A DNA stretch of 64,000 nucleotides from an uncultured Lachnospiraceae bacterium (GTDB taxonomy: Bacteria > Bacillota > Clostridia > Lachnospirales > Lachnospiraceae), in the NCBI GenBank assembly GCA_902780385.1, contig CACZFF010000019.1, positions 27,211 to 91,210 of the forward strand, read 5' to 3'. The notes beneath the pieces are model-generated. The model worked only from the letters and a program-made list of their open reading frames with translations, was not told the origin of the DNA and searched no databases. Positions 1 to 64,000 of the stretch are shown here, in pieces (position 1 is the first letter of the stretch; each line of letters opens with the position of its first letter). Both the position numbers and the translations under genes were made by a program.

Positions 1-1
1 C

Positions 2-907
2 TGCGGTTTTGTGGCAAAGTGTCCCCACTGCGACGTCTCTTTGTCGCTCCACGGCAACGGCAGGCTGGTCTGCCATTACTGCGGATATGAGAGACCGGCA
101 TTCCGGACTTGTCCGGAATGCGGCTCGCGCTATGTTGTGGCCATGAGGGCCGGAACGGAAAAAATAGAAGAATATCTCCGGGAGACCTTCCCCCAGGCGC
201 GGATCCTGCGCATGGATGCGGATACGACCCGGCGCAAGGGAAGCTATGAGAAGATCCTTTCTGCTTTTTCCTCCGAAGAAGCGGACATTCTGCTGGGAAC
301 CCAGATGATCGTCAAGGGACACGATTTCCCTTCTGTCACCCTGGTCGGCATTCTCATGGCGGACCTGTCTTTATATGGGAACGACTACCGGTCTGCGGAG
401 CGCACCTTTCAGCTGCTGACCCAGGCGGCGGGCCGGGCAGGCCGCGGCACAGAGGCCGGAGATGTCGTGATCCAGACCTATCAGCCCAAACACTACGCCA
501 TCCGCCATGCGGCCAGGCAGGACTACGAAGGTTTTTATGCGGAAGAGATCGCCTACCGAAGACTTTTGCGCTATCCTCCTGTCGGCCATATGATGGCAGT
601 ACAGGTCCAGTCGGAGGATGAGGAAGCGGCTCTGCGGGCAGCCAATGCCATTCGAATGATGCTCATGGAGACACATTCGCTGTCAGAGAGGGGGCAGATC
701 CAGGTGATCGGACCTTCCACCGGGTCTATGAAGAAGCTGAGGGACCTCTTCCGCTTTGTGATATACATAAAAGCGGAAAAATATGATACACTGATTGTCT
801 GTAAAGACTTGATAGAAAAAACAGAGACACAGGGGCGGCAGGCAGCTTCCATAGCCTTCCGCCATGTGGAGATCCAGTTTGATTTTGATCCGGTCAATCC
901 CTTCTGA
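2..907 (+). CDS. priA: Primosomal protein N' (PriA), C-terminal part
   Basis: This is the 3' part of a gene that begins before the window; the frame is open from base 2, so the GTG at 11 is not a real start. PriA is the replication-restart helicase that reloads the replisome at stalled forks. The zinc-binding cysteine cluster is visible at the start (CG, CPHC, CHYCG, CPECG), followed by helicase motif V (GTQMIVKGHDFP) and motif VI (QAAGRAGRG), then the C-terminal PriA domain. The N-terminal DNA-binding domain and Walker A lie outside. The gene is followed after about 50 bases by def, the usual clostridial order. The assignment is firm. Confidence 0.95.
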   Translation, partial: CGFVAKCPHCDVSLSLHGNGRLVCHYCGYERPAFRTCPECGSRYVVAMRAGTEKIEEYLRETFPQARILRMDADTTRRKGSYEKILSAFSSEEADILLGTQMIVKGHDFPSVTLVGILMADLSLYGNDYRSAERTFQLLTQAAGRAGRGTEAGDVVIQTYQPKHYAIRHAARQDYEGFYAEEIAYRRLLRYPPVGHMMAVQVQSEDEEAALRAANAIRMMLMETHSLSERGQIQVIGPSTGSMKKLRDLFRFVIYIKAEKYDTLIVCKDLIEKTETQGRQAASIAFRHVEIQFDFDPVNPF

Positions 908-956
908 GAGGAAAGGGATTGATCCTTACAGTTTTTTGTAAATAGAAAGGGATATT

Positions 957-1499
957 ATGGCACTGCGCACGATCAGAGAAATGGGCGATCCCGTCCTTGA
1001 AAAGAAGGCAAAAGCAATCAAAGAAGTGACCCCCCGCATCCGGACTCTCGCGGAGGATATGCTCGAGACAATGTATGAGACCGGGGGTGTCGGTCTGGCC
1101 GCTCCCCAGGTCGGGATCCTGAAGAGGATCGTTGTCATCGACATTACGGAAGAACAGGACGAGCCCCTGACCATGGTCAATCCCGAGATCATCGAACAGG
1201 ACGGAGAGCAGACAGGCTACGAGGGATGCCTCTCTGTACCCGGAAAGGTCGGAGAAGTGACCCGGCCCAACCGCGTCGTCGTCCGCTACAACGATCTGGA
1301 TATGAACGAGTGGGAGCTGGAGGCCGAGGAATTCCTCGCCCGTGCGATCTGCCATGAACTCGACCACCTGGACGGTCATCTCTATGTTGAGAAGGTCAAC
1401 GGCGAGCTGCGCGATGCTTCCGAGCTTCAGGAGGCAGAGGAAGCCGGAGAGGGCGAAGACGGCGGTTCTGAGGCGCCGCAGGATAATTCTGAGAAATAA
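957..1499 (+). CDS. def: Peptide deformylase
   Basis: This cytosolic metalloenzyme removes the formyl group from the N-terminal methionine of new proteins. All three family motifs are present: GVGLAAPQVG (motif 1), EGCLSVPG with the metal-binding Cys (motif 2), and HELDH (motif 3, two His ligands and catalytic Glu). The core ends near residue 155; the last 25 residues form an acidic, Glu-rich tail not needed for catalysis. It sits directly before fmt, the enzyme that adds the formyl group. The ATG at 957 follows an AAAGG-type ribosome binding site. Confidence 0.97.
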   Translation: MALRTIREMGDPVLEKKAKAIKEVTPRIRTLAEDMLETMYETGGVGLAAPQVGILKRIVVIDITEEQDEPLTMVNPEIIEQDGEQTGYEGCLSVPGKVGEVTRPNRVVVRYNDLDMNEWELEAEEFLARAICHELDHLDGHLYVEKVNGELRDASELQEAEEAGEGEDGGSEAPQDNSEK

Positions 1500-1522
1500 G
1501 AGACGGGTACGGAGGTAAGGGT

Positions 1523-2464
1523 TTGAAGATTATTTTTATGGGGACACCTGATTTTGCAGTCGCGGCGCTGGATGCCCTGTGCAGGGACGGACAGGAGGTC
1601 ATTCTGGCCGTCACACAGCCCGACAGACAGAAAGGACGCGGCCGCAAAGTGATACAGACACCGGTCAAGGAATGTGCTTTGAAGTGGGGTGTACCTGTGT
1701 TTCAGCCCGCCAGGATCAGGGAGCCCGAAGCGGTCGAACAGATCCGCAGTCTTTCGCCGGACCTGATCGTGGTCGCAGCCTTCGGCCAGATCCTGCCCCA
1801 GGAGCTTCTGGATATCCCCCGCCTGGGATGTATCAATATCCACGCATCACTTCTGCCCAGACTCAGGGGCGCCGCCCCGATCCAGTGGTCAGTCATCAAC
1901 GGAGATCCCGAGAGCGGGATCACTCTGATGCAGATGAATGCCGGACTGGATACCGGGGACATCCTTTTCCAGGAAAGCCTTCCCATCGGACCGCAGGAGA
2001 CCGGAGAGAGCCTCTATGATAAGCTTGCACAGCTGGGCGGCGAGATGATCGTCAAGTATCTGCCCGCGATCGCGGCGGGAGAGGTCAGTCCTGTGAAGCA
2101 GGACGACAGTCTGTCCACTTATGCGCCCATGCTCCGCAAAGAGATGGGGGAGATCGACTGGTCCATGCCCGCGGCGCAGATCGAACAGCGGATGCGGGGC
2201 ATGCTGCCATGGCCGGGTGCCTACACCACACTCGATGGCCGCACACTTAAAATCTGGAAGGCCCAAGTAAGGCCTTCAGATCCTGCATACGCCGGAGCTG
2301 CACCCGGGACGGTCCTGTACACAGACAAAAAGTCCATCTGCGTGGCAGCAGGCACTGGAGCCCTGGCCATTCTCGAAGTACAGGCGGAAGGCAAAAAGCG
2401 TATGGAGACAGATGCTTTCCTGCGCGGGACTGCGATCGCGGACGGAACCGTCCTGGGCAGATAA
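1523..2464 (+). CDS. fmt: Methionyl-tRNA formyltransferase
   Basis: The enzyme formylates Met-tRNAfMet using 10-formyl-tetrahydrofolate. The 313-residue length is normal. The protein opens with MKIIFMGTPDFA, and the catalytic formyltransferase segment HASLLPRLRGAAPIQW is present near residue 110, followed by the C-terminal tRNA-binding domain. The start is a TTG codon at 1523, chosen because GGAGGTAA lies 5-12 bases upstream and the next in-frame ATG would cut the conserved N terminus. It is probably co-transcribed with def, 23 bases upstream. Confidence 0.96.
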   Translation: MKIIFMGTPDFAVAALDALCRDGQEVILAVTQPDRQKGRGRKVIQTPVKECALKWGVPVFQPARIREPEAVEQIRSLSPDLIVVAAFGQILPQELLDIPRLGCINIHASLLPRLRGAAPIQWSVINGDPESGITLMQMNAGLDTGDILFQESLPIGPQETGESLYDKLAQLGGEMIVKYLPAIAAGEVSPVKQDDSLSTYAPMLRKEMGEIDWSMPAAQIEQRMRGMLPWPGAYTTLDGRTLKIWKAQVRPSDPAYAGAAPGTVLYTDKKSICVAAGTGALAILEVQAEGKKRMETDAFLRGTAIADGTVLGR

Positions 2465-2469
2465 GCGGG

Positions 2470-2543
2470 GACCGGCCCTCCGGATCAGTGCAGATCAGCC
2501 GCCGGAAAAGAGACCGGCCCTCCGGATCAGTGCAGATCAGCCG
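2470..2543 (+). repeat. 32-bp direct repeat pair after fmt
   Basis: Two identical 32-bp copies (2470-2501 and 2512-2543) separated by 10 bp lie immediately after the fmt stop codon. Each begins GACCGGCCCTCC and ends GATCAGCCG. No gene fits here. The rest of the gap to 2672 is AT-rich and ends in the AAAGGAGG ribosome binding site of the next gene. Confidence 0.85.
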
Positions 2544-2672
2544 TGGGAGACCTGCTGTTCGGATTTCATTTATAGAATTTTTATTTTGAGTCAACAGTTC
2601 TGTAACAATGAGCGTGCATACTAATCATGAACTGCTTTTTGGTTCGTTATATTAAAAAAGGAGGCCACGTTT

Positions 2673-3392
2673 ATGTATTACGGCAGCTATGGTATGTATA
2701 ACGGATTTTACAGCGCATCCTATCTGCTGGTCATCATCGGCGCAGTGCTGTGCCTTCTGGCCAGTGCGCGTGTAAAATCAACTTATAGAAAATATGCAAA
2801 GGTCAGGAGCGCAAGCGGTCTGACCGGGGCGCAGGCGGCGGAAATGATCCTTCGCAGGAACGGCGTTCTGGGCGTCACAGTACAGCATGTGGCGGGCGAA
2901 CTCACGGATCACTATGATCCGGCCCGGGGTGTGGTCAATCTGTCCGATGCGACCTACAATTCCACTTCGGTGGCAGCCATTGGCGTAGCGGCGCACGAGT
3001 GCGGTCACGTCATGCAGCATGAGCAGGGATATCTTCCGCTCAGGATCAGGACCGCTCTGGTTCCGGTCGCCAACATCGGCAGCAATATCGGCATCTGGAT
3101 CGTCATGATCGGAGTGATCCTGGGAATGAACAGCACACTTGCCATGATCGGTGTCTATCTGTTCTCCTTCGGCGTCCTCTTCCAGATCGTGACGCTTCCT
3201 GTCGAATTCAATGCGTCCAGGCGCGCGCTGGCCATGCTGCAGGATTACGGGATGCTGGGTCAGACAGAGATCCAGGGCAGCAGGTCTGTACTCTCGGCTG
3301 CGGCGATGACCTATGTCGCTTCTGCAGCAGCTTCCGTGCTGCAGCTGCTGCGTCTTCTGATGATTGTCAATGGCGGACGGCGCCGCGATTGA
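2673..3392 (+). CDS. Membrane zinc metallopeptidase (YugP-like)
   Basis: This 239-residue protein has an N-terminal membrane segment (about residues 10-28), a zinc-protease motif AAHECGHVMQH (HExxH type) near residue 110, and further hydrophobic segments around residues 125-180 and 210-235. The pattern fits the neutral zinc metallopeptidase family represented by Bacillus YugP; the substrates are unknown. The ATG at 2673 follows AAAGGAGG. Its stop codon overlaps the start of rsmB, so the two genes are translationally coupled. Family assignment is good; the physiological role is not known from sequence. Confidence 0.88.
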   Translation: MYYGSYGMYNGFYSASYLLVIIGAVLCLLASARVKSTYRKYAKVRSASGLTGAQAAEMILRRNGVLGVTVQHVAGELTDHYDPARGVVNLSDATYNSTSVAAIGVAAHECGHVMQHEQGYLPLRIRTALVPVANIGSNIGIWIVMIGVILGMNSTLAMIGVYLFSFGVLFQIVTLPVEFNASRRALAMLQDYGMLGQTEIQGSRSVLSAAAMTYVASAAASVLQLLRLLMIVNGGRRRD

Positions 3393-4957
3393 GGCAGGAG
3401 GAAAACGCCATAAACGACAAGAAACATTCGGACAGAAAAAGCGCGGATGCGCACAGCAGGCGGAAGGATGCTGCGGCACCGGCAGGGAAAAAGCCGGGCG
3501 GCAGCAGCAGGACCGCACATACAACAGAAAAAAGAAGGGCAGTGAAGGACGAGAGAGAAGTCGTTCTGCTTGCCCTTCTTTCGCATGAGAAAAACGGGAC
3601 ATTCAGCAATGTACTTGTGAAAAAAACGCTCGATGACTGCGCCGGGATGAGCACGATGGAGAAGGCCTTTATCAAGCGCCTTTTGGAGGGCGTCATCGAG
3701 AGAAAAACGGAGCTGGATGCCCGGATCGAGCACTTTACGGGCCGCAGTGTCACGCGGCTCCATCCTGTCGTGCATCAGATCCTGCGGATGGGAATTTATC
3801 AGATCTGCTATATGGACTCGGTGCCGGACAGTGCCGTCTGCAATGAGGCTGTGCGTCTGGCAAAGCGGCGCGGGCCGGCAAGGCTCTCCGGCTTTGTCAA
3901 CGGAGTGCTCCGCAGCGCAGCCAGACAGGCTGCTTCGTCAGAAGGCTCATGTGATGTCTTTCTTTCCGATAAAGGCGGTGTAAACAGTCCTTGCGGCGAA
4001 AAAGATCCCTCTGATCAGCTGAAGGCTCTGAGCCTGAAAAACTCCATGCCGGAGTGGCTGGTAGAGATGTGGTCGGATCAGCTGGGAATGGAGGAGACTG
4101 AAAAGCTCCTGGATGCCCTGATGGAGATCCGGCCGGTATCGATCCGCCTGAGCGGCCGCCTGTCCGACGAGGAGCGGGACAGGCTGCTGGAGCAGCTGCG
4201 CTCCGCAGGCGTCACAGTAGATGCCGGGAAATGGCTTTCCGACTGCAGGTATCTCCGCAGGACATCGGACCTTCGAAAGCTTCCGGGCTTTTCCGGGGGC
4301 CTGTGGACCGTCCAGGATGAGAGTTCCATGCTGGCAGTGGCGGCAGCGGGGCTGACAGGCGGTGAAACAGTTTTCGATGTGTGCGCGGCTCCGGGCGGAA
4401 AGAGCTTTTTGGCGGCCGACCGCCTGATGGCTTTGGAAAAAGAGTGCGGAAGATCCGGAAAGGTTTTTTCCTTTGATCTGACCAGACGCAAGACGGATCT
4501 GATCCGTGAGGGCGCAGAGCGGCTTGGCCTGGACAATATTGAGACCGCGGAGAGAGACGCCAGACAGTTTTTTGCGCAGGATGAAGGAAAAGCGGATGTG
4601 GTCCTCTGTGACCTGCCCTGTTCCGGACTCGGCGTCATCGGCAAGAAACGGGATATCAAGTATCACGCCAGCATGGAGGGGCTCGCCTCGCTGCAGGACC
4701 TGCAGCGGCAGATCCTGACCAGTGCGGTGCGCTATCTCAAAAAGGGCGGGGTGCTGATCTACAGCACCTGCACGATCAACAGGGCGGAAAACCAGGACAA
4801 TGCGGCCTGGATCGAGGAGGAACTCGGTCTGCAGCCGGAGGACCTGACACCATATCTGCCGGCCCATATCCCGGGAATACAGAGCAATATGATTCAGCTT
4901 CTGCCCCATGTGCACGGTACGGACGGCTTTTTTATTTCCAGATTCAGAAAAGCCTGA
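3389..4957 (+). CDS. rsmB: 16S rRNA (cytosine-967-C5)-methyltransferase RsmB
   Basis: RsmB methylates C967 of 16S rRNA with S-adenosylmethionine. Residues about 50-180 form the NusB-like RNA-binding domain, and the rest is the Rossmann methyltransferase: SAM motif VCAAPGGKS, motif IV CDLPCSGLGV and motif VI YSTCT, whose two cysteines handle catalysis and product release. The first 50 residues are a basic, low-complexity tail. The TTG at 3389 overlaps the upstream stop codon. An AGGAGG lies just inside the frame (from about 3396), so a slightly later non-ATG start is possible. Confidence 0.95.
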   Translation: MRQEENAINDKKHSDRKSADAHSRRKDAAAPAGKKPGGSSRTAHTTEKRRAVKDEREVVLLALLSHEKNGTFSNVLVKKTLDDCAGMSTMEKAFIKRLLEGVIERKTELDARIEHFTGRSVTRLHPVVHQILRMGIYQICYMDSVPDSAVCNEAVRLAKRRGPARLSGFVNGVLRSAARQAASSEGSCDVFLSDKGGVNSPCGEKDPSDQLKALSLKNSMPEWLVEMWSDQLGMEETEKLLDALMEIRPVSIRLSGRLSDEERDRLLEQLRSAGVTVDAGKWLSDCRYLRRTSDLRKLPGFSGGLWTVQDESSMLAVAAAGLTGGETVFDVCAAPGGKSFLAADRLMALEKECGRSGKVFSFDLTRRKTDLIREGAERLGLDNIETAERDARQFFAQDEGKADVVLCDLPCSGLGVIGKKRDIKYHASMEGLASLQDLQRQILTSAVRYLKKGGVLIYSTCTINRAENQDNAAWIEEELGLQPEDLTPYLPAHIPGIQSNMIQLLPHVHGTDGFFISRFRKA

Positions 4958-4986
4958 TCCGGCCTGAGGCTGGCAGACTGCAGGCC

Positions 4987-5032
4987 TCGGAAAGGCGGTT
5001 CGCTTACCGGCCATACTGCGGCAGTTCGAAAA
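4987..5032 (+). repeat. 46-bp dispersed repeat, copy 1
   Basis: A 46-bp segment between rsmB and rlmN matches 45218-45263, in the peptide-export locus, at 38 of 46 positions, with shared blocks AAGGCGGTT, CGGCCAT and GTTCGAAAA. It is non-coding in both places. Copy 2 can fold into a GCAAGGC/GCCTTGC hairpin; this copy folds less well. Confidence 0.6.
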
Positions 5033-5040
5033 AACGGGAA

Positions 5041-5108
5041 GATATCAAAAAGATATCAAAACAGGAAGATATCAAAAACAGGAAGATATCAAAATGAGCA
5101 GAGATATC
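5041..5108 (+). repeat. GATATC repeat cluster across the rlmN start
   Basis: Five GATATC palindromes start at 5041, 5052, 5068, 5084 and 5103. Three are embedded in a 16-bp unit (GGAAGATATCAAAA-type) that also supplies the rlmN ribosome binding site. The array runs through the start codon, so changes in copy number could move or add ribosome binding sites. Confidence 0.75.
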
Positions 5109-6122
5109 AAATCGATGTACCCGGAGGAAGTAAAGGAGCTGGTCCTTGAAAAAGGGCTTCCGGCTTTCCGGGCAAAACAGCTTTATGAGTGGATCCACAC
5201 CCGTCAGGCGGCAGGCTATGAGGAGATGACGAATCTCCCGGCAAAGCTGCGCGCCGACCTGGCAGAGGAGTATCCGCTGGTGACGGCGAAAACGGTCGAC
5301 CGGCAGATCTCCGCCATCGACGGCACGCAGAAATATCTGTTTGAGATGCCGGACGGATGCCTGGTGGAGAGTGTTTTCATGCGCTACCGCTTCGGGAACA
5401 GTGTGTGTATTTCCTCCCAGGTGGGCTGCCGTATGGGCTGCAGCTTCTGCGCGTCCACTCTGCACGGGCTGGTCAGGTCCCTTTCGGCATCGGAGATGCT
5501 GGAACAGATCTATGCCATTATCAGAGAGACAAAAGAGACGGTTTCCCACGTCGTTGTCATGGGAATGGGAGAGCCGCTGGACAATTATGACAATCTGATC
5601 CGCTTCATCCATCTTCTGACGGGACCGGAGGGGCTCAATCTCAGCCAGCGCAGCGTGACTGTATCAACCTGCGGGATCGTGCCCAACATTTACCGCCTGG
5701 CGGAGGAGGGGTTTCATATCACCCTGGCCCTTTCCCTTCACGCAGCGACAGATGAGCAGCGCAGGCAGATCATGCCGATCGCCAACCGGTATACGATCGG
5801 GGAGTTGATGGAGGCCTGCGGTGTCTATTATGAGAAGACGGGCAGACAGATCACGTTTGAGTACAGCCTGATCCGGGGTGTCAACGACAGCAGCGAGGAT
5901 GCCCGGGGCCTCACAAGGCTGGCAAAGCCGCTGAAAGCCCACATCAACCTGATCCCTGTGAACCCTGTGAGAGAGCGCGGATACGAGCATCCGGACAGGA
6001 CCCACGTGCTGGCTTTCAAAAAGGAACTTGAAAATAATGGTGTAAATGTTAGTATTAGAAGAGCACTTGGAGTAGATATCGAAGGCGCATGCGGTCAGCT
6101 CCGCAACAGATATGTCCGGTAA
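5094..6122 (+). CDS. rlmN: 23S rRNA (adenine-2503-C2)-methyltransferase RlmN
   Basis: This radical-SAM enzyme methylates A2503 of 23S rRNA and A37 of some tRNAs. The length of 342 residues is typical. The radical-SAM cluster motif is CRMGCSFC (CxxxCxxC) near residue 112, followed by GMGEPLDNYD and the C-terminal RRALGVDIEGACGQL segment with the second catalytic cysteine. The start ATG at 5094 follows a GGAAG site that belongs to the GATATC repeat array. It continues the rRNA-modification block with rsmB. Confidence 0.97.
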   Translation: MSRDIKSMYPEEVKELVLEKGLPAFRAKQLYEWIHTRQAAGYEEMTNLPAKLRADLAEEYPLVTAKTVDRQISAIDGTQKYLFEMPDGCLVESVFMRYRFGNSVCISSQVGCRMGCSFCASTLHGLVRSLSASEMLEQIYAIIRETKETVSHVVVMGMGEPLDNYDNLIRFIHLLTGPEGLNLSQRSVTVSTCGIVPNIYRLAEEGFHITLALSLHAATDEQRRQIMPIANRYTIGELMEACGVYYEKTGRQITFEYSLIRGVNDSSEDARGLTRLAKPLKAHINLIPVNPVRERGYEHPDRTHVLAFKKELENNGVNVSIRRALGVDIEGACGQLRNRYVR

Positions 6123-6268
6123 TTCTGCACTCTGAAAGGAATGCGGTCCATTTGTACATAGCTGTAAAGGTACATGCGTACATATCCTTTTTTGTGCATA
6201 TCCTTTGATATCGCTGATTACACCGGGGACGGGACAGCTGCACAGATGTGCGGCATGAGGTACACATT

Positions 6269-7027
6269 ATGCCATCATCTTTTTCCATGACGGATACGGG
6301 CAGACAAAGGACAATGAATCAGGATTACATCTTTTCCTGTGATATTCCGGTCGGCCCCCTGTCAAACCTCTATATTGTTGCGGACGGAATGGGCGGCCAC
6401 AAGGCAGGTGACTATGCGTCCAGATACACGGTGGACAAAGTCTCGGCGGCCATTGCGGGCGCCGCGGAGAGCAGCGGGGATCCCGCCCGCCTTTTCGAGG
6501 AGGCTCTGCAGGAGGCCAACAGCGGCCTTCGCAAGATCGCCTCGGAGGACAGGAACTATTACGGCATGGGAACGACCTTTGTGGCGGCCACTGTCAGGGA
6601 CGGCAGGCTTCTGGCTGTCAATGTCGGAGACAGCAGGCTGTACGTGCTCCGCGCGCCGGGAAGGATCAAACAGATCACAGTGGACCACTCTCTTGTGGAG
6701 GAGATGATACAGGCGGGCAGGATCGACAGAGAGACTGCGCGCACGCTTCCGGACAAAAATATCATTACCCGCGCGGTTGGTGCGGAGGACGTACTGAGCG
6801 TCGATTTTTTCCGGAAAACACTCACAGACGGAGATATTCTCCTTCTGTGCTCGGACGGACTGACAAACATGGTAACCGATGAAGAGATCGCCAGAATCGT
6901 TTTTTCCTTCAGAAGTCTTCAGGAAGCAGCCGACAGACTGATTTACCAAGCGAACATGGCGGGCGGCAAGGACAATATTTCAGTAATACTCATCAATCCT
7001 TTTGATACAGGCCGCTGGACGGTCTGA
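6269..7027 (+). CDS. stp: PP2C-type Ser/Thr protein phosphatase (Stp/PrpC)
   Basis: This metal-dependent phosphatase removes phosphate from targets of the neighbouring PrkC kinase. The PP2C motifs are in order: RxxNQD (residues 14-19), ADGMGGHKAG, VNVGDSRLY and LCSDGLTN, with the metal-binding aspartates intact. I chose ATG 6269 because GAGGT lies 8 bases upstream; an in-frame GTG at 6248 has no good ribosome binding site. The pairing with prkC directly downstream is standard in Firmicutes, where the two control cell-wall growth and germination-type signals. Confidence 0.95.
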   Translation: MPSSFSMTDTGRQRTMNQDYIFSCDIPVGPLSNLYIVADGMGGHKAGDYASRYTVDKVSAAIAGAAESSGDPARLFEEALQEANSGLRKIASEDRNYYGMGTTFVAATVRDGRLLAVNVGDSRLYVLRAPGRIKQITVDHSLVEEMIQAGRIDRETARTLPDKNIITRAVGAEDVLSVDFFRKTLTDGDILLLCSDGLTNMVTDEEIARIVFSFRSLQEAADRLIYQANMAGGKDNISVILINPFDTGRWTV

Positions 7028-7049
7028 CAGGAATCCGGAGGAGAAAAGC

Positions 7050-7178
7050 TTAAAAAACCTCGCCGAAGCGCCGGTTTTTTAACCCCGAGTCGGTGCCGCA
7101 AACGGCACACGCCTCGCTGATCCCATCGGAGAAACCCCTTCCGGGCTTTCTCCTCGGGCTGCCGCACCGGAGTGCGGC
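7050..7178 (+). promoter_or_regulatory. Four-hairpin segment between stp and prkC
   Basis: Four inverted repeats follow each other: TTAAAAAACC/GGTTTTTTAA (7050-7059/7073-7082), GTGCCG/CGGCAC (7093-7098/7103-7108), GGAGAAA/TTTCTCC (7128-7134/7147-7153) and GCCGCAC/GTGCGGC (7161-7167/7172-7178). The last ends two bases before the prkC ribosome binding site. The first could terminate stp transcripts. Any control of prkC translation is inference. Confidence 0.5.
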
Positions 7179-7189
7179 ATGGAGGAAAA

Positions 7190-9619
7190 ATGATTAAGAT
7201 AGGGATGTTGATTGCGGACCGCTATGAGGTACTGGAAAAAGTCGGTACCGGAGGCATGTCCGATGTATATAAAGCAAAAGACCACCGGCTCAACCGCATG
7301 GTGGCTGTAAAGGTGCTCAAACAGGAGTTTTCGGAGAACGCGACGTTCGTCTCCAAGTTCCGTGTAGAAGCGCAGGCCGCAGCCGGCCTGATGCACCCCA
7401 ATATCGTCAATGTTTATGATGTCGGCGAGGAAAAGGGCACCTACTACATTATCATGGAACTGGTGAACGGCATCACGCTCAAGCGGTATATTGAGAAGAG
7501 GAAGAGACTTTCCACCCGCGAGGCCGTAACGGTTGCCATCCAGGTCGCCATGGGCCTGGCGGCTGCCCACAGGGGCCATATTATCCACAGGGATATCAAG
7601 CCTCAGAATATCATCATTTCCAAAGAAGGCAAAGTCAAGGTGACGGACTTCGGAATCGCGAAGGCCTCCACCAGCAATACCATTACCTCCAACGTCATGG
7701 GGTCGGTCCATTATACCTCCCCGGAGCAGGCGCGCGGAGGCTACAGCGATGAGAAGAGTGATGTCTATTCGCTGGGTGTGACATTGTACGAGATGCTGAC
7801 CGGCAAGGTACCCTACGACGGAGAGACGACCGTCGCCATTGCCCTGCAGCATATCCAGGATCCTTTCCCGTCGCCGCGGGAAATAGTCCCGGATCTTCCC
7901 TACAGCGTGGAACAGATCGTTCTCAAGTGCTGCGAGAAGAGTCCTGACCGCCGTTATCAGACTATGGATGAGCTGGCGGCAGACCTTCGACATTCACTCA
8001 GCGATCCCGAGGGGACTTTTGTCCATCGAATGGCGGAAGATAACCTTTCCGAGACCCGGTCCATGACTGCAAAGGACCGGGAGGAGATCCGACGCAGGAC
8101 ATCTGCGTCCGCTGGCACAGCAGGTGCGGCTGCCATGGCAGCGAAAGCAGGTACGGGCGCCAATGCAGGCGCAGCAGCTAATGCAGCCACGGCAGCGAAA
8201 GCAGGCACCGCAGCTAAAACATCTACGGCAGCCGGAGCAGCCGCAGCAGCCGGAGCAGAGACAGGCAGTCTGTCGCAGGAGACACGGGGATTTACGCCTG
8301 TCTCCGCAGGAAGCCGGGAGCAGAAAACAGGCAGTCTGAGCGCAGGTACAGGGGGCTCCTCACAGGGAAACCTGTACAGTGAAGGCGGAAAAGGAGGAGA
8401 AGATCAATATCCTCCGGAAGATGACATGGTCCTCGACAACTATCCGGAAGAGGATCAGGAAGACGAAGAGATCGCCGAGGATGAGCGCCGTCTCGACAGG
8501 ATCATACAGATCCTTTCCGTCGTCGCAGTTGTTGTCATCGGCATAGTGATCATCCTGGTCGCCATGAACCGCAGAGCTGCTTCTGCAAAGAAGGAGGTCG
8601 CGCAGACAGAACAGACAGTGCAGACTGATACGCAGACGCAGGATGAGAATACACAGGATGATACGACTCAGGAGCAGGAGCAGGAAGATACCCCCGTGAT
8701 GGCTGTCATGCCCAAAGTCATCGGCAAGACCCAGGAGGATGCCGAGGCCGCGCTTGAACGGGCAAATCTCAAGAGCAGCATCAGCTATGGCACATCAGAT
8801 GTTTATGAAGACGGTGTTGTCATGGATGCCAGCGTCGGAGAGGGAGAACGGATCGAAGAGGGCACAGTGGTGGCCCTTACCGTTGCCAAAGTCAAAATGG
8901 TTACCGTAACCGACGTCACAGGCAAAAAACAGGCGGACGCCGAAAAAGAGCTGCAGCAGCTTGGCCTGATGACCGCCATTGAAGAAGTCTACAGTGAAGA
9001 TACCAGGGAAGGGTACGTGGAGAACCAGGATCCGGGCAAAGGACGCGAAGTTGCTGCCGGAACGGTCGTAACCTTATATGTGAGCCAGGGACCGGACCGG
9101 ACCGGAATGGTACAGGTGCCTAATATTCTGGGCATGACAGAGCAGGAGGCCTCCGCTGCACTGCTTCAGGTGGGCCTGACGCCCGGCGAGACGACCGTCA
9201 CGGATACAAGCGGACGTTATGATCCCGGTATAGTCATCGGACAGTCCATCGAAAAGGATGAATATGTAGAGGAAGGGACGCAGATCGACATGGAACTGAG
9301 CGGGGAGCCCCGTTACAGCTATTCCGCCAGGATCGAGGCACCCAGATACAGCGAGGACCCCGATTATGAGAAGGGAACCCCTGTCACACTGACAATCAGG
9401 ACTGACGACGGCAAGGAGCTTCTGAATGTGACCACATCGGAGTTCCCCTACCAGGTTTCCTTTACAGGGATCCCTTATTCCGAGGCGACTCTCTATCTGG
9501 AATATACCAATGTCAGCATTGAATATTCACAGACCGGAGAGACCGGAGCGGCCTCTGAGACAATAGAGCACGAGGAAAAGAAGGAACTGACCCGAAAACT
9601 CGTCTTCACCAAAGACTGA
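7190..9619 (+). CDS. prkC: PASTA-domain Ser/Thr protein kinase PrkC/StkP
   Basis: This membrane receptor kinase senses muropeptides or lipid II through extracellular PASTA domains. The N-terminal kinase domain (residues 10-270) has GTGGMSDVY, VAVK, HRDIKPQN and DFGIAKA. A long Ala-rich, low-complexity cytosolic linker follows (residues about 305-360), then one membrane span (about 437-460), three PASTA repeats (about 505-700) and a C-terminal beta-rich region. The ATG at 7190 is 5 bases after GGAGG; the GTG at 7172 upstream has no such site. It pairs with the phosphatase gene upstream and rsgA downstream. Confidence 0.96.
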   Translation: MIKIGMLIADRYEVLEKVGTGGMSDVYKAKDHRLNRMVAVKVLKQEFSENATFVSKFRVEAQAAAGLMHPNIVNVYDVGEEKGTYYIIMELVNGITLKRYIEKRKRLSTREAVTVAIQVAMGLAAAHRGHIIHRDIKPQNIIISKEGKVKVTDFGIAKASTSNTITSNVMGSVHYTSPEQARGGYSDEKSDVYSLGVTLYEMLTGKVPYDGETTVAIALQHIQDPFPSPREIVPDLPYSVEQIVLKCCEKSPDRRYQTMDELAADLRHSLSDPEGTFVHRMAEDNLSETRSMTAKDREEIRRRTSASAGTAGAAAMAAKAGTGANAGAAANAATAAKAGTAAKTSTAAGAAAAAGAETGSLSQETRGFTPVSAGSREQKTGSLSAGTGGSSQGNLYSEGGKGGEDQYPPEDDMVLDNYPEEDQEDEEIAEDERRLDRIIQILSVVAVVVIGIVIILVAMNRRAASAKKEVAQTEQTVQTDTQTQDENTQDDTTQEQEQEDTPVMAVMPKVIGKTQEDAEAALERANLKSSISYGTSDVYEDGVVMDASVGEGERIEEGTVVALTVAKVKMVTVTDVTGKKQADAEKELQQLGLMTAIEEVYSEDTREGYVENQDPGKGREVAAGTVVTLYVSQGPDRTGMVQVPNILGMTEQEASAALLQVGLTPGETTVTDTSGRYDPGIVIGQSIEKDEYVEEGTQIDMELSGEPRYSYSARIEAPRYSEDPDYEKGTPVTLTIRTDDGKELLNVTTSEFPYQVSFTGIPYSEATLYLEYTNVSIEYSQTGETGAASETIEHEEKKELTRKLVFTKD

Positions 9620-9728
9620 TCGATCTCAGCCCCCGGCCTGCCCCGGGTCAGAGCCGGTTTCCCGCCAAACTGCCTTTCAATGCGCTCTGATGGTATTATA
9701 AAAATGTGACTTCAGCATGGGGAAATGC

Positions 9729-10637
9729 ATGCAGGGAAAAATCATTAAAAGCATAGCCGGTTTTTACGAAGTGGATACCGGAGACGATCTGTACCGCTGC
9801 CGGGCCAAGGGTATTTTCCGGGCCCTGGGCAAAAAGCCCCTCGTCGGCGATGACGTGGAGATCGATATAACAGATACAGTGAGTGACCCCAAAGAGGGGA
9901 ACGTAAGGGCGCTCCTGCCCAGAAAAAACGAACTGGTGCGTCCCAACGTGGCAAATGTGGACCAGGCACTTCTGATCTTCGCGATCACCCACCCCGCACC
10001 CAGCTACAACATGCTGGACCGCTTCCTGATCACCATGCAGGAGCGGGAACTGGACGCGATCCTCTGTTTCAACAAGCGCGATATAGCGACGGAAGAGGAG
10101 ATCCGGGAACTGCGGGAAACCTATGAGGCCTGCGGATGCACGGTCCTGTTCATCAGCAGTTTCATCCCGGAGAGTCTCGGTGCGGTAAAGGAAATCCTGC
10201 GGGGCAAGACTACTGTCCTGACCGGTCCCAGCGGTGCCGGCAAGTCCACCCTGATCAACACACTCTGCCCGAATGCGAATATGCAGACCGGCGAGCTGTC
10301 CCGCAAAATCCGCCGGGGCAAAAACACCACCCGCCACGTGGAGCTGCTTGCTGCGGGCACGGACGAGGAGTTCAGGGACACCTGGGTAGTCGATACGCCG
10401 GGATTTACCTCTCTGTGGGTCCAGGACATTGAACCCGACCGCCTGCACTACTATTACCCCGAATTCGAAAAGTGGGAGCCGGACTGCAGATTTAAAGGGT
10501 GCATCCACATCAATGAGCCCGACTGCGCTGTGAAAGCCGCCCTCGAGCGGGGAGAGATCAGCAGGATCCGCTATCGCAACTACTGCGAGATCTACGACGA
10601 ACTCCGCGGCAGGCGTCCTGTCTACATTAAAAAATAA
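9729..10637 (+). CDS. rsgA: Ribosome small-subunit-dependent GTPase A
   Basis: RsgA is a circularly permuted GTPase that checks 30S subunit maturation. It has an N-terminal OB fold, then the permuted G motifs: NKRD (G4), GPSGAGKSTLIN (G1), DTPGF (G3), and a C-terminal zinc site with Cys, Cys, His and Cys (C-x4-C-x-H-x5-C type). I prefer ATG 9729, preceded by GGGGAAA and giving the family-typical MQGKIIK start; an upstream in-frame ATG at 9717 has no ribosome binding site. The prkC-rsgA order is conserved in Firmicutes. Confidence 0.95.
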   Translation: MQGKIIKSIAGFYEVDTGDDLYRCRAKGIFRALGKKPLVGDDVEIDITDTVSDPKEGNVRALLPRKNELVRPNVANVDQALLIFAITHPAPSYNMLDRFLITMQERELDAILCFNKRDIATEEEIRELRETYEACGCTVLFISSFIPESLGAVKEILRGKTTVLTGPSGAGKSTLINTLCPNANMQTGELSRKIRRGKNTTRHVELLAAGTDEEFRDTWVVDTPGFTSLWVQDIEPDRLHYYYPEFEKWEPDCRFKGCIHINEPDCAVKAALERGEISRIRYRNYCEIYDELRGRRPVYIKK

Positions 10638-10700
10638 TGCTGCCTGCCAAAATAACAGAGCCATACCGATCAAAAACGGTGTGATACATTGAGACTTTAC

Positions 10701-10727
10701 AGCGGTCCCGAAAGGGGCCGCTTTTTT
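10701..10727 (+). terminator. Rho-independent terminator after rsgA
   Basis: A perfect 8-bp stem GCGGTCCC/GGGGCCGC with a GAAA tetraloop is followed by six T residues. It closes the housekeeping run that ends with rsgA. Confidence 0.9.
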
Positions 10728-10740
10728 CTGCAGCAAAACC

Positions 10741-10856
10741 CTGCCGACGCATGCTGTGCATGTGCCGGTTTGCAAATACCGAAACATTTCCTGACTCACG
10801 CACAGTCGCTGCATCCTGCCGGCGCATGCTGTGCCTGTGCCCCTGTGCCGGCTTGC
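10741..10856 (+). repeat. Imperfect direct repeat between rsgA and the FNT gene
   Basis: 10741-10773 and 10816-10856 share CTGCCGRCGCATGCTGTG followed by TGTGCCGG and TTGC blocks; the second copy has an 8-base internal duplication. No gene is visible between 10638 and 11003; the gap holds the terminator, this repeat and the promoter of the next gene. Confidence 0.6.
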
Positions 10857-10948
10857 ACAGCAGACAATCCGGCTGGACATTGTCTGAGAGGCAATGCATT
10901 ATTGAATTGAAAAAATAATAAAAAACCTGCGCTTCCTGTACTTCCTTC

Positions 10949-10977
10949 TTGCCATGATGTCAGGGAGGCGTTAGAAT
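10949..10977 (+). promoter_or_regulatory. Sigma-A-type promoter of the FNT channel gene
   Basis: TTGCCA (10949-10954), a 17-bp spacer and TAGAAT (10972-10977) stand 27 bases before the start codon, with AGGAGG at 10987-10992. Confidence 0.65.
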
Positions 10978-11003
10978 AGTTCATTCAGGAGGTTTGATGA
11001 ATT

Positions 11004-11618
11004 ATGAATTATTTAAAAACATTTCTTTTCGGCATTCTGGCAGGAATATCGATCTCGATCGGCGGGACTGTATTCCTGTCCCTGGACAACAAGGTGCTTG
11101 GAGCCGTCTTTTTTACCGTCGGCCTTTTCACTGTATGCACCTTCGGATTTGATCTTTTCACAGGTAAGGTATGTTACGTATTCGACCGGGACCTTCCTTA
11201 TGCCCTGGGTGTGGTCGTCATGTGGCTGGGCAACTTCGCGGGCGCCTGGCTGACCGCTTTTGCGGAGAGCCTGACCAGGATCGGCCCCGCCCTTCAGGAG
11301 AAGGCGGCTGCCATGTGCGCCGTGAAATCCGGCGATACATTCCTGAGCCTTTTCATACTGGGAATATTCTGTGATATCCTGATCTATATCGGTGTAGACG
11401 GCTACAACAAGAACCCTCATGAAGTGGGCAAATATCTGTCACTCCTCTTCGGTGTGACGGTATTTATCCTGTGCGGGACAGAGCACTGCGTCGCGGATAT
11501 GTACTATTTTTCGATCGCGGGTATGTGGAATCCGCACACACTGCTGTGTCTGCTTGTGATCTCGCTGGGAAATGCTTTTGGCGGAGTCCTGCTGCCCCTG
11601 GTGCGCAGACTGAGATAG
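11004..11618 (+). CDS. Formate/nitrite transporter family channel
   Basis: This integral membrane protein has about six hydrophobic segments. The FNT-family signatures are GAVFFTVGLFTV...FTGKV in the first half and EHCVADMYYF in the second, matching the EHSVANM segment that carries the pore histidine in FocA. At 204 residues it is clearly shorter than FocA or NirC (about 260-285), mainly through short loops and N terminus. Likely substrates are small monovalent anions such as formate, nitrite or hydrosulfide; which one cannot be told. It has its own promoter and stands alone. Confidence 0.85.
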   Translation: MNYLKTFLFGILAGISISIGGTVFLSLDNKVLGAVFFTVGLFTVCTFGFDLFTGKVCYVFDRDLPYALGVVVMWLGNFAGAWLTAFAESLTRIGPALQEKAAAMCAVKSGDTFLSLFILGIFCDILIYIGVDGYNKNPHEVGKYLSLLFGVTVFILCGTEHCVADMYYFSIAGMWNPHTLLCLLVISLGNAFGGVLLPLVRRLR

Positions 11619-11657
11619 GAAGCCGGGAAGACGGGGAAGCCGGATGGTCCAATGTTT

Positions 11658-11741
11658 CCGTATTGGCTGAAAATCCCCGTATTAGCCGAAAGTTCCCGTA
11701 TTAGCTGAAAGTTCCCGTATTGGCTGATCGTTCCCCGTATG
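11658..11741 (+). repeat. Four tandem 19-20 bp repeats upstream of recD2
   Basis: CCGTATT occurs at 11658, 11677, 11696 and 11715, with a partial fifth unit (CCGTAT) at 11735; the unit is close to CCGTATTAGCTGAAAGTTC. The array ends just before the AGGAGG of recD2. It is direct, not palindromic, so it could be a multi-site operator or simply slippage-prone spacer DNA. Confidence 0.75.
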
Positions 11742-11758
11742 TAGGAGGTTTGGCATCT

Positions 11759-14185
11759 ATGGAAAAGCTGCGCTGCGTTGTCGAGCGCATTACCTACCAT
11801 AATGAGATGAACGGTTATTCCGTGATCCGGTGCAGGGCCAAGGGCTTCGGGGAACTGGTGACGGTAGTCGGAACCATGCCCGAGGTACATGTGGGAAGTG
11901 TCCTGCAGCTGACCGGCAGCTGGAAGATCAACGCAAAGTACGGCCGGCAGTTTTCCGCTGAGAGCTTCGAGGAGGCGCTCCCCGCGACAGTGTACGGAAT
12001 AGAAAAATATCTGGGGAGCGGACTGATCAGGGGGATCGGTCCCAAGTTTGCCCGCAGGATCGTGCAGACTTTCGGCAAGGATACGCTGGAGGTGATCGAG
12101 AGCGACCCGGACAGACTGCTTGGTGTGCCCGGAATCGGAAAGACACGTGTGGACCAGGTGAAAAAGAGCTGGCAGGAGCAGAAGGAGATCAAAAATATCA
12201 TGCTCTTTCTGCAGGGGCACGACGTGAGCACCAGCCACGCGACAAAGATCTTCAAGACCTATGGCTCCGAGAGTATTTCCATCGTTCAGGAAAACCCCTA
12301 TCGCCTGGCGGATGACATCTGGGGGATCGGCTTTAGGACCGCCGATATCATCGCGGAAAAAATGGGATTCGGCCATGATCGTTACGCCCGCCTGCGGAGC
12401 GGTCTTCTGTATTCACTGAATCGTCTTGCAGACGATGGTCACTGCTATGCCACCCGCAGTCTTCTGATCGGGAAGGCCGTTGAGCTTCTGGATGTAGAGG
12501 ACAATGTTCTCTCCCTGACCCTGGATGAAATGATCCGCGCGAGGGATGTGATCGTCGAGCCGGACGTGGACAGGCTTAAAGAGCGGGTAAGGGCAGCGGA
12601 TGCCGGGCAGGACGTACCGCCTGATGAGGCAGGAAATTCAGGAGGATCTGCCGATCATCCGGGAACAGGAAAATCTGCCGATCATCCGGAAACAGAGGCA
12701 GAGTCTGCCGGGCAGTCGAAAACAAAGGCAGAGTCTGCAATCTATCTGCCTCCCTTTTTCTTTGCGGAGACAGGATGTGTGCGCAGACTCTGCAGGATCT
12801 TCGGCAACAGGGAAGGGATCACGATCAGGCCGGATGGATTGGAAGCCCGTGTTGCCCTAAAGACAGGAATGCAGTATGACCAGGTGCAGATGCAGGCGAT
12901 CCTGAAGGCTGTGCAGAGCAAGGTGCTGATCCTGACAGGCGGACCGGGCACCGGCAAGACAACAACGACCCTGGGCATTATCACCGCTTTTCGAACTGCC
13001 GGTGCCAAAATCCTGCTTGCAGCGCCGACAGGCCGCGCCGCAAAGCGTCTCTCCGAGGCGACCGGAATGGAGGCGAAGACCATCCACCGCCTTTTGGAGG
13101 CGAAACCGCCGGAAGGATACCAGAAAAACGAGGAGAATCCTCTCGAGGGCGATGTGCTCATTGTGGATGAGTGCTCCATGATCGATCTGCTGCTCTTCTA
13201 CAATCTTCTGAAAGCGGTCCCTGATACTATGACCCTCATACTGGTCGGTGATATCGACCAGCTTCCCAGCGTGGGGGCGGGAAATGTCCTGAGGGACCTC
13301 ATTGAATCGGACTGCTTTCCGGTTGTGCGCCTGACCCGGATTTTCCGTCAGGCATCAAAGAGCAGGATCATTACAAATGCCCACCGCATCAACGCCGGGA
13401 AAATGCCGGACATCTCCAACGGCCGCGGCAGCGACTTCTTTTTTATGGACATGGAAAATCCCGTGAACCGCAGAAATCTGCAGGATATGGCGGAAAACGA
13501 GCTGAACGCCCGGGCTGCCCTGCAGACAATCGTTGACCTTGTCCGGACCAGGCTTCCCAACTATTACCGCATCCCTTCCTCGGAGATCCAGGTATTGACG
13601 CCCATGCAGAGAGGCATTGTGGGCGCCGCCAATCTCAATCAGGAGCTGCAGAAGGCTCTCAATCCGCCGGACAGGGACAGCGGAGCGCAGGGGCTCAGGC
13701 GCGGCGGCTTTGTCTTCCGCGCCCGTGACAAGGTCATGCAGATCCGCAACAACTACGACAAAGAAGTGTTCAACGGTGATATCGGTGTCGTGCGGTCGGT
13801 CGATCCGGAGGACAGAACGCTGATCGTCTGCTTTGATGACCGGGACGTTGAATACGACGTCTCCGAGCTGGATGAGCTGGTCCTCGCCTATGCCGCCACG
13901 ATTCACAAGGCGCAGGGATCCGAATACCCGATCGTCGTGATGCCGGTCCTTATGAACCACTATGTCATGCTGCAGCGCAACCTCATCTACACCGGGATCA
14001 CCCGGGCCAGAAAGGTGCTCGTGATCGCGGGAACGAAAAAAGCCCTGTCTTATGCGGTACACAATATTACTGTCGAAGACCGGAATACCCTGCTGTGCCT
14101 TCGGCTGCAAAGGGAGCTGCAGGGGGCGTCTTCCCATGATGCCCGGTTTCCACACCTGTACCAGCCTGGACATAACAGGCAATGA
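11759..14185 (+). CDS. recD2: ATP-dependent RecD2-type DNA helicase
   Basis: This is a 5'-3' superfamily 1B helicase of the RecD2 type, found in bacteria without RecBC and linked to repair and mismatch processing. It has an N-terminal OB/helix-hairpin-helix region (LGVPGIGKTRVDQ), Walker A GGPGTGKTTT near residue 395, DECSMID, VGDIDQLPSVGAG, and C-terminal IHKAQGSEYP and YTGITRARK. A hydrophilic repetitive insert (residues about 280-325, SADHP and AESA repeats) lies before the helicase core. The start ATG 11759 is 10 bases after AGGAGG; the open frame to 11720 has no initiation site. Confidence 0.93.
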   Translation: MEKLRCVVERITYHNEMNGYSVIRCRAKGFGELVTVVGTMPEVHVGSVLQLTGSWKINAKYGRQFSAESFEEALPATVYGIEKYLGSGLIRGIGPKFARRIVQTFGKDTLEVIESDPDRLLGVPGIGKTRVDQVKKSWQEQKEIKNIMLFLQGHDVSTSHATKIFKTYGSESISIVQENPYRLADDIWGIGFRTADIIAEKMGFGHDRYARLRSGLLYSLNRLADDGHCYATRSLLIGKAVELLDVEDNVLSLTLDEMIRARDVIVEPDVDRLKERVRAADAGQDVPPDEAGNSGGSADHPGTGKSADHPETEAESAGQSKTKAESAIYLPPFFFAETGCVRRLCRIFGNREGITIRPDGLEARVALKTGMQYDQVQMQAILKAVQSKVLILTGGPGTGKTTTTLGIITAFRTAGAKILLAAPTGRAAKRLSEATGMEAKTIHRLLEAKPPEGYQKNEENPLEGDVLIVDECSMIDLLLFYNLLKAVPDTMTLILVGDIDQLPSVGAGNVLRDLIESDCFPVVRLTRIFRQASKSRIITNAHRINAGKMPDISNGRGSDFFFMDMENPVNRRNLQDMAENELNARAALQTIVDLVRTRLPNYYRIPSSEIQVLTPMQRGIVGAANLNQELQKALNPPDRDSGAQGLRRGGFVFRARDKVMQIRNNYDKEVFNGDIGVVRSVDPEDRTLIVCFDDRDVEYDVSELDELVLAYAATIHKAQGSEYPIVVMPVLMNHYVMLQRNLIYTGITRARKVLVIAGTKKALSYAVHNITVEDRNTLLCLRLQRELQGASSHDARFPHLYQPGHNRQ

Positions 14186-14265
14186 GACCGGGGTGACTGC
14201 AGATTTGTACAAACGATATTATGTGTATTATTTTTTTTATATAAACTGTATATATCGCTGAAAAT

Positions 14266-14308
14266 GTCCGTCCTGAAATTGTACTAATCTTAGGACGGAC
14301 TTATTGTT
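14266..14308 (+). terminator. Weak terminator-like hairpin after recD2
   Basis: GTCCGTCCT (14266-14274) pairs with AGGACGGAC (14292-14300) around a 17-base loop, followed by a T-rich but interrupted stretch. The remaining gap 14309-14510 holds only the marR leader; I see no gene there. Confidence 0.5.
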
Positions 14309-14510
14309 TGAACCTTTTTTTACCAGACAGATAGCATAGAAATAAAAACTGTGGTATGATTTCTGAAAGTATCTATTATCTGCATGCACAGGTTGTTCAG
14401 ACGGGGGGAGAATCCTGCAGGGAGGTTTTTGGCAGGGATATAAGAAAACCAGTCGTAGGTCGATAAATGGGATGCTTCATTATATCTTTTGAGGATAGGA
14501 GGAACAGTTA

Positions 14511-14933
14511 ATGAATAGTCTGGACAACTGTATTAATTTTCTGCTGACAGGGGCGCAGCATTCAGTTTTTCAGTACATGAAAAAGAATCTGGCTCAGTTT
14601 GATATCACGCCGATTCAGTATGGAGTGCTGGGATGTATATGGGAGTTTGATATGCACAATCCCAAAGACATTGCAGCTCACCTCGGAGTGGAGAATTCCA
14701 CTATTTCAGGCATCCTGGAACGCATGGAGAACAAGGGACTGATCCGTCGTATGATCGACAGTTCCGACAGACGTTTTATCCACATTGAACTTACAGACAT
14801 CTCCAAAAATATTGAGATTCCTGTCAGGACAGTTGTCACGGAAGTGGACAAGACTGTTCTTGAGCAGTTCAGTGAGGAGGAGATCGCAGTTCTCAAAAAC
14901 ATGCTCCGCAAGATCACTGCATTGGATCTTTAA
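14511..14933 (+). CDS. MarR-family transcriptional regulator
   Basis: This 140-residue winged-helix protein has the MarR layout: dimerisation helix, then ITPIQYGVLGCIWE, the recognition helix region DIAAHLGVENSTISGILERMENKGLI and the wing RMIDSSDRRFIHIELTD. AGGAGG stands 8 bases before the ATG. It lies directly before the etf genes and is followed by its own terminator. GTATAC-centred palindromes in the promoters of etfB and of the crotonase gene are plausible operators. MarR proteins commonly respond to aromatic acids or acyl-CoA thioesters, which would fit this neighbourhood; that is inference. Confidence 0.88.
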   Translation: MNSLDNCINFLLTGAQHSVFQYMKKNLAQFDITPIQYGVLGCIWEFDMHNPKDIAAHLGVENSTISGILERMENKGLIRRMIDSSDRRFIHIELTDISKNIEIPVRTVVTEVDKTVLEQFSEEEIAVLKNMLRKITALDL

Positions 14934-15019
14934 AATTATACATGTTTCGGGAATTTGAAGCTGTTGTGACAGGGACGGCAGCTGACGGATTCCTCTCGCA
15001 GAGCACTGCAATCATCAGG

Positions 15020-15050
15020 AAACCGGGTCGGATGACCCGGTTTTCTTTTT
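15020..15050 (+). terminator. Terminator after marR
   Basis: AACCGGGTC (15021-15029), a 4-base loop and GACCCGGTT (15034-15042) form a 9-bp stem followed by a T-rich run TTCTTTTT. Confidence 0.85.
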
Positions 15051-15112
15051 GTACACACCAAATGGCGCAGCTGCCCGGGGCGGAAGGCCGGTTATCGGAG
15101 GGCTGCTTTTCA

Positions 15113-15152
15113 TGGACAAAAAGATTACAGCATCCTATAATTGGTATACAAA
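15113..15152 (+). promoter_or_regulatory. etfBA promoter with palindromic operator
   Basis: TGGACA (15113-15118), exactly 17 bp, then a perfect TATAAT (15136-15141). The -10 runs straight into the palindrome-like TTGGTATACAAA (15141-15152), which would cover the transcription start. A very similar palindrome, TTAGTATACTAA, stands in the crotonase promoter region. The location fits repression by the adjacent MarR protein. Confidence 0.7.
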
Positions 15153-15220
15153 CTAATGGATCATTCACAGGTTTTCATAATGTGAAAGCAGGATGTGAAA
15201 GAAAGGGGATGTTGCAGCTG

Positions 15221-16174
15221 ATGAATATTATTGTGTGTGTCAAGCAGACACCGGAGGCGGGCAGGGGGGAAATGAACCCGGCAGCCGGAACAGTAGACCG
15301 CACCAGCCAAAAGCAGCTGATCAATCCATTTGATCTGTATGCCATGGAGGCTGCTCTGAGGGTGCAGGAGAAGGCGCCGGATACCAGGATCATAGCGCTG
15401 AGCATGGGACCGGCGTCCGCGGCAAGTGTTCTGCGGGACTGTATCGGTCTCGGAGCGGAGAACGGATATCTGGTCTGCGACCCTGCATTTGCGGGAACTG
15501 ATGTCCGCGGGACTGCCCAGATCCTTGCGCGGGCGGTCCGCGTCATCGAAAAGCGGGAAGGGATACGGGCGGACGCGGTTTTCTGCGGAGCGAAGACCGT
15601 AGACGGCGGTACGAGTATGCTGGGGCCGGAACTTGCCCAGTTCCTGGGAGTCCCCCAGGTGACCTATGCCCTGCACTGCAGTCTGATGCAGACACCGGAA
15701 GGGCAGGAGGAAACAGGTCAGCAGGAAGTGACCGGGAGAACTGGTCTGCAGGAAGTATCCGGGGAAACAAGTCTTAAAGAAGTGCCCGCAGGAACTGGTA
15801 TACAGGGTACGGCCCTTTGTGTGGAGAAGGAAGATGACAGGGGCAATCGGATCTACTGTCTTCCTTTGCCCTGTCTGGTTACTTTTACAAAGGCTTCCTT
15901 CCAGGTGCGCTATCCCTTGATCGCCCGTATCCTGGAGGCAGAGAGTATGGAACTGCCTGTACTTTCGGCAGGGGATATCCTTGCGGAAAACCTTACCGGC
16001 CATGGTATTTCTGAAGAGAATTCCGTTAAGGCGGGTCCTGACAAGGCCGCTATGCAGGTGCAGGAGGTAGAACTGCGGAAAATGGATAAGCAGAGCCAGA
16101 TCATTGAGGATCCGGACCCTGTAAAAGCTGTCACTGTACTGGCGCAGAGGCTGTTTTCGGAAGGTATTCTCTAG
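15221..16174 (+). CDS. etfB: Electron transfer flavoprotein, beta subunit
   Basis: EtfB carries electrons, with EtfA, between an acyl-CoA dehydrogenase and NADH or ferredoxin. The start MNIIVCVKQTPE, the NPFDLYAMEAAL segment and the VDGGTSMLGPELAQFL region mark the family. A repetitive insert at residues about 156-200 consists of 9-10 residue units (TGLQEVSGE, TSLKEVPAG and so on) and is not part of the normal fold. I chose ATG 15221; the frame is open upstream to 14942, but that crosses the marR terminator and promoter. It forms an operon with etfA 17 bases downstream. Confidence 0.93.
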   Translation: MNIIVCVKQTPEAGRGEMNPAAGTVDRTSQKQLINPFDLYAMEAALRVQEKAPDTRIIALSMGPASAASVLRDCIGLGAENGYLVCDPAFAGTDVRGTAQILARAVRVIEKREGIRADAVFCGAKTVDGGTSMLGPELAQFLGVPQVTYALHCSLMQTPEGQEETGQQEVTGRTGLQEVSGETSLKEVPAGTGIQGTALCVEKEDDRGNRIYCLPLPCLVTFTKASFQVRYPLIARILEAESMELPVLSAGDILAENLTGHGISEENSVKAGPDKAAMQVQEVELRKMDKQSQIIEDPDPVKAVTVLAQRLFSEGIL

Positions 16175-16191
16175 GCAGGAGGTGGTGCAGG

Positions 16192-17268
16192 ATGAAGAAA
16201 GAGATTTGGGCATATCTGGAAACGGACAGCCGGGGAGAATTGCTCTCCTCATCAAAAGAACTTCTTGCCAAGGCAGGGATCATCGCAGCGACCGCAGAGG
16301 AAGAGGAAAAATATCTGATCTGTGCGCTGCTGGCAGGGGCGGAGCATGACGTCCTGGAAAACACAGCAGAAAAAGCGCTCGGAGCCGGTGCGGATAAGGC
16401 CGTTCTCATTGAGGGCGATGAGCTTGCGGTCTACAGTGCCGAGTTCTATTCGGATGCGATCGGAAGGCTGGCCGGGACAGAGAAACCCAAGATGATCCTC
16501 TTTGAGCGCACAACGGACGGCATGGATCTGGCTCCCCGTCTCGCTGCCCGGCTTCAGGCTGGAATGATCTCTGACTGTGTCGACCTGGTCAGAGAGGGCG
16601 GGAAACTATTGTGGATCCGCCATGCTTTCGGTGGGACAGCGGCGGTCTCCGTGTCCTTCCGGGAGCAGGAGAGGACGCAGATCATTTCCATCAGACCCGG
16701 CAGCTTCGGCGGTTCGGGAAGAGGGATAAAAGCAGCGGAGCCGGCAGGCATGGTACAGGACGCCCCGGGAAAAAAGGGTGCCATTACCATCAAGCCCTAT
16801 AAGTCTGCTGACAGCGGCAGCAGAGCGGCGGGAGAGAAGATCGTCCGTCCGGCGCTTTTGGAGGTTCTCGAGGCGGCAGCGGACCGAGGTGCGGATTTAG
16901 GTACTGCCAATGTCATCGTGGCGGGCGGCAACGGTGCAGGACCCGAGGGATTTAAGCTCATTGAGGAGCTGGCGGATCTTCTGCACGGTGCCGTGGGCGC
17001 GTCCCGTGTCGCGGTCGACAAGGGCTGGATCTCACATGCCCATCTGATCGGGCAGAGCGGGATCACGGTCACGCCGGATCTGTATATCAACTGCGGGATC
17101 TCCGGTTCCGTACAGCACATAGTCGGCATGCGCGACGCCAAGTGCGTGGTCTCGATCAACAAAGACCCCAAGGCATTGATCTTCAATGTTTCCGACTACG
17201 GTATTGTCGGGAACCTTCACAAGATCCTGCCGGCGCTGATCGCCGAGATCCGCCGTCACCGCGGATAA
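16192..17268 (+). CDS. etfA: Electron transfer flavoprotein, alpha subunit
   Basis: EtfA binds FAD in its C-terminal domain: GGNGAGPEGFKLIEELADLL, the VDKGW segment and LIGQSGITVTPDLYI, then GISGSVQHIVGM and INKDPKALIFNVSDYGIVG. All are intact, and the 358-residue length is normal (no N-terminal ferredoxin domain). AGGAGGT precedes ATG 16192. With EtfB it should serve the acyl-CoA dehydrogenase encoded at 20.8 kb. A strong terminator follows. Confidence 0.95.
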   Translation: MKKEIWAYLETDSRGELLSSSKELLAKAGIIAATAEEEEKYLICALLAGAEHDVLENTAEKALGAGADKAVLIEGDELAVYSAEFYSDAIGRLAGTEKPKMILFERTTDGMDLAPRLAARLQAGMISDCVDLVREGGKLLWIRHAFGGTAAVSVSFREQERTQIISIRPGSFGGSGRGIKAAEPAGMVQDAPGKKGAITIKPYKSADSGSRAAGEKIVRPALLEVLEAAADRGADLGTANVIVAGGNGAGPEGFKLIEELADLLHGAVGASRVAVDKGWISHAHLIGQSGITVTPDLYINCGISGSVQHIVGMRDAKCVVSINKDPKALIFNVSDYGIVGNLHKILPALIAEIRRHRG

Positions 17269-17289
17269 AAAGAAAGAAAAAAGAAAGAT

Positions 17290-17331
17290 GGAAGCGGGAG
17301 AAAAGGGGAATACCTTCTCCTGCTTCCTTTT
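17290..17331 (+). terminator. Terminator after etfA
   Basis: A 13-bp stem (GGAAGCGGGAGAA with TTCTCCTGCTTCC, one G-T pair) is followed by TTTTATTGT, closing the etfBA operon. Confidence 0.85.
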
Positions 17332-17469
17332 ATTGTATATTTTTCACAAAATAATCCGCCTGATTTTTGCGGTATTAACAAATCGGGTGTAAGATGATTT
17401 GTAAACCTTGTTATTTTTAGGGGTTCATGTTAGTATAAAATGGATAAAAACCAATAGGCTTATATTTTT

Positions 17470-17500
17470 TTGGACAAATAGTTAGTATACTAAATAATAT
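17470..17500 (+). promoter_or_regulatory. Candidate crotonase promoter with perfect palindrome
   Basis: TTGGACA (17470-17476) is followed by a perfect 12-bp palindrome TTAGTATACTAA (17482-17493) and an AT-rich -10 region (AATAATAT). The TGGACA and the GTATAC palindrome are shared with the etfB promoter. The stretch 17501-17830 to the crotonase start is a long untranslated leader with no recognisable gene. Confidence 0.5.
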
Positions 17501-17839
17501 AAATGCCGGTTTTTTTTATTTCTGCATTTGCGCCGCCGGAACGGCAATTATCACATGGTTTATCATTGCTTTGCCTTTGGGAAAAAGGCTCCGGGATACC
17601 GTCTCGCAGGGACGCTCCGCGTGAAAGGTAATGAATAATTCTGTCCCGGCTGAAGATTGCGGCTCAGGTTTGCAAGAAAAAGCATTCTTTTCATTTACCG
17701 GAATGGAAAAACGTTGTATCATTAATATGTATATTTGCTGTGTCGTCTGAGATGGTTATCTTGATCGGGATGGCAGAACAATATAGTAACCCCATATAAA
17801 TTCATTTAAGGAATCCACAAAACTCAAAGGAGGAACAAA

Positions 17840-18647
17840 ATGGAATTCAAGAACTTACTGGTTGAAATCGAAGATGGTATTGCGGTCGTAACGATCAATC
17901 GTCCCAAGGCTCTGAACGCACTCCAAGGCTCTGAACGCACTCAACACCGAGACACTGTCCGAGCTCGATGCCTGCTTTGCAGAGATCGAAGCAAATCCCG
18001 ATGTTAAGGTTCTGATTCTGACCGGTTCCGGCCAGAAGTCCTTCGTTGCCGGCGCTGACATCTCCGAGATGGTCAACGGCACTGCTCCCGAAGGCCGTAC
18101 TTTCGGTCTCCTTGCACGCGTTGCTTTCAAGCGCCTTGAGGATATGGAAAAGCCCACCATCGCTGCAGTCAACGGCTTCGCTCTGGGCGGCGGCTGCGAG
18201 ATTTCCATGGCTTGCGACGTTACTCTGGCTTCCGACAATGCCAAGTTCGGTCAGCCTGAAGCTGGTCTGGGCATCATCCCCGGCTTCGGCGGCACACAGA
18301 GACTTCCTCGTCTGACCAACAAGAAGATCGCGAAAGAGCTCATCTTCGGCGCTGACATCATGATCAGTGCAGAGGAAGCTATGCGCATCGGCCTTGTAAA
18401 CCATGTCTATCCTCAGGATCAGCTCATGGCAGAGGCTAAGAAGCTTGCCGGCCACTTCATGAAGAGCTCCCCTTACAGCATCGCTCTGGCTAAGCAGGCA
18501 ATCAACGTTGGTCTTGATGTTGACCTCGATGCAGGCCTGAAGCTTGAGGCGAATATGTTCGGTCTGTCCTTCGCAACACATGACAAGAAGGAAGGCATGA
18601 CTGCATTCCTGGAGAAGAGGAAAGAGAAAAACTTCCTCGGCAAATAA
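17840..18647 (+). pseudogene. Crotonase (enoyl-CoA hydratase), frameshifted by a 19-bp duplication
   Basis: The product would be a crotonase-fold hydratase acting on an enoyl-CoA. Translation from ATG 17840 (after AAAGGAGG) gives a normal N terminus up to INRPKALNAL, then a perfect 19-bp tandem duplication (17904-17922, 17923-17941) shifts the frame by +1 and a TAA follows at 18004. The rest of the family sequence continues uninterrupted in the other frame: SFVAGADISEM (oxyanion hole), GGGCEISMACD and PEAGLGIIPGFGGTQRL with both catalytic glutamates. Removing one copy restores a normal 262-residue enzyme. Highly biased codon use, like the two genes after it, implies recent high expression. 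Confidence 0.93.
17904..17942 (+). repeat. 19-bp tandem duplication inside the crotonase gene
   Basis: Two perfect copies of a 19-bp unit (CCAAGGCTCTGAACGCACT) abut each other at 17904-17922 and 17923-17941. Because 19 is not a multiple of three, the duplication causes the frameshift; slippage removing one copy would restore the gene. Confidence 0.95.
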
Positions 18648-18714
18648 TTCCTGAAGAGTACTTCTTTTGAAGTAACTTAAGTAAGCATTTTCCATCCATA
18701 TGGACTGTGTTTCA

Positions 18715-18757
18715 TGCCGCCGCAGGCCATCCTGCAAGCGCCTGCGGCGGCATTTTT
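18715..18757 (+). terminator. Terminator after the crotonase gene
   Basis: A 13-bp perfect stem TGCCGCCGCAGGC/GCCTGCGGCGGCA (18715-18727/18740-18752) is followed by TTTTTG. Confidence 0.88.
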
Positions 18758-18924
18758 GATAATCTGTGCGGCTGCACACGAATTATTGAACGAGTGAATC
18801 ATGCATACAGGTGATTTTTCTATTTTCAATAATTGCCGGTTTGATTCATGTCTGCGGCTATGAACCGCGTTTACAGATTCCGTTTACAGATTCATATGAA
18901 TATCATTTGAAGGAGTATATATCC

Positions 18925-20484
18925 ATGTCAGTTAAACCTATTATCAGTGCAGCGGAAGCCGCAAAATTTGTCCAGGACGGCATGACCTTTACCACATCCG
19001 GTTTCGTCGCATGCGAGATGCCTGAGTCCCTCAGCAAAGCTCTGGAGAAGAGCTTCCTTGAGACAGGCCATCCCCGTGATCTGACCCTTTTCTACGCAGC
19101 AGCACAGGGCAACCGCGACGGCAGCGGCGCTGACCACTTCGCACACGAAGGCATGCTCAAGAGAGTCATCGGCGGTCACTACAACATGGTCCCCGAGCTG
19201 GGCAAGCTGATCTTTGACAACAAGCTGGAAGCCTACAACCTGCCTCAGGGTACTCTGTCCCAGCTGCTCCGCGATATCGCTGCACACAAGGTCGGTACCA
19301 TTACCCACGTCGGTATGAATACCTTCTGCGACCCCCGTCTCCAGGGCGGCAAGCTCAATGACGTGACCAAGGAAGATATCGTCGAGCTGATCAACATCGC
19401 AGGCGAAGAGAGACTGCTCTACAAGGCATTCCCCATCCAGGTCGGTTATATCCGCGGCACATTCGCCGACGAGCACGGCAACGTGACTCTGGAGCGCGAG
19501 TGCGCAACCTGCGAGGCAACCTCCATCGCACAGGCTGTCCACAACAGCGGCGGCAAGGTCGTTGTCCAGGTCGAGAAGGTCGTTCAGGCGGGCACACTTG
19601 ATCCCCGTCTGGTCAAGATCCCCGGCATCTATGTCGACGCTATCGTTGTTGCAGAGTCCGAGGAAGATCAGTCTCAGTGCCAGGGTACTCTTGGATGGGA
19701 TCCCAGCATGACCGGCGATATCAGAATGCCTCTGGGTGCGATCGCAGCTCCCAAGATGAGTGCCAAGAAGATCATGGGACGCCGTGCAGCTATGGAACTC
19801 GAGGCAGACAAGGTCGTCAACCTGGGTATCGGCGCTCCCGAATTCGTCTCCGCTGTTGCTAACGAAGAAGGCATCGGCGATTACATGACTCTGACCGTTG
19901 AGGCAGGCCCCATCGGCGGCGTTCCTCAGGGCGGCAACAAATTCGGCGGCTCCATCAATGTCGAGGCGATCCTGGATCAGCCTTATCAGTTCGATTTCTA
20001 CGATGGCGGCGGCGTTGACCTTGCATTCCTGGGCCTGGCTGAGTGCGACAAGCACGGCAACATCAATGTTTCCAAGTTCGGTCCCCGTCTTGCAGGCTGC
20101 GGCGGCTTCATCAACATCACTCAGAACGCAAAGAAGGTCTTCTTCATCGGTACCTTCACGGCCGGCGGCCTGAAAGAGCACTGCGAAGACGGCAAGCTGA
20201 TCATTGATCAGGAAGGCCGCCAGAAGAAGCTCATCGACACAGTCGAGCAGATCACTTTCTCCGGCGAGTACGCCAACAAGACCGGCCAGCCCGTTATGTA
20301 CATCACAGAGCGTGCTGTCTTCAAACTTGAGAAGGACGGCGTCCACCTGGTAGAGATCGCTCCCGGCATCGACCTGCAGACCCAGATCCTCGACCTGATG
20401 GACTTCGCTCCCATCATTCCCGAGGGCGGTCCCAAGCTTATGGACGAGCGCATCTTCCGCGATGAGCCCATGGGCCTTAAGTAA
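18925..20484 (+). CDS. Acyl-CoA:acetate/propionate CoA-transferase (Pct-like)
   Basis: The 519-residue protein is a fused alpha/beta family I CoA-transferase. It matches what I remember of Clostridium propionicum propionate CoA-transferase along its whole length: TTSGFV near the start, GNRDG, HFAHEGLLKR-type segment, IRGT.ADE.GN, SAKKIMGRRAA, GIGAPEFV, the catalytic-Glu segment LTVEAGPIGGVPQGG and the C terminus APGIDLQTQILDLMDFAPII. It would swap CoA between acetyl-CoA and propionate, lactate, butyrate or acrylate. ATG 18925 follows AAGGAG; the longer open frame from 18811 lacks an initiation site. It lies between the crotonase and the dehydrogenase. Confidence 0.9.
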   Translation: MSVKPIISAAEAAKFVQDGMTFTTSGFVACEMPESLSKALEKSFLETGHPRDLTLFYAAAQGNRDGSGADHFAHEGMLKRVIGGHYNMVPELGKLIFDNKLEAYNLPQGTLSQLLRDIAAHKVGTITHVGMNTFCDPRLQGGKLNDVTKEDIVELINIAGEERLLYKAFPIQVGYIRGTFADEHGNVTLERECATCEATSIAQAVHNSGGKVVVQVEKVVQAGTLDPRLVKIPGIYVDAIVVAESEEDQSQCQGTLGWDPSMTGDIRMPLGAIAAPKMSAKKIMGRRAAMELEADKVVNLGIGAPEFVSAVANEEGIGDYMTLTVEAGPIGGVPQGGNKFGGSINVEAILDQPYQFDFYDGGGVDLAFLGLAECDKHGNINVSKFGPRLAGCGGFINITQNAKKVFFIGTFTAGGLKEHCEDGKLIIDQEGRQKKLIDTVEQITFSGEYANKTGQPVMYITERAVFKLEKDGVHLVEIAPGIDLQTQILDLMDFAPIIPEGGPKLMDERIFRDEPMGLK

Positions 20485-20593
20485 GAAGCACCTTAAGCGT
20501 TTGCGAGCCTGTCGGCATGGCTCAAAGAGTATTGATTCTTGGCAAGCCTGTCGGCACAGCACATTGCTGAAGGTTATTGATCGAAAAAATATA

Positions 20594-20635
20594 CCGGCCG
20601 GTCTGAATAATAAGGGATATGGTCAGACCGGCCGG
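20594..20635 (+). repeat. 13-bp inverted repeat without T-run
   Basis: CCGGCCGGTCTGA and TCAGACCGGCCGG (20594-20606/20623-20635) form a perfect 13-bp stem with a 16-base loop. No T-run follows on the plus strand, although A residues precede it. The 20485-20832 gap contains this, two copies of GCCTGTCGGCA (near 20507 and 20547) and the leader of the next gene; no gene is seen. Confidence 0.6.
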
Positions 20636-20832
20636 CAGCGGAATCTTTATCGGCAGCTGTCCGATCGGGAGGATCTGTCTGTAATCGATTCTGTGTCCTG
20701 CATCTTTTCTGTCTGCGTGGTTTAAAGGGGTAGCATTGCAGCAAAAAAGATACTTAGGGGCAGGGGATCAGCAGGCGGATACTGCTTGTTCGGATTAAAA
20801 AAGTTATAAAATGTTTAGGAAAGGATAGTATT

Positions 20833-21972
20833 ATGGATTTCAAGTTAACTGAAGAGCAGGCAAAGATTAAACAGATGGCAGCAGATTTCGCAGCCAACGA
20901 TCTGGCTCCCACAATTCTTGAGCGCGACGCAGCGGGCGAGTTCCCGACCGAGCTGTTCAAGAAATTCGGCAAGACCGGCGCTTACGGCCTTCCTTATCCC
21001 AAGGAAGTCGGCGGCCTCGGCGGCAGCTATATGAGCTATGTCCAGGCTGTTATGGAAATCTCCAAGGTTGATGCTGCTTTCGGTATCATCTACTCTGTTG
21101 ACACTTCTCTGTACGGCGGCTCCATCATGAATTCTTCTGCTCCCATCGAGATTAAGAAGAAATTCCTCGAACCCATCACCTACGGTGAGAAGATCGGTTC
21201 CTTCGGTCTGACCGAGCCCGGTGCAGGTTCCGATGCTGCAGGCTGCAAGACGGTTGCTGTTCAGGACGGCGACGAGTGGGTCATCAACGGCTCCAAGTGC
21301 TTCAACACCAACGGCCCCGTTGCTGATTTCACAGTCATCTATGCTCTGACTGATCCCGCTCTGGGAACCAAGGGCATGGCTGCTTTCGTAGTCGAGAAAG
21401 GCACACCCGGATTCACCGTCGGCCGTGTCGAGAACAAGATGGGTATCCGTCAGGCACAGGTCTCCGAGATGCATCTGGAGAACGTCCGTGTTCCCGCTGA
21501 GCAGATGATCGCTAAGCCCGGCGAGGGCTTCAAGCTGGCTATGAAGACTCTTGACGGCGGCCGTATCGGCGTTGCTGCACAGGGTCTTGGTATCGCCAAG
21601 GGCGCTTTCGAGGCAGCTGTTGCATATATGAAACAGCGTGAGCAGTTCGGCAAGCCCATCTGCAAGAACCAGTTCCTTGCATTCAAGATGGCTGAGCTGG
21701 CAACCCAGATCAAGTCCGCTGAGCTCCTTCTCTACAATGCAGTCGCAGCACACGACAGCGGCCGCTACACCATCGAAGCTGCTATGGCAAAACTTGCCTG
21801 CACAGACGCCGCTATGGAAATGACCACATGGGCAACCCAGTTCATGGGCGGCAACGGCTTCATGAAAGAGTACCATGTTGAGCGTATGATGCGTGATGCC
21901 AAGATCACTCAGATCTACGAAGGCACCAACGAGATCCAGAAGCTCATCATCTCCGGTTCTCTGTTCCGCTGA
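20833..21972 (+). CDS. Acyl-CoA dehydrogenase (short-chain, Etf-linked)
   Basis: This FAD enzyme interconverts a saturated acyl-CoA and its 2-enoyl-CoA, passing electrons to or from EtfAB. At 379 residues it has the usual three-domain form: FGLTEPGAGSDAAG in the middle domain, KMGIRQAQVSEM, GGRIGVAAQGLGIAKGAFE, QFMGGNGFMKEY, and the catalytic glutamate in QIYEGTNEIQ near residue 367. It resembles butyryl-CoA dehydrogenase but could equally reduce acryloyl-CoA. GGAAAGGA lies before ATG 20833. Codon use is strongly biased, indicating high expression. Confidence 0.94.
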   Translation: MDFKLTEEQAKIKQMAADFAANDLAPTILERDAAGEFPTELFKKFGKTGAYGLPYPKEVGGLGGSYMSYVQAVMEISKVDAAFGIIYSVDTSLYGGSIMNSSAPIEIKKKFLEPITYGEKIGSFGLTEPGAGSDAAGCKTVAVQDGDEWVINGSKCFNTNGPVADFTVIYALTDPALGTKGMAAFVVEKGTPGFTVGRVENKMGIRQAQVSEMHLENVRVPAEQMIAKPGEGFKLAMKTLDGGRIGVAAQGLGIAKGAFEAAVAYMKQREQFGKPICKNQFLAFKMAELATQIKSAELLLYNAVAAHDSGRYTIEAAMAKLACTDAAMEMTTWATQFMGGNGFMKEYHVERMMRDAKITQIYEGTNEIQKLIISGSLFR

Positions 21973-22111
21973 TCTTTGCGCATGAAAGCGTAAAAGGAGA
22001 TAATCTGTTGCAGGTTTAACCGCTGTTTCACTGCTTCAGGGGGCAGGAACAGTCTGAGAGAATCCTGTGAGCCGCCTTAACCGGCCGGACAGATTATCTT
22101 GAATATTTATT

Positions 22112-22156
22112 AAAGAATACCCGGTCTGCCGTAATGGAGCAGGCCGGGTATTCTTT
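22112..22156 (+). terminator. Strong terminator after the acyl-CoA dehydrogenase
   Basis: An 18-bp stem (22112-22129 with 22139-22156, one G-T pair) around GAATACCCGG...CCGGGTATTC with a 9-base loop. It directly touches the left flank of the 165-bp repeat element. Confidence 0.88.
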
Positions 22157-22336
22157 ATGGGATGTTACAGTACACGCCCCATCGAAGGGCGTGTACATGT
22201 AACGCTGCGCGCGGCGATTCCAACATCGCATTGCGCTGTCTGCGCATATGCGCCGCCGCGCGCCGTACAACTCGGGTTTTGCGCGGAAAACACGCGCAAA
22301 ACTCCTCGCGTTTCAGGCGGGCTGTAACTATGGGAT
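22156..22336 (+). mobile_element. 165-bp structured MITE-like element, copy A with 8-bp flanking repeats
   Basis: The element 22164-22328 begins GTTACAG and ends CTGTAAC and is flanked by the direct repeat TATGGGAT (22156-22163, 22329-22336), as expected for a target-site duplication. Inside are three hairpins: TACACGCCC/GGGCGTGTA, GCGCGCGGCG/CGCCGCGCGC (22207-22216/22254-22263) and TTTTGCGCG/CGCGCAAAA (22277-22285/22293-22301). Copy B (42943-43107) is the same length; its stems sit in the same places but differ by paired, compensating changes. It encodes nothing. The remaining gap 22337-22522 shows no gene. Confidence 0.75.
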
Positions 22337-22522
22337 TCCTTATACTGCATTTTAGTGCATTACAGTCTTGCAGAACGAAAGCAAAAAGGATATTCTAATA
22401 AATGGTTTTTTCAAATACAGAAAAAGAAAAGCAGAAGCTGCCGGTTTTCTACGTAGGCCGTCAGGGTCTGTAAAACTGGAAGAGCAGGTGGGAAATCTGC
22501 CTGGCGCAAGGAGGTTTATTGC

Positions 22523-24823
22523 ATGATCAAACTGTATGACGGCGGTGTTTATCTGGTCAAAGGCACAGAGATTATTCCGGAAGCGGAAGCCGGGCGGGTA
22601 GAACAGCTGACCGGCCGCAAGGCATGTCCTGCCGAAGACAAGAAGGGCACGATCGCATATTCTATTTTAAAATCACATAATACAGCGGATGATATGGACA
22701 ATCTGCGGATCTGTTTTGATTCCATGGCATCCCATGATATCACCTTCGTCGGCATCGTTCAGACGGCGCGCGCATCAGGCATGGAGAAGTTCCCCCTCCC
22801 CTATGTCCTGACCAACTGCCACAACTCTCTGTGTGCTGTGGGCGGCACCATCAACGAGGATGACCACATGTTTGGCCTGAGTGCCGCAAAGAAGTACGGC
22901 GGAATCTATGTTCCCCCTCATATCGCGGTCATTCACCAGTATATGCGCGAAGCGATGGCAGGCTGCGGCAGGATGATCCTTGGCTCCGATTCCCACACCC
23001 GTTACGGCGCGCTCGGCACCATGGCAATAGGCGAGGGCGGCGGCGAGCTGGGCAAGCAGCTGCTGCGCGACACCTATGATGTCGCCTATCCCGGTGTGGT
23101 CGCGGTCTATCTGGAAGGAAAGCCCGCTCCTTATGTCGGCCCCCAGGACATCGCCCTGGCCATCATCGGTGCGGTCTTTAAGAACGGCTATGTGAAGAAT
23201 AAGGTCATGGAATTTGTCGGTCCCGGCGTTGCCTCCATGGATACGGATTACCGGAATGGTGTCGATGTCATGACGACAGAGACCACCTGTCTGTCTTCTG
23301 TCTGGAGGACCGACGAGGATACAAAAGCTTACCTGACAGCCCACGGCAGACCGGAGGATTATCGTGAACTGAACCCTGCGGATGTCACCTACTATGACGG
23401 CTGTGTCCGTGTGGACCTCAGTGCTGTCAAGCCCATGATCGCCCTTCCTTTCCACCCCAGCAATGTCTACACCATCGATGAGCTGAACGCAAACCTGGAG
23501 GATATCCTCCGTACTGTCGAGGCTGAGGCGGACCGCATTGCCAACGGCAGGGCGAAATTCACGCTCCTGGACAAGATCAAAGACGGAAAGCTGCAGGTCC
23601 AGCAGGGCATTATCGCCGGCTGCGCGGGCGGCAACTATACAAATATCGTTGAGGCGGCAAACCTTCTGCGCGGAAAGAGCTGCGGCAACGGCGAGTTCTC
23701 CCTGGATGTCTATCCTTCTTCCCAGCCGGTCTTCATCGACCTGGCAAGGAAAGGGTATGTGGCTGATCTCATGGCGGCCGGCGCCATTGTCAAGACTGCC
23801 TTCTGCGGGCCCTGCTTCGGTGCAGGCGATACGCCTATGCACAACGGCCTGTCCATCCGCCACACGACCAGAAACTTCCCCAACCGCGAAGGCTCCAAGC
23901 CCGGCAACGGCCAGATGGCGGCAGCGGCTCTTATGGACGCCCGTTCCATCGCAGCATCTGCGGCAAACGGCGGCATCCTGACTTCCGCGGCAGAATTTGA
24001 CACCTGGGGCAATGTACCCGCCCATGATTACGATGACACTGTCTACAGGGCACGTGTCTATCAGGGATTCGGAAAGGAAGACCCCTCTGTGGAGCTTTTT
24101 GACGGCCCCAACATCAAGCCCTGGCCCGAGATGGAAGCCCTGGCGGAAAACATCCTGCTCAAGGTCTGCTCCAAGATCCTGGACGATGTCACGACCACCG
24201 ATGAGCTGATTCCTTCCGGTGAGACATCCTCCTTCCGTTCCAACCCTCTGGGTCTGGCGGAGTTCACCCTCTCAAGGCGTGACCCTGAGTATGTCGGCCG
24301 CTCCAAGGCAGTCGATCAGATCGAGCGTTACCGCGTCGCAGGAAAGAGCGCTGCGGAGAAGGATCCTGTTTTGGCTGATGTCTATAAAGTGATCAATACC
24401 ATTCCCGGCTCCGAGTCTGTCAATGTACAGGACATTGAGATCGGTTCCATGATCTATGCCAATAAGCCCGGCGACGGCTCTGCCCGTGAGCAGGCGGCTT
24501 CCTGCCAGCGTGTCATCGGCGGTCTGGCTAATATCACACAGGAATACGCGACCAAGAGATACCGCTCCAACGTCATGAACTGGGGCATGATCCCCTTCCA
24601 TCTCAAGGGCGAGCCCACGGTCTTTGACATCGGCGATTACATCTATGTTCCCGGCATCCGTGCGGCTCTTGACGGAGATCTCTCCGATATCAAGGGTTAT
24701 GTCATCAGGGACGGCAAAGCCGAGCAGATCGACCTCTACATCCAGGATATGACGGAAAACGAGCGCGAGATCGTCAAGGCCGGCTGCCTGATCAACTTCA
24801 ACCGCAACCGTACCAGGGCATAA
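22523..24823 (+). CDS. Aconitase-superfamily hydratase (YbhJ-like)
   Basis: This 766-residue protein has the aconitase architecture: [48 protein letters not shown], cluster-ligand segments [10 protein letters not shown] and [11 protein letters not shown], and a C-terminal swivel domain with NWGMIPF. The cluster cysteines appear present, but the sequence around them departs from canonical AcnA/AcnB, so the substrate may be citrate/isocitrate or another hydroxy-tricarboxylate. GGAGG precedes ATG 22523. It stands alone between two terminators, close to the acyl-CoA module but probably separately transcribed. Confidence 0.8.
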
Positions 24824-24844
24824 GGCTTCATGAGTTATACTGTT

Positions 24845-24901
24845 CATCAACAATAAAGATAGACATCAGTAATAAAGATATACATCAGCAATAAAGATAA
24901 A
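24845..24901 (+). repeat. Three 19-bp tandem repeats after the hydratase
   Basis: Units starting at 24845, 24864 and 24883, each close to CATCAGCAATAAAGATATA, precede the terminator directly. Confidence 0.8.
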
Positions 24902-24948
24902 AAAGAAGCATGACCGGATTTTTAACTGAGCGGTCATGCTTCTTTTTT
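24902..24948 (+). terminator. Terminator after the hydratase gene
   Basis: GAAGCATGACCG and CGGTCATGCTTC pair over 12 or more base pairs around a 14-base loop, followed by six T residues; A residues upstream would also let it act for the minus strand gene facing it. Confidence 0.88.
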
Positions 24949-25043
24949 GAAATAACAACTAAAATAATAAAACAAGATGCTGTCGAGATGTGTCGGGATG
25001 CCGCTTCAAGCCGGGCGGGTCTGCGGCTGCAAAACGTTATACC

Positions 25044-27212
25044 TTAAAAGTTTCTTCCGGAGCCGGAGTGGGAACTGCCGCTGGAACCGGAATATCCGCC
25101 GGAATAGGAGGAGTGGCCGCCGGAGGAGCCGCCGGAAGAGCGGTTTTCTTTGGGCCGGGGTGAATACTGCTTGCTGACTGTGGTGTCTACCAGGGTATCG
25201 TGTACTTTTCTGATCTTCAGGCTTCCGGGGACCAGGTAGGCATCTGCATCCTCCCTGATCGCCGGTGTTGCCATGCGGGCTTTTGCGCGAGCCAGGGATG
25301 ATCCGCCGAAGATCAGGCCTGCCAGCATCTCGAGGATGGTGAAGAAGCCCCAGGAAGCAGAGGACCTGGGTACCCGGCCGGTCTTGAGCATGTGGTCGGA
25401 GAAGTCCAGCCAGCGTTCGGCTGCGCCGTAATAATCCTGGCTGAGGACCAGGTCATTGACACGGCTCTTGAGACGGCTCTCATTGACCTCGGTGAATTTT
25501 TTGAGACCCTTGCCGTAGGCCGCGACTCTTGTGTCGCCGGAATAGGACGGGCACTTGAAAATGGTCAGCTGCAGGCCGTCATAGTTGTCTCCGAAGCCGT
25601 ATCCCTTGACTTTCCAGAATTGATCTCCGTACTTATCCCGATCGAGGATTCCCTCGTTGCGGGCAGTGTGGATGACGACATCGAGACCGTATTTTTCAGA
25701 GAGGGCGGCGGCTTTTGCAGTCAGCCGGCTGATTTCTTCGTCTGTCAGAAGGAAGGCATCGTCCACCACGCGCGGCGCGGCGTCATCGTGGAAGCGCTCG
25801 ATGCTGCTTTCGGAGAGCAGAGCCCAGTCTTCAGAATAAGGGGAACCTGTCGTGTACAGGCGGCGGAAGTTTTCGATCCAGTCGGCGACGCCGGTTCCGT
25901 AGTCGCCGGCTCTCATGTACTCGTAGAGGAGGTCGTCAATCTGGTTGGCGACTGTCTCTGTGTACAGGCCCATGGTTTCGGGACCTGTGCAGCAGGCCCA
26001 CCAGCCCCGGTCGCTGGGATCCATGCAGATCATGAGGCAGACGCCCTCGCGGTCATCCCCGATGCCGTAGCCGTTGAAATCGTAGAAATCCGCCGCATAG
26101 ACAGAGCGGGAGAGCCCGTAGGTTGAGGTGTCTGTAAAAACGACGATGTCTTTTCCCAGCTGCTCTCGAAGCTCCGCCAGCCGGGCCTCCATGGAGGACT
26201 CTTCTTCGTCACTGAAAATATCCGCAATGTCGACGATGCGGGGCGCGTCTGTGTCATGGTAGAAGGGGAAGGTCTGCGGCTCTTTGGGATACCAGGCTGG
26301 CATATCGGAGTCTTCGCCGACCCTGAGTGATTGGTCGGGTTTTTCTCCGTCCGGGAGCATGCGCTCTTTGTCAGACAGGGGGTCTCCCGCAGTGATGAGC
26401 TGCAGATCATCGTTTTCATCCCCGGTGTATGACTTTTCCTGCTGTACCTGGGATGCGGCCAGAGTCGCGCTCTCTGCAGAGGACTCCGGATCGACGGATT
26501 CATCGCCTGTATTGCCGGCAGCTGCAGCCTGTGCGTCTGCAGTTGTCTCCACTGGGGCGGTCTCCTTGCCGCCTCCGCGCAGATAGTTGGACAAAAAGCG
26601 GGTGCCCGCATACAGGGGACCGTATACGCCGTGTCCTTCCTCATACTTGGGAATCTCGCGCGCTGCAAACTGCAGATAGTCCTGGGGGATGAGATCTGCT
26701 GCATCGCCGTAGGCCTCGATCAGAGCCTGGTCGGTAGATTTGACCCAGATGAGCTGGAAGCCGCTTTTGCCGGGACCGTAGCCGAATTCGCTGTTTTCGT
26801 AATAAGAAGCTGCCAGGTCTGAAAGAGTCGTACCTTCCAGATATTCGGAGGTGATGGCAAGTAGGGACAGGTCAGCCTGGTAGGTCTTCATGAATTCCAG
26901 ACAGGTCTCATCCAGCGACTTCTGCTCCTCCGGTGTCAGCTCTCCGGAGGTGTCGCTGGCCCTGTAAAAGGTTTCACTCCACATGGCCTCCGAAGCATCT
27001 TCTTCTGCTTCTGCTTCTGCGGCATAGGCTGTGACCGTTCCCGGAGGAAGAGCTGCGGCGGCAGCCGCAGCGGATAGTGCCAGGATCAGTGCCAGAAGGA
27101 CAGAAGGAAGGGTAAGGCCGTGCAAAAAGATTGCACTGCCTGTCTTTTTCCTGTTTTTCCGCCGTCTGTGCTCTCCCGAAAGAGAAGCGGGCAATAATTG
27201 TCTTTTTTTCAT
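25044..27212 (-). CDS. Membrane-anchored protein with two TPM domains
   Basis: The 722-residue protein starts with a basic stretch and a hydrophobic signal or anchor (residues about 30-62), then carries two TPM-type (YgcG-like) domains, roughly residues 325-460 and 480-610. Each begins with a P-R-[IV]-V-D segment and contains the KD[IV]VV or LDVVI strand and a GYG.GD motif. A Gly/Ser-rich tail ends SGSGRNF, typical of this family. TPM proteins are linked to membrane protein turnover and photosystem repair elsewhere; function here is unknown. The start is supported by GGGAG 9 bases upstream. It is followed on the opposite strand by the hydratase terminator. Confidence 0.85.
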   Translation of the reverse strand: MKKRQLLPASLSGEHRRRKNRKKTGSAIFLHGLTLPSVLLALILALSAAAAAAALPPGTVTAYAAEAEAEEDASEAMWSETFYRASDTSGELTPEEQKSLDETCLEFMKTYQADLSLLAITSEYLEGTTLSDLAASYYENSEFGYGPGKSGFQLIWVKSTDQALIEAYGDAADLIPQDYLQFAAREIPKYEEGHGVYGPLYAGTRFLSNYLRGGGKETAPVETTADAQAAAAGNTGDESVDPESSAESATLAASQVQQEKSYTGDENDDLQLITAGDPLSDKERMLPDGEKPDQSLRVGEDSDMPAWYPKEPQTFPFYHDTDAPRIVDIADIFSDEEESSMEARLAELREQLGKDIVVFTDTSTYGLSRSVYAADFYDFNGYGIGDDREGVCLMICMDPSDRGWWACCTGPETMGLYTETVANQIDDLLYEYMRAGDYGTGVADWIENFRRLYTTGSPYSEDWALLSESSIERFHDDAAPRVVDDAFLLTDEEISRLTAKAAALSEKYGLDVVIHTARNEGILDRDKYGDQFWKVKGYGFGDNYDGLQLTIFKCPSYSGDTRVAAYGKGLKKFTEVNESRLKSRVNDLVLSQDYYGAAERWLDFSDHMLKTGRVPRSSASWGFFTILEMLAGLIFGGSSLARAKARMATPAIREDADAYLVPGSLKIRKVHDTLVDTTVSKQYSPRPKENRSSGGSSGGHSSYSGGYSGSSGSSHSGSGRNF

Positions 27213-27288
27213 AATCTATATCTCCCTGTATGGACGGACAGTCATTTTAAGCGGTTTCAGAAAAGCTGCGGGAATCGCAGCCGGCTTC

Positions 27289-28425
27289 TCAGAATCCGAG
27301 CATATATTTTACGACGGAGGCAGCAAAGAGACCGCCGCCCACGATCGCAAACCGTTTCAGGAAATAGAGGAAGCTAACGCCGCTGTCTGTCGGGATATCA
27401 CCAACGACCTTGCCGGTCTGGCCATTGACGGCAAAATGATAGTTTGATCCCCGGTAGGAGATATCAAACATGTAAACCGGGAACAGAATATATTTGGCCT
27501 TTACATCCGCGTTGAGTCTGCCGCTGGTCCGGCTCACGGATCCAAAGCCTGCCGCAGCCTGCGAATCGACTATGGAATAGGTACTTTTTTTCATGCGGCC
27601 GGAGGCACGTGCGGATATATCGTCCTTTTTCTGGTCGAAACGGTCTGCCGTGAAACCTGCCAGATACCGCATGTCAAAAGGCTTTGTCTCGGCGGTATTG
27701 AAGGGCTCGAGGGAATCCATGAGACGGTCTTCGATCCTGCCGCTTGCGTCGACAGGGAGATTGTCAAAGGCAAGGGCTGCGTCGCGCACCAGCTGGTAGT
27801 GATTGGTCTGTGTGATAATATAGTCACCGCTCCTTGAAGAAGAGGAAGTCTGGGCCTTGTAGCCCAGAGTCCCTTTCACATCTCCGGAAAAGACCCAGAA
27901 GGGAACATAGACGCCGGTCACTTTTCCCATTGTGCTCTCCGAGAAGAAATGCCTGGGCAGCAGCTTCTTGTCCTTGTAGAAGTTGTTGACAGCCGCCGGC
28001 AGATCTTTTGCATGGATCCTGAAGGGGATCACACCGTCCGGCCTCAGCTTGCCGGTCACTTTCTGGGTCAGGACAATATTGTTGCCGCAGTAGGGGCAGG
28101 TGAGTGCCATCTGCTCCGGCGGCGCGATGACTTCGGCCCCGCAGGAGACACAGTTATAGACCGGCAGATTCATGGCATTAGGGTCTGTTACCAGATCATC
28201 GAGACTGTCAAAATCAAAGCCGCCGATCTCATCATCTTCAGCCTTGTTATCTGCTTTGGCAGGCTTTTCCTTTTCCTTGCCGGTCTCTTTTTTTCCTTGG
28301 GATTCTTTGGCTTTGGGCAGTTCTGTCTTCGTGCCGCAGTAGTCGCATACAAGCATTCCCGAAGCAGGGTCAAATCGTAGCGGAGCACCGCAGGCGGGGC
28401 ATTTTTGTTCTGCAATCTGACTCAT
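27289..28425 (-). CDS. Zinc-ribbon membrane protein (TFIIB-type zinc finger)
   Basis: This 378-residue protein has an N-terminal zinc ribbon (CPACG...CDYCG), a charged Lys/Glu linker, a second ribbon (CVSCG...CPYCG), a central beta-rich region beginning LRPDGVIPF, and a C-terminal membrane segment (about residues 350-372). It is a widespread Firmicutes family often found next to TPM or SPFH proteins; role unknown. I chose ATG 28425, which follows AAGGAGA; 18 further codons upstream are open but lack a site. It is probably co-transcribed with the TPM gene 76 bases downstream. Confidence 0.85.
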   Translation of the reverse strand: MSQIAEQKCPACGAPLRFDPASGMLVCDYCGTKTELPKAKESQGKKETGKEKEKPAKADNKAEDDEIGGFDFDSLDDLVTDPNAMNLPVYNCVSCGAEVIAPPEQMALTCPYCGNNIVLTQKVTGKLRPDGVIPFRIHAKDLPAAVNNFYKDKKLLPRHFFSESTMGKVTGVYVPFWVFSGDVKGTLGYKAQTSSSSRSGDYIITQTNHYQLVRDAALAFDNLPVDASGRIEDRLMDSLEPFNTAETKPFDMRYLAGFTADRFDQKKDDISARASGRMKKSTYSIVDSQAAAGFGSVSRTSGRLNADVKAKYILFPVYMFDISYRGSNYHFAVNGQTGKVVGDIPTDSGVSFLYFLKRFAIVGGGLFAASVVKYMLGF

Positions 28426-28562
28426 ATTTCTCTCCTTGCTATTACAGTGTGTGCAGCAAAAGTGCTTTTTAACGATCATAAATCCGCATTAAACGGTTAT
28501 TCGGTTTTCAGAGCAGATAAACTGTCTGCCCTTTCATTATATCATGAAGATGAGAGACAGGG

Positions 28563-28630
28563 GAGAGACAGGGGACGGTTCTGTGTCTCCTTTTCACGAA
28601 AAGGAGACACAGAACCGTCCCCTGTCTCTC
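28563..28630 (+). repeat. Perfect 32-bp palindrome with GGGGACGGTTCT core
   Basis: Arms 28563-28594 and 28599-28630 are perfectly complementary around a CACG loop. The core GGGGACGGTTCT recurs in the 41-bp palindrome at 37485-37568 and in the repeats at 51199-51342. The layout resembles REP-type palindromes seen across Firmicutes genomes. It lies between two divergent genes, so it is not a simple terminator. Confidence 0.85.
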
Positions 28631-28688
28631 TTGCGTTATGTTATAATATATAGAATTGATTGAAAAACCCTTGATTGAGAGGATAAAG

Positions 28689-29657
28689 ATGAATTTCCGA
28701 CGTCTTGTAGTGATTATAAATACGGTGACCGTACTGTTTCTGGTCGTTCTGACGGGGGCGTATATGATCCTGCGTCCGGACGGATCCGAGAACCAGAAGG
28801 AGCATTCCATCCTGATTGGCGCGAGTTATATGACCATGAACAATGAGCTCTTCGCCATCATCAACGAACAGATCGCCCACAGAGTCGAGGCGGAGGGAGA
28901 CCGTTTGATCCTGCGGGATCCGGCTCTGAATGTGGAGCGGCAGGTAGAGCAGATCAACGATATGCTTGACGCGGGAATAGATGTCCTGGTCCTGACACCG
29001 GTAGACGCGGGCGGGCTGGATGAGGTGCTCGCTCGTGCCAGACAGCAGGGCGTGCGGATCATTGTTGTAGATTCCGATCTTTCCGATCCCACGCTTGCGG
29101 ACTGTACCATCGTATCGGACAACTACAGGGCAGGGGTCCTGGTGGGAGAGTATCTTCTGTCACAGACCGATCATGCGAAACTTGTGATCCTGACACACGA
29201 TTCGGCAATATCGGGTGTGGAGCGAGTGAGGGGCTTTCTGGATACAGTCGAAAAAGAAGAAGGATTCCGGGTAGTGCAGGAGATTCCCTGTGAGGGCAAG
29301 CTTGAACTGGCCATGCCCCGTATGGAGGAATTTATCGAAAAGAATGTCTATTTTGACAATGTATTCTGTCTCAATGATCCGGCCTGTATCGGGGCGGCTG
29401 CGGCGCTGGACGCGCACGGTCTGCTCGATCAGGTCAATCTCTACGGCGTGGATGCTTCTCCCGACGGAAAGGCAATGATCCGGGACGGGAACATTCAGGC
29501 TTCTGCTGCGCAGTTCCCGACCAGGGTGGGAGAGCAGGCTGCGGATACACTTTACAGGCTGCTGAACGGAGAAGAGGTCGAGTCAAGGATCCTGGTTCCG
29601 GTTGAGCTGGTCACTAAGGAGAATGTGGAAGAGTACAGTATTGACCGCTGGCAGTAG
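28689..29657 (+). CDS. Membrane-anchored sugar-binding protein (periplasmic-binding-protein fold)
   Basis: The 322-residue protein begins with an uncleaved-looking membrane anchor (residues about 5-27, no lipobox Cys) followed by a type I periplasmic-binding fold of the ribose/LacI class: ILIGASYMTMNNELF, DAGIDVLVLTPVDAGGLDEVL, VVDSDLSD and SDNYRAGVLVGEYL. There is no permease or ATPase gene nearby; instead a histidine kinase and response regulator follow. I infer a sensor role, as in the XylFII-LytS xylose-sensing arrangement of clostridia. ATG 28689 has GAGAGG 6 bases upstream. Confidence 0.85.
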   Translation: MNFRRLVVIINTVTVLFLVVLTGAYMILRPDGSENQKEHSILIGASYMTMNNELFAIINEQIAHRVEAEGDRLILRDPALNVERQVEQINDMLDAGIDVLVLTPVDAGGLDEVLARARQQGVRIIVVDSDLSDPTLADCTIVSDNYRAGVLVGEYLLSQTDHAKLVILTHDSAISGVERVRGFLDTVEKEEGFRVVQEIPCEGKLELAMPRMEEFIEKNVYFDNVFCLNDPACIGAAAALDAHGLLDQVNLYGVDASPDGKAMIRDGNIQASAAQFPTRVGEQAADTLYRLLNGEEVESRILVPVELVTKENVEEYSIDRWQ

Positions 29658-29810
29658 GGATCCGGTATGCGGGGCTTAAGGCCGGTAAGCGTAAATTGGA
29701 TCATACTTGTTTCGACGGGCGCAGGACTCGTGACCGGGTCTTGAACCATATATGTTTGAAAACATGAGACCATGGCCAAAAAATGAAATCTGCAGGAGAG
29801 GAGACCGGAC

Positions 29811-31157
29811 ATGGCAGATAAATCTCTGGAATTATATCGGGACAATAATGCGGAGGATTCTACCAGTATTCTTCAGGCTCCGGGCCTGATCCTGCTGGAA
29901 ATGAAGCTGCTGAACCTATTGATCCTGCTCTATATAACGATTGTTTCCGTACACGCGCTGCGCGGTTATACTATGGACGGCAGTGCCCTGCACTTTCTGG
30001 TCGGAGCCGGTTCGGTCCCTATTATTTCCTGGAAACTGCCGGTATGTGTGGCAATACTGAGTGTCAGCCTGCTGCTCCTTCTGTCCATTCCCTGCAACAA
30101 CCACCCGGAACTGGTGGGAAAGATCATTATTGAATACGGGATCGCGCTGGGTATCTGTGCTCTGACAGGCTTCGGGTATACGGGAATCGTCATGCTGCTC
30201 CTGGCGGATACCATGCGCTACAGGATCGACTGGAAAAAAAGAATTGTATATGTTACCGCCATCTGCATTGCCTTTCTGGCCATGAGCAGCAATAAAATGT
30301 TCAATCTGCTCCATGTCATTCCTCTCTCCCAGATGTGGGCTTATTTTCGCCAGGATGTCCGCAGCAGTCTCTTGTCTGTCCTGGACATGCTCAGCCTTCT
30401 CAATACCCTGGTCTTCATTCTCTATATGGTGGTCCTGACCCTGTCGCAGACCAGCGAAAAAGAGAGGATCCTGCGCCTCAACAGCCAGCTGCAGACGGCC
30501 AACCAGAAGCTGGAGGAATATGCCCAGGAGCAGGTCAGAATGACAGAGACCAGAGAGCGGAACAGGCTGGCCAGAGAGATCCACGATACCCTCGGACATT
30601 CTCTGACGGGAATCATCACAGGGATCGAGGCCTGTATCATGCTCATGGATATAGCGCCGGAAGCGACAAAAGAGCAGCTGCGCGCGATCGCACAAGTGGC
30701 CAGGAACGGGATCACGGATGTCAGACATTCTGTGAACGCGCTGCGTCCGGATGCTCTGGAGACACTGGATCTGGAGGCCGCTATCCGCAAGCTTGTAGAG
30801 GAGTCCGAAAGTTCGACCGGCGTGAAGATAGATTTGGTTTTTCCTGTAGGTCTTCAAGACCTGGACCAGGACGAAGAGGATGTGCTCTACCGCATCGTGC
30901 AGGAGAGCATAACCAATGCGATCCGGCATGGAAACGCGACGCATATTGATGTGCGGATCGAGCGTGAAGACAATGACCTGCGGATACGGATCGCGGACAA
31001 TGGAAAAGGGTGTGATGACATTCAGAGCGGTTTTGGCCTGCATCACATGCAGGAGAGGATCGATATGCTCAAGGGAACCCTTTCTTACAGCGGAAAAGAC
31101 GGATTTGTGATCGAGGCAGTTGTTCCGGTCAGAGTAGTGTCGGAGGAGGAGTCATGA
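29811..31157 (+). CDS. Sensor histidine kinase (HisKA_3/NarL-partner type)
   Basis: The N-terminal half has about five to six membrane segments (residues 20-205), then a coiled-coil linker and the HisKA_3 dimerisation box with phospho-acceptor His in RLAREIHDTLGHSLTG (about residue 258). The C-terminal ATPase domain shows the N box VQESITNAIRHG and G box IADNGKGCD and FGLHHMQERI. AGGAGAGGAG precedes the ATG. It overlaps the response regulator gene by 4 bases (ATGA), and the upstream binding protein is a likely input. Confidence 0.93.
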   Translation: MADKSLELYRDNNAEDSTSILQAPGLILLEMKLLNLLILLYITIVSVHALRGYTMDGSALHFLVGAGSVPIISWKLPVCVAILSVSLLLLLSIPCNNHPELVGKIIIEYGIALGICALTGFGYTGIVMLLLADTMRYRIDWKKRIVYVTAICIAFLAMSSNKMFNLLHVIPLSQMWAYFRQDVRSSLLSVLDMLSLLNTLVFILYMVVLTLSQTSEKERILRLNSQLQTANQKLEEYAQEQVRMTETRERNRLAREIHDTLGHSLTGIITGIEACIMLMDIAPEATKEQLRAIAQVARNGITDVRHSVNALRPDALETLDLEAAIRKLVEESESSTGVKIDLVFPVGLQDLDQDEEDVLYRIVQESITNAIRHGNATHIDVRIEREDNDLRIRIADNGKGCDDIQSGFGLHHMQERIDMLKGTLSYSGKDGFVIEAVVPVRVVSEEES

Positions 31158-31825
31158 TAAAAATACTGATTGCTGACGATCAGGAGCTGATCAGGCAGAG
31201 CCTTATGATCATCCTGGATAATGTTCCCGACTTTGAAGTGGTGGACTGCGTTGCGGACGGCATCGAGGTGATGGCATCCGTGAAACAGGATAAGCCCGAT
31301 GTGATCCTTATGGATATCCGCATGCCCAGAATGGACGGCGTCGTCTGTACACAGCGTATCAAGGAACTGTATCCGGACATCAAGATCATCATCCTGACCA
31401 CTTTTGACGATGATGAATATGTCTTTAATGCCCTTAAATTCGGGGCCAGCGGCTATCTGCTCAAGGGAATCTCCATGAAAGAGCTCTCTGATGCCATCCG
31501 CAAGGTCTATAACGGCACGGCCATGATCAATGAAGACATTGCCTCCAAAGTGGTGCGCCTCTTCTCCAGAATGGCCCAGTCAAACCTTGCGATCCAGGTG
31601 GAAGATAAACTGACAAGGGATCTAAAGCCCAACGAATGGGATGTCATCGTCCTTGTGGGGAGCGGTCTCTCCAACAAGGAAATCTCCTCGCGTCTGAACC
31701 TGTCCGAAGGAACTGTGCGCAATACTCTGAGTAACATTCTGTCAAAGCTCGAACTCCGCGACCGGACACAGCTCGCCATCTGGGCAGTGCAGACCGGCGC
31801 TGTCAACAGGCCGCTCAGGGGATAA
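31154..31825 (+). CDS. NarL/LuxR-type response regulator
   Basis: The receiver domain has the acidic pair ADDQE, phospho-acceptor Asp54 (VILMDIRMP), Thr/Ser in ILTTFDDDEY and Lys in LLKGIS. The C-terminal LuxR helix-turn-helix is LKPNEWDVIVLVGSGLSNKEISSRLNLSEGTVRN in outline, near residues 155-190. It is translationally coupled to the kinase. Likely targets are the flanking sugar genes, including the PTS operon 1.7 kb downstream; this is inference from position. Confidence 0.94.
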   Translation: MIKILIADDQELIRQSLMIILDNVPDFEVVDCVADGIEVMASVKQDKPDVILMDIRMPRMDGVVCTQRIKELYPDIKIIILTTFDDDEYVFNALKFGASGYLLKGISMKELSDAIRKVYNGTAMINEDIASKVVRLFSRMAQSNLAIQVEDKLTRDLKPNEWDVIVLVGSGLSNKEISSRLNLSEGTVRNTLSNILSKLELRDRTQLAIWAVQTGAVNRPLRG

Positions 31826-31888
31826 GCTGTTTTTGAGCGCCTGTAAATGAGCTGCAATGCAGTCGGCACACTGGATAATTAAGAAGAT

Positions 31889-33232
31889 ATGAAAGTACTA
31901 TTCAATGAGTTTATGAACAGCAGATTTAAGAGGCTGGCAGCAGCCGCGGTGCTGATTCTGCTGTCGATCGTTTTAATGAGCGGGATCTATCAGAAGTGGA
32001 TTCCCCGCAAGGAGAAAAAGCTCACGGTCGGAGTCTTTGCGGGAAGCTATTGGGATATTGAGAACGGTTATTATTACCGGATCCTGGATGATGCCATCGA
32101 GGAGTTCCAAAAGAAATATCCCGACTATGAAGTGACCTACACATCCGGAATTCTCAAATCGGACTATTCCGAGTGGCTGGCCGAGAAGATGCTGCAGGGT
32201 GATGTACCTGATCTCTTCTTTGTCCCCGGAGATGATCTCGCCACCTTTGCCGGCATCGGGGCTCTCCGGTCACTGGACAACCTGATCGTCCTGGATCAGG
32301 ATTTTGACCCGGATGTTTTTTACCCCTCCGCCTATCAGTCCGGCCAGGAGAACGGCGTTCAGTATGCCCTGCCCTATGAATGCGCCCCCAACATGATGTT
32401 TGTCAACAAGACCATCCTGGACAGGGAGGGGATTCCCCTTCCGGATCCGGACTGGACCTGGGAGGATTTCCTGCAGATCTGCGCAAAGGTCACCCACAGT
32501 ACGGACGGCAGCGGCATCGTCAACCAATACGGCATATCGGGATATTCCTGGGTGGATGCCTTCAGTACCAACGGGGTAAGGCTCTTTGACGAGGAAGCAA
32601 GATCCTGTGATTTTACGACTGCTCAGATCGGAGAGGCGATCTCATTTCTGGAGCGTCTCCAGGCAGGCAACAGCGGTTATAATGTCTCGGGCAGAGACTT
32701 CTCCAACGGAAATGTTGCCTTCCAGCCCATGATGTTTTCCGAATACCGGGCCTATAAATCCCGGGAACTGAGCCTGAAAAAGTATTCCGGTTTCGAGTGG
32801 GAATGTATTACCATGCCCGCAGGCCCCTCCGGTGATAATATCTCCCGGCTTGACACTCTCTGTATCGGCCTCAGTTCCAGGACATCCCAGGAAAAGGCTG
32901 CATGGGAGCTGATGAAGATTCTGACTTGTGAAAAAAAGATCCAGCGGGAGATCTTTGACTATTCAGAAGGAGTCTCTCCGCTGCAGGAAGTCACGGAATC
33001 CAAGGAGACAGCCGATCTGATCCTGGAGGGGACTGGTACAGCCTTTAACATGGACACCCTTCACCGCGCTATGGAGAAGTCGGTCATACCGCCGCGCTTT
33101 ACAGGATACGAGGAGGCCCTGGAGCAGGTTTCGACTGCTGTGCGGTCTATTCTGGAGAGCAATTCCAACGTTCAGATGGAGCAGATCATCTGGAATCGTA
33201 CCATCAACAATTATCTGAAGACCAGAAGATAG
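31889..33232 (+). CDS. Extracellular solute-binding protein (ABC sugar-binding family 1)
   Basis: The 447-residue protein has an N-terminal membrane segment (about residues 12-32) without a clear lipobox cysteine, then a family 1 solute-binding fold: LTVGVFAGSYWD, AIEEFQKKYPDYEV, LPYECAPNMMFVNKTILD and DPDWTWEDFLQIC. No ABC permease genes accompany it. With the binding protein upstream it brackets a two-component system, so it may deliver ligand to the sensor rather than to a transporter. The start at 31889 has only a weak AAGAAG site. Confidence 0.82.
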   Translation: MKVLFNEFMNSRFKRLAAAAVLILLSIVLMSGIYQKWIPRKEKKLTVGVFAGSYWDIENGYYYRILDDAIEEFQKKYPDYEVTYTSGILKSDYSEWLAEKMLQGDVPDLFFVPGDDLATFAGIGALRSLDNLIVLDQDFDPDVFYPSAYQSGQENGVQYALPYECAPNMMFVNKTILDREGIPLPDPDWTWEDFLQICAKVTHSTDGSGIVNQYGISGYSWVDAFSTNGVRLFDEEARSCDFTTAQIGEAISFLERLQAGNSGYNVSGRDFSNGNVAFQPMMFSEYRAYKSRELSLKKYSGFEWECITMPAGPSGDNISRLDTLCIGLSSRTSQEKAAWELMKILTCEKKIQREIFDYSEGVSPLQEVTESKETADLILEGTGTAFNMDTLHRAMEKSVIPPRFTGYEEALEQVSTAVRSILESNSNVQMEQIIWNRTINNYLKTRR

Positions 33233-33290
33233 GACTTGTTTTTCAGGTATGACAAATGTCATGTTAAAACAATGACAAATTTCTGACAAT

Positions 33291-33333
33291 AATGGTGACA
33301 CTTGTTAGATGAACAGGTGTCACCATTTTTTTA
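33291..33333 (+). terminator. Terminator before the PTS operon
   Basis: AATGGTGACAC...GTGTCACCATT arms (16 bp including one mismatch region, 33291-33306/33312-33327) end in seven T residues. The interval 33334-33532 holds only the leader of the PTS operon. Confidence 0.85.
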
Positions 33334-33532
33334 TACTTTTTTCAGAATCAGACAACACGAGATGCCGTCACAGGGATACCCCTTCCGTAGTGATCGCTTC
33401 ACTTTTGCTCCCTTCTTTTCTGCGATACGGATTGAAAAGGACTTTTTGTCGTTTTCATTCTTCTCTGGGGCATTTCGTGCTGTTCTGTGAGAACCGCTTC
33501 AGTAAAACCAGTACAGAAAGCGAGGTAAGTGT

Positions 33533-33967
33533 ATGAAGTATGTGGTTTTAGTCAGTCACGGGGAATTCGCACCCGGACTGCACAAAGCCGTCAACATGCT
33601 CGCAGGCGAGGAGAGAGAGGATGTCCTCTCCACCAGCCTTGTCAACGGCATGGGGGCGGATGAATTCGCGGAGAACGTCAAGCAGGTTCTTTCGGTAGTC
33701 GGCGAAGATGACGAGATCATTCTCTTTGCGGACATCGTGGGAGGCTCACCTCTTGCAACGACAGCGAATGTACTGCTGGAGACAGGACTTCTGGCAAAGA
33801 CCAGAATGGTCGGCGGTATGAACCTTCCTCTGGTTCTGACCTGCGTCCTGTCTAAGGATGACGAAGAGACCTCCGAACTGATCGACGAACTGATTGAGGG
33901 AGCCAGGGAGCAGATCAAGGAATTCACCATCCCGATGGATGACGAGGATGAGGAAGAGGACCTGTAA
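33533..33967 (+). CDS. Mannose-family PTS component IIA
   Basis: EIIA of the mannose/fructose/sorbose class receives phosphate from HPr on His9, seen in VLVSHGEFA, and passes it to EIIB. The 144-residue length suits a single-domain IIA (not fused to IIB). LFADIVGGSPLATTA and MVGGMNLPLVL are family segments; the last 10 residues are an acidic tail. The ATG follows GAGGTAAG. It is the first gene of the IIA-IIB-IIC-IID operon. Confidence 0.93.
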   Translation: MKYVVLVSHGEFAPGLHKAVNMLAGEEREDVLSTSLVNGMGADEFAENVKQVLSVVGEDDEIILFADIVGGSPLATTANVLLETGLLAKTRMVGGMNLPLVLTCVLSKDDEETSELIDELIEGAREQIKEFTIPMDDEDEEEDL

Positions 33968-34027
33968 GCAACTTTTTTCACAGCTGTCCGCAGTGCGGAC
34001 GGCAGGCATATTTAAGGAGGAGTTAGT

Positions 34028-34528
34028 ATGTCTATTTCTTTCGTACGTGTTGATGACAGAATGATCCATGGACAGACCGTTACCAGATGGTCTCTGGAGT
34101 ATCCCTGCACAGGCCTGATCGCTGTCAATGATGCAGCGGCCAAGAACCCTGTTCTGAAGGGTGCCTACAAGAGCGCTTCCGACAAGAAGACCTTTGTATG
34201 GGGTGTCGATGAGTTCATCGCGAAGAGCAAAAAGGTTATCGAGTCCAAAGATAATTATTTCCTGATTACCAAAAATCCCGTGGATATGAAGAAGATTCTG
34301 GTCGACGCCGGTTTTGTTCCCAGCAATGTCAAGACCGTCATCATCGGACCCTGCAACGATCGTCCCGGCGCAGTCAAGCTCGGCAACAACCAGTCCATTA
34401 CCCAGGAAGAGGCTGAGGCTCTCGAGGCAATCACAAAGGCCGGTTATGAAGTAGAGTTTGCTCTGGTCAAGGAAGCCGCCATCGGCAACTGGAAGAAATT
34501 CCGCGGCCAGTTCGGTTTCACAGATTAA
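34028..34528 (+). CDS. Mannose-family PTS component IIB
   Basis: EIIB carries the phosphate on His14 (VDDRMIHGQTVTRW) and phosphorylates the incoming sugar bound by IICD. The 166-residue length is normal; VIIGPCNDRPGAVKLGNN and LTQEEAEAL-like segments match the family. AAGGAGG stands before the ATG. A structured 200-base spacer separates it from IIC, possibly lowering or stabilising distal expression. Confidence 0.93.
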   Translation: MSISFVRVDDRMIHGQTVTRWSLEYPCTGLIAVNDAAAKNPVLKGAYKSASDKKTFVWGVDEFIAKSKKVIESKDNYFLITKNPVDMKKILVDAGFVPSNVKTVIIGPCNDRPGAVKLGNNQSITQEEAEALEAITKAGYEVEFALVKEAAIGNWKKFRGQFGFTD

Positions 34529-34529
34529 A

Positions 34530-34668
34530 GAGTGAAAAACATTGCCGATGCAATATTTTTCACTCCAGAGGTTTGTGCCGCGGGACGGCCCAAACCTCCG
34601 GGAACCCATCGGCAAAATCGCCAATTTCAAAGTCCTTATACGAAAGACTTTGAAATGCGGATTTTGCC
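34530..34668 (+). repeat. Structured intercistronic repeat between EIIB and EIIC
   Basis: It contains hairpin GAGTGAAAAA/TTTTTCACTC (34530-34539/34556-34565), then a 23-bp block (34572-34594, TTTGTGCCGCGG followed by GACGGCCCAAA), then a long hairpin (34611-34619 with 34660-34668 and 34624-34634 with 34646-34656). The hairpin plus the 23-bp block recurs inverted at 51485-51550. In this operon it may act as an mRNA processing or stability site. Confidence 0.65.
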
Positions 34669-34731
34669 TCGGGGTCTATGAAAATGAGCTTTTCGGTTTT
34701 CCAAGATTTCATCTGAAAGAGGAGATTTAAA

Positions 34732-35592
34732 ATGTCAATCAATATAGTTCAGGCAATCATCCTTGGCCTGTTTGCGTCCCTGTCCAGTATGCCCGGACTC
34801 GGCGGAACATCCATCGGTAACTACACACTCGGCCGTCCCCTGGTCGGCGGACTCATCTGCGGCATCGTCCTCGGCGACATCCCCACCGGTATCCTGGTCG
34901 GCTGCGCCATGCAGGTCGTCTACATCGCTCTGGTCACCCCCGGCGGCACAGTTTCCGCAGACGTTCGTGCGGTCTCCTATATCGGTATTCCGCTGGCAAT
35001 GATCGCCCTCAAGAGCTATGGTCTTGATCCCGCTTCCGCAGAAGGAACTGCTCTTGCAACTTCCTTCGGCACCATGGTCGGTACCATCGGTACTGTCCTT
35101 TTCTACGGCACAGCTACCATGAACCTTGTCTGGCAGCACATGGGCTGGGCATGGGTAGACAAGCGCGAGTATGACAAGCTCCCTCTGGTCGACTATGTAT
35201 TCCCCTGGATCTCCCACATCTGCTTCTCCCTGATCCCCACAGTTGCGATGTGCATGGCCGGTGAGCCTGTTGTCAACCTGATCAAGGAAAAACTTCCCAT
35301 GGATGGTATCCCGATGAAGACACTCTTCACTGTCGGTGCTCTCCTTCCCTGCGTAGGTATTGCGATCCTGCTCAAGCAGATCGTCCGCAACGTGCTTGAT
35401 TTTATTCCCTATCTCTTCGGTTTCACACTGGCAGCTTCCATGGGCATCAACCTGGTCGCTTCCACAGTTGTCGCAGGCCTTTTCGCAATCCTGATCTTCA
35501 AGCTGAAAATGCTTGAGCTCAGAAAACCCGCCGCGGCCTCGTCAAGCGCAGCAGCTGATAACGGATGGGATGATGATGAGGAGGATATCTGA
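34732..35592 (+). CDS. Mannose-family PTS component IIC
   Basis: This is the sugar-channel subunit with about eight membrane segments. Family segments include GTSIGNYTLGRPLVGGLICGIVLGD in outline near residues 25-50 and AMQVVYIALVTPGG. It carries an unusual soluble C-terminal tail rich in Ala, Ser and Asp (about residues 262-286). GAGGAG precedes ATG 34732, and its stop lies 2 bases before the IID start. It works with IID as the membrane complex. Confidence 0.92.
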   Translation: MSINIVQAIILGLFASLSSMPGLGGTSIGNYTLGRPLVGGLICGIVLGDIPTGILVGCAMQVVYIALVTPGGTVSADVRAVSYIGIPLAMIALKSYGLDPASAEGTALATSFGTMVGTIGTVLFYGTATMNLVWQHMGWAWVDKREYDKLPLVDYVFPWISHICFSLIPTVAMCMAGEPVVNLIKEKLPMDGIPMKTLFTVGALLPCVGIAILLKQIVRNVLDFIPYLFGFTLAASMGINLVASTVVAGLFAILIFKLKMLELRKPAAASSSAAADNGWDDDEEDI

Positions 35593-35594
35593 TC

Positions 35595-36434
35595 ATGGCA
35601 GAAAAGAAATTATCTAAAAAAGCGTTAAACAGTGGTTTCCACAGATGGTATTACGGAAACCTGACCTGCTTCTCTCAGGAGCACATGCAGACATTCGGTT
35701 ACCTTTGCTCCATGCTTCCTCTCTGCAAAGAGCTGTATGCGGATGATCCCGACAGGATGGCCGAATCCATGGATACATACAGAACCTTCTTCAACACAGA
35801 GCCTCAGCTGGGTGCCATCATCGTCGGTGTCACAGCAGGTCTGGAAGAAGCCCGCGCAAACGGTGCGGAAGATGTTGACAGCGAGACCATCAACGGCCTG
35901 CGCGCAGGTCTGATGGGCCCCATCGCCGGTATCGGTGACTCCCTGGTCGTCGGTACTGTGATCCCGATCCTTCTGGGTATCGCCATGGGTATGTCCGGCG
36001 GCGGTTCCCCTATGGGCGCGATCTTCTACATCATCGTATGGAACCTCTTCGCATACTTCGGAATGCGTTTCCTCTACTTCAAGGGCTACGACATGGGTAC
36101 CAAGGCCGTCGAGTTCCTTGTCGGCGATATCGGCAACGCCATCCGTGAAGCAGTTACCACCCTGGGCGGAATCGTCATCGGCGCGGTATCCGCGTCCTGG
36201 ATCAGCGTCAAGACCAGCTTTGCCCTCTACAATGAGGCGGGCGAAGCTTACATGGTCCTGCAGGAGAAGTTCGACAGCGTCTTCCCCGGCATGCTGACCG
36301 CGATCTTCGTTATCTTCTGCTGGTGGCTGATGGCCAAGAAGCAGCTGAGCCCTCTGAAAGTCATGGGCCTGCTGGTCGTCATCGCTTTCGTCGGTGTTCT
36401 GATCGGATTCTTCAACCCCGGACTTGCTTATTAA
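35595..36434 (+). CDS. Mannose-family PTS component IID
   Basis: The 279-residue second membrane subunit shows the typical start KKALNSGFHRWYYGNLTCFSQEHMQ, GLRAGLMGPIAGIGDSLVVGT and a C-terminal membrane segment ending GFFNPGLAY. GAGGATATC precedes the ATG. Together with the GH32 hydrolase gene downstream it suggests uptake of fructose, glucose, mannose or a related sugar; the mannose family does not allow a finer call. Confidence 0.93.
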   Translation: MAEKKLSKKALNSGFHRWYYGNLTCFSQEHMQTFGYLCSMLPLCKELYADDPDRMAESMDTYRTFFNTEPQLGAIIVGVTAGLEEARANGAEDVDSETINGLRAGLMGPIAGIGDSLVVGTVIPILLGIAMGMSGGGSPMGAIFYIIVWNLFAYFGMRFLYFKGYDMGTKAVEFLVGDIGNAIREAVTTLGGIVIGAVSASWISVKTSFALYNEAGEAYMVLQEKFDSVFPGMLTAIFVIFCWWLMAKKQLSPLKVMGLLVVIAFVGVLIGFFNPGLAY

Positions 36435-36683
36435 TAGAGAACAGCACCGGGAAATGCCCGGGGACAGACTTGTCCCGTCATTGAAAAAGACGAAAAGGCA
36501 AAAGAAAACAGGCAGTGATAACAGGCAGTGATGCAGACCGTTCTCCAGCAGTAAACTGCCGTGTGACTGCTCATTCCCTCCCCTCTGAGGTTCTGAGGTG
36601 TGAGTAACTCTGCCGGAATTATGTGCCGGGAGGATCTATTCCTTCCGGCACTGTTTTAAACAGGGCTCGAAAGTGAGGAGACC

Positions 36684-37055
36684 ATGGAGGATCAGATGAA
36701 AGATCAGAAACTTCCCGCAAATGATTCCGCAGTAGATTCCGCAGGCAGGACAGGCCTCTCTGCCGGTCAGCTGATGCAGGAGGCAAAGCGTCAGTCACAG
36801 GCACTGAAAATGATCGGCAGATGGCGCACGATCGGGTTTGTTGTGGCAGCGGTCGGCGCGGTGCTTCTTTACAATGGATTGACAGGAGCGGGCAGGAGCA
36901 TCCCTCTGATCGCCTTCGGAACAGTAGTTGTGGCAGTCGGTATGGCTGCAGCGATCCTCTGTGACATGGGAATCCGGAACGGACGCCGCAATGTGGAAAA
37001 GATCCTCGATGCGGCGCAGGGAGGATCGTCACAAAGAGCCTCTGAAGATGCCTGA
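36684..37055 (+). CDS. Small two-helix membrane protein, unknown
   Basis: This 123-residue protein has a hydrophilic N terminus (about 45 residues), two membrane segments (about 50-66 and 72-93) separated by a short loop containing TGAGRS, and a short charged C terminus. I do not recognise the family. GAGGAG precedes the ATG. It sits between the PTS operon and the HPr-like gene, so a link to sugar transport is possible but unproven. The 36435-36683 gap upstream has no gene. Confidence 0.7.
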   Translation: MEDQMKDQKLPANDSAVDSAGRTGLSAGQLMQEAKRQSQALKMIGRWRTIGFVVAAVGAVLLYNGLTGAGRSIPLIAFGTVVVAVGMAAAILCDMGIRNGRRNVEKILDAAQGGSSQRASEDA

Positions 37056-37151
37056 CAGACCAGTCATGCACTATATGACAACAGGTTGTACGATACCTGC
37101 ATGCCTTGCAGGGCATGAGCAGGAGTAACGCCAACAGCAGGGAGCAGAAAT

Positions 37152-37409
37152 ATGAAGAGCATGACTTTTGTAGTTCACAATGAAAACGGACTGGATGCCC
37201 GCCTTGCGGGGCAACTCGTCAAGGAGTGTATCGCATGTGCAGGCAGGGTCACAATCCGGAAAGGCAGAAAAACCGGGGACGGCAAAACGATCTTTAATGT
37301 AATGAGTCTTCGGGTGCGCAAAGGAGACTCCATTGAGATCGAACTGGAAGGCGGTCCGGAGGAAGAAGACAGCCGGCGCCTGACAGAATTTGCCGAACTG
37401 AATCTGTGA
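37152..37409 (+). CDS. HPr-like protein with Asp15 in place of His15
   Basis: The 85-residue length and fold pattern are those of HPr, the PTS phosphocarrier: NENGLDARLAGQLVK corresponds to the active-site loop and KTIFNVMSLRVRKGD to the regulatory-site helix. In HPr residue 15 is the phosphorylated histidine and residue 46 the regulatory serine; here they are Asp15 and Thr46, counted from the first Met. It cannot carry PTS phosphate in the normal way. A regulatory role comparable to Bacillus Crh, which has Gln15, is the best inference. It lies downstream of the mannose-family PTS genes. Confidence 0.85.
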   Translation: MKSMTFVVHNENGLDARLAGQLVKECIACAGRVTIRKGRKTGDGKTIFNVMSLRVRKGDSIEIELEGGPEEEDSRRLTEFAELNL

Positions 37410-37484
37410 CAAGACACGGATTATCAAAAGGAATATTTGAACAGACCGGCAGGGACCGCATGATCCTCCGGTCTGTTCGTGTAT

Positions 37485-37568
37485 GGGAGACAGGTGGAGA
37501 CAGGGGACGGTTCTTTGTCTCCTCCCCGGAGGAGACAAAGAACCGTCCCCTGTCTCCACCTGTCTCCC
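37485..37568 (+). repeat. Perfect 41-bp palindrome with GGGGACGGTTCT core
   Basis: Arms 37485-37525 and 37528-37568 are perfectly complementary with a two-base centre. The arm contains two GGAGACAGG units and the core GGGGACGGTTCT shared with 28563-28630. It follows a smaller hairpin (GACCGG...CCGGTC, about 37443-37473) that probably ends the HPr transcript. Confidence 0.85.
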
Positions 37569-37702
37569 TTCTGTCTCCCCTTCAGGCCTCAGACATGATA
37601 TAATAAAAAAGATTGGAGAAGGCAGTGGAGTACCATCGAACTGCGCAGAAGGTCGGTCTGTTTCCGGGTCTTTTCCTCGTTGTTCTAAGAAAGGAAAAAA
37701 CT

Positions 37703-38512
37703 ATGTACAAAATCATTACCTGCGATCTGGATGAGACCCTGCTCAGCATGGATCGCTCTATCTGCCGGAGAAATATTGAGGCGATCCGTGCGGCGACAGA
37801 GAAGGGCATCAAATTTGTCTGTGCTTCCGGCAGGGGCTATATGTCTTTCCAGAACACCCTGCAGGAGATCGGCCTGTTTGACCTTCCGGATCAGTATTCC
37901 ATTTCGTTTAACGGCGGAGCCATTACGGAAAATAAGGGAAACCGCCTGCTTCATTTGGAGGGCATCTCCTGGGAACTGGCAGACGCTCTTTTCAGGAAGG
38001 GGCGGGAATATGATGTCTGCCAGCACATCTATACTCAGGACACGGTCTATCTGTACAACAGCAATGAGGATGAGGTGGATTTCCTCAATAACCGCCAGGA
38101 CTTCATTGAAATCTTTGATGAGGACCTGTCTTTCCTGAAAGGGCAGCAGATCATCAAGATCCTCTACCAGCATGTGGGCTATGATTTCCTCAACCCCATT
38201 GAAAAAGAACTGGAGTACCTGACCGGCGACTGCGAAGTGAGCTATTCCAGCGGCCGCTATCTTGAGTTTAATAAAAAAGGCGTAAGTAAAGGAAACGGAC
38301 TTCGGCGTCTGGCAGCGATTCTCGGTGTGGATATGAAGGACACGATCGCCATTGGTGACAATGTGAATGACCTGTCCATGATCCAGGCGGCCGGGATCGG
38401 CGCCGCGGTCGGCAACGTTTTTGAGGGAATGATCGATGAGTGCGATTATATCGCAAAGGCTTCCAACGACGAGGGCGGTGTAGGAGAGATCATCGAGAAA
38501 TACGTTCTGTAG
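37703..38512 (+). CDS. Cof-type HAD phosphatase
   Basis: This 269-residue HAD hydrolase has the nucleophile motif DLDETLLS, motif II CASGRGY, a C2B cap in the middle, Lys in NKKGVSKGNGL and motif IV GDNVNDLSM. Cof-family enzymes dephosphorylate sugar phosphates and similar metabolites. ATG 37703 follows AAAGGA. Its position between PTS and GH32 genes is consistent with sugar-phosphate turnover. Confidence 0.92.
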   Translation: MYKIITCDLDETLLSMDRSICRRNIEAIRAATEKGIKFVCASGRGYMSFQNTLQEIGLFDLPDQYSISFNGGAITENKGNRLLHLEGISWELADALFRKGREYDVCQHIYTQDTVYLYNSNEDEVDFLNNRQDFIEIFDEDLSFLKGQQIIKILYQHVGYDFLNPIEKELEYLTGDCEVSYSSGRYLEFNKKGVSKGNGLRRLAAILGVDMKDTIAIGDNVNDLSMIQAAGIGAAVGNVFEGMIDECDYIAKASNDEGGVGEIIEKYVL

Positions 38513-38539
38513 TCAATGCGTCCGGCTGAATCCGCAGCA

Positions 38540-38731
38540 GTATGAATAAACAGTGAGTCAAGCGGCTGCAAATGCCGAGCTCGCTCGAGCATTTGCAGAC
38601 ATTTGACGAGCGTCCAAACACGAGGAAGAAGCCATTTTGCATGCCCTAAGCATGCAAAATGAGCGGAATCCGAGTGTTTGGAGCGATGCGAGAGCGCCCT
38701 TGGCGCGGAGCAGCGCGTAGTTTATTCATAC
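38540..38731 (+). repeat. 192-bp nested inverted-repeat element
   Basis: Perfect 12-bp terminal inverted repeats GTATGAATAAAC/GTTTATTCATAC (38540-38551/38720-38731) enclose several hairpins: CTGCAAATGC with GCATTTGCAG, CATTTTGCATGC/GCATGCAAAATG, CCAAACAC with GTGTTTGG around it, and GCGCC/GGCGC. No direct repeat flanks it and nothing is encoded. It could be a MITE-like insertion or a structured RNA. The rest of the gap to 38898 is leader of the GH32 gene. Confidence 0.7.
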
Positions 38732-38898
38732 ATGTTTGCGGGCACCCGCCCATGGAGCAGCAGTTTGAAAAACTGAACTCTGCCTGCTTTTGGAAAAGAA
38801 AACAGAGGCTGCCATATATGGGCCTTTTCCCGATGGGAATGATAAAAAAGAAGTACTGTCACGTGCAGGCCCTTTTCGGGCGGAAAGGAGATCTCCAA

Positions 38899-40380
38899 AT
38901 GAGAGAATGGACCAAGGAAGAAAAGTATCGTTATCTGAAGGATCCGCAGGAACTGGGCGAGCTGTACGAGAAGATTTCCGCCTCCGTCTACCGCCAGCAT
39001 TTCCACAATCAGGCAGTGACCGGCCTGATGAACGATCCCAACGGATTTGTCTGGCACGACAACCGCTGGCACCTCTTTTATCAGTGGTGTCCCTGGGGCG
39101 CGGTGCACGGGCTCAAGCACTGGTATCATATCATTTCCAAGGACCTCGTGACCTGGCGGAACCTGGGCGTCTGCCTGCTGCCCGATCAGGAGGACGGCTA
39201 TGACAACAAGGGTGTCTACTCCGGCTCTGCCATGCCCATAGGCGACAAGATTTATCTCTATTATACCGGCAACCACAGAGATCCTGACTGGACGCGCCAC
39301 GCCTATACCTGCCTGGCTCGTCTGGGCAAGGACGGCTGGCCGGAAAAATATCCCCTGCCTCTGTTCGGCGCGCATCCCGGCTATACCGAGCATCAGCGCG
39401 ATCCCAAGATCATTCAGATTCCCGGTCAGGAAAAGTATTACATGATCGTAGGCGCGCAGACCCTGGATAAGCGGGGCTGTGTACTGGTCTATTCCTCTGA
39501 GGATCTCCAGCATGGCTGGACTTTCGAGGGCGAGCTGAAGGTCCCGGGCTTTGAGAACTTCGGCGATATGTGGGAGTGCCCTTCCATCGAGCATTTGGGC
39601 GGCACGGATGTCCTTCTTCTGTGCCCGCAGCATCTGACTCTTCCCGGCCGCGGCCAGAGCCAGAATCACAACGGCTATATCCTTGGTCATATGGACTGGG
39701 ACAGCCTTACCTTCACCCCCGACGGCCAGTTCCATGTACTCGACTTCGGGTTTGATTCCTATGCGGCAGCCTGCGCCAATAACCTGCAGGATGCCGACAA
39801 GGCCATTCTGATCGCCTGGATGGGCGTGCCGGACGTCTCTTATCCGACGGACGAAGAGGACTGGGCCGGATGCCTGACCCTTCCCCGTGAGCTGACCGTG
39901 CGCGGACGCCGTCTGATCCAGCAGCCCCTTCCCGAACTCAAAAAACTCCGCGAGGAAAAGATCGTCCTGACTCCCAACGAGGCAGGGTGCTTCCCTCTTC
40001 CTGTCGCGGCAGAGGTGGAACTTGACTGCCGCAAAGGGGATGTGCGTCTGGATATGTTCACGGACAAAGACGGAAACGGCGGCCTCTCCATCTGCTACAG
40101 CGAGGAGAAAAAAGAGATCACCGTTGACCGCAGCGGCATGCATATCCGCTTCAACCAGTCCGAGGGCGAGAGCCGCACAAGGCCGCTGGAAAACGGCCTG
40201 CAGCACTTCCGTATTTTTGTCGACAGCTCTTCGATCGAGATCTTCGTCAATGACGGTGACGCAGTATTTACCTCCCGCATCTTCCCTGAAGCGGATGAGC
40301 ACTACTTCAAGGTGCAGGGCGATACCTTCAACCGTATGTGGACGCTCAAGAATGCGGTCAAGGACAGTTTCCTCATTTAA
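38899..40380 (+). CDS. scrB: GH32 beta-fructosidase (sucrose-6-phosphate hydrolase type)
   Basis: The 493-residue enzyme hydrolyses beta-fructofuranosidic bonds, most likely in sucrose-6-phosphate after PTS import, or in short fructans. GH32 motifs are present: MNDPNG with nucleophile Asp46, QRDPK (transition-state Asp) and WECPS with the acid/base Glu, then the C-terminal beta-sandwich with FVDSSSIEIFVNDG. No signal peptide is seen, so it is cytosolic. ATG 38899 follows AAAGGAG; 80 further codons are open upstream but cross the inverted-repeat element. Confidence 0.9.
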   Translation: MREWTKEEKYRYLKDPQELGELYEKISASVYRQHFHNQAVTGLMNDPNGFVWHDNRWHLFYQWCPWGAVHGLKHWYHIISKDLVTWRNLGVCLLPDQEDGYDNKGVYSGSAMPIGDKIYLYYTGNHRDPDWTRHAYTCLARLGKDGWPEKYPLPLFGAHPGYTEHQRDPKIIQIPGQEKYYMIVGAQTLDKRGCVLVYSSEDLQHGWTFEGELKVPGFENFGDMWECPSIEHLGGTDVLLLCPQHLTLPGRGQSQNHNGYILGHMDWDSLTFTPDGQFHVLDFGFDSYAAACANNLQDADKAILIAWMGVPDVSYPTDEEDWAGCLTLPRELTVRGRRLIQQPLPELKKLREEKIVLTPNEAGCFPLPVAAEVELDCRKGDVRLDMFTDKDGNGGLSICYSEEKKEITVDRSGMHIRFNQSEGESRTRPLENGLQHFRIFVDSSSIEIFVNDGDAVFTSRIFPEADEHYFKVQGDTFNRMWTLKNAVKDSFLI

Positions 40381-40416
40381 GATTTTGGATCGGAATGATC
40401 AGGTCATAGATTTGAG

Positions 40417-40965
40417 ATGACGGAAAAAGAGAAGAAAAATATCAGTAAGTTTATTTCAAAAATATTGAGGCACAGGCCGGAGATTATCGGGATTCGTCTG
40501 GATGAGCATGGCTGGGCGGATGTCGATGAGCTGATCGCGGGTGTCCGCAGGGCGGGGCATCCGGGTTTTGACCGCGAGATGCTGGACGAAATCGTAGAGA
40601 CCAATAATAAAAAGCGGTATTCCTATAGTGTGGACGGAAGGCTGATCCGGGCAAATCAGGGGCATTCGATTCCGGTGGATGTCGAGCTGCCGAAGATGAC
40701 ACCGCCGGATGTGCTCTGGCACGGGACAGGGGAGTGCTTTCTGCCTTCGATTCAGGAGCAGGGGATACTGCGGATGGGAAGGCTATATGTGCATCTCTCA
40801 CTTGATGAGGCGACGGCAGAACAGGTGGGAAGACGGCATGGAAAGCCTGTGCTGCTGCGCGTAGATGCAAGGCGCATGGACGAGGACGGGTATGATTTTT
40901 ATTATTCCGTAAACGGTGTGTGGCTTACAGAAAAGGTGCCGGTGGGGTATTTTTATGCACCATAA
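40417..40965 (+). CDS. kptA: RNA 2'-phosphotransferase (Tpt1/KptA)
   Basis: This family transfers an internal RNA 2'-phosphate to NAD+, giving ADP-ribose 1'',2''-cyclic phosphate. Its signatures are SKFISKILRHRPEIIGI at the start, DEHGWADVDELI, NNKKRYSYS, RANQGHS, LWHGTG and VHLSLDEATAEQVG. At 182 residues it is full length. Bacterial function is unclear because bacteria lack the tRNA splicing that makes the substrate; RNA repair is a common proposal. The start has no strong ribosome binding site; it lies 36 bases after scrB. Confidence 0.92.
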   Translation: MTEKEKKNISKFISKILRHRPEIIGIRLDEHGWADVDELIAGVRRAGHPGFDREMLDEIVETNNKKRYSYSVDGRLIRANQGHSIPVDVELPKMTPPDVLWHGTGECFLPSIQEQGILRMGRLYVHLSLDEATAEQVGRRHGKPVLLRVDARRMDEDGYDFYYSVNGVWLTEKVPVGYFYAP

Positions 40966-41017
40966 AAATGGTGCGGTTTGAAGTGGTCATATATGGCTGA
41001 ATACATGGAAGTTCTGT

Positions 41018-41062
41018 GAGGTTCTGAGCCGCCGGGAATGGTTTTGACTCAGAACCTCTTCT
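41018..41062 (+). terminator. Terminator after kptA
   Basis: GAGGTTCTGAG (41018-41028) and CTCAGAACCTC (41048-41058) form a perfect 11-bp stem, followed by TTCTT. Confidence 0.8.
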
Positions 41063-41174
41063 TGCTATGTTTTCAGCCTCATGATATGATAGGAAAGTCT
41101 TTAGGTCAAAATTGCAAATGTATTCAATCCGTAAAAATACGAGAAAGTGATATAGGACAGGAGGAAACATCGAC

Positions 41175-42179
41175 ATGGGTGAGGAAAAGAAAGTCATGCT
41201 CTCGGGAATCCAGCCGAGCGGAGATCTGCATCTGGGTAACTATCTCGGGGCGATCAAGAACTGGGCGGACAGGGTCAATGACTATGACTGCTATTATTTT
41301 ATGGCGGATATGCACACGATCACGGTAAGGCAGGATCCCAAGGAGCTGCGCCGCCGCTCTCTGGAGATGCTGGCGATCTATATTGCCTGCGGCCTTGATC
41401 CGGAAAAAAATACGCTGTTCCTGCAGTCCCATGTTCCTGCACACGCACAGCTGGGATGGGTGCTTGACTGCTACACCATGTTCGGCGAGCTGACCCGTAT
41501 GACCCAGTTCAAGGACAAGTCCGAGAAGCATAAGGACAATATCAATGCGGGTCTTTTTACCTATCCTTCCCTGATGGCGGCGGATATCCTTCTTTATCAG
41601 CCTCACTACGTACCGGTCGGCGAGGACCAGAAGCAGCATGTTGAGCTGTGCAGAAATATCGCCAACCGATTCAACAATATCTACGGCGATGTCTTCCGTG
41701 TACCGGAGCCTTATATCAGCAAGATGGGCGCCAGAGTCTATGGACTGATGACTCCCGGAGACAAGATGTCAAAATCCAATCCCCAGGGCTGCGTCTTCCT
41801 CATGGATGAGCCCAACGTCATTATGAAGAAGTTCAAGCGCGCCGTCACGGATTCCGATACCGAGAACTGCGTGCACTATGATAAAGAGAACAAGCCCGGT
41901 GTCGCCAACCTCATGAACATCTATGCTACCATCACGGGCAAGACCTTCGAGGAGATCGAGAAGGAGTTCGAGGGACAGGGATACGGTGTTTTCAAGCCCG
42001 CTGTCGGCGAAGCAGTCGTGGACTGCCTGACCCCCATCCGTGAGGAGGCGAAGCGCCTGATCGCGGACAAGGCCTATCTGGATAATGTATATAAAGAGGG
42101 TGCGCAGAAAGCTTCCTATATTGCCAACAAGACCCTTCGCAAAGTATATAAAAAGATCGGTTTTTATCAGCCTAAATAA
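41175..42179 (+). CDS. trpS: Tryptophanyl-tRNA synthetase
   Basis: This class I synthetase charges tRNA-Trp. The HIGH-type motif is PSGDLHLGNYLG (residues 10-21) and the KMSKS motif appears as KMSKSNP near residue 197, with MADMHT and GEDQKQHVEL between them. The 334-residue length is normal. AGGAGG lies before the ATG. I looked for a T-box leader between the kptA terminator and the start and saw none. Confidence 0.96.
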   Translation: MGEEKKVMLSGIQPSGDLHLGNYLGAIKNWADRVNDYDCYYFMADMHTITVRQDPKELRRRSLEMLAIYIACGLDPEKNTLFLQSHVPAHAQLGWVLDCYTMFGELTRMTQFKDKSEKHKDNINAGLFTYPSLMAADILLYQPHYVPVGEDQKQHVELCRNIANRFNNIYGDVFRVPEPYISKMGARVYGLMTPGDKMSKSNPQGCVFLMDEPNVIMKKFKRAVTDSDTENCVHYDKENKPGVANLMNIYATITGKTFEEIEKEFEGQGYGVFKPAVGEAVVDCLTPIREEAKRLIADKAYLDNVYKEGAQKASYIANKTLRKVYKKIGFYQPK

Positions 42180-42283
42180 TATACTCAGAAACAATTCGGA
42201 AGCAGCGCTTGGAAGTGCGATTGACAAGTGTTTCATCCATATTGTCTTATCTCTGCGGTTCAGACATCAGGAAGGGAGAGAGT

Positions 42284-42862
42284 ATGAATTTTCTGGAAGA
42301 GAGAATCTTAAAGGACGGACAGGTCAGGCAGGGGGACATCCTCAAGGTGGACAGTTTCCTCAACCACCAGGTGGATATTACGCTTCTGGAGCAGATCGGC
42401 GATGCTTTTTATGAACATTTCAAGGACAAAAGGGTGACCCGTGTTCTCACCGTGGAATCCTCCGGTATTGCCATTGCCTACCCCGTGGCACGCCGCTTTG
42501 GTGTTCCTGCTGTATTTGCCAAAAAGGCCCGCAGCATGAACCTGGACGGTGATCTTTATACTTCGATCGTGCACTCCTATACCTACAACGTGGACAATGT
42601 CGTCACTCTTTCCAAGCAGTATCTGCACGCTGATGACAGCGTCCTGATCGTGGATGACTTCATGGCCAACGGAAAGGCCGTGCAGGGCCTTATGGATATC
42701 TGCAGGCAGGCGGGCGCAGAAGTCGCCGGTATCGGAATTGCCATCGAAAAAGGATTCCAGAACGGCGGAAGACTCCTGCGTGAAGCAGGTGCCGATCTCT
42801 ACAGCCTGGCGATCGTGGATTCCATGTCAGATGACGGAAAGATCGAGTTCCGCGCACATTAA
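42284..42862 (+). CDS. xpt: Xanthine phosphoribosyltransferase
   Basis: Xpt salvages xanthine into XMP with PRPP. The 192-residue protein starts MNFLEERILKDG, and the PRPP-binding loop is VLIVDDFMANGKA near residue 126; ILKVDSFLNHQVD is the family N-terminal segment. ATG 42284 follows GAAGGGAGA. No purine riboswitch is visible in the 104-base gap after trpS. Confidence 0.94.
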   Translation: MNFLEERILKDGQVRQGDILKVDSFLNHQVDITLLEQIGDAFYEHFKDKRVTRVLTVESSGIAIAYPVARRFGVPAVFAKKARSMNLDGDLYTSIVHSYTYNVDNVVTLSKQYLHADDSVLIVDDFMANGKAVQGLMDICRQAGAEVAGIGIAIEKGFQNGGRLLREAGADLYSLAIVDSMSDDGKIEFRAH

Positions 42863-42927
42863 AAAACTGCGTATGCTATGGAAATGATTCCCGGCCCGGT
42901 ACGGGCGGGAAATATTGATATGCGAAA

Positions 42928-43122
42928 ACAGAACGGGGCTGTGTTACTGTGTACACGCCCTGTCGAGGGCGTGTACAAGTAACGTTGCGAAAATCGCATT
43001 CCAACAAAGCGAAGCATTGTCTGCGCTGTGCGCGCGATTTTCGCCGTTTAACTCGGGTTTTTCGCGAAAAGCGCGCGAAAAACACCTCGCGTTTCAGGTG
43101 AGTCTGTACAGAACGGGGCTGT
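42928..43122 (+). mobile_element. 165-bp structured MITE-like element, copy B with 15-bp flanking repeats
   Basis: The element 42943-43107 starts GTTACTG and is flanked by identical 15-bp repeats ACAGAACGGGGCTGT (42928-42942, 43108-43122); the last few bases may belong to the element end. Hairpins match copy A in position: TGTACACGCCC/GGGCGTGTACA, GCGAAAATCGC/GCGATTTTCGC (42987-42997/43034-43044) and TTTTTCGCG/CGCGAAAAA (43058-43066/43074-43082). Conserved linkers include ATTCCAACA, AACTCGGGTTTT and CTCGCGTTTCAGG. It appears to have split a terminator whose intact copy lies at 43115. Confidence 0.75.
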
Positions 43123-43147
43123 CACATAATGTGATATGCCCCTTTTT
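43115..43147 (+). terminator. Terminator downstream of element B
   Basis: GGGGC...GCCCC closes an imperfect stem that includes TCAC/GTGA, followed by five T residues. Half of it is duplicated on the far side of the 165-bp element, which suggests it was the insertion target and the xpt terminator. Confidence 0.7.
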
Positions 43148-43248
43148 CATTGTTCCGCAAAACCTGAAAATATGTGATACAATGGCAGAGGAAGTATTTT
43201 TAACGAGGATTTTTAAGGATTTTTTATCAGAAGCAGACAGGAGAGACC

Positions 43249-43764
43249 ATGGGAGGTAAAGACAGAGAGGCCCTGACGCAGGCGGAGATGGCTGCACACG
43301 GAGCGGTTATTGCAGCTCTGTATGTAGTTCTCACGATTATTTTCGCGCCGATCTCTTTCGGCTCTGCCCAGCTCAGGATCGCGGAGGCATTGACCATTCT
43401 GCCAATGTTTACCCCCGCGGCTGTGCCCGGTCTGTTTATCGGCTGTATTATTGCCAATTTTATCGGCGGCGGGATCATAGTGGATATCATCTTCGGCAGT
43501 ATTGCCACCCTGATCGGTGCTGTTCTGGGGCGGATGCTCAGAAAAAACCGCTGGCTGGTTCCGATCCCGGCGATCGTGTCCAACACGGTCATAGTGCCTC
43601 TGGTGCTCCGCTTCGGATACGGCGTCAATATGCCGATTCCGATCCTTGCCCTGTATATTGCCATCGGAGAGTTTCTGGGCTGCTTTGTGTTGGGAGAACT
43701 TCTGGCGCAGCTGCTGATTCATTACGGCAAGTATATGTTTGAGAGATCTCAGGGCGGAGAATAA
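43249..43764 (+). CDS. queT: QueT-type ECF transporter substrate-binding component
   Basis: This 171-residue integral membrane protein has five to six hydrophobic segments. Family features are AALYVVLTIIFAPISFGSAQLRIAEALTILPMF in outline near residues 20-55 and the GLFIGCIIANFIGG segment. QueT is thought to be the S-component that takes up queuosine precursors with a shared ECF module; no ECF ATPases are in the window. AGGAGAG precedes the ATG. No preQ1 riboswitch was recognised upstream. The 43765-43974 gap has no gene. Confidence 0.82.
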   Translation: MGGKDREALTQAEMAAHGAVIAALYVVLTIIFAPISFGSAQLRIAEALTILPMFTPAAVPGLFIGCIIANFIGGGIIVDIIFGSIATLIGAVLGRMLRKNRWLVPIPAIVSNTVIVPLVLRFGYGVNMPIPILALYIAIGEFLGCFVLGELLAQLLIHYGKYMFERSQGGE

Positions 43765-43974
43765 TGGATGCCCGCGGATGAGGCGGAGCTATGGAATACT
43801 GCATAAACTCGAAAACAGCGTTCCGGACAGGGGAATCATACGTATATAGATAGAGAAACACATCATTGTGTCCTGACTGAACCAGCATATATAGCATATA
43901 TTTCAAAAAAACGGGATCAGCGCCTGCCTGCCGGCAGAGCAGCCGTTTTCATCACATGAGAGGAGGTTGTTCCT

Positions 43975-44283
43975 ATGACAGACGATAAGAAAAAGAATAT
44001 ACAGAGAATGAATGAGGAAGATCTGAACAGTGTTTCCGGCGGGATTTCCGTTTACAAAAGACAGGGTCCGAACACCGGGAGGTATACACCCGTGGACAGG
44101 ACTGTTTTTTCCGACAGTATAGAAGGGAACGGAACAGCTGCTGCAGACAACAGCCAGAATGGCGGCAGCATCGGCACAGCGATGGCAGACTGCCCCCGCT
44201 GTCAGGCAAAGACACTGCACATGCTCTTTACCGGCGGCAGAGGGAAATGTACAGTGTGCGGATTGACCCGGGACAGGATCTGA
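43975..44283 (+). CDS. Double-glycine precursor with C-terminal zinc ribbon
   Basis: The 102-residue protein starts with a 23-residue acidic/amphipathic leader ending NSVSGG, the classic site cut by C39 peptidases. The 79-residue mature part is hydrophilic and ends in a four-cysteine zinc ribbon (Cys73, Cys76, Cys92, Cys95: CPRC and CTVC). AGGAGG precedes the ATG. Directly downstream are a second double-glycine precursor, a secretion protein and a C39-type exporter, so it is very likely a cargo. It is not a known bacteriocin type; I do not assign an activity. Confidence 0.75.
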   Translation: MTDDKKKNIQRMNEEDLNSVSGGISVYKRQGPNTGRYTPVDRTVFSDSIEGNGTAAADNSQNGGSIGTAMADCPRCQAKTLHMLFTGGRGKCTVCGLTRDRI

Positions 44284-44314
44284 CGGGTTCGATAATTTCA
44301 CAAAGGAGATTGAC

Positions 44315-44617
44315 ATGGAAAAGATGGAAAAAATGAACGATCAGGAACTTGGAGCTATTGCAGGCGGAACCGGCGCGCCCGTTGATCCCGGCTGGAAATG
44401 GGTGAAGGCCAGCGTCAATACCGGATATCTGGCTCTGCGCTCTTTCCCTACCTATGATTCCAGAAATGAAGCCGCGAAAATTGTCAACGGGACAGCATTC
44501 CAGATCAAGCCTGACAAGACGAACGGAGACTATGTATACGCTTATTTCAACGGAAATTACGGGTGGGTCAACTCCAAATATGTCGTTGGATTTCAGACAA
44601 ACAATACGGCTTTATGA
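44315..44617 (+). CDS. Double-glycine precursor carrying an SH3b domain
   Basis: An 18-residue leader (MEKMEKMNDQELGAIAGG) ends in Gly-Gly. The remaining 82 residues form a bacterial SH3-type domain: VNTGYLALRSFPTYDS...IVNGTAFQI...YVYAYFNGNYGWVNSKYV. SH3b domains usually bind peptidoglycan or metals on secreted proteins, so the mature product probably acts at the cell surface or on other cells. There are no Cys residues and no modification enzymes nearby, so it is probably exported unmodified. AAAGGAG precedes the ATG. Confidence 0.8.
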   Translation: MEKMEKMNDQELGAIAGGTGAPVDPGWKWVKASVNTGYLALRSFPTYDSRNEAAKIVNGTAFQIKPDKTNGDYVYAYFNGNYGWVNSKYVVGFQTNNTAL

Positions 44618-44779
44618 TACCTGAATAGATCTGAATGAATGTTAAATGAATATTCGTTAACAGATTGATACTTGCCGACCGACAGCAGCATGATCTTTGC
44701 AGTTTTGACGCAGGATCTGCTGCTGAAGGCCGGCAAATCGGGTTTTGTCCCTGCCGGCTGCCCTGTAATGGAGGAGATC

Positions 44780-45193
44780 ATGGATAATCAACTGTTCAGA
44801 AAAAAAAGCATGGACCGGATTTCTTCACCGGAAAAGCTTGAAGATTATATGCGGGTCACCAGTCCCGGAATCTGGATGGTCCTGACAGCAGTCATTGTCC
44901 TTCTGGCGGGGCTGCTTGTCTGTGCCTCGATCGGTAAGGTGGAGACCAAATACCCTGTCAAGGCTGAGGTGCAAGAAGGCAGCGCCACTGTACTCCTGGA
45001 AGCTGATGCAGAGTACACAGTCAAGGAGGGAATGGTCCTGAGGATCGGCACCAGCGATAACGGGATTAAGTATGTCCGCAGGCTGGGGGACGGAGAGACT
45101 GTCGTGTCGGCTGATGTATCTCTGCCGGACGGAACTTATGATGCGCAGATCGTGACGGAGTCCATCACGCCGATCAGTTTTCTGATCAATTGA
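44780..45193 (+). CDS. Short NHLP-type bacteriocin secretion protein (HlyD-like accessory)
   Basis: The start LFRKKSMDRISSPEKLEDYMRVTSP followed by a single membrane segment (about residues 30-52) is the hallmark of NHLM/NHLP bacteriocin-system secretion proteins. At 137 residues it lacks the long coiled coil and second half of normal membrane-fusion partners and keeps only a short beta-rich outer domain. The reading frame looks natural rather than broken: it ends cleanly before the exporter gene. ATG 44780 has GGAGG 5 bases upstream. Confidence 0.78.
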   Translation: MDNQLFRKKSMDRISSPEKLEDYMRVTSPGIWMVLTAVIVLLAGLLVCASIGKVETKYPVKAEVQEGSATVLLEADAEYTVKEGMVLRIGTSDNGIKYVRRLGDGETVVSADVSLPDGTYDAQIVTESITPISFLIN

Positions 45194-45217
45194 TCCGCAG
45201 CGGAGGCCGCGGACCTG

Positions 45218-45263
45218 TCGGCAAGGCGGTTTGCCTTGCGGCCATGCTGCAGCCGTTCGAAAA
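45218..45263 (+). repeat. 46-bp dispersed repeat, copy 2
   Basis: It matches 4987-5032 at 38 of 46 positions. GCAAGGC/GCCTTGC inside it forms a 7-bp hairpin with a GGTTT loop. It lies in the gap between the secretion protein and the first exporter gene. Confidence 0.6.
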
Positions 45264-45300
45264 TCAGAGTCTGAACTGTAACTGATTTACTTGTGGAGGA

Positions 45301-47499
45301 ATGACTTCACTGATGGAAAAAAAGAGCAAAAAAATCAAACAGCCGGTCAGTAAAGGACTTGCAAAGGTTCCGGTGGTCATGCAGATGGAAGCGCTGGAGT
45401 GCGGCGCTGCAAGCCTTGCCATGGTCATGGCATATTATGAAAAATGGGTTCCCCTGGAGCAGGTGCGCCGGGACTGCGGAGTTTCCCGCGACGGGTCCAA
45501 TGCCAGGAATGTTCTGCTGGCTGCCAGGAATTACGGCTTTGATGCCGACGGATACCGCATGGAGGTCGATGCCCTCAGAGAGCACGCGACATTTCCCTGT
45601 ATTATCCACTGGAATTTCAACCACTTTGTGGTGTTGGACGGCTTCAAGGGAAACAAGGCAGTCATCAACGACCCTGCCAGCGGCGTAGAGCAGGTGTCCA
45701 TGGAAGAGTTTGACCAGTCCTTTACGGGGATCTGCCTGATCATAACGCCGGGGGAAAACTTTGTTCCTTCCGGCAAGAAAAAGAGTACGATTGAATTCGC
45801 GGCAAAACGACTGTCCGGAACAGGAACGGCAGTCGCTTTTGTCATGCTGTCTTCCATTATCGCCAGCCTGTTCGGGATCATCAATCCCGTCATGTCCCGG
45901 ATCTTTATCGATCGTCTTCTCACAGGACTCAATCCTCAGTGGCTCAATCCTTTTATCCTGCTTATGGCAGTTTTGTGTGTGACGCAGCTGATCGTGGAGT
46001 GGGTCCAGGTTGTATATTCACTCAAGATCAACGGAAAGATGGCGGTCGTGGGGAGCACATCCTATATGTGGAAGATCCTCAAGCTCCCTCTCGAGTTTTT
46101 CTCTCAGCGCATGGCGGGAGATATCCTTCAGCGCATGGAGACCAATGCCTCCATTGCGGGGACGCTTGTGGAAACAGCTGCCCCCCTCCTGCTGAATACG
46201 GTCATGGCCATCGTCTATCTGGTCCTGATGTTCCGCTATAGTCCCGCACTGACACTGATCGGCCTTCTGTCAGTTTTCATGAACCTTCTGATCGCGCGGT
46301 ATATGTCTGAAAAACGAGTGAATGTGACTCGTGTGCAGATGCGCGATGCCGGAAAGCTTGCATCGACGACGGTGGCAGGAATCAGCATGGCGGAGACGAT
46401 CAAGTCCTCGGGTGCGGAAAACGGCTTTTTCCGCAGGTGGTCCGGTTACCAGGCATCGGTCAACAAGCAGGAGGTCAAGTACACGCGCATGAACGCTGCA
46501 TGGGGGATCCTCCCTGCCATGATCAGCATTGCTGCCAATTATATGGTGCTGTTTGCAGGCGTGCGCTTTGCCATGGACGGCAATTTCACCATCGGTATGA
46601 TCACGGTCTTCCAGGGCTTCCTGGGTGCCTTTATGGAGCCCGTAGATATGCTGATCGGAGCGGGACAGATGATCCTGGAAATGCGCACGGATATGGAGAG
46701 GGTCGAGGATGTCATGCAGTATCCTGATGATCCCTTTATCGTAGATGAATCCATCAGCAAGAAGGAGGATTACACGAAACTCAGCGGAAATGTCGAACTG
46801 AAAAATGTTACATTCGGCTACTCCCCGCTGGGAGAGCCCGTCATAAAGGACTTTTCCATGAAACTCGATCCCGGAAGCCGGGTGGCGATCGTAGGCCCCA
46901 GCGGATGCGGAAAATCGACTCTGAGCAGCCTGATCTCAGGTCTGTATAAACCCTGGAGCGGGGAGATCCTTTTCGACGGGAAACCGATCTCCGAGATTCA
47001 CAGAAGTGTGTTTACCGGTTCTGTGGCAGTGGTGGACCAGGAGATCATCCTTTTTGAGGACACCATCTCAGCAAATATCCGTATGTGGGATGAGAGCATA
47101 GAAGATTTCGAAGTGATCCTGGCTGCGAGAGACGCGCAGATCCACGATGACATTCTGCGGCGCCCCGACGGTTATCAGGGAAAACTCACGGAAAACGGCA
47201 AGGATCTGTCGGGAGGGCAGCGCCAGCGCCTGGAAATCGCCCGCGTACTGGCACAGGATCCATCCATCATCATTCTGGATGAAGCGACGAGTGCCCTGGA
47301 TGCCAAGACTGAATACGATGTTGTCAAAGCGATCTGCGACCGCGGGATCACCTGCATAGTGATCGCGCACCGGCTCTCTACCATCAGGGACTGTGACGAG
47401 ATCATCGTCCTGGAAAAGGGAGAAGTTGTGGAGCGGGGGACGCACGATGAACTGTATGCCGCCGGAGGCTCCTATGCGGAGCTTGTCACGAGCGAGTAA
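45301..47499 (+). CDS. C39 peptidase-containing peptide export ABC transporter
   Basis: This 732-residue exporter has three parts. Residues about 20-150 are a C39 peptidase with catalytic Cys in QMEALECGAASLAMV, His in HWNFNHFVVLDG and Asp in INDPASG, which cuts after Gly-Gly. Residues about 165-440 are six membrane helices. The ATPase has GPSGCGKSTL, LSGGQRQRLEIARV and IIILDEATSALD. It matches the NHLP-family peptidase/permease/ATPase. Two in-frame ATGs (45301, 45313) straddle the spacing optimum after GGAGG. Its cargos are the two double-glycine precursors upstream. Confidence 0.93.
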   Translation: MTSLMEKKSKKIKQPVSKGLAKVPVVMQMEALECGAASLAMVMAYYEKWVPLEQVRRDCGVSRDGSNARNVLLAARNYGFDADGYRMEVDALREHATFPCIIHWNFNHFVVLDGFKGNKAVINDPASGVEQVSMEEFDQSFTGICLIITPGENFVPSGKKKSTIEFAAKRLSGTGTAVAFVMLSSIIASLFGIINPVMSRIFIDRLLTGLNPQWLNPFILLMAVLCVTQLIVEWVQVVYSLKINGKMAVVGSTSYMWKILKLPLEFFSQRMAGDILQRMETNASIAGTLVETAAPLLLNTVMAIVYLVLMFRYSPALTLIGLLSVFMNLLIARYMSEKRVNVTRVQMRDAGKLASTTVAGISMAETIKSSGAENGFFRRWSGYQASVNKQEVKYTRMNAAWGILPAMISIAANYMVLFAGVRFAMDGNFTIGMITVFQGFLGAFMEPVDMLIGAGQMILEMRTDMERVEDVMQYPDDPFIVDESISKKEDYTKLSGNVELKNVTFGYSPLGEPVIKDFSMKLDPGSRVAIVGPSGCGKSTLSSLISGLYKPWSGEILFDGKPISEIHRSVFTGSVAVVDQEIILFEDTISANIRMWDESIEDFEVILAARDAQIHDDILRRPDGYQGKLTENGKDLSGGQRQRLEIARVLAQDPSIIILDEATSALDAKTEYDVVKAICDRGITCIVIAHRLSTIRDCDEIIVLEKGEVVERGTHDELYAAGGSYAELVTSE

Positions 47500-47620
47500 A
47501 ATGACTGATAAATGACTGAGGGGTTCCGGATCACTGTCAGGTATGCCTGGCAGAAGGATCGGAGCAACTGTGTATACTCCCCAGGGGGTTTACAATAAAG
47601 GGACCTTAAGAGGTAACAGA

Positions 47621-49939
47621 ATGGGATGGTTTGATGAACAGATCAGAGAACGGGTGCAGAGCGACCAGGAGATCCTGGAGGATTCCTTTCTGCAGATAGC
47701 CGCTGCCGTACTGGGAAAAAGCGCAGCTTCCCAGATGGCCAATGAGCATCTGGTCACCAAGGAAGCTCTGGATGATGTCCTGAAGCATTATCATTATAAA
47801 CCCGTTGAAGTTCCGGATAATATCCGTGACGTGAATGAGCAGATGGACTATGTCCTGCGCCCCCTCGGCCTTATGACCAGAGATGTCCGCCTTGAGGATG
47901 AATGGTACAAAGATGCTTTCGGTCCCATGCTGGGCATGTATATAGGGAAGAACAATACCGCAGGCGGCAGGAACAGCGCATCCGACGCGGGCGGCGGTAT
48001 CATCGATGATGTCGATCATACCGATGTTACCGACAGCGACGGATCTTACGGTGCAGAAAGTGATATAGAAGAAGATGCTCCTTCCGGGATCGTAGTAGCC
48101 CTGATCCCCGGCAGGGTCAGCGGCTATCGTTTTCGCAATCCGGAAACAGGAAAGATGACCAGGCTCACCCGTTCCAATGCAGGATGCTTTGCCCGGGAGG
48201 CAATATGCTTCTATCGCCCGCTTCCTATGAAAGCTCTGGGTATACACGATCTGTTCCTGTATATGATGGAATGCATCTCCAGCGGAGACATTGTCCTGAT
48301 TTTCCTGGCGACACTTGCAGTGACGCTTGTAGGTATGGTCGAGCCCAAGGTCTACCAGATGGTAACCGGCCCCGTGCTCAAGAGCAAAAGCATATCGCTT
48401 CTTGCCGGTACGGCAGTCTTCCTGCTTTCCGCGGCTTTCGCATCACAGCTTCTGAGCGTGGTCCGTTCTCTTTTGATGGAGCGGATCTCGACCAAAACCT
48501 CTCTGGCTGTGGAATCGGCGGTGATGATGCGGCTTCTGGCCCTGCCCCTGAATTTTTTCAGAAGATTTTCCTCCGGTGAACTTTCCAGCCGTACATCATC
48601 TGTCAGTACCCTGTGCAACATGCTGCTGAACAATGTGTTTTCCATGGGTCTGAGCTCCCTGCTCTCCCTCCTGTATATCACACAGATCTTCAGCTTTACC
48701 CCGCTTCTGGTCATTCCGTCCATCGCGATCATTGTGATCACTGTGCTGGCAAGCTTTATTACATCTCTGATGCAGATCCGCATTTCCAGAGAGAAGATGA
48801 AGCTGGGCGCAGAGGGATACGGAATGAGTTTTGCCATGATCAGCGGTATCCGCAAGATTCGTCTTTCCGGTTCGGAAAAACGTGCCTTTGCGAGGTGGGG
48901 ACGATTGTATGCCCGGAATACGGAGCTGGAATATAATCCGCCCACATTCCTCAAGATAAATCCCGTCATTATGACAGGGATTTCTCTTGTCGGAAATATC
49001 GTGCTCTATTACCTGGCTGTCCGTTCAGGCGTTGAGCCTTCCGGTTACTTTGCTTTCAGTGCGGCTTACGGACGAGTGATGGGCGCCTTCAGTTCTCTGG
49101 CCGGAATTGCCATTTCCGTGGCGGCGATCCCGCCTGTTCTGGAAATGGCGGAGCCGATCCTCAAGACAGAACCGGAGATCACATCCGGCAAAGAGGTCAT
49201 CACCAAAATCCGCGGCAATATTGAAATGAATCACATTTCCTTCCGCTACGAGGAAAACACTCCTCTGGTCCTCAAAGCTCTTTCCCTGAAGATCCGTGCC
49301 GGCGAATATGTCGCCATTGTGGGAAGAACGGGATGCGGCAAGTCCACACTGGTGCGCCTTCTTCTGGGATTTGAAAAGCCGGAAAAGGGTGCGATCTATT
49401 ATGACGGCCGCGACCTGAATACGATCGATCCCCGTTCCCTTCGCAAAAAAATGGGCGTCGTGACTCAGCAGGGTCAGCTTTTCCAGGGAGATATTTTTTC
49501 CAATATCACGATCTCGGCACCGCATCTGACGCTGGATGAAGCCTGGGAGGCGGCGGAAACCGCCGGCATTGCCCAGGATATCCGCGATATGCCCATGGGA
49601 ATGAACACGGTCATTTCGGAGGGCCAGGGAGGTATTTCCGGCGGACAGAAGCAGCGGCTGATGATCGCCCGCGCCATCGCGCCCAAGCCTGATATCCTGA
49701 TCCTGGATGAGGCTACTAGTGCCCTCGACAACAAGACGCAGAAACAGGTATCTGAGGCGCTGGACCGTCTGCACTGCACCCGCATAGTCATTGCGCACAG
49801 GCTCAGTACTATACGCAACTGCGACAGGATCCTCCTGATTGACGATGGAGGGATCGCCGAAGAGGGAACTTACGAGGAACTGATCGCCAGGGGCGGCGCC
49901 TTTGCTGAGCTTGTCGAGCGGCAGAGACTGGATACTTGA
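47621..49939 (+). CDS. NHLP-type export ABC transporter permease/ATPase (no peptidase)
   Basis: The 772-residue protein has a soluble N-terminal region of about 230 residues without C39 residues, then six membrane helices, and an ATPase with GRTGCGKSTLVRLLLG, ISGGQKQRLMIARAI and ILILDEATSALD. It is the second half of the usual NHLP exporter pair; the two probably form a heterodimer. ATG 47621 follows AGAGGT; the open frame back to 47543 has no site. The N-terminal region contains a Gly/Asp-rich disordered stretch near residues 110-145. Confidence 0.9.
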   Translation: MGWFDEQIRERVQSDQEILEDSFLQIAAAVLGKSAASQMANEHLVTKEALDDVLKHYHYKPVEVPDNIRDVNEQMDYVLRPLGLMTRDVRLEDEWYKDAFGPMLGMYIGKNNTAGGRNSASDAGGGIIDDVDHTDVTDSDGSYGAESDIEEDAPSGIVVALIPGRVSGYRFRNPETGKMTRLTRSNAGCFAREAICFYRPLPMKALGIHDLFLYMMECISSGDIVLIFLATLAVTLVGMVEPKVYQMVTGPVLKSKSISLLAGTAVFLLSAAFASQLLSVVRSLLMERISTKTSLAVESAVMMRLLALPLNFFRRFSSGELSSRTSSVSTLCNMLLNNVFSMGLSSLLSLLYITQIFSFTPLLVIPSIAIIVITVLASFITSLMQIRISREKMKLGAEGYGMSFAMISGIRKIRLSGSEKRAFARWGRLYARNTELEYNPPTFLKINPVIMTGISLVGNIVLYYLAVRSGVEPSGYFAFSAAYGRVMGAFSSLAGIAISVAAIPPVLEMAEPILKTEPEITSGKEVITKIRGNIEMNHISFRYEENTPLVLKALSLKIRAGEYVAIVGRTGCGKSTLVRLLLGFEKPEKGAIYYDGRDLNTIDPRSLRKKMGVVTQQGQLFQGDIFSNITISAPHLTLDEAWEAAETAGIAQDIRDMPMGMNTVISEGQGGISGGQKQRLMIARAIAPKPDILILDEATSALDNKTQKQVSEALDRLHCTRIVIAHRLSTIRNCDRILLIDDGGIAEEGTYEELIARGGAFAELVERQRLDT

Positions 49940-50062
49940 TAAAAAAGTATGATAAATCGTTGGATAAAAGAACTGAAGGTTTGCGATACGTACTTTTATA
50001 TGGTATTCTGTACTGTGTATGATTTCTTTTGAAATGTGCACGTCTTCTGCAGTCCTGCAGAT

Positions 50063-50116
50063 CATTCTGCGTTACTGTACACGCCCTGCCGAGGGTCTGT
50101 ACAGTAAGCATTCTGC
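50063..50116 (+). mobile_element. 38-bp remnant of the 165-bp element, copy C, with 8-bp flanking repeats
   Basis: 50071-50108 starts GTTACTGTACACGCCC like copies A and B and ends TGTACAGTAAG. It keeps only the two ends, as if the interior had been deleted. Terminal arms TTACTGTACA/TGTACAGTAA (50072-50081/50098-50107) are perfect. It is flanked by CATTCTGC at 50063-50070 and 50109-50116. It follows the second exporter gene. Confidence 0.65.
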
Positions 50117-50306
50117 GTTTGGCAGGGAAAATATTATGCTGTGACATTGCTCCGTTTGGAGTATAATGGTAATGTAGTCAGGAACCGGGTTTCAGTTCCA
50201 TTTTCGTAACACTGTAAACAGTGCCGGAGATGAATGCAGAAATATTGCAGGAAAGGACGGCAGCAAAGAGAGTACCGGCAATCCGGTGCAGAGGAGAAAT
50301 AAATCT

Positions 50307-50723
50307 GTGAAAGAGCTGACTCTGGAAGCGACCCTGGATAATATACCGGAGGTGACCGCATTTGTTGACGGGCTGCTAGAAGAGCAGGATTGCCCGATGA
50401 AAGCGCAGATACAGATTGACGTCGCCATCGATGAAATATTCAGTAATATTGCCAGGTATGCCTATAAGGGCGGCAAGGGCAATGCGACTGTCCGGGTGGA
50501 AATGGAAAAGAATCCGGCAGCCGTACGGATTACTTTTGCTGACAATGGCATCCCGTATAATCCCCTGGAGCAGGATGACCCCGACATAACTCTGTCGGCG
50601 GACGATCGTCCGATCGGAGGACTCGGCATCTTTGTCGTAAAAAAGACCATGGATGACCTGCACTATGCATACCGAGACGGCAAAAATATCCTGTGCATAC
50701 GGAAAAAGATAGGAAAGACATAA
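50307..50723 (+). CDS. Anti-sigma factor-type Ser/Thr kinase (RsbW/SpoIIAB-like)
   Basis: The 138-residue HATPase_c_2 protein has the N box AIDEIFSNIARYAY, G1 box FADNGIPYNP and G2 box GGLGIFVVKKTMDD. Such kinases bind a sigma factor or other partner and phosphorylate a STAS antagonist; the STAS gene is next. No sigma factor gene is adjacent. GTG 50307 is preceded by GAGGAG at the right distance; an earlier GTG at 50286 is less likely. Confidence 0.88.
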   Translation: MKELTLEATLDNIPEVTAFVDGLLEEQDCPMKAQIQIDVAIDEIFSNIARYAYKGGKGNATVRVEMEKNPAAVRITFADNGIPYNPLEQDDPDITLSADDRPIGGLGIFVVKKTMDDLHYAYRDGKNILCIRKKIGKT

Positions 50724-50831
50724 ACTGTCTGTCTATGGGCAGAAAGAATAAAAGCACTGACCACTGAATATTTCGTAACAAGTTCACTATGTGGGCAGTT
50801 ACAAAATCATTTTTTTACAAGGAGATGAAAA

Positions 50832-51131
50832 ATGCTGAACATTGAGAAAAACAAGAACGGAACTGATTTTGCAATCGCTCTCGAAGGCAGACTTGACACC
50901 ACTACAGCTCCTCAGCTGGAGAAAGAACTTAAAGAAGATGTAAACGGTGTCACCGAGCTCACTTTCGATTTTGCGAAGCTGGAATACATTTCCTCCGCAG
51001 GTCTGCGCGTCCTTCTTTCCGCCCAGAAGATCATGAACAAACAGGGTCATATGGTGATCCGCAATGTCAATGACGACATTATGGAAATCTTCGAGGTGAC
51101 AGGTTTCTCTGATATCCTTGATATTGAATAA
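50832..51131 (+). CDS. STAS-domain anti-sigma factor antagonist
   Basis: At 99 residues this is a single STAS domain with the phosphorylation loop LEYISSAGLRVLL (Ser54/Ser55) and GRLDTTTAPQLEKEL near the start, as in SpoIIAA and RsbV. It should be the phosphorylation substrate of the kinase encoded just upstream, releasing a partner protein when dephosphorylated. ACAAGGAG precedes the ATG. Confidence 0.92.
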   Translation: MLNIEKNKNGTDFAIALEGRLDTTTAPQLEKELKEDVNGVTELTFDFAKLEYISSAGLRVLLSAQKIMNKQGHMVIRNVNDDIMEIFEVTGFSDILDIE

Positions 51132-51164
51132 TAAGAGATCGAGGTATTTACACCTTTCAATACC

Positions 51165-51196
51165 AAAAGGCACACCGGAGAAGCGGTGTGCCTTTT
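51165..51196 (+). terminator. Terminator after the STAS gene
   Basis: AAAAGGCACACCG (51165-51177) and CGGTGTGCCTTTT (51184-51196) form a perfect 13-bp stem with a 6-base loop. Confidence 0.9.
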
Positions 51197-51198
51197 CG

Positions 51199-51342
51199 TT
51201 GTCACGGGGACGGTTCCTTTGAAAACTTGTCACGGGGACGGTTCTTCTGACAAGATGTCCCTTGTTGCCGCGGAAACGGTTCCGTTGTCACGGGGACGGT
51301 TCTTCTGACAAGATGTCCCTTGTTGTCGCGGAAACGGTTCTG
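51199..51342 (+). repeat. GGGGACGGTTC repeat array
   Basis: TTGTCACGGGGACGGTTC occurs at 51199, 51227 and 51285. The last two begin 58-bp units (51227-51284 and 51285-51342) identical at 56 positions. The core is shared with the long palindromes at 28563 and 37485. Confidence 0.85.
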
Positions 51343-51484
51343 AAGAGGGAAAGATATTGAGAAAAAAACAAGGGTACGCTATAATGATATCCGTTCTAAC
51401 GGACTCTTTCCGATCGTGCCGCTCGTAAGAGCGGCAGCCTGAAGCGTTTTCGCGTAGGCGAAAACGGTGAAGGATCAGCGGAGT

Positions 51485-51550
51485 TTTGGGCCGTCCCGCG
51501 GCACAAAGCTCTGAGAACGAAAAATATCGTATCAACGATATTTTTCACTC
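51485..51550 (-). repeat. Second copy of the EIIB-EIIC intercistronic repeat
   Basis: On the minus strand this repeats the 23-bp block of 34572-34594 exactly (51485-51507) next to a GAAAAATATCGT-type hairpin (51519-51550), in the same order and spacing as at 34530-34594. A further hairpin-only copy, GAGTGAAAAATATCGT with its complement, is at 51699-51734. Confidence 0.75.
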
Positions 51551-51601
51551 TTCCACAACATGCCGGAGCACCTTAGTGCGAAGGCATCGTCAACGAGAAA
51601 T

Positions 51602-51677
51602 TCGTGAAGACGATTTCTCGTTGACATCAGGGGATGTTTTCGTGAAGACGATTTCTCGTTGACATCAGGGGATGTTT
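51602..51677 (+). repeat. Two perfect 38-bp tandem repeats
   Basis: 51602-51639 and 51640-51677 are identical. Each contains ACGATTTCTCGTTGA; the preceding TCAACGAGAAAT (51590-51601) pairs with it to form a 12-bp hairpin. Together with the neighbouring arrays they make 51.2-51.75 kb a gene-free repeat island. Confidence 0.88.
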
Positions 51678-51785
51678 GTGCTCCGACACAAACATCCGGA
51701 GTGAAAAATATCGTATCAACGATATTTTTCACTCTTCTGACCAGGGAAAGGAGTTTAAGACTTTTTTTGGAGGATATAAGTAAAT

Positions 51786-51878
51786 ATGAAATTAGGCATT
51801 GTAACTTCATCAATAATAACATATAATTTAATAAATATATACAAAAGCATATATAACAGCATAAAAACTCGTTTTTAG
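51786..51878 (+). CDS. Possible 30-residue AT-rich small protein
   Basis: A short frame begins at an ATG 12 bases after a good GGAGG site (51769-51773). It encodes 30 residues, rich in Ile, Asn, Ser and Tyr, beginning MKLGIVTSSIITYN, moderately hydrophobic with a basic C terminus. Codon and base use differ sharply from the host region. It could be a real small membrane-active peptide, the tail of a lost gene, or chance. From 51879 to 52216 I see only AT-rich DNA, a TGGGTCAATT direct repeat near 51946-51966 and a terminator. Confidence 0.3.
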   Translation: MKLGIVTSSIITYNLINIYKSIYNSIKTRF

Positions 51879-52036
51879 AATATTTTAAGTCGCATATAAA
51901 CTTATATAACTTGATATATCACCATGACAAAATTGGGGCATGGTGGGTCAATTATGGGTCAATTGAAGAGCACTGATGCAAGCTAACAGACAGCGATATC
52001 CAATATAAATATAACCCACATAAAGAATTGCTGATG

Positions 52037-52070
52037 CAAAAGCCGAGGGAAATAAGCCTTCGGCTTTTTT
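52037..52070 (+). terminator. Terminator upstream of the right-hand block
   Basis: AAAAGCCGA and TCGGCTTTT arms with inner GG/CC pairs and an AAATAA-containing loop, followed by T residues. No complete gene precedes it, so a gene may have been lost at the junction. Confidence 0.75.
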
Positions 52071-52142
52071 GCACTATATGCCTAAAGCTATAGCAGCAGG
52101 AAATGCAAATGTTACTGTAGTATGCCCATCTTCCTTTGTTTT

Positions 52143-52172
52143 AGGTTATAAGCCTGCAAATTCTCCCATATG
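52143..52172 (+). promoter_or_regulatory. Block promoter P1
   Basis: AGGTTA (52143-52148), 18 bp, CATATG (52167-52172), with TTCTCC immediately before the -10. It conforms to the cassette seen across the right-hand block, with the weakest -35. It precedes the RelA/SpoT-like gene. Confidence 0.55.
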
Positions 52173-52216
52173 AAAGCTGAGAAACATATTATCCGCCTAA
52201 CACAAAAGGAGGGGAA

Positions 52217-53293
52217 ATGCAAAGCACATCAGCAACCATGGCGATGGTAGACTATAAGACGCAAGAGTGGGAAAAATATTCGTATGGAGAAATGGAGGAA
52301 TACAGCAGGCTCCGGTTCACAGAACCTCTTGTGACCGCTGATGTCAAGGCGGTTACAGAAAATCTTGGGACAAGCCTTGAAGGCTTGGAGTATGCCGTGA
52401 AAACAGCTTCCAGTGTGGAAGACAAGCTGGACCGGAAACGAGAAGACTGGGATATAGAGAGGCCTTTTACGCCGGCAAAAGAAATCCGGCAGATGCCGGA
52501 TGTTATCCGGTATACGGAGCTCTGCCGGCATCAGGACATTATTCCCGTCACAAAGAAGACAGTCGAAGAAATGCAGAAGAAGGGATATGTCCTCTCGGGG
52601 CTTACCAATTTCTATGCCCGCCCGTTTAAGAGGACCGGCTACATGGGCATGCATCTCCGCTTTATCTCTCCTGGCGGAAGCCCGGTTGAACTGCAGGTAC
52701 ATTCTCCGGAAAGCTTTGCCGCAAAGCAGGAAGGACATGCGTTGTATGAAAAGATACGTTCGGTCAGCACGCCTGAAGCAGAAAAAGAAAGGCTGTCTGT
52801 CTTGATCCGTGAAGTACACGGGAGAGTTGAGCGTCCGGAGGGGTATAAAGACCTGAAATCGTTCGCAATGCAGCCCCGGGAAGTAAAGAAACTCATGGAA
52901 GAAAGAAAACATGAGGTGGATGTTGACATCCAGACAAAAAGAGACTTTCCAGGCGTTATGGTGTATACTGTATCCGTAAAAGCCGAGCCGGTTCTTCATG
53001 GGTGCGAAATGCACTTTTCAGACGACAGCCTGTGGTCATACAAAAATGACCTGCAGAAAGGCAAAGCTGCCCTGCATGTCATTGGCCATGACGGGAAAGA
53101 AATTGCAGGGTATGACTCCAAGCAGAAAACATTTACTGTTTCCCATGCAGTAAAGATGCGGGAGGATCAGGAAGTCAGCCATGCATCATGGATGGAAGAA
53201 CATTTCCCGAACGGATATTCCCTGGATGAAGCGATGGAGACGGAATTAGAAAAAAATGTTGCCTATCTCCCGAAGGGCCCTGACGCAAGGTAA
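52217..53293 (+). CDS. RelA/SpoT-like nucleotidyltransferase-fold protein
   Basis: The 358-residue protein has a middle region (about residues 85-195) that looks like a divergent RelA/SpoT synthetase fold: MPDVIRYTELC, a G-Y element, RTGYMGMHLRF (compare the GYRSLH substrate loop) and VELQVHSPESFAAKQEGHALYEKIR (compare the EIQIRT strand). The canonical synthetase Arg/Lys-rich and Asp motifs are not clearly preserved. The C-terminal 150 residues are unrecognised. AAAGGAGGGG precedes the ATG. The next gene encodes an HD hydrolase of the SpoT type, so the two may act as an opposing pair. Confidence 0.6.
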   Translation: MQSTSATMAMVDYKTQEWEKYSYGEMEEYSRLRFTEPLVTADVKAVTENLGTSLEGLEYAVKTASSVEDKLDRKREDWDIERPFTPAKEIRQMPDVIRYTELCRHQDIIPVTKKTVEEMQKKGYVLSGLTNFYARPFKRTGYMGMHLRFISPGGSPVELQVHSPESFAAKQEGHALYEKIRSVSTPEAEKERLSVLIREVHGRVERPEGYKDLKSFAMQPREVKKLMEERKHEVDVDIQTKRDFPGVMVYTVSVKAEPVLHGCEMHFSDDSLWSYKNDLQKGKAALHVIGHDGKEIAGYDSKQKTFTVSHAVKMREDQEVSHASWMEEHFPNGYSLDEAMETELEKNVAYLPKGPDAR

Positions 53294-53333
53294 CATATGT
53301 TTTTTGTTATAAACATTGAATGCGCAGCGTTTT

Positions 53334-53363
53334 TTGTTATAAACGCTGCGCATATTCAATATG
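53334..53363 (+). promoter_or_regulatory. Block promoter P2 fused to terminator hairpin
   Basis: TTGTTA (53334-53339) lies in the loop of the ATGCGCAGCGTTT hairpin and its T-run; after 18 bp comes AATATG (53358-53363). The leader contains GCTGAAAAGAATGGAG and then AAAGGAG before ATG 53406. Confidence 0.6.
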
Positions 53364-53405
53364 CTTTTTAGTTAGCTGAAAAGAATGGAGAAAGGAGAAA
53401 AAAAT

Positions 53406-54311
53406 ATGGACATGATGGAAGAAAAGAAGAAACAGCTGCTTGCGGAAGCGATCTCCCTGGCAGCAAAGGCCCACTGCGGGCAGGCAAGGCGTGATGAGAC
53501 GCCATATATCTACCACCCTCTGATGGTGGCAGAGATCGTGAAAAGGAATGGCGCATCCATTGACTGCCAGATTGCAGCCATCCTGCACGACACCCTGGAA
53601 GACACTTCTGTAACAGAAGATGATATTGCCAAATTCGGGGGAAATGTCGTACGGGCAGTCAAGTTGCTCACACGGGAAAAGGGCATGGATGAAGCGGATT
53701 ATGTCGGTGCAATCCTTCAGGATCCGATCGCGAAAGCCGTGAAGGAGGCGGATAAGATCCATAACCTCCGTGAGGCTGTCCTGTGCGGCGACAACGGGTT
53801 CCGTAAATGGTATGCCAAGAAGGCGAAAAAATACTATTACGGAAAATTCTCTCCATCTCTCGATGCTGTGATCGATCTGGCGTTGGAAGGGAAGGTAGAG
53901 AAAACGATCACCGATGCAGTCATCAAGGTCCCGAAAGACACAGGTATTATCCCTGCCATGCCTGTTCCTAAAGGCGGCATCATCCCGGCGTGGCTTGTCC
54001 CCGAAGAAATGCACAAGCCTGGCAAGAACCGGCGCACAAAGGAATTTGACGCCCGTGATCCGGAAAACGCGTTCTATATGGACACGAGGTATGATGACTC
54101 CTATATCTGTGACCCGGACAGCGAATCCGGCGCAGTTGGCGAAACACAGGTGTATGCCCTGACCAGAAATGGGTGGAAGGCAGAACACCGGGACATGGTG
54201 GTCGACTTCGATATGTATATCGAACAGACCCGGGAGGAAATGGATACCATTATTTCGGAACTCCACGAGCGTGGCTGGTTCCATGATGGCGTCGATGTAG
54301 AAAAACTGTGA
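53406..54311 (+). CDS. HD-domain hydrolase of the SpoT/MESH type
   Basis: The N-terminal half has the metal-dependent HD signature of (p)ppGpp hydrolases: AAKAHCGQARRDETPYIYHPL in outline at residues 17-38 (first His), ILHDTLEDT (HD and ED) near residue 62 and KEADKIHNLREA near residue 112. The C-terminal 170 residues are not part of that domain and are unrecognised. ATG 53406 follows AAAGGAG; an earlier in-frame ATG at 53385 belongs to the conserved ATGGAG leader. It is separately promoted but directly follows the RelA-like gene. Confidence 0.8.
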   Translation: MDMMEEKKKQLLAEAISLAAKAHCGQARRDETPYIYHPLMVAEIVKRNGASIDCQIAAILHDTLEDTSVTEDDIAKFGGNVVRAVKLLTREKGMDEADYVGAILQDPIAKAVKEADKIHNLREAVLCGDNGFRKWYAKKAKKYYYGKFSPSLDAVIDLALEGKVEKTITDAVIKVPKDTGIIPAMPVPKGGIIPAWLVPEEMHKPGKNRRTKEFDARDPENAFYMDTRYDDSYICDPDSESGAVGETQVYALTRNGWKAEHRDMVVDFDMYIEQTREEMDTIISELHERGWFHDGVDVEKL

Positions 54312-54344
54312 AAAGGGCCGTGGCGATGACGCCGCGGTTTTTTG

Positions 54345-54386
54345 TTGGCTTTTTGCGGTGAATATAATTGACCGCAAAAAGCCAAA
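54345..54386 (+). terminator. Hairpin after the HD gene
   Basis: TTGGCTTTTTGCGGT and ACCGCAAAAAGCCAA form a perfect 15-bp stem (54345-54359/54372-54386). A smaller GC-rich hairpin with a T-run (about 54317-54343) comes just before it and is the more likely terminator. This interval does not fit the block promoter cassette. Confidence 0.6.
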
Positions 54387-54441
54387 GTGGTAGCATATGT
54401 GTTAGTTGTTCTGTGTTAGTTGTGCTGATAGGGATGAACAG

Positions 54442-54939
54442 ATGGGTAAATACGAAAACAAGAGGCCAGGCAAAGAATATATACAGATGATATGCGGACT
54501 TTATGGCGACATATACGATGACCGGAATGAAGACAGCCGTTTTGGGGGAAAGGACTGGGTACCGGGCAGAAAAGCGAAACACCTCTCCTTGTCTGCCTTC
54601 CAGAAGGAGCTGAAGGATAAAGGAATCTATCTAAGCACAGCCAAGATCAGAAAGATCCTGATCTCCGGCGGATGCTGGTCGACGGAACAATCCCGGGAAG
54701 CCGCAAGACTATACAGGCAATACGGCAGCGTTACAAAAGTTGCCGAAAAGATGGATGTGAGTGCTCCGATGGCAACAATGTACCTGCCGTATGAAAAAGG
54801 AGTCTACGACCTGGAAGAAAAGAGCAGCGACGCAAAAAGAATGGAACGATACAGGTCATATGCCAAAAATGTCCCTAATAATGGTGAGGATAAGGGACAT
54901 GACCAACCACAAAGGGGATACGATGGAAAACGGAAATAA
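54442..54939 (+). CDS. Putative helix-turn-helix protein of mobile elements
   Basis: The 165-residue basic protein has a region around residues 80-135 (YRQYGSVTKVAEKMDVSAPMATMYLPYEKGVYDL) that reads like a helix-turn-helix followed by the LPYEK.VYDLEEKSSDAKR segment I associate with regulators encoded on Firmicutes mobile elements. The N-terminal 60 residues are unknown. ATG 54442 is chosen over TTG at 54406. It overlaps the SymE-like gene by 17 bases in another frame, suggesting coupling. Confidence 0.55.
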   Translation: MGKYENKRPGKEYIQMICGLYGDIYDDRNEDSRFGGKDWVPGRKAKHLSLSAFQKELKDKGIYLSTAKIRKILISGGCWSTEQSREAARLYRQYGSVTKVAEKMDVSAPMATMYLPYEKGVYDLEEKSSDAKRMERYRSYAKNVPNNGEDKGHDQPQRGYDGKRK

Positions 54940-55138
54940 AAACGGGGAAAAGCATAGGAATCATATCTGTACCGTCGGGAAGCTCGGCGGCAATTCTTAT
55001 ATCAGGCTGAGAGGAAAATGGCTTGAAGAGGCAGGTTTCAATACCGGTGATCGCTTCAACGTCGAAGTGCAAGGAGAGAGGCTGGTCTTAAAGAGGATAG
55101 AAAAGCAGGAAACAGGCGGGGAAATCCCCCTGCGGTAA
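54923..55138 (+). CDS. SymE-like (SpoVT/AbrB-fold) small protein
   Basis: This 71-residue protein contains the SymE core SYIRLRGKWLEEAGFNTGDRFNVEVQ and the strand ERLVLKRI. SymE of E. coli is an SOS-induced toxin with an AbrB-like fold controlled by antisense RNA. The start could be ATG 54923 (AAAGGGG 6 bases upstream) or 54899. It overlaps the upstream helix-turn-helix gene. Whether it is a toxin here is not shown. Confidence 0.7.
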   Translation: MENGNKNGEKHRNHICTVGKLGGNSYIRLRGKWLEEAGFNTGDRFNVEVQGERLVLKRIEKQETGGEIPLR

Positions 55139-55192
55139 AACAGGAAATTCGTTCCTAAAACCAAAATACTGACAGCATGTATGTTCCGGTTT

Positions 55193-55222
55193 TTCTTATG
55201 CTCCTGGTTATTATTCCATATG
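55193..55222 (+). promoter_or_regulatory. Block promoter P3
   Basis: TTCTTA (55193-55198), 18 bp, CATATG (55217-55222). The leader has AAAAAATGGAG and then AAGGAGG before ATG 55276. Confidence 0.65.
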
Positions 55223-55275
55223 CGGGGTAGACACTCGAAAAAATGGAGAAATAACAAACAAGGAGGAACAAGTCA

Positions 55276-56097
55276 ATGAAAGAAAAACTGTTAATGGAAC
55301 ACCTTTGCAGTCACCATGGGGCGGTCGCAAAAAACGAGATGCTCCGCAAGATGGTGGAAGGAATCGTTAAATATTCCGAAAACCAGGCAAAAGATAACGA
55401 GACATTAAGGGCTATGCTGAAAGCACTTCTGGAACCGCTCAAAATCAATAACCATGTTCTGAATTTCGGCCGTGTTGTCCTTAATGACGAGAAGAAGGCC
55501 GTCATTGCGAACATTTCAATGGAAATGCTCAAAAAAGGGCTTGGTGATACTGATGAGAACGGAAAGCTCATGAACACCGGTGCAATCCGGTTCGAAACAA
55601 ACCAGCAGGCAGAAGGAACCGTCGCCAAGATCGGCGATTACTGGTTCTATTTCAGTGACCCGGTTGCGGCGGAAGACACTCCAGATAAATACATTGCCGC
55701 TGTGCCCATCGGCACAATGATAAGGGAGCTCTCCGAAGCTCTGGAGGAGCTGGCAGAGGATGGTAATGTAGCAGAATATATGTACTATTACTATGCGCTC
55801 AGGGAAGCCGCAGGGAACATCCCGGTTTTCCATGAGACAGCTCCCGTGGAAGAAGAGCTCAAAAAGCTGTCAGTGAAAACCCCAAAAGGAGTCATGACGG
55901 CAGAAGCGAAGGGTACTTACGATGAATACCCGGGATTTTTCATCGCCATGGAGTCCGGGTACGACGAATGTGACCCGCTTATGGCAACAGTGGAATACGA
56001 CACAGCCAATGGCCGTCTACAGATCGCGGGGTATCGGAAAGGGTCTGATGACCTGAATACACTGACTGATTATGACACAGGAGAAGACCTTCTGTAA
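55276..56097 (+). CDS. Unknown protein of the mobile block
   Basis: The 273-residue acidic protein has a helical N terminus (residues 1-60), a middle region with the Trp/Tyr-rich strand GDYWFYFSDPVAAEDTP, and a C-terminal beta-rich part ending DYDTGEDLL. No signal peptide, membrane segment or catalytic motif is visible. I do not recognise it. AAGGAGG precedes the ATG. It shares its transcription unit with the small gene at 56113. Confidence 0.8.
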   Translation: MKEKLLMEHLCSHHGAVAKNEMLRKMVEGIVKYSENQAKDNETLRAMLKALLEPLKINNHVLNFGRVVLNDEKKAVIANISMEMLKKGLGDTDENGKLMNTGAIRFETNQQAEGTVAKIGDYWFYFSDPVAAEDTPDKYIAAVPIGTMIRELSEALEELAEDGNVAEYMYYYYALREAAGNIPVFHETAPVEEELKKLSVKTPKGVMTAEAKGTYDEYPGFFIAMESGYDECDPLMATVEYDTANGRLQIAGYRKGSDDLNTLTDYDTGEDLL

Positions 56098-56112
56098 GGG
56101 AAAGGAAAAGAT

Positions 56113-56271
56113 ATGGATGAAAAAGCGGTAAAAGAAATGATCCAGGATGAAACAGAAGTGCTTAAAAGAGTGATCCAGTATCTCGCCAACTTCGTGCAGT
56201 ATCCAAACGGCAAAAATGAACGGGAGGCCATCGACCGTATCTGCGATGGAGATTTCTCTGATTTCGAATAA
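56113..56271 (+). CDS. 52-residue acidic protein
   Basis: A short frame 15 bases after the preceding gene encodes 52 residues beginning MDEKAVKEMIQDETEVLKRV and ending GDFSDFE. AAAGGAAAAG precedes the ATG. It is acidic and probably helical, with codon use like its neighbours; function unknown. A terminator follows. Confidence 0.6.
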   Translation: MDEKAVKEMIQDETEVLKRVIQYLANFVQYPNGKNEREAIDRICDGDFSDFE

Positions 56272-56295
56272 AGTGTGGATAATGAGCTAATACCA

Positions 56296-56335
56296 AAAGA
56301 CCGCTGCTCTTAACAGACGGCGGTCTTCTTTTTTG
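56296..56335 (+). terminator. Terminator merging into block promoter P4
   Basis: AAGACCGC and GCGGTCTT arms are followed by a T-run that overlaps the next -35 region. Confidence 0.85.
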
Positions 56336-56363
56336 GCTATGATGCCTACCTTTCTGCAATATA
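56334..56363 (+). promoter_or_regulatory. Block promoter P4
   Basis: TGGCTA (56334-56339), 18 bp, AATATA (56358-56363) preceded by TTCTGC. The leader has ACCTATGGAG and then AAAGGAAA before ATG 56414. Confidence 0.6.
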
Positions 56364-56413
56364 TAAAGCATGTTCCCAGAGACCTATGGAGCTTACATAC
56401 AGAAAGGAAAATC

Positions 56414-57070
56414 ATGAAAAAAACAAAAAAAGGCACAAACACACCAAACATGTCCGTCTATTACGACATCTGCCGTGAAAGAAGCCCGTTCAAATGGGCC
56501 CGGCGGTATTTCCGCCAGAGAAAATGGGCGCGCCAGAGGGCGGTGAGAGGATACGCTGATTGTGATGTCTTGGATATCAGAGGGTGGTTCCTCGGAGTCC
56601 TGCCTGCCATGCTGGATCAGATGGCAGAAGAAGCGCACGGATATCCTGTATTCCCGTGCAGGCTCTATCTGACGGAAGCTGCAGAGCAGAATGCTGACCT
56701 ATCTTCCAGAGAAGAGGAAACAGAAATTAATTTCGAGGAGTGGCAGGCTTTGCTGCGTCACATGGCACAGAAATTCCGTGACGCAGATGAAGACATGTGC
56801 TCCATGAAAAATCCCTATGAAGACGAATGGACGAAGGCTTACGATGAGTTCACAAAAACATACGGGACATTCGGTGACAGGTTGGAAAAGGAAGCGTTCC
56901 ATCGCAAGGATCCGTCCATCCGGATGCATTTCCCAGACGAGTTTCCACAGTGGAAGGGCATTATGGACAAGCACAGAGAAAAAGAAACAGAGATTGCAAA
57001 ATTCAGGCAGAAGAGCCTGGATGAAGCAATGGAGCTTTTCCATAAATGGTTCTGGAACCTGTGGGACTAA
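56414..57070 (+). CDS. Phage-type protein of unknown function
   Basis: The 218-residue protein contains a basic segment (FKWARRYFRQRKWARQR) and RGYADCDVLDIRGWFLGVLPAMLDQM, a pattern I associate with uncharacterised phage and prophage proteins. The C-terminal half is charged and helical and ends KWFWNLWD. No catalytic motif is visible. ATG 56414 follows AAAGGAAA; the open frame to 56333 crosses the promoter. It forms an operon with the gene 12 bases downstream. Confidence 0.7.
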   Translation: MKKTKKGTNTPNMSVYYDICRERSPFKWARRYFRQRKWARQRAVRGYADCDVLDIRGWFLGVLPAMLDQMAEEAHGYPVFPCRLYLTEAAEQNADLSSREEETEINFEEWQALLRHMAQKFRDADEDMCSMKNPYEDEWTKAYDEFTKTYGTFGDRLEKEAFHRKDPSIRMHFPDEFPQWKGIMDKHREKETEIAKFRQKSLDEAMELFHKWFWNLWD

Positions 57071-57082
57071 AAAGGAGGTCTT

Positions 57083-57799
57083 ATGAAAATTTTGAAAAAC
57101 AAAGTCCGGGATGGAAACTGCTTCCTGTATTCTTTCGACCTGGATCAGTGCTACCATCCCAAAAGCTATCCTGCAGGGTTCCTTATTTTGTATACCATTG
57201 CCAGGTGTGACAGCATCCCCGTAGACGGTATCCTGTTCGACCGTTGGGGGGACATCCATGACGGCGGCGTGAGGGAAACCTACAGCCGAGGATTATTTAC
57301 AAAGAAGTTCCCTTCCTTCGAGAAATTCTGCAGCAGGATAAACGACACGGATGCGGGGCCGTGGCAGGTAAAGCTGGATGACGGCACTTCCATCAGCGGA
57401 GAAACGGATTCTGTTGTCACGGTTTTCGCGGAAAATGATACAGTGCATTTTGCCAGGCTTTTTGCCGGGATAGAAGATGACACGTATGCATTCCACGAAT
57501 ATCCGGAATCGCTGGTCCAATACCTTCAGAAAAAAGAGAAGATAACGCTGAGAAGTTCTGTGCAGATATTGGAACATATTTCATCCAGACCTGATATCTA
57601 CCGGGAATTTTGCCATTGCGTTCAGTCTGGAGAATATGTGGCTGCGGATATCCCGGTGAAGGTCGAAGGGTATACGGCCTGGCAGCTTGTTTCGGAAGCC
57701 GGGCTCCATCCGGTTGGTGCATACAGCACCCTGGTAGACCTAGCAAGTGACCCTCAGAGAACAAACGAGCTGGTCAAGAACGGATTTGTTCGAAAATAA
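57083..57799 (+). CDS. Unknown protein of the mobile block
   Basis: The 238-residue soluble protein shows a beta-rich N-terminal half (GNCFLYSFDLDQCYHP, GILFDRWGDIHDGG) and a helical C-terminal half. There is no signal peptide or recognisable motif. AAGGAGG precedes the ATG, 12 bases after the upstream stop, so the two genes are co-transcribed. Function not assignable. Confidence 0.75.
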   Translation: MKILKNKVRDGNCFLYSFDLDQCYHPKSYPAGFLILYTIARCDSIPVDGILFDRWGDIHDGGVRETYSRGLFTKKFPSFEKFCSRINDTDAGPWQVKLDDGTSISGETDSVVTVFAENDTVHFARLFAGIEDDTYAFHEYPESLVQYLQKKEKITLRSSVQILEHISSRPDIYREFCHCVQSGEYVAADIPVKVEGYTAWQLVSEAGLHPVGAYSTLVDLASDPQRTNELVKNGFVRK

Positions 57800-57806
57800 T
57801 GACAGA

Positions 57807-57837
57807 AAAGGCATCGGAGCAAATCCGGTGCTTTTTG
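57807..57837 (+). terminator. Terminator upstream of block promoter P5
   Basis: AAAGGCATCGGA and CCGGTGCTTTTT arms (one G-T pair) with a short loop, ending in T residues. The same arms, nearly unchanged, recur in the terminator at 63922. Confidence 0.8.
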
Positions 57838-57845
57838 TTTTACTT

Positions 57846-57875
57846 TTGTTATAGGAAGGCTCTTTCGCCCATATA
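57846..57875 (+). promoter_or_regulatory. Block promoter P5
   Basis: TTGTTA (57846-57851), 18 bp, CATATA (57870-57875) preceded by TTCGCC. The leader has CATGAGCACTATATGGAG and then AAAGGAG before ATG 57924. Confidence 0.7.
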
Positions 57876-57923
57876 CACAATACAGAACATGAGCACTATA
57901 TGGAGCAGAAAGGAGATCAGAAA

Positions 57924-58142
57924 ATGGCAAATGAGAGAAAGTGGTTCGATGTCGACAACATCATCGACAACAAGAAACGCCGCAAGAAGATCGATGCAGC
58001 GAACGGTTTTATCGAAAAGCTTGCAGTTATCCGCCGGTTTGTGGTCGCAGAAGCCGCTGCGCAGAAGGTTCATCTGACAGATGACGAGATCACATGGTAT
58101 GCCCACAAAATCTACAGACAGATGTCTTCGGTATACGCATGA
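57924..58142 (+). CDS. Small basic helical protein
   Basis: The 72-residue protein has a Lys/Arg-rich stretch (DNKKRRKKIDAANGF) and a helical C-terminal half ending MSSVYA. It might bind nucleic acid, but no fold is recognised. AAAGGAG precedes ATG 57924. It is the first gene of a unit with the ATP-grasp-like gene. Confidence 0.65.
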   Translation: MANERKWFDVDNIIDNKKRRKKIDAANGFIEKLAVIRRFVVAEAAAQKVHLTDDEITWYAHKIYRQMSSVYA

Positions 58143-58200
58143 AAACAAATAAGAAAAAGCACCGTTCCGGCGATACTTCATTTTTAAGGAGGAAATGATT

Positions 58201-59634
58201 ATGCTTAATCTGAAAGCTTTATTCAGCAAAAAGGCTGACCTTGTTCTGAAAGACCAGATCGCCGAACTGCTGAAAGTAAGCCCGGAAAGACTGGAAGAAT
58301 TCGAAAAAGCATACCAGACAGCCGTACTTTCAGACGGCGCTGATCCTGATGATTTTTTCGGCACCAGTTCTAAACAAACGTCTCAAAGCCTTCGGGAATC
58401 ATTCGTGCTTCCAGAAAAATTTAATGAAGAGGCGCTCGTGTCCATGATCAACACGATCACGGATGGCCTCTGTGAAAAAACTCCGCGGTTGGAAGTAAAG
58501 AACGGCATGCCGTCATCCATGCCGCTTCTGACTGGAAGCTCATCCAATCCGCAAATGACAAAGGAGATGATCCGGGCCCTGCCTGAAGCGATACGGCCTC
58601 AGTTGACGGACAGCCTGATGATGCACCAACTGGACAACCGGGAGAAAAGTACGTCAGACATGCTCTTCCTTTGGCTTTTGCGGTTAAGGGATGAGAAAGA
58701 CCCAAAAAAAAGACGTGTCTATTACCACCAGTTTCGTCAGGGGCTTGATATCCTTGACCTGGATGAGCTCACATATCGGATGCTCGGAATGAACCGAAAC
58801 AGTATGAGCTACTGGCTCCCTGCCATTTCCCAGGCGGCAGCAAAGCATGGTTTTTTTCGCATCCCGGAGACAAAGATAGCAAAAGTCCCGTTGCCGCTCC
58901 TACAGCTGTCCCGGCTCGATTATGGTTCACTTACGCCAACCACCCTGAAAATCGTGGACGACTGGGCAATGAGAACATTCGACCTGGACGTCAACAAGAC
59001 CTACTTCATCAAGACTGGCACCTATTCTTCGAAGTTCGATTTTAGGAACGCAAAGGTGACCGGCGAAAAAGAAGTCCGTGAACTTGGCGAATACCTGTTG
59101 TTTATCCAGAACCAGGCAGTAGAAATGGCCGGCCCTCTCACGCAGCCTTCCATCTACGGAGTCAGCACCACCAACGAGTGGGTCGTCAGGGAGTTCATTG
59201 AAGATGTAGAGAACAATCCATGCATCTATAAAGGATTGCCTCTCCATACTGAATACCGTATCTTCGTCGATTTTGACACAGACGAGATCCTTGGTATTTC
59301 TCCCTACTGGGAGCCGGAGACTATGAAGCGGAGATTTGGCGAAGGAAATGATGCGTCCTCGCCCCACCAGAGACACGACTATATCATCTATAAGATGCAT
59401 GAAGACGTGCTCATGGGAAGGTATCACGAAAACAAAGAGAAGGTTCTCAAGGCCGTGCAGGATTTACTCCCCGATGTCGACCTGGAAGGGCAATGGTCCA
59501 TCGACATCATGCAGAATGGAGACGATTTCTGGCTGATCGATATGGCAACCGCTGACACGTCCGCATTGAATGAATGCATTCCTGCAGGGAAGCTGAAGAA
59601 AAGCCCGGAGAACTGGATACCGGAACTCAACTAA
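58201..59634 (+). CDS. ATP-grasp-like protein (R2K-type candidate)
   Basis: The first 250 residues are unrecognised. The C-terminal 200 have the layout of an ATP-grasp ligase: KTYFIKTGTYSSKFDF (nucleotide-binding Lys), a WVVREFIE strand (Arg/Glu), HTEYRIFVDFDTDEILGISPYW and the final metal-binding strand GDDFWLIDMATADTS. This resembles phage-encoded ATP-grasp proteins that add groups to nucleic acids or peptides. ATG 58201 is 8 bases after AAGGAGG; ATG 58195 is too close. The target is unknown. Confidence 0.5.
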   Translation: MLNLKALFSKKADLVLKDQIAELLKVSPERLEEFEKAYQTAVLSDGADPDDFFGTSSKQTSQSLRESFVLPEKFNEEALVSMINTITDGLCEKTPRLEVKNGMPSSMPLLTGSSSNPQMTKEMIRALPEAIRPQLTDSLMMHQLDNREKSTSDMLFLWLLRLRDEKDPKKRRVYYHQFRQGLDILDLDELTYRMLGMNRNSMSYWLPAISQAAAKHGFFRIPETKIAKVPLPLLQLSRLDYGSLTPTTLKIVDDWAMRTFDLDVNKTYFIKTGTYSSKFDFRNAKVTGEKEVRELGEYLLFIQNQAVEMAGPLTQPSIYGVSTTNEWVVREFIEDVENNPCIYKGLPLHTEYRIFVDFDTDEILGISPYWEPETMKRRFGEGNDASSPHQRHDYIIYKMHEDVLMGRYHENKEKVLKAVQDLLPDVDLEGQWSIDIMQNGDDFWLIDMATADTSALNECIPAGKLKKSPENWIPELN

Positions 59635-59720
59635 GGAAAGAATATTTCGCCGTTCGGCTTTATTTGTTCTTTTTTATAACGCATTCCGCCGTACGGCTAA
59701 TTCCAAAAATATTTGCATAA

Positions 59721-59757
59721 AGAAGACCGTCCGCCCATGTGGCTCGCGGTCTTCTTT
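59721..59757 (+). terminator. Terminator merging into block promoter P6
   Basis: AGAAGACCG and CGGTCTTCT pair, followed by T residues that form the start of the next -35. The preceding stretch 59635-59720 holds imperfect GCCGT(T/A)CGGC repeats and no gene. Confidence 0.85.
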
Positions 59758-59786
59758 TGTTATAAAGACATTTATTCGCACATATT
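59757..59786 (+). promoter_or_regulatory. Block promoter P6
   Basis: TTGTTA (59757-59762), 18 bp, CATATT (59781-59786) preceded by TTCGCA. The leader has ACTGAACATTCATGGAG and then AAAGGAG before ATG 59837. Confidence 0.7.
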
Positions 59787-59836
59787 TCAGGAAGAAACTG
59801 TTACTGAACATTCATGGAGAAGAAAGGAGAAAAGAA

Positions 59837-60319
59837 ATGAATGCCTACAAATACACCATGCAACTTGACGAAGACCGTCTTCCTATGCTTGTAAAAGAAA
59901 AGGCATATTACAGGGTGGACCGCAGGTGTTGCTTTGATGACGCCCAGAAGATATGGGAGCTTTCCCAGACGATTGGCCTCGATAAGATGGCTGAAGAATA
60001 CATGTACTGTGTCTGTATGGATACGAAATTACGGGTGATCGGACTGTTCGAGGTTTCACACGGCACAGTATTCTATTCTCTCGCATCACCAAGGGAAATA
60101 TTCCAGAAGGCCCTGATGCTTGGGGCAGTATACATCACCCTGATCCACAACCATCCGAGCGGAGACCCGGCTCCTTCTCCTGAAGACATTGGCCTTACAA
60201 GGTCTGTTTTCGATGCAGGAGAAGTCCTTGGTATCACGCTCATAGATCATGTTGTGGTTGGCTACAACTGCTACTGTTCGCTCAGAAGTGAGGGACGGGA
60301 GCCGTTTACAAAGAGATAA
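59837..60319 (+). CDS. RadC-type JAB/MPN-domain protein
   Basis: The 160-residue protein has a complete JAMM zinc motif: His104-x-His106, Ser114 and Asp117 in HNHPSGDPAPSPEDIGLT. Unlike long RadC it lacks the N-terminal helix-hairpin-helix half, a form common on plasmids, phages and ICEs. RadC-like proteins of mobile DNA are thought to be anti-restriction or repair factors; biochemistry is unsettled. AAAGGAG precedes the ATG, and rtcB follows after 18 bases. Confidence 0.88.
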   Translation: MNAYKYTMQLDEDRLPMLVKEKAYYRVDRRCCFDDAQKIWELSQTIGLDKMAEEYMYCVCMDTKLRVIGLFEVSHGTVFYSLASPREIFQKALMLGAVYITLIHNHPSGDPAPSPEDIGLTRSVFDAGEVLGITLIDHVVVGYNCYCSLRSEGREPFTKR

Positions 60320-60337
60320 AGGAAAAGGAGAAGAACA

Positions 60338-61534
60338 ATGTTTGAACTTAAGGGAAAATATGGAACTGCAAAAGTATTCACTGACCTGGCAGATGATAAA
60401 AGCATCTCGCAGGTTATGGGTCTTTTGAACCAGCCGTTCTCGGAAGGGCAGAAGATCAGGCTGATGCCCGACATCCATGCCGGTGCCGGGTGTACGATCG
60501 GGACAACGATGACGGTCACTGACCGTATCTGCCCGAACCTGGTCGGCGTCGACATCGGATGTGGGATGCATGCGGTCAAGATTGAAGAGCGTGACGTGGA
60601 TTTTGCCAGCCTGGATGCCGTGATTCGGGAGTATATCCCAAGCGGTTTCGATATCCGGGAATCCGCACACAAAAATGCGTCCGGCATAAACCTTCAGGAG
60701 CTTTTCTGTGCAGAGGCATGTGACCTCGACAGAGCCGAAAAATCTGTCGGCACACTGGGAGGAGGAAACCATTTCATCGAAATCGACAAAGCGTCGGACG
60801 GGAGTCTCTGGCTCGTGATCCATTCCGGTTCCCGAAACCTTGGAAAACAGGTGGCAACATTCTACCAGGATGAAGCCATCAAGAGCCTCCACGGAGTCGA
60901 CCGCGACCTGATCAACAAAACGATTGCCGACCTGAAGGAGCAGGGGCGCCAGAAAGACATCCAGAAATCCATTGCTGCCCTGCAGCCTGTTCATAAGGAT
61001 GTCCCGGATGCCATTTGCTGGTGTGAAGGCGAACTGTTTGAGAAGTATGTCCATGACATGAAGCTCACACAGAAATTCGCTGATATCAACCGCAGGACGA
61101 TGGCAGAAGTCATCCTCGATAAAATGGAACTCCATGCTGTGGATTCGTTCACTACGATCCACAATTATCTCGATACAGAAAATATGGTCCTGCGCAAGGG
61201 TGCAGTTTCCGCAGCAAAAGGAGAACGTCTTCTGATCCCCATGAACATGCGCGACGGGTCCCTCATCTGTATCGGGAAAGGGAATCCAGACTGGAACTGC
61301 TCGGCTCCACACGGTGCCGGCAGGCTCATGAGCCGCGGACAGGCAAAAGAAGCCATCTCGATGGAAGATTTTGCGGAATCTATGGAGGGTATCTGGACAT
61401 CTTCAGTGTCTGAAACGACCATCGACGAAAGTCCTATGGCGTACAAGCCAATGGAAGCGATCATTGAAAATATCGGGGATACAGTCGAGATTATCGACAG
61501 GATAATCCCTGTATATAATTTCAAGGCCGGATGA
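60338..61534 (+). CDS. rtcB: RNA-splicing ligase RtcB
   Basis: RtcB joins RNA 2',3'-cyclic phosphate or 3'-phosphate ends to 5'-OH ends using GTP and Mn2+. Metal-site and catalytic features are visible: VGVDIGCGMH (Asp72, Cys75), TLGGGNHFIEI, HSGSRNLGK and SAPHGAGR, whose His accepts GMP. The 398-residue length is that of a compact bacterial RtcB. No archease gene is nearby. In a mobile element it could repair tRNAs cut by host anticodon nucleases. GGAAAAGGAG precedes the ATG; it follows the RadC-type gene in one operon. Confidence 0.93.
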   Translation: MFELKGKYGTAKVFTDLADDKSISQVMGLLNQPFSEGQKIRLMPDIHAGAGCTIGTTMTVTDRICPNLVGVDIGCGMHAVKIEERDVDFASLDAVIREYIPSGFDIRESAHKNASGINLQELFCAEACDLDRAEKSVGTLGGGNHFIEIDKASDGSLWLVIHSGSRNLGKQVATFYQDEAIKSLHGVDRDLINKTIADLKEQGRQKDIQKSIAALQPVHKDVPDAICWCEGELFEKYVHDMKLTQKFADINRRTMAEVILDKMELHAVDSFTTIHNYLDTENMVLRKGAVSAAKGERLLIPMNMRDGSLICIGKGNPDWNCSAPHGAGRLMSRGQAKEAISMEDFAESMEGIWTSSVSETTIDESPMAYKPMEAIIENIGDTVEIIDRIIPVYNFKAG

Positions 61535-61558
61535 AAAGAAGGAAAATGCAAAAAACTC

Positions 61559-61589
61559 AGCACCTGTGTATCTGCAGGTGCTGTTTTTT
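61559..61589 (+). terminator. Terminator merging into block promoter P7
   Basis: AGCACCTG and CAGGTGCT pair around an 8-base loop, followed by six T residues that overlap the next -35. Confidence 0.88.
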
Positions 61590-61617
61590 GTTGTATCCTT
61601 CCCTATTGTCCCATATG
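61588..61617 (+). promoter_or_regulatory. Block promoter P7
   Basis: TTGTTG (61588-61593), 18 bp, CATATG (61612-61617) preceded by TTGTCC. The leader has CCTGAAAACAATATGGAG and then AAAGGAG before ATG 61668. Confidence 0.7.
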
Positions 61618-61667
61618 TATTCCACAAGAACCTGAAAACAATATGGAGACAAAGAAAGGAGCATAAA

Positions 61668-62066
61668 ATGATCAATAATCACAAAATAGGAGAGTGGAGA
61701 GAAGAGGTGCGTTACGCGCTCATGTTCTATGTCGATCGTTACGGAGGTTATGCTTTCCCGTGCGACAAGGATGGGAACGTGCTTATGGACCAGATGGAAG
61801 AGCCGGCAAGAAAGAACTATGCAGATTGCCTGGCCCATCCGGAGAAGTACCCGTACGGGTTCAATGAAGTCCACAAGGACGTAAACAGATACCGCGAGCC
61901 GGATACCGGCACCTGCCGCTGCGGACAGGAAATGTCCCTGACCAATGAATATATGGGCGCGTGCCAGTGCCCGAAATGCGGCCAGTGGTACAGCATTTCC
62001 GGGCAGGAGCTCCTTCCCCCGAGTGAATGGGGATGGGACGGGACGCCGATCGATGACGATTACTGA
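61668..62066 (+). CDS. Zinc-ribbon protein of mobile elements
   Basis: The 132-residue protein contains a four-cysteine ribbon (CRCG...CQCPKCG) followed by QWYSISGQELLPPSEW. This ribbon plus the G-Q-E-L-PP tail is a pattern I recall from small proteins on Firmicutes conjugative elements; function unknown. ATG 61668 follows AAAGGAG. It heads a four-gene unit that ends with the Dam-like methylase. Confidence 0.75.
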   Translation: MINNHKIGEWREEVRYALMFYVDRYGGYAFPCDKDGNVLMDQMEEPARKNYADCLAHPEKYPYGFNEVHKDVNRYREPDTGTCRCGQEMSLTNEYMGACQCPKCGQWYSISGQELLPPSEWGWDGTPIDDDY

Positions 62067-62080
62067 AAGGATGCATAAGA

Positions 62081-62419
62081 ATGAAATACTATTATATCCC
62101 ATACAAACAAGGTACAGAACTGGAACCATTTGACTCTTTTTATAACGCACCTAAGCGTGCCGGAGAATTTCTTCGCTTTGAGGATTATCCAACACACCGG
62201 CATGAGTCATACGGATATGTTCATATCATGGAACTCATCCCGGAGAAACGGATGATGTCTGTCAAGTACCTGCGTTCACATATCGGCAGGTTCTCTATAT
62301 TAGAGACAGACAGGAAAAACGTGTTCCGGGAAGCCGGCTCCTATTGGTTGGCAGAGTTCGAGAAGGCTCACGACACAGAGATATATAAACAACACAAAAG
62401 GAAGGAGAAAAGATCATGA
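62081..62419 (+). CDS. Unknown small protein
   Basis: The 112-residue basic protein begins MKYYYIPYKQGTELEPF and has no recognisable domain, signal or membrane segment. Spacing (14 bases from the upstream stop) and the 4-base overlap with the next start indicate an operon. Confidence 0.7.
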   Translation: MKYYYIPYKQGTELEPFDSFYNAPKRAGEFLRFEDYPTHRHESYGYVHIMELIPEKRMMSVKYLRSHIGRFSILETDRKNVFREAGSYWLAEFEKAHDTEIYKQHKRKEKRS

Positions 62420-62958
62420 GCAAAGACAGTGGGCGTATAGTCCGTATCCGGCGCGCTTATAACATGAAAAGCCACCCTATTCAGGAATATGACGTGACCT
62501 GCCCTGCATCTGACCTCGTATTCATCTCGGGCTTGATACTGCGGTATATATCCATTTTGGACGGGTACAGGAAAGATATTCAGTACCTGGCATATTACCG
62601 TAACAAGTTTTTGTCTATTTCGGAGAAATTGGCAGGGGCAAATAACTTTAGCACAGATGAAATCCCATGCGCATATGGAAGCCTTGTGCTGGTTATCTGT
62701 ATGCTTCGAGATGAAAATATCTGGGCCGAGACGGAATATGCCGGCAGCAGCAACTTCCGCAGGATCGCGGAAAATCTGTCTCTTCAGATCGGCTATGACT
62801 ATGACACGGCAATTGAAAAATGCCGCAAAAAGGCTGAAAAGGAAGATGCCGACAATGATGTCGGTGATGAAGCAATGTCCCTGATGGTAAAAAAAGCCAA
62901 AAGAGAGGCTGAATACCAGAAGAAAAAGAAAGAAGAGAAAGAAAGGGCAAAAAAGTGA
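62416..62958 (+). CDS. Unknown protein with charged C-terminal tail
   Basis: The 180-residue protein has a mixed N-terminal region and a long Lys/Glu-rich helical tail (about residues 155-180) probably forming a coiled coil. It overlaps its neighbours by 4 bases on both sides (ATGA and GTGA), a sign of tight translational coupling. AAGGAG precedes the ATG. No family is recognised. Confidence 0.7.
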   Translation: MSKDSGRIVRIRRAYNMKSHPIQEYDVTCPASDLVFISGLILRYISILDGYRKDIQYLAYYRNKFLSISEKLAGANNFSTDEIPCAYGSLVLVICMLRDENIWAETEYAGSSNFRRIAENLSLQIGYDYDTAIEKCRKKAEKEDADNDVGDEAMSLMVKKAKREAEYQKKKKEEKERAKK

Positions 62959-63911
62959 AAACAGAAGAGTGCTGCCGCTGGTGCGGGAGCACAGAAAAAG
63001 ATGATATTGCCAAAGACGGTAGCGGCTTCTGGTGCGCGGATTGTGATGGGTTCACCTATTACGATAACGAAAAAAACAAAAGGCACCGGATGCTGCTTGT
63101 CCTTGAGTCTGAAAAGGGCATCTACCCGGATATGGAAAGGAGGCATAAGCTGAAAAAGCAGATCTCGCCTCTCCGTTATCCCGGCGGGAAGTCGAAAATC
63201 GCACACTGGCTACTTATGCAGACGCAGCCGTGGCAGATGGACAGTTTTGTCGAGGTATTTGCAGGCGGGGCCTCTGTCGGGCTAAGCCTTCTTGATGCCG
63301 GGCGTATCAAAAAGCTTCTATTGAATGATGCGGACCCAAACGTATACGCTTTTTGGAAGGCAGTGCTGTACGCGCCGGGCAGCCTTATCCGGAAGATTGA
63401 AGAAACTGTCCCGGACAGGGAGGCTTTCTTTTCAGCGAAGGAACGCTTGAGGGAAGACATTACGGATCAGGAACGGGCATGGTGCTTTTTCCTTATTAAC
63501 CGGACAGCTTTTTCCGGGATCCAGATGGCAAATCCCATGAAGGATATTGCATCCAGATGGAACCCGATGAATCTTACGAAAAGGATAAAGCGGATCGCAT
63601 CCATGAAAGACAGAATTTCCCTGTACAACATGGACGCCTGCGACTTCCTGGAACAGTATGCGTACTGGACAGAAAACACGACATTATTCATTGATCCGCC
63701 ATATTACGGGCAGGGAAAGAGGTTGTATCCACACGCTTACGACATCGATGGCCATGAGAACTTTGCGGATATGGTCAATTCTCTCTATACCGGTTTTGGA
63801 GGCCCGGACATTATCATTACATATGATGACTGCCGGGAGATTGAAAACCTGTATCCCTGGGCGGATATCCAGAGGATCGGCAGGAACTATTCCTGCAGGA
63901 AGAGCAAATAA
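62955..63911 (+). CDS. Zinc ribbon fused to Dam-type adenine methyltransferase
   Basis: Residues 1-35 form a CxxC...CxxC zinc ribbon (Cys7, Cys10, Cys27, Cys30). From about residue 68 the protein is a D12-class N6-adenine methyltransferase: ISPLRYPGGKSK (SAM site), SFVEVFAGGASVGL, LNDADPNVYAFW and the catalytic FIDPPYYG. No restriction endonuclease gene is nearby, so it is likely an orphan methylase protecting element DNA. The GTG start at 62955 overlaps the upstream stop. An internal ATG at 63132 near an AAGGAGG could give the methylase alone. Confidence 0.88.
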   Translation: MKTEECCRWCGSTEKDDIAKDGSGFWCADCDGFTYYDNEKNKRHRMLLVLESEKGIYPDMERRHKLKKQISPLRYPGGKSKIAHWLLMQTQPWQMDSFVEVFAGGASVGLSLLDAGRIKKLLLNDADPNVYAFWKAVLYAPGSLIRKIEETVPDREAFFSAKERLREDITDQERAWCFFLINRTAFSGIQMANPMKDIASRWNPMNLTKRIKRIASMKDRISLYNMDACDFLEQYAYWTENTTLFIDPPYYGQGKRLYPHAYDIDGHENFADMVNSLYTGFGGPDIIITYDDCREIENLYPWADIQRIGRNYSCRKSK

Positions 63912-63921
63912 TATTCAAAAG

Positions 63922-63949
63922 AAAGGCACCGGGAATCCGGTGCTTTTTT
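63922..63949 (+). terminator. Terminator merging into block promoter P8
   Basis: AAAGGCACCGG and CCGGTGCTTT arms with a short loop and a six-T run that runs into the next -35. Confidence 0.88.
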
Positions 63950-63977
63950 GTTATGTCTATCATTTTTCTCCTATATA
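63948..63977 (+). promoter_or_regulatory. Block promoter P8, downstream gene outside window
   Basis: TTGTTA (63948-63953), 18 bp, TATATA (63972-63977) preceded by TTCTCC. The leader starts ACTGAAACATA at the window edge, so another gene of the block should follow within about 40 bases. Confidence 0.7.
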
Positions 63978-64000
63978 TACCACAGAAGCACTGAAACATA

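What the first reader, a model, noticed from the sequence alone, without database searches (positions are those of the whole stretch)
52143..63977. A uniform terminator-promoter-leader cassette drives almost every operon of the mobile block
Eight intergenic gaps carry the same layout: a -35 close to TTGTTA (at 52143, 53334, 55193, 56334, 57846, 59757, 61588, 63948), exactly 18 bp, then YATATR or AATATR. The -10 is directly preceded by a TTCTCC-like pyrimidine stretch instead of a TG. In five cases the -35 lies in or at the end of the T-run of the preceding terminator, and in a sixth in a hairpin loop. Six of the seven gaps with a visible gene start also have ATGGAG (usually after CTGAAAAC-like sequence) and then AAGGAG or AAAGGA before the start codon. 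Constant spacing over 12 kb points to one dedicated regulator or sigma factor, or at least a highly economical transcription design.
Basis: partly seen in the sequence, partly recalled or inferred. Interest (0 to 1): 0.85.

Follow-up and report, generated by a model that had tools for sequence, protein, structure and literature searches.

The report
Private promoters of an integrated element
A piece of mobile DNA in a bacterial chromosome starts most of its visible operons from one repeated, non-standard promoter that was not found elsewhere in the host sequence examined, which suggests that the element has its own way of steering the host's RNA polymerase.

Summary
The eight sites are real and beyond chance. 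A 36-bp sequence model run over the host's 3.3 Mb gave these eight, two more, and one half-site at E 6. The two more lie on contig C32, which carries the other end of the same element: a 19-bp repeat of the ychF 5' end marks both junctions and a tyrosine integrase sits beside one. Both carry the ATGGAG...AAGGAG leader, which was not in the model. Leave-one-out, all ten sites outscore 862 kb of other host sequence. Aligned on the -10, +1 is A in 9/10 and G in 1; -1 is a pyrimidine in 9/10; -7 is T in only 1/10, unlike sigma-A promoters. So these look like true promoters of a non-sigma-A specificity. No sigma gene lies on the 25.6 kb of element assembled, and its middle is missing, so the factor is inferred. 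The one cassette-free gap has a sigma-A-like promoter and precedes a putative HTH protein. No other genome searched carries the cassette. Closest precedent: plasmid sigma factor SigN, with another consensus. New variant of a known kind.

The parts
51784..51802 (+). attL: 19-bp repeat of the first bases of ychF (with bases just before its ATG); the other copy is at C32:38169-38187, minus strand
   Evidence: ychF identified by YchF-GTPase_C
52143..52172 (+). promoter 1: AGGTTA-18-CATATG; predicted start 52179 (G); leader without ATGGAG
53334..53363 (+). promoter 2: TTGTTA-18-AATATG; -35 in a hairpin loop; predicted start 53370; ATGGAG at 53385
55193..55222 (+). promoter 3: TTCTTA-18-CATATG; predicted start 55229; ATGGAG at 55243
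56334..56363 (+). promoter 4: TGGCTA-18-AATATA, abutting a terminator T-run; predicted start 56370; ATGGAG at 56386
57846..57875 (+). promoter 5: TTGTTA-18-CATATA, just after a terminator; predicted start 57882; ATGGAG at 57900
59757..59786 (+). promoter 6: TTGTTA-18-CATATT, in a terminator T-run; predicted start 59793; ATGGAG at 59814
61588..61617 (+). promoter 7: TTGTTG-18-CATATG, in a terminator T-run; predicted start 61624; ATGGAG at 61643
63948..63977 (+). promoter 8: TTGTTA-18-TATATA, in a terminator T-run; predicted start 63984; leader cut by the contig end
54345..54396 (+). the gap without a cassette: 19-bp inverted repeat (54345-54385, 95% complementary) and a sigma-A-like promoter TTGACC-17-TAGCAT with TG before the -10 (54368-54396)
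54442..54939 (+). 165-aa protein, putative HTH; no Pfam hit of its own; some relatives match GerE and sigma-70 region 4 HTH models in the corresponding part; candidate regulator
54923..55138 (+). 71-aa SymE_toxin-family (AbrB-like) protein in the same transcription unit
   Evidence: unit inferred from the sequence
59837..60319 (+). RadC-like JAB-domain gene, an example of the cargo
60338..61534 (+). RtcB RNA ligase gene, an example of the cargo
62955..63911 (+). D12-class adenine methyltransferase gene, an example of the cargo

Best explanation
The block is one end of an element integrated by a tyrosine recombinase into the 5' end of ychF. Most of its operons here, and two on the other assembled piece (C32), start from one private promoter: -35 TTGTTAT, a 17-18 bp spacer ending in TTCTCC, -10 YATATR, start at A seven bases after the -10. 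Host RNA polymerase is directed to it by a factor private to the element, most likely an alternative sigma factor or a sigma-appropriating protein, encoded in the unassembled middle or by a gene too divergent to recognise. Terminators abutting many of the promoters would make each operon depend on its own promoter. First genes share a short leader with ATGGAG at +15 to +22 and a second GGAG at the ribosome site. Shown: uniqueness in the host sequence examined, geometry, start-site signature, att repeat, two out-of-sample sites. Inferred: existence and nature of the private factor, insulation, any role of ATGGAG. The putative HTH protein 54442-54939, behind the only sigma-A-like gap promoter of the block, is the best visible candidate for the factor or its switch.
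For: Whole-genome model: 8 sites + 2 on C32 and nothing else at E<=0.1. Both C32 sites have the leader that the model did not contain, and C32 carries the other end of the element. Leave-one-out scores 22.4-35.3 against host maxima of 18.4-19.9 in 862,069 bases. +1 is A in 9 of 10 and G in 1, -1 pyrimidine in 9 of 10 (about 0.002 and 0.001 against local composition). -7 is A4 G4 C1 T1, and the sigma-70 scan lists none of the eight sites. Conservation sits in the boxes, the spacer middle is 0.08-0.64 bit per column. Only four Sigma70_r2 genes in the genome.
Against: No sigma or RNA-polymerase-binding gene recognised on the 25.6 kb of element. No transcription data. No second element with the cassette, so there is no covariation with a factor. 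A relaxed core pattern with one mismatch allowed gives 51 matches in the genome, 7 of them on the element, so 44 elsewhere against 32 for the reversed control: a small excess that I did not follow. The genome is 92% complete.
Confidence: 0.58

Rival explanations
1. Host sigma-A uses the promoters with help of an element-encoded activator (for instance the putative HTH protein or the SymE/AbrB-like protein) that binds TTGTTAT or the TTCTCC stretch and makes up for the poor -10.
For: A putative HTH gene stands behind the one sigma-A-like gap promoter. In a related locus (C. porci, L009) five copies of another module, ATTTTTTCATATCCGCA, lie upstream of what look like sigma-A promoters, so an operator plus sigma-A design is plausible in this kind of element.
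Against: -35 and -10 boxes are both at holoenzyme spacing with a +1 signal, and the -10 lacks T at -7 in 9 of 10 sites. An activator alone does not explain a shared non-sigma-A -10.
Confidence: 0.27
2. A host alternative sigma factor reads the promoters, for example a sporulation-type one with CATA -10 boxes or one of the ECF factors.
For: CATA-type -10 boxes are known for sporulation sigma factors (recalled). The genome has a SigH-like and two ECF-type factors.
Against: No sporulation sigma among four Sigma70_r2 genes, and no such promoters in 862 kb of host sequence or at E<=0.1 in the genome by the core model.
Confidence: 0.08
3. The cassettes are alike because promoter-leader modules were copied together with cargo genes, without a dedicated factor.
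For: Terminator-promoter-leader-gene units look modular.
Against: The spacer middle is near random while the box positions are fixed, which recent copying does not give.
Confidence: 0.05

Closest known systems
SigN (ZpdN) regulon of Bacillus subtilis plasmid pBS32 (PMC6751061: passages, and one section)
   Same: Many near-identical promoters confined to a mobile element; in that paper 17 mapped and 2 predicted, and no SigN promoters found in the chromosome
   Different: The SigN consensus (TTTACG with GATATAA) is not this one; SigN was shown by experiment, here no factor is known; pBS32 is a plasmid, this element is integrated
Phage-encoded sigma factors and their promoters in Bacillota (PMC9429907, passages; the SPO1 late consensus is recalled only)
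   Same: Element-specific promoters read by redirected host RNA polymerase
   Different: None of the element proteins scanned was identified as a virion protein except a weak PHROG 'head morphogenesis' resemblance of 52217-53293; no phage sigma gene found
Elements that encode a homologue of the 58195-59634 protein: Clostridium porci, Oscillospiraceae, Anaerofilum and Clostridiaceae contigs, Bifidobacterium megaplasmids such as pMP7017
   Same: That protein at 49-55% identity in four genome contigs and about 46% in three Bifidobacterium plasmids; the C. porci and Anaerofilum loci also have repeated intergenic modules
   Different: Their modules have other sequences; the core model finds no site in these loci, the pMP7017 stretch included; with the eight-site matrix the C. 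porci locus has one 18.5-bit match without the leader

Membership tests
element-private alternative-sigma regulon (SigN type) | set of like promoters confined to the element | tested here: met
   10 sites on two pieces of one element, none at E<=0.1 elsewhere by the core model and none in 862 kb by the matrix
element-private alternative-sigma regulon (SigN type) | promoter geometry and +1 signal of a sigma-70-family holoenzyme, but not the sigma-A -10 | tested here: met
   from sequence only; starts not mapped
element-private alternative-sigma regulon (SigN type) | sigma gene on the element | tested here: inconclusive
   none recognised on the 25.6 kb held; the middle is missing and divergent factors can escape the models
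element-private alternative-sigma regulon (SigN type) | the SigN consensus itself | tested here: not met
   consensus compared with Table 2 of PMC6751061
sigma-A promoters | T at -7 of the -10 box and a TTGACA-like -35 | tested here: not met
   T at -7 in 1 of 10; none of the eight in the sigma-70 scan
sporulation sigma regulon | a sporulation sigma factor in the host | tested here: not met
   four Sigma70_r2 genes, none judged sporulation type; genome 92% complete
integrative element with tyrosine recombinase | integrase gene and flanking direct repeat at a host gene | tested here: met
integrative conjugative or mobilizable element | relaxase or secretion genes | tested here: inconclusive
   none among the element proteins scanned with Pfam; the middle is missing

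The most novel reading that the evidence does not exclude
The element encodes an unrecognised promoter-specificity factor (a divergent sigma or sigma-appropriating protein, possibly of the HTH family at 54442-54939, some relatives of which match sigma-70 region 4 models) that reads TTGTTAT-N17/18-TTCTCCYATATR. Cargo-rich elements of this kind would then each carry a private transcription code coupled to a private mRNA leader.
Probability: 0.3. Interest if true: 0.75.

Novelty: new variant of a known kind. Interest (0 to 1): 0.55.

Why it matters
If true, an integrated element controls its cargo (RtcB, RadC-like, HD-domain and methyltransferase genes, a PARP-like protein and others) as one block through a promoter code that the host does not use. 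That would give an orthogonal expression system and a handle for finding unknown sigma-like factors in mobile elements.

Tried and rejected
Leader peptide for ATGGAG: rejected by eye, since its frame relative to the gene varies. RNA structure in the leader: none beyond chance in 5 of 5 folded, out of 9 complete leaders. TTGTTATA read as an extended -10: dropped, its last two bases are not conserved.

Relatives of the 58195-59634 protein: one viral contig, four genome contigs, one other of 299 family genomes; the core model finds no cassette in them. Isolated matches to the eight-site matrix in other fetched loci: 18.5 bits in L009, 20.5 bits in L099, without the leader in the stretch printed. 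Viral contigs for proteins 55276, 52217, two C32 proteins and 54442: none. Pattern with leader in 299 genomes: 2 matches in the own genome, 15 in 14 others, 4 control matches; at these places the eight-site matrix gives at most 13.7 bits outside the own genome. Pattern in viral contigs: 27 stretches, one match each; the best, 23.2 bits in L046, lies inside an open frame of 769 codons, the others I judged chance without testing each. Core model in 397 genomes: besides the own, 26 of 396 have a match at E<=0.1 (chance would give about 40), and 0 of these 27 loci has both ATGGAG and AAGGAG nearby; filters were strict, 17 candidates scored per genome. Leader pattern in the own genome: 16 matches, 7 in the element, 4 for the control. 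Repeat at the C32 end to explain the contig break: no second copy. Sigma gene on an orphan contig: C84 holds an ECF gene beside thioredoxin-system genes, so host. Literature listings showed nothing that describes this promoter set; only open PMC papers are held.

Full report
Observation. Four of eight -35 boxes are exactly TTGTTA, eight of eight spacers are 18 bp, seven of eight -10 boxes fit YATATR/AATATR (59757 is CATATT), six of seven complete leaders hold ATGGAG. Leave-one-out matrices put seven of eight sites above every other position in the window on both strands; 53334 is equalled or beaten at two places. No dinucleotide shuffle of 200 reaches the weakest site, the sites being scored with their own matrix.

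Genome-wide test. The window is G000:C19:27211-91210, and C19 ends at the window's end, so the element is cut there. A sequence-only model of the 36-bp core over the 3.3-Mb genome returned the eight sites (E 2e-4 to 3e-3), two hits on contig C32 (E 0.02 and 0.09) and a half-site at window 53300 (E 6); 521 candidates came from the first look and 150 were scored. The C32 sites read TTGTTA-17-CATATC and TTGTTA-18-TATACA, and both are followed by ATGGAG and AAGGAG before a gene, although the model held no leader. This is an out-of-sample confirmation.

Same element. C32 holds a tyrosine integrase (Phage_integrase) next to ychF (YchF-GTPase_C). A 19-bp repeat, the start of ychF, occurs once in the window (51784-51802) and once on C32 (38169-38187). 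Both ends also have a pair of TGGGTCAA repeats 11 bases apart, possible integrase arm sites. The element thus has 12.2 kb on C19, 13.4 kb on C32 and an unknown middle. The contig ends do not overlap.

Privacy. A two-box matrix (-35 region; TTCTCC plus -10; -1/+1), allowing 17 or 18 bp, was tested by leave-one-out against 862,069 bases of host stretches, about a quarter of the genome. Held-out sites score 22.4-35.3, host maxima are 18.4-19.9, and no host position reaches a held-out score. The best non-element places lack ATGGAG. Against this, a relaxed pattern with one mismatch gave 44 matches off the element and 32 for its reversed control.

Promoter anatomy. Anchored on the -10, +1 is A in nine and G in one of ten, and -1 is a pyrimidine in nine, where a sigma-70-family holoenzyme would start. 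Against local composition this has chances of about 0.002 and 0.001. The other columns after the -10, to +24, stay at or below 0.84 bit, against 1.53 at +1. Positions -11, -10, -9 are invariant A, T, A; -8 is T in nine; -7 is A4 G4 C1 T1. Sigma-70 holoenzymes bind A-11 and T-7 (passage of PMC7598289). The sigma-70 scan of the block lists none of the eight. The spacer's middle has 0.08-0.64 bit per column.

Who reads it. The genome has four Sigma70_r2 genes: one in a 392-aa frame that I take for RpoD, a SigH-like one, and two ECF-type ones (the types partly by eye). None lies on the element pieces. A divergent element sigma, or one in the missing middle, is the simplest reading; an activator of sigma-A is the main rival. 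On C19, eight of nine gaps over 80 bp carry the cassette (my count). The ninth, 54312-54441, has TTGACC-17-TAGCAT with a TG and a 19-bp inverted repeat, before a 165-aa protein without a Pfam hit. Relatives occur in 11 of 200 family genomes, the own one included. Of four relatives scanned, two match GerE and sigma-70 region 4 HTH models in the corresponding part, one matches only a resolvase HTH model weakly, one nothing. On C32 the gaps before the Mrr-like nuclease, sortase and integrase genes show no cassette.

Leader. ATGGAG starts at +15 to +22 in eight of nine complete leaders; its density in the element predicts about 0.007 per leader. Of eight gene starts inside operons one has ATGGAG within 60 bases upstream, in the preceding gene. 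Five of five leaders folded show no structure beyond chance. Its role is untested.

Generality. In 397 family genomes the core model gave 26 others with a match at E<=0.1, fewer than chance predicts, none with the leader (strict filters). In viral contigs the leader pattern gave 27 single matches; the best lies inside a long open frame. Related loci lack the cassette by the core model but two have other repeated intergenic modules: five copies of ATTTTTTCATATCCGCA in C. porci (L009), and a terminator-like module in Anaerofilum (L011). A private cassette per element may therefore be a theme; two loci do not establish it.

Known kinds. SigN of pBS32 is the nearest functional parallel: 17 mapped and 2 predicted promoters on the plasmid, no SigN promoters found in the chromosome, another consensus (PMC6751061). 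Phage sigma regulons are the other parallel (passages of PMC9429907). I call this a new variant of a known kind, with the factor still to be found.

Noticed in passing
L009 (C. porci) 6776, 8907, 11577, 17787, 20595: Five copies of another intergenic module, ATTTTTTCATATCCGCA, just upstream of what look like sigma-A promoters, in a locus with a related protein.
   Followed up: partly
L009 6445-6728, 9860-9948, 11547-11577, 17972-18275: Twelve copies of a 31-nt repeat with a CCCCGC...GCGGGG stem, several about 60 bases apart, like a CRISPR-type or other repeat array.
   Followed up: no
L011 (Anaerofilum) 2111, 5741, 9238, 11414: A repeated intergenic module with a TATAAT-like box and a long hairpin.
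   Followed up: no
C32 (L114) 8733-10304, minus strand: PARP catalytic-domain protein on the element, with a 28%-identical relative on a Butyrivibrio megaplasmid.
   Followed up: partly
C32 (L114) 10564-11559, minus strand: RRXRR plus HNH protein at the contig end, which by recall resembles IscB-type nucleases.
   Followed up: no
window 58195-59634: Protein without Pfam family, related to proteins on Bifidobacterium, Lactococcus, Alkaliphilus and Virgibacillus plasmids and to phrog_12834.
   Followed up: partly
window 52217-53293: Partial weak resemblance, far below the model's cut-off, to the C-terminal part of large XopAD/PRK09169-type proteins and to a PHROG called head morphogenesis.
   Followed up: no
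window 53299-53345: Two identical 16-nt copies of GTTTTTTGTTATAAAC 30 bases apart; only the second is followed by a -10 box.
   Followed up: no
ends of own-genome contigs L185, L204, L209, L217, L240, L242: The same TCATTTGTGGTATAGTGGGACATTATCAAAAATGATTTATA sequence near six contig ends, probably an insertion-sequence end that breaks the assembly.
   Followed up: no
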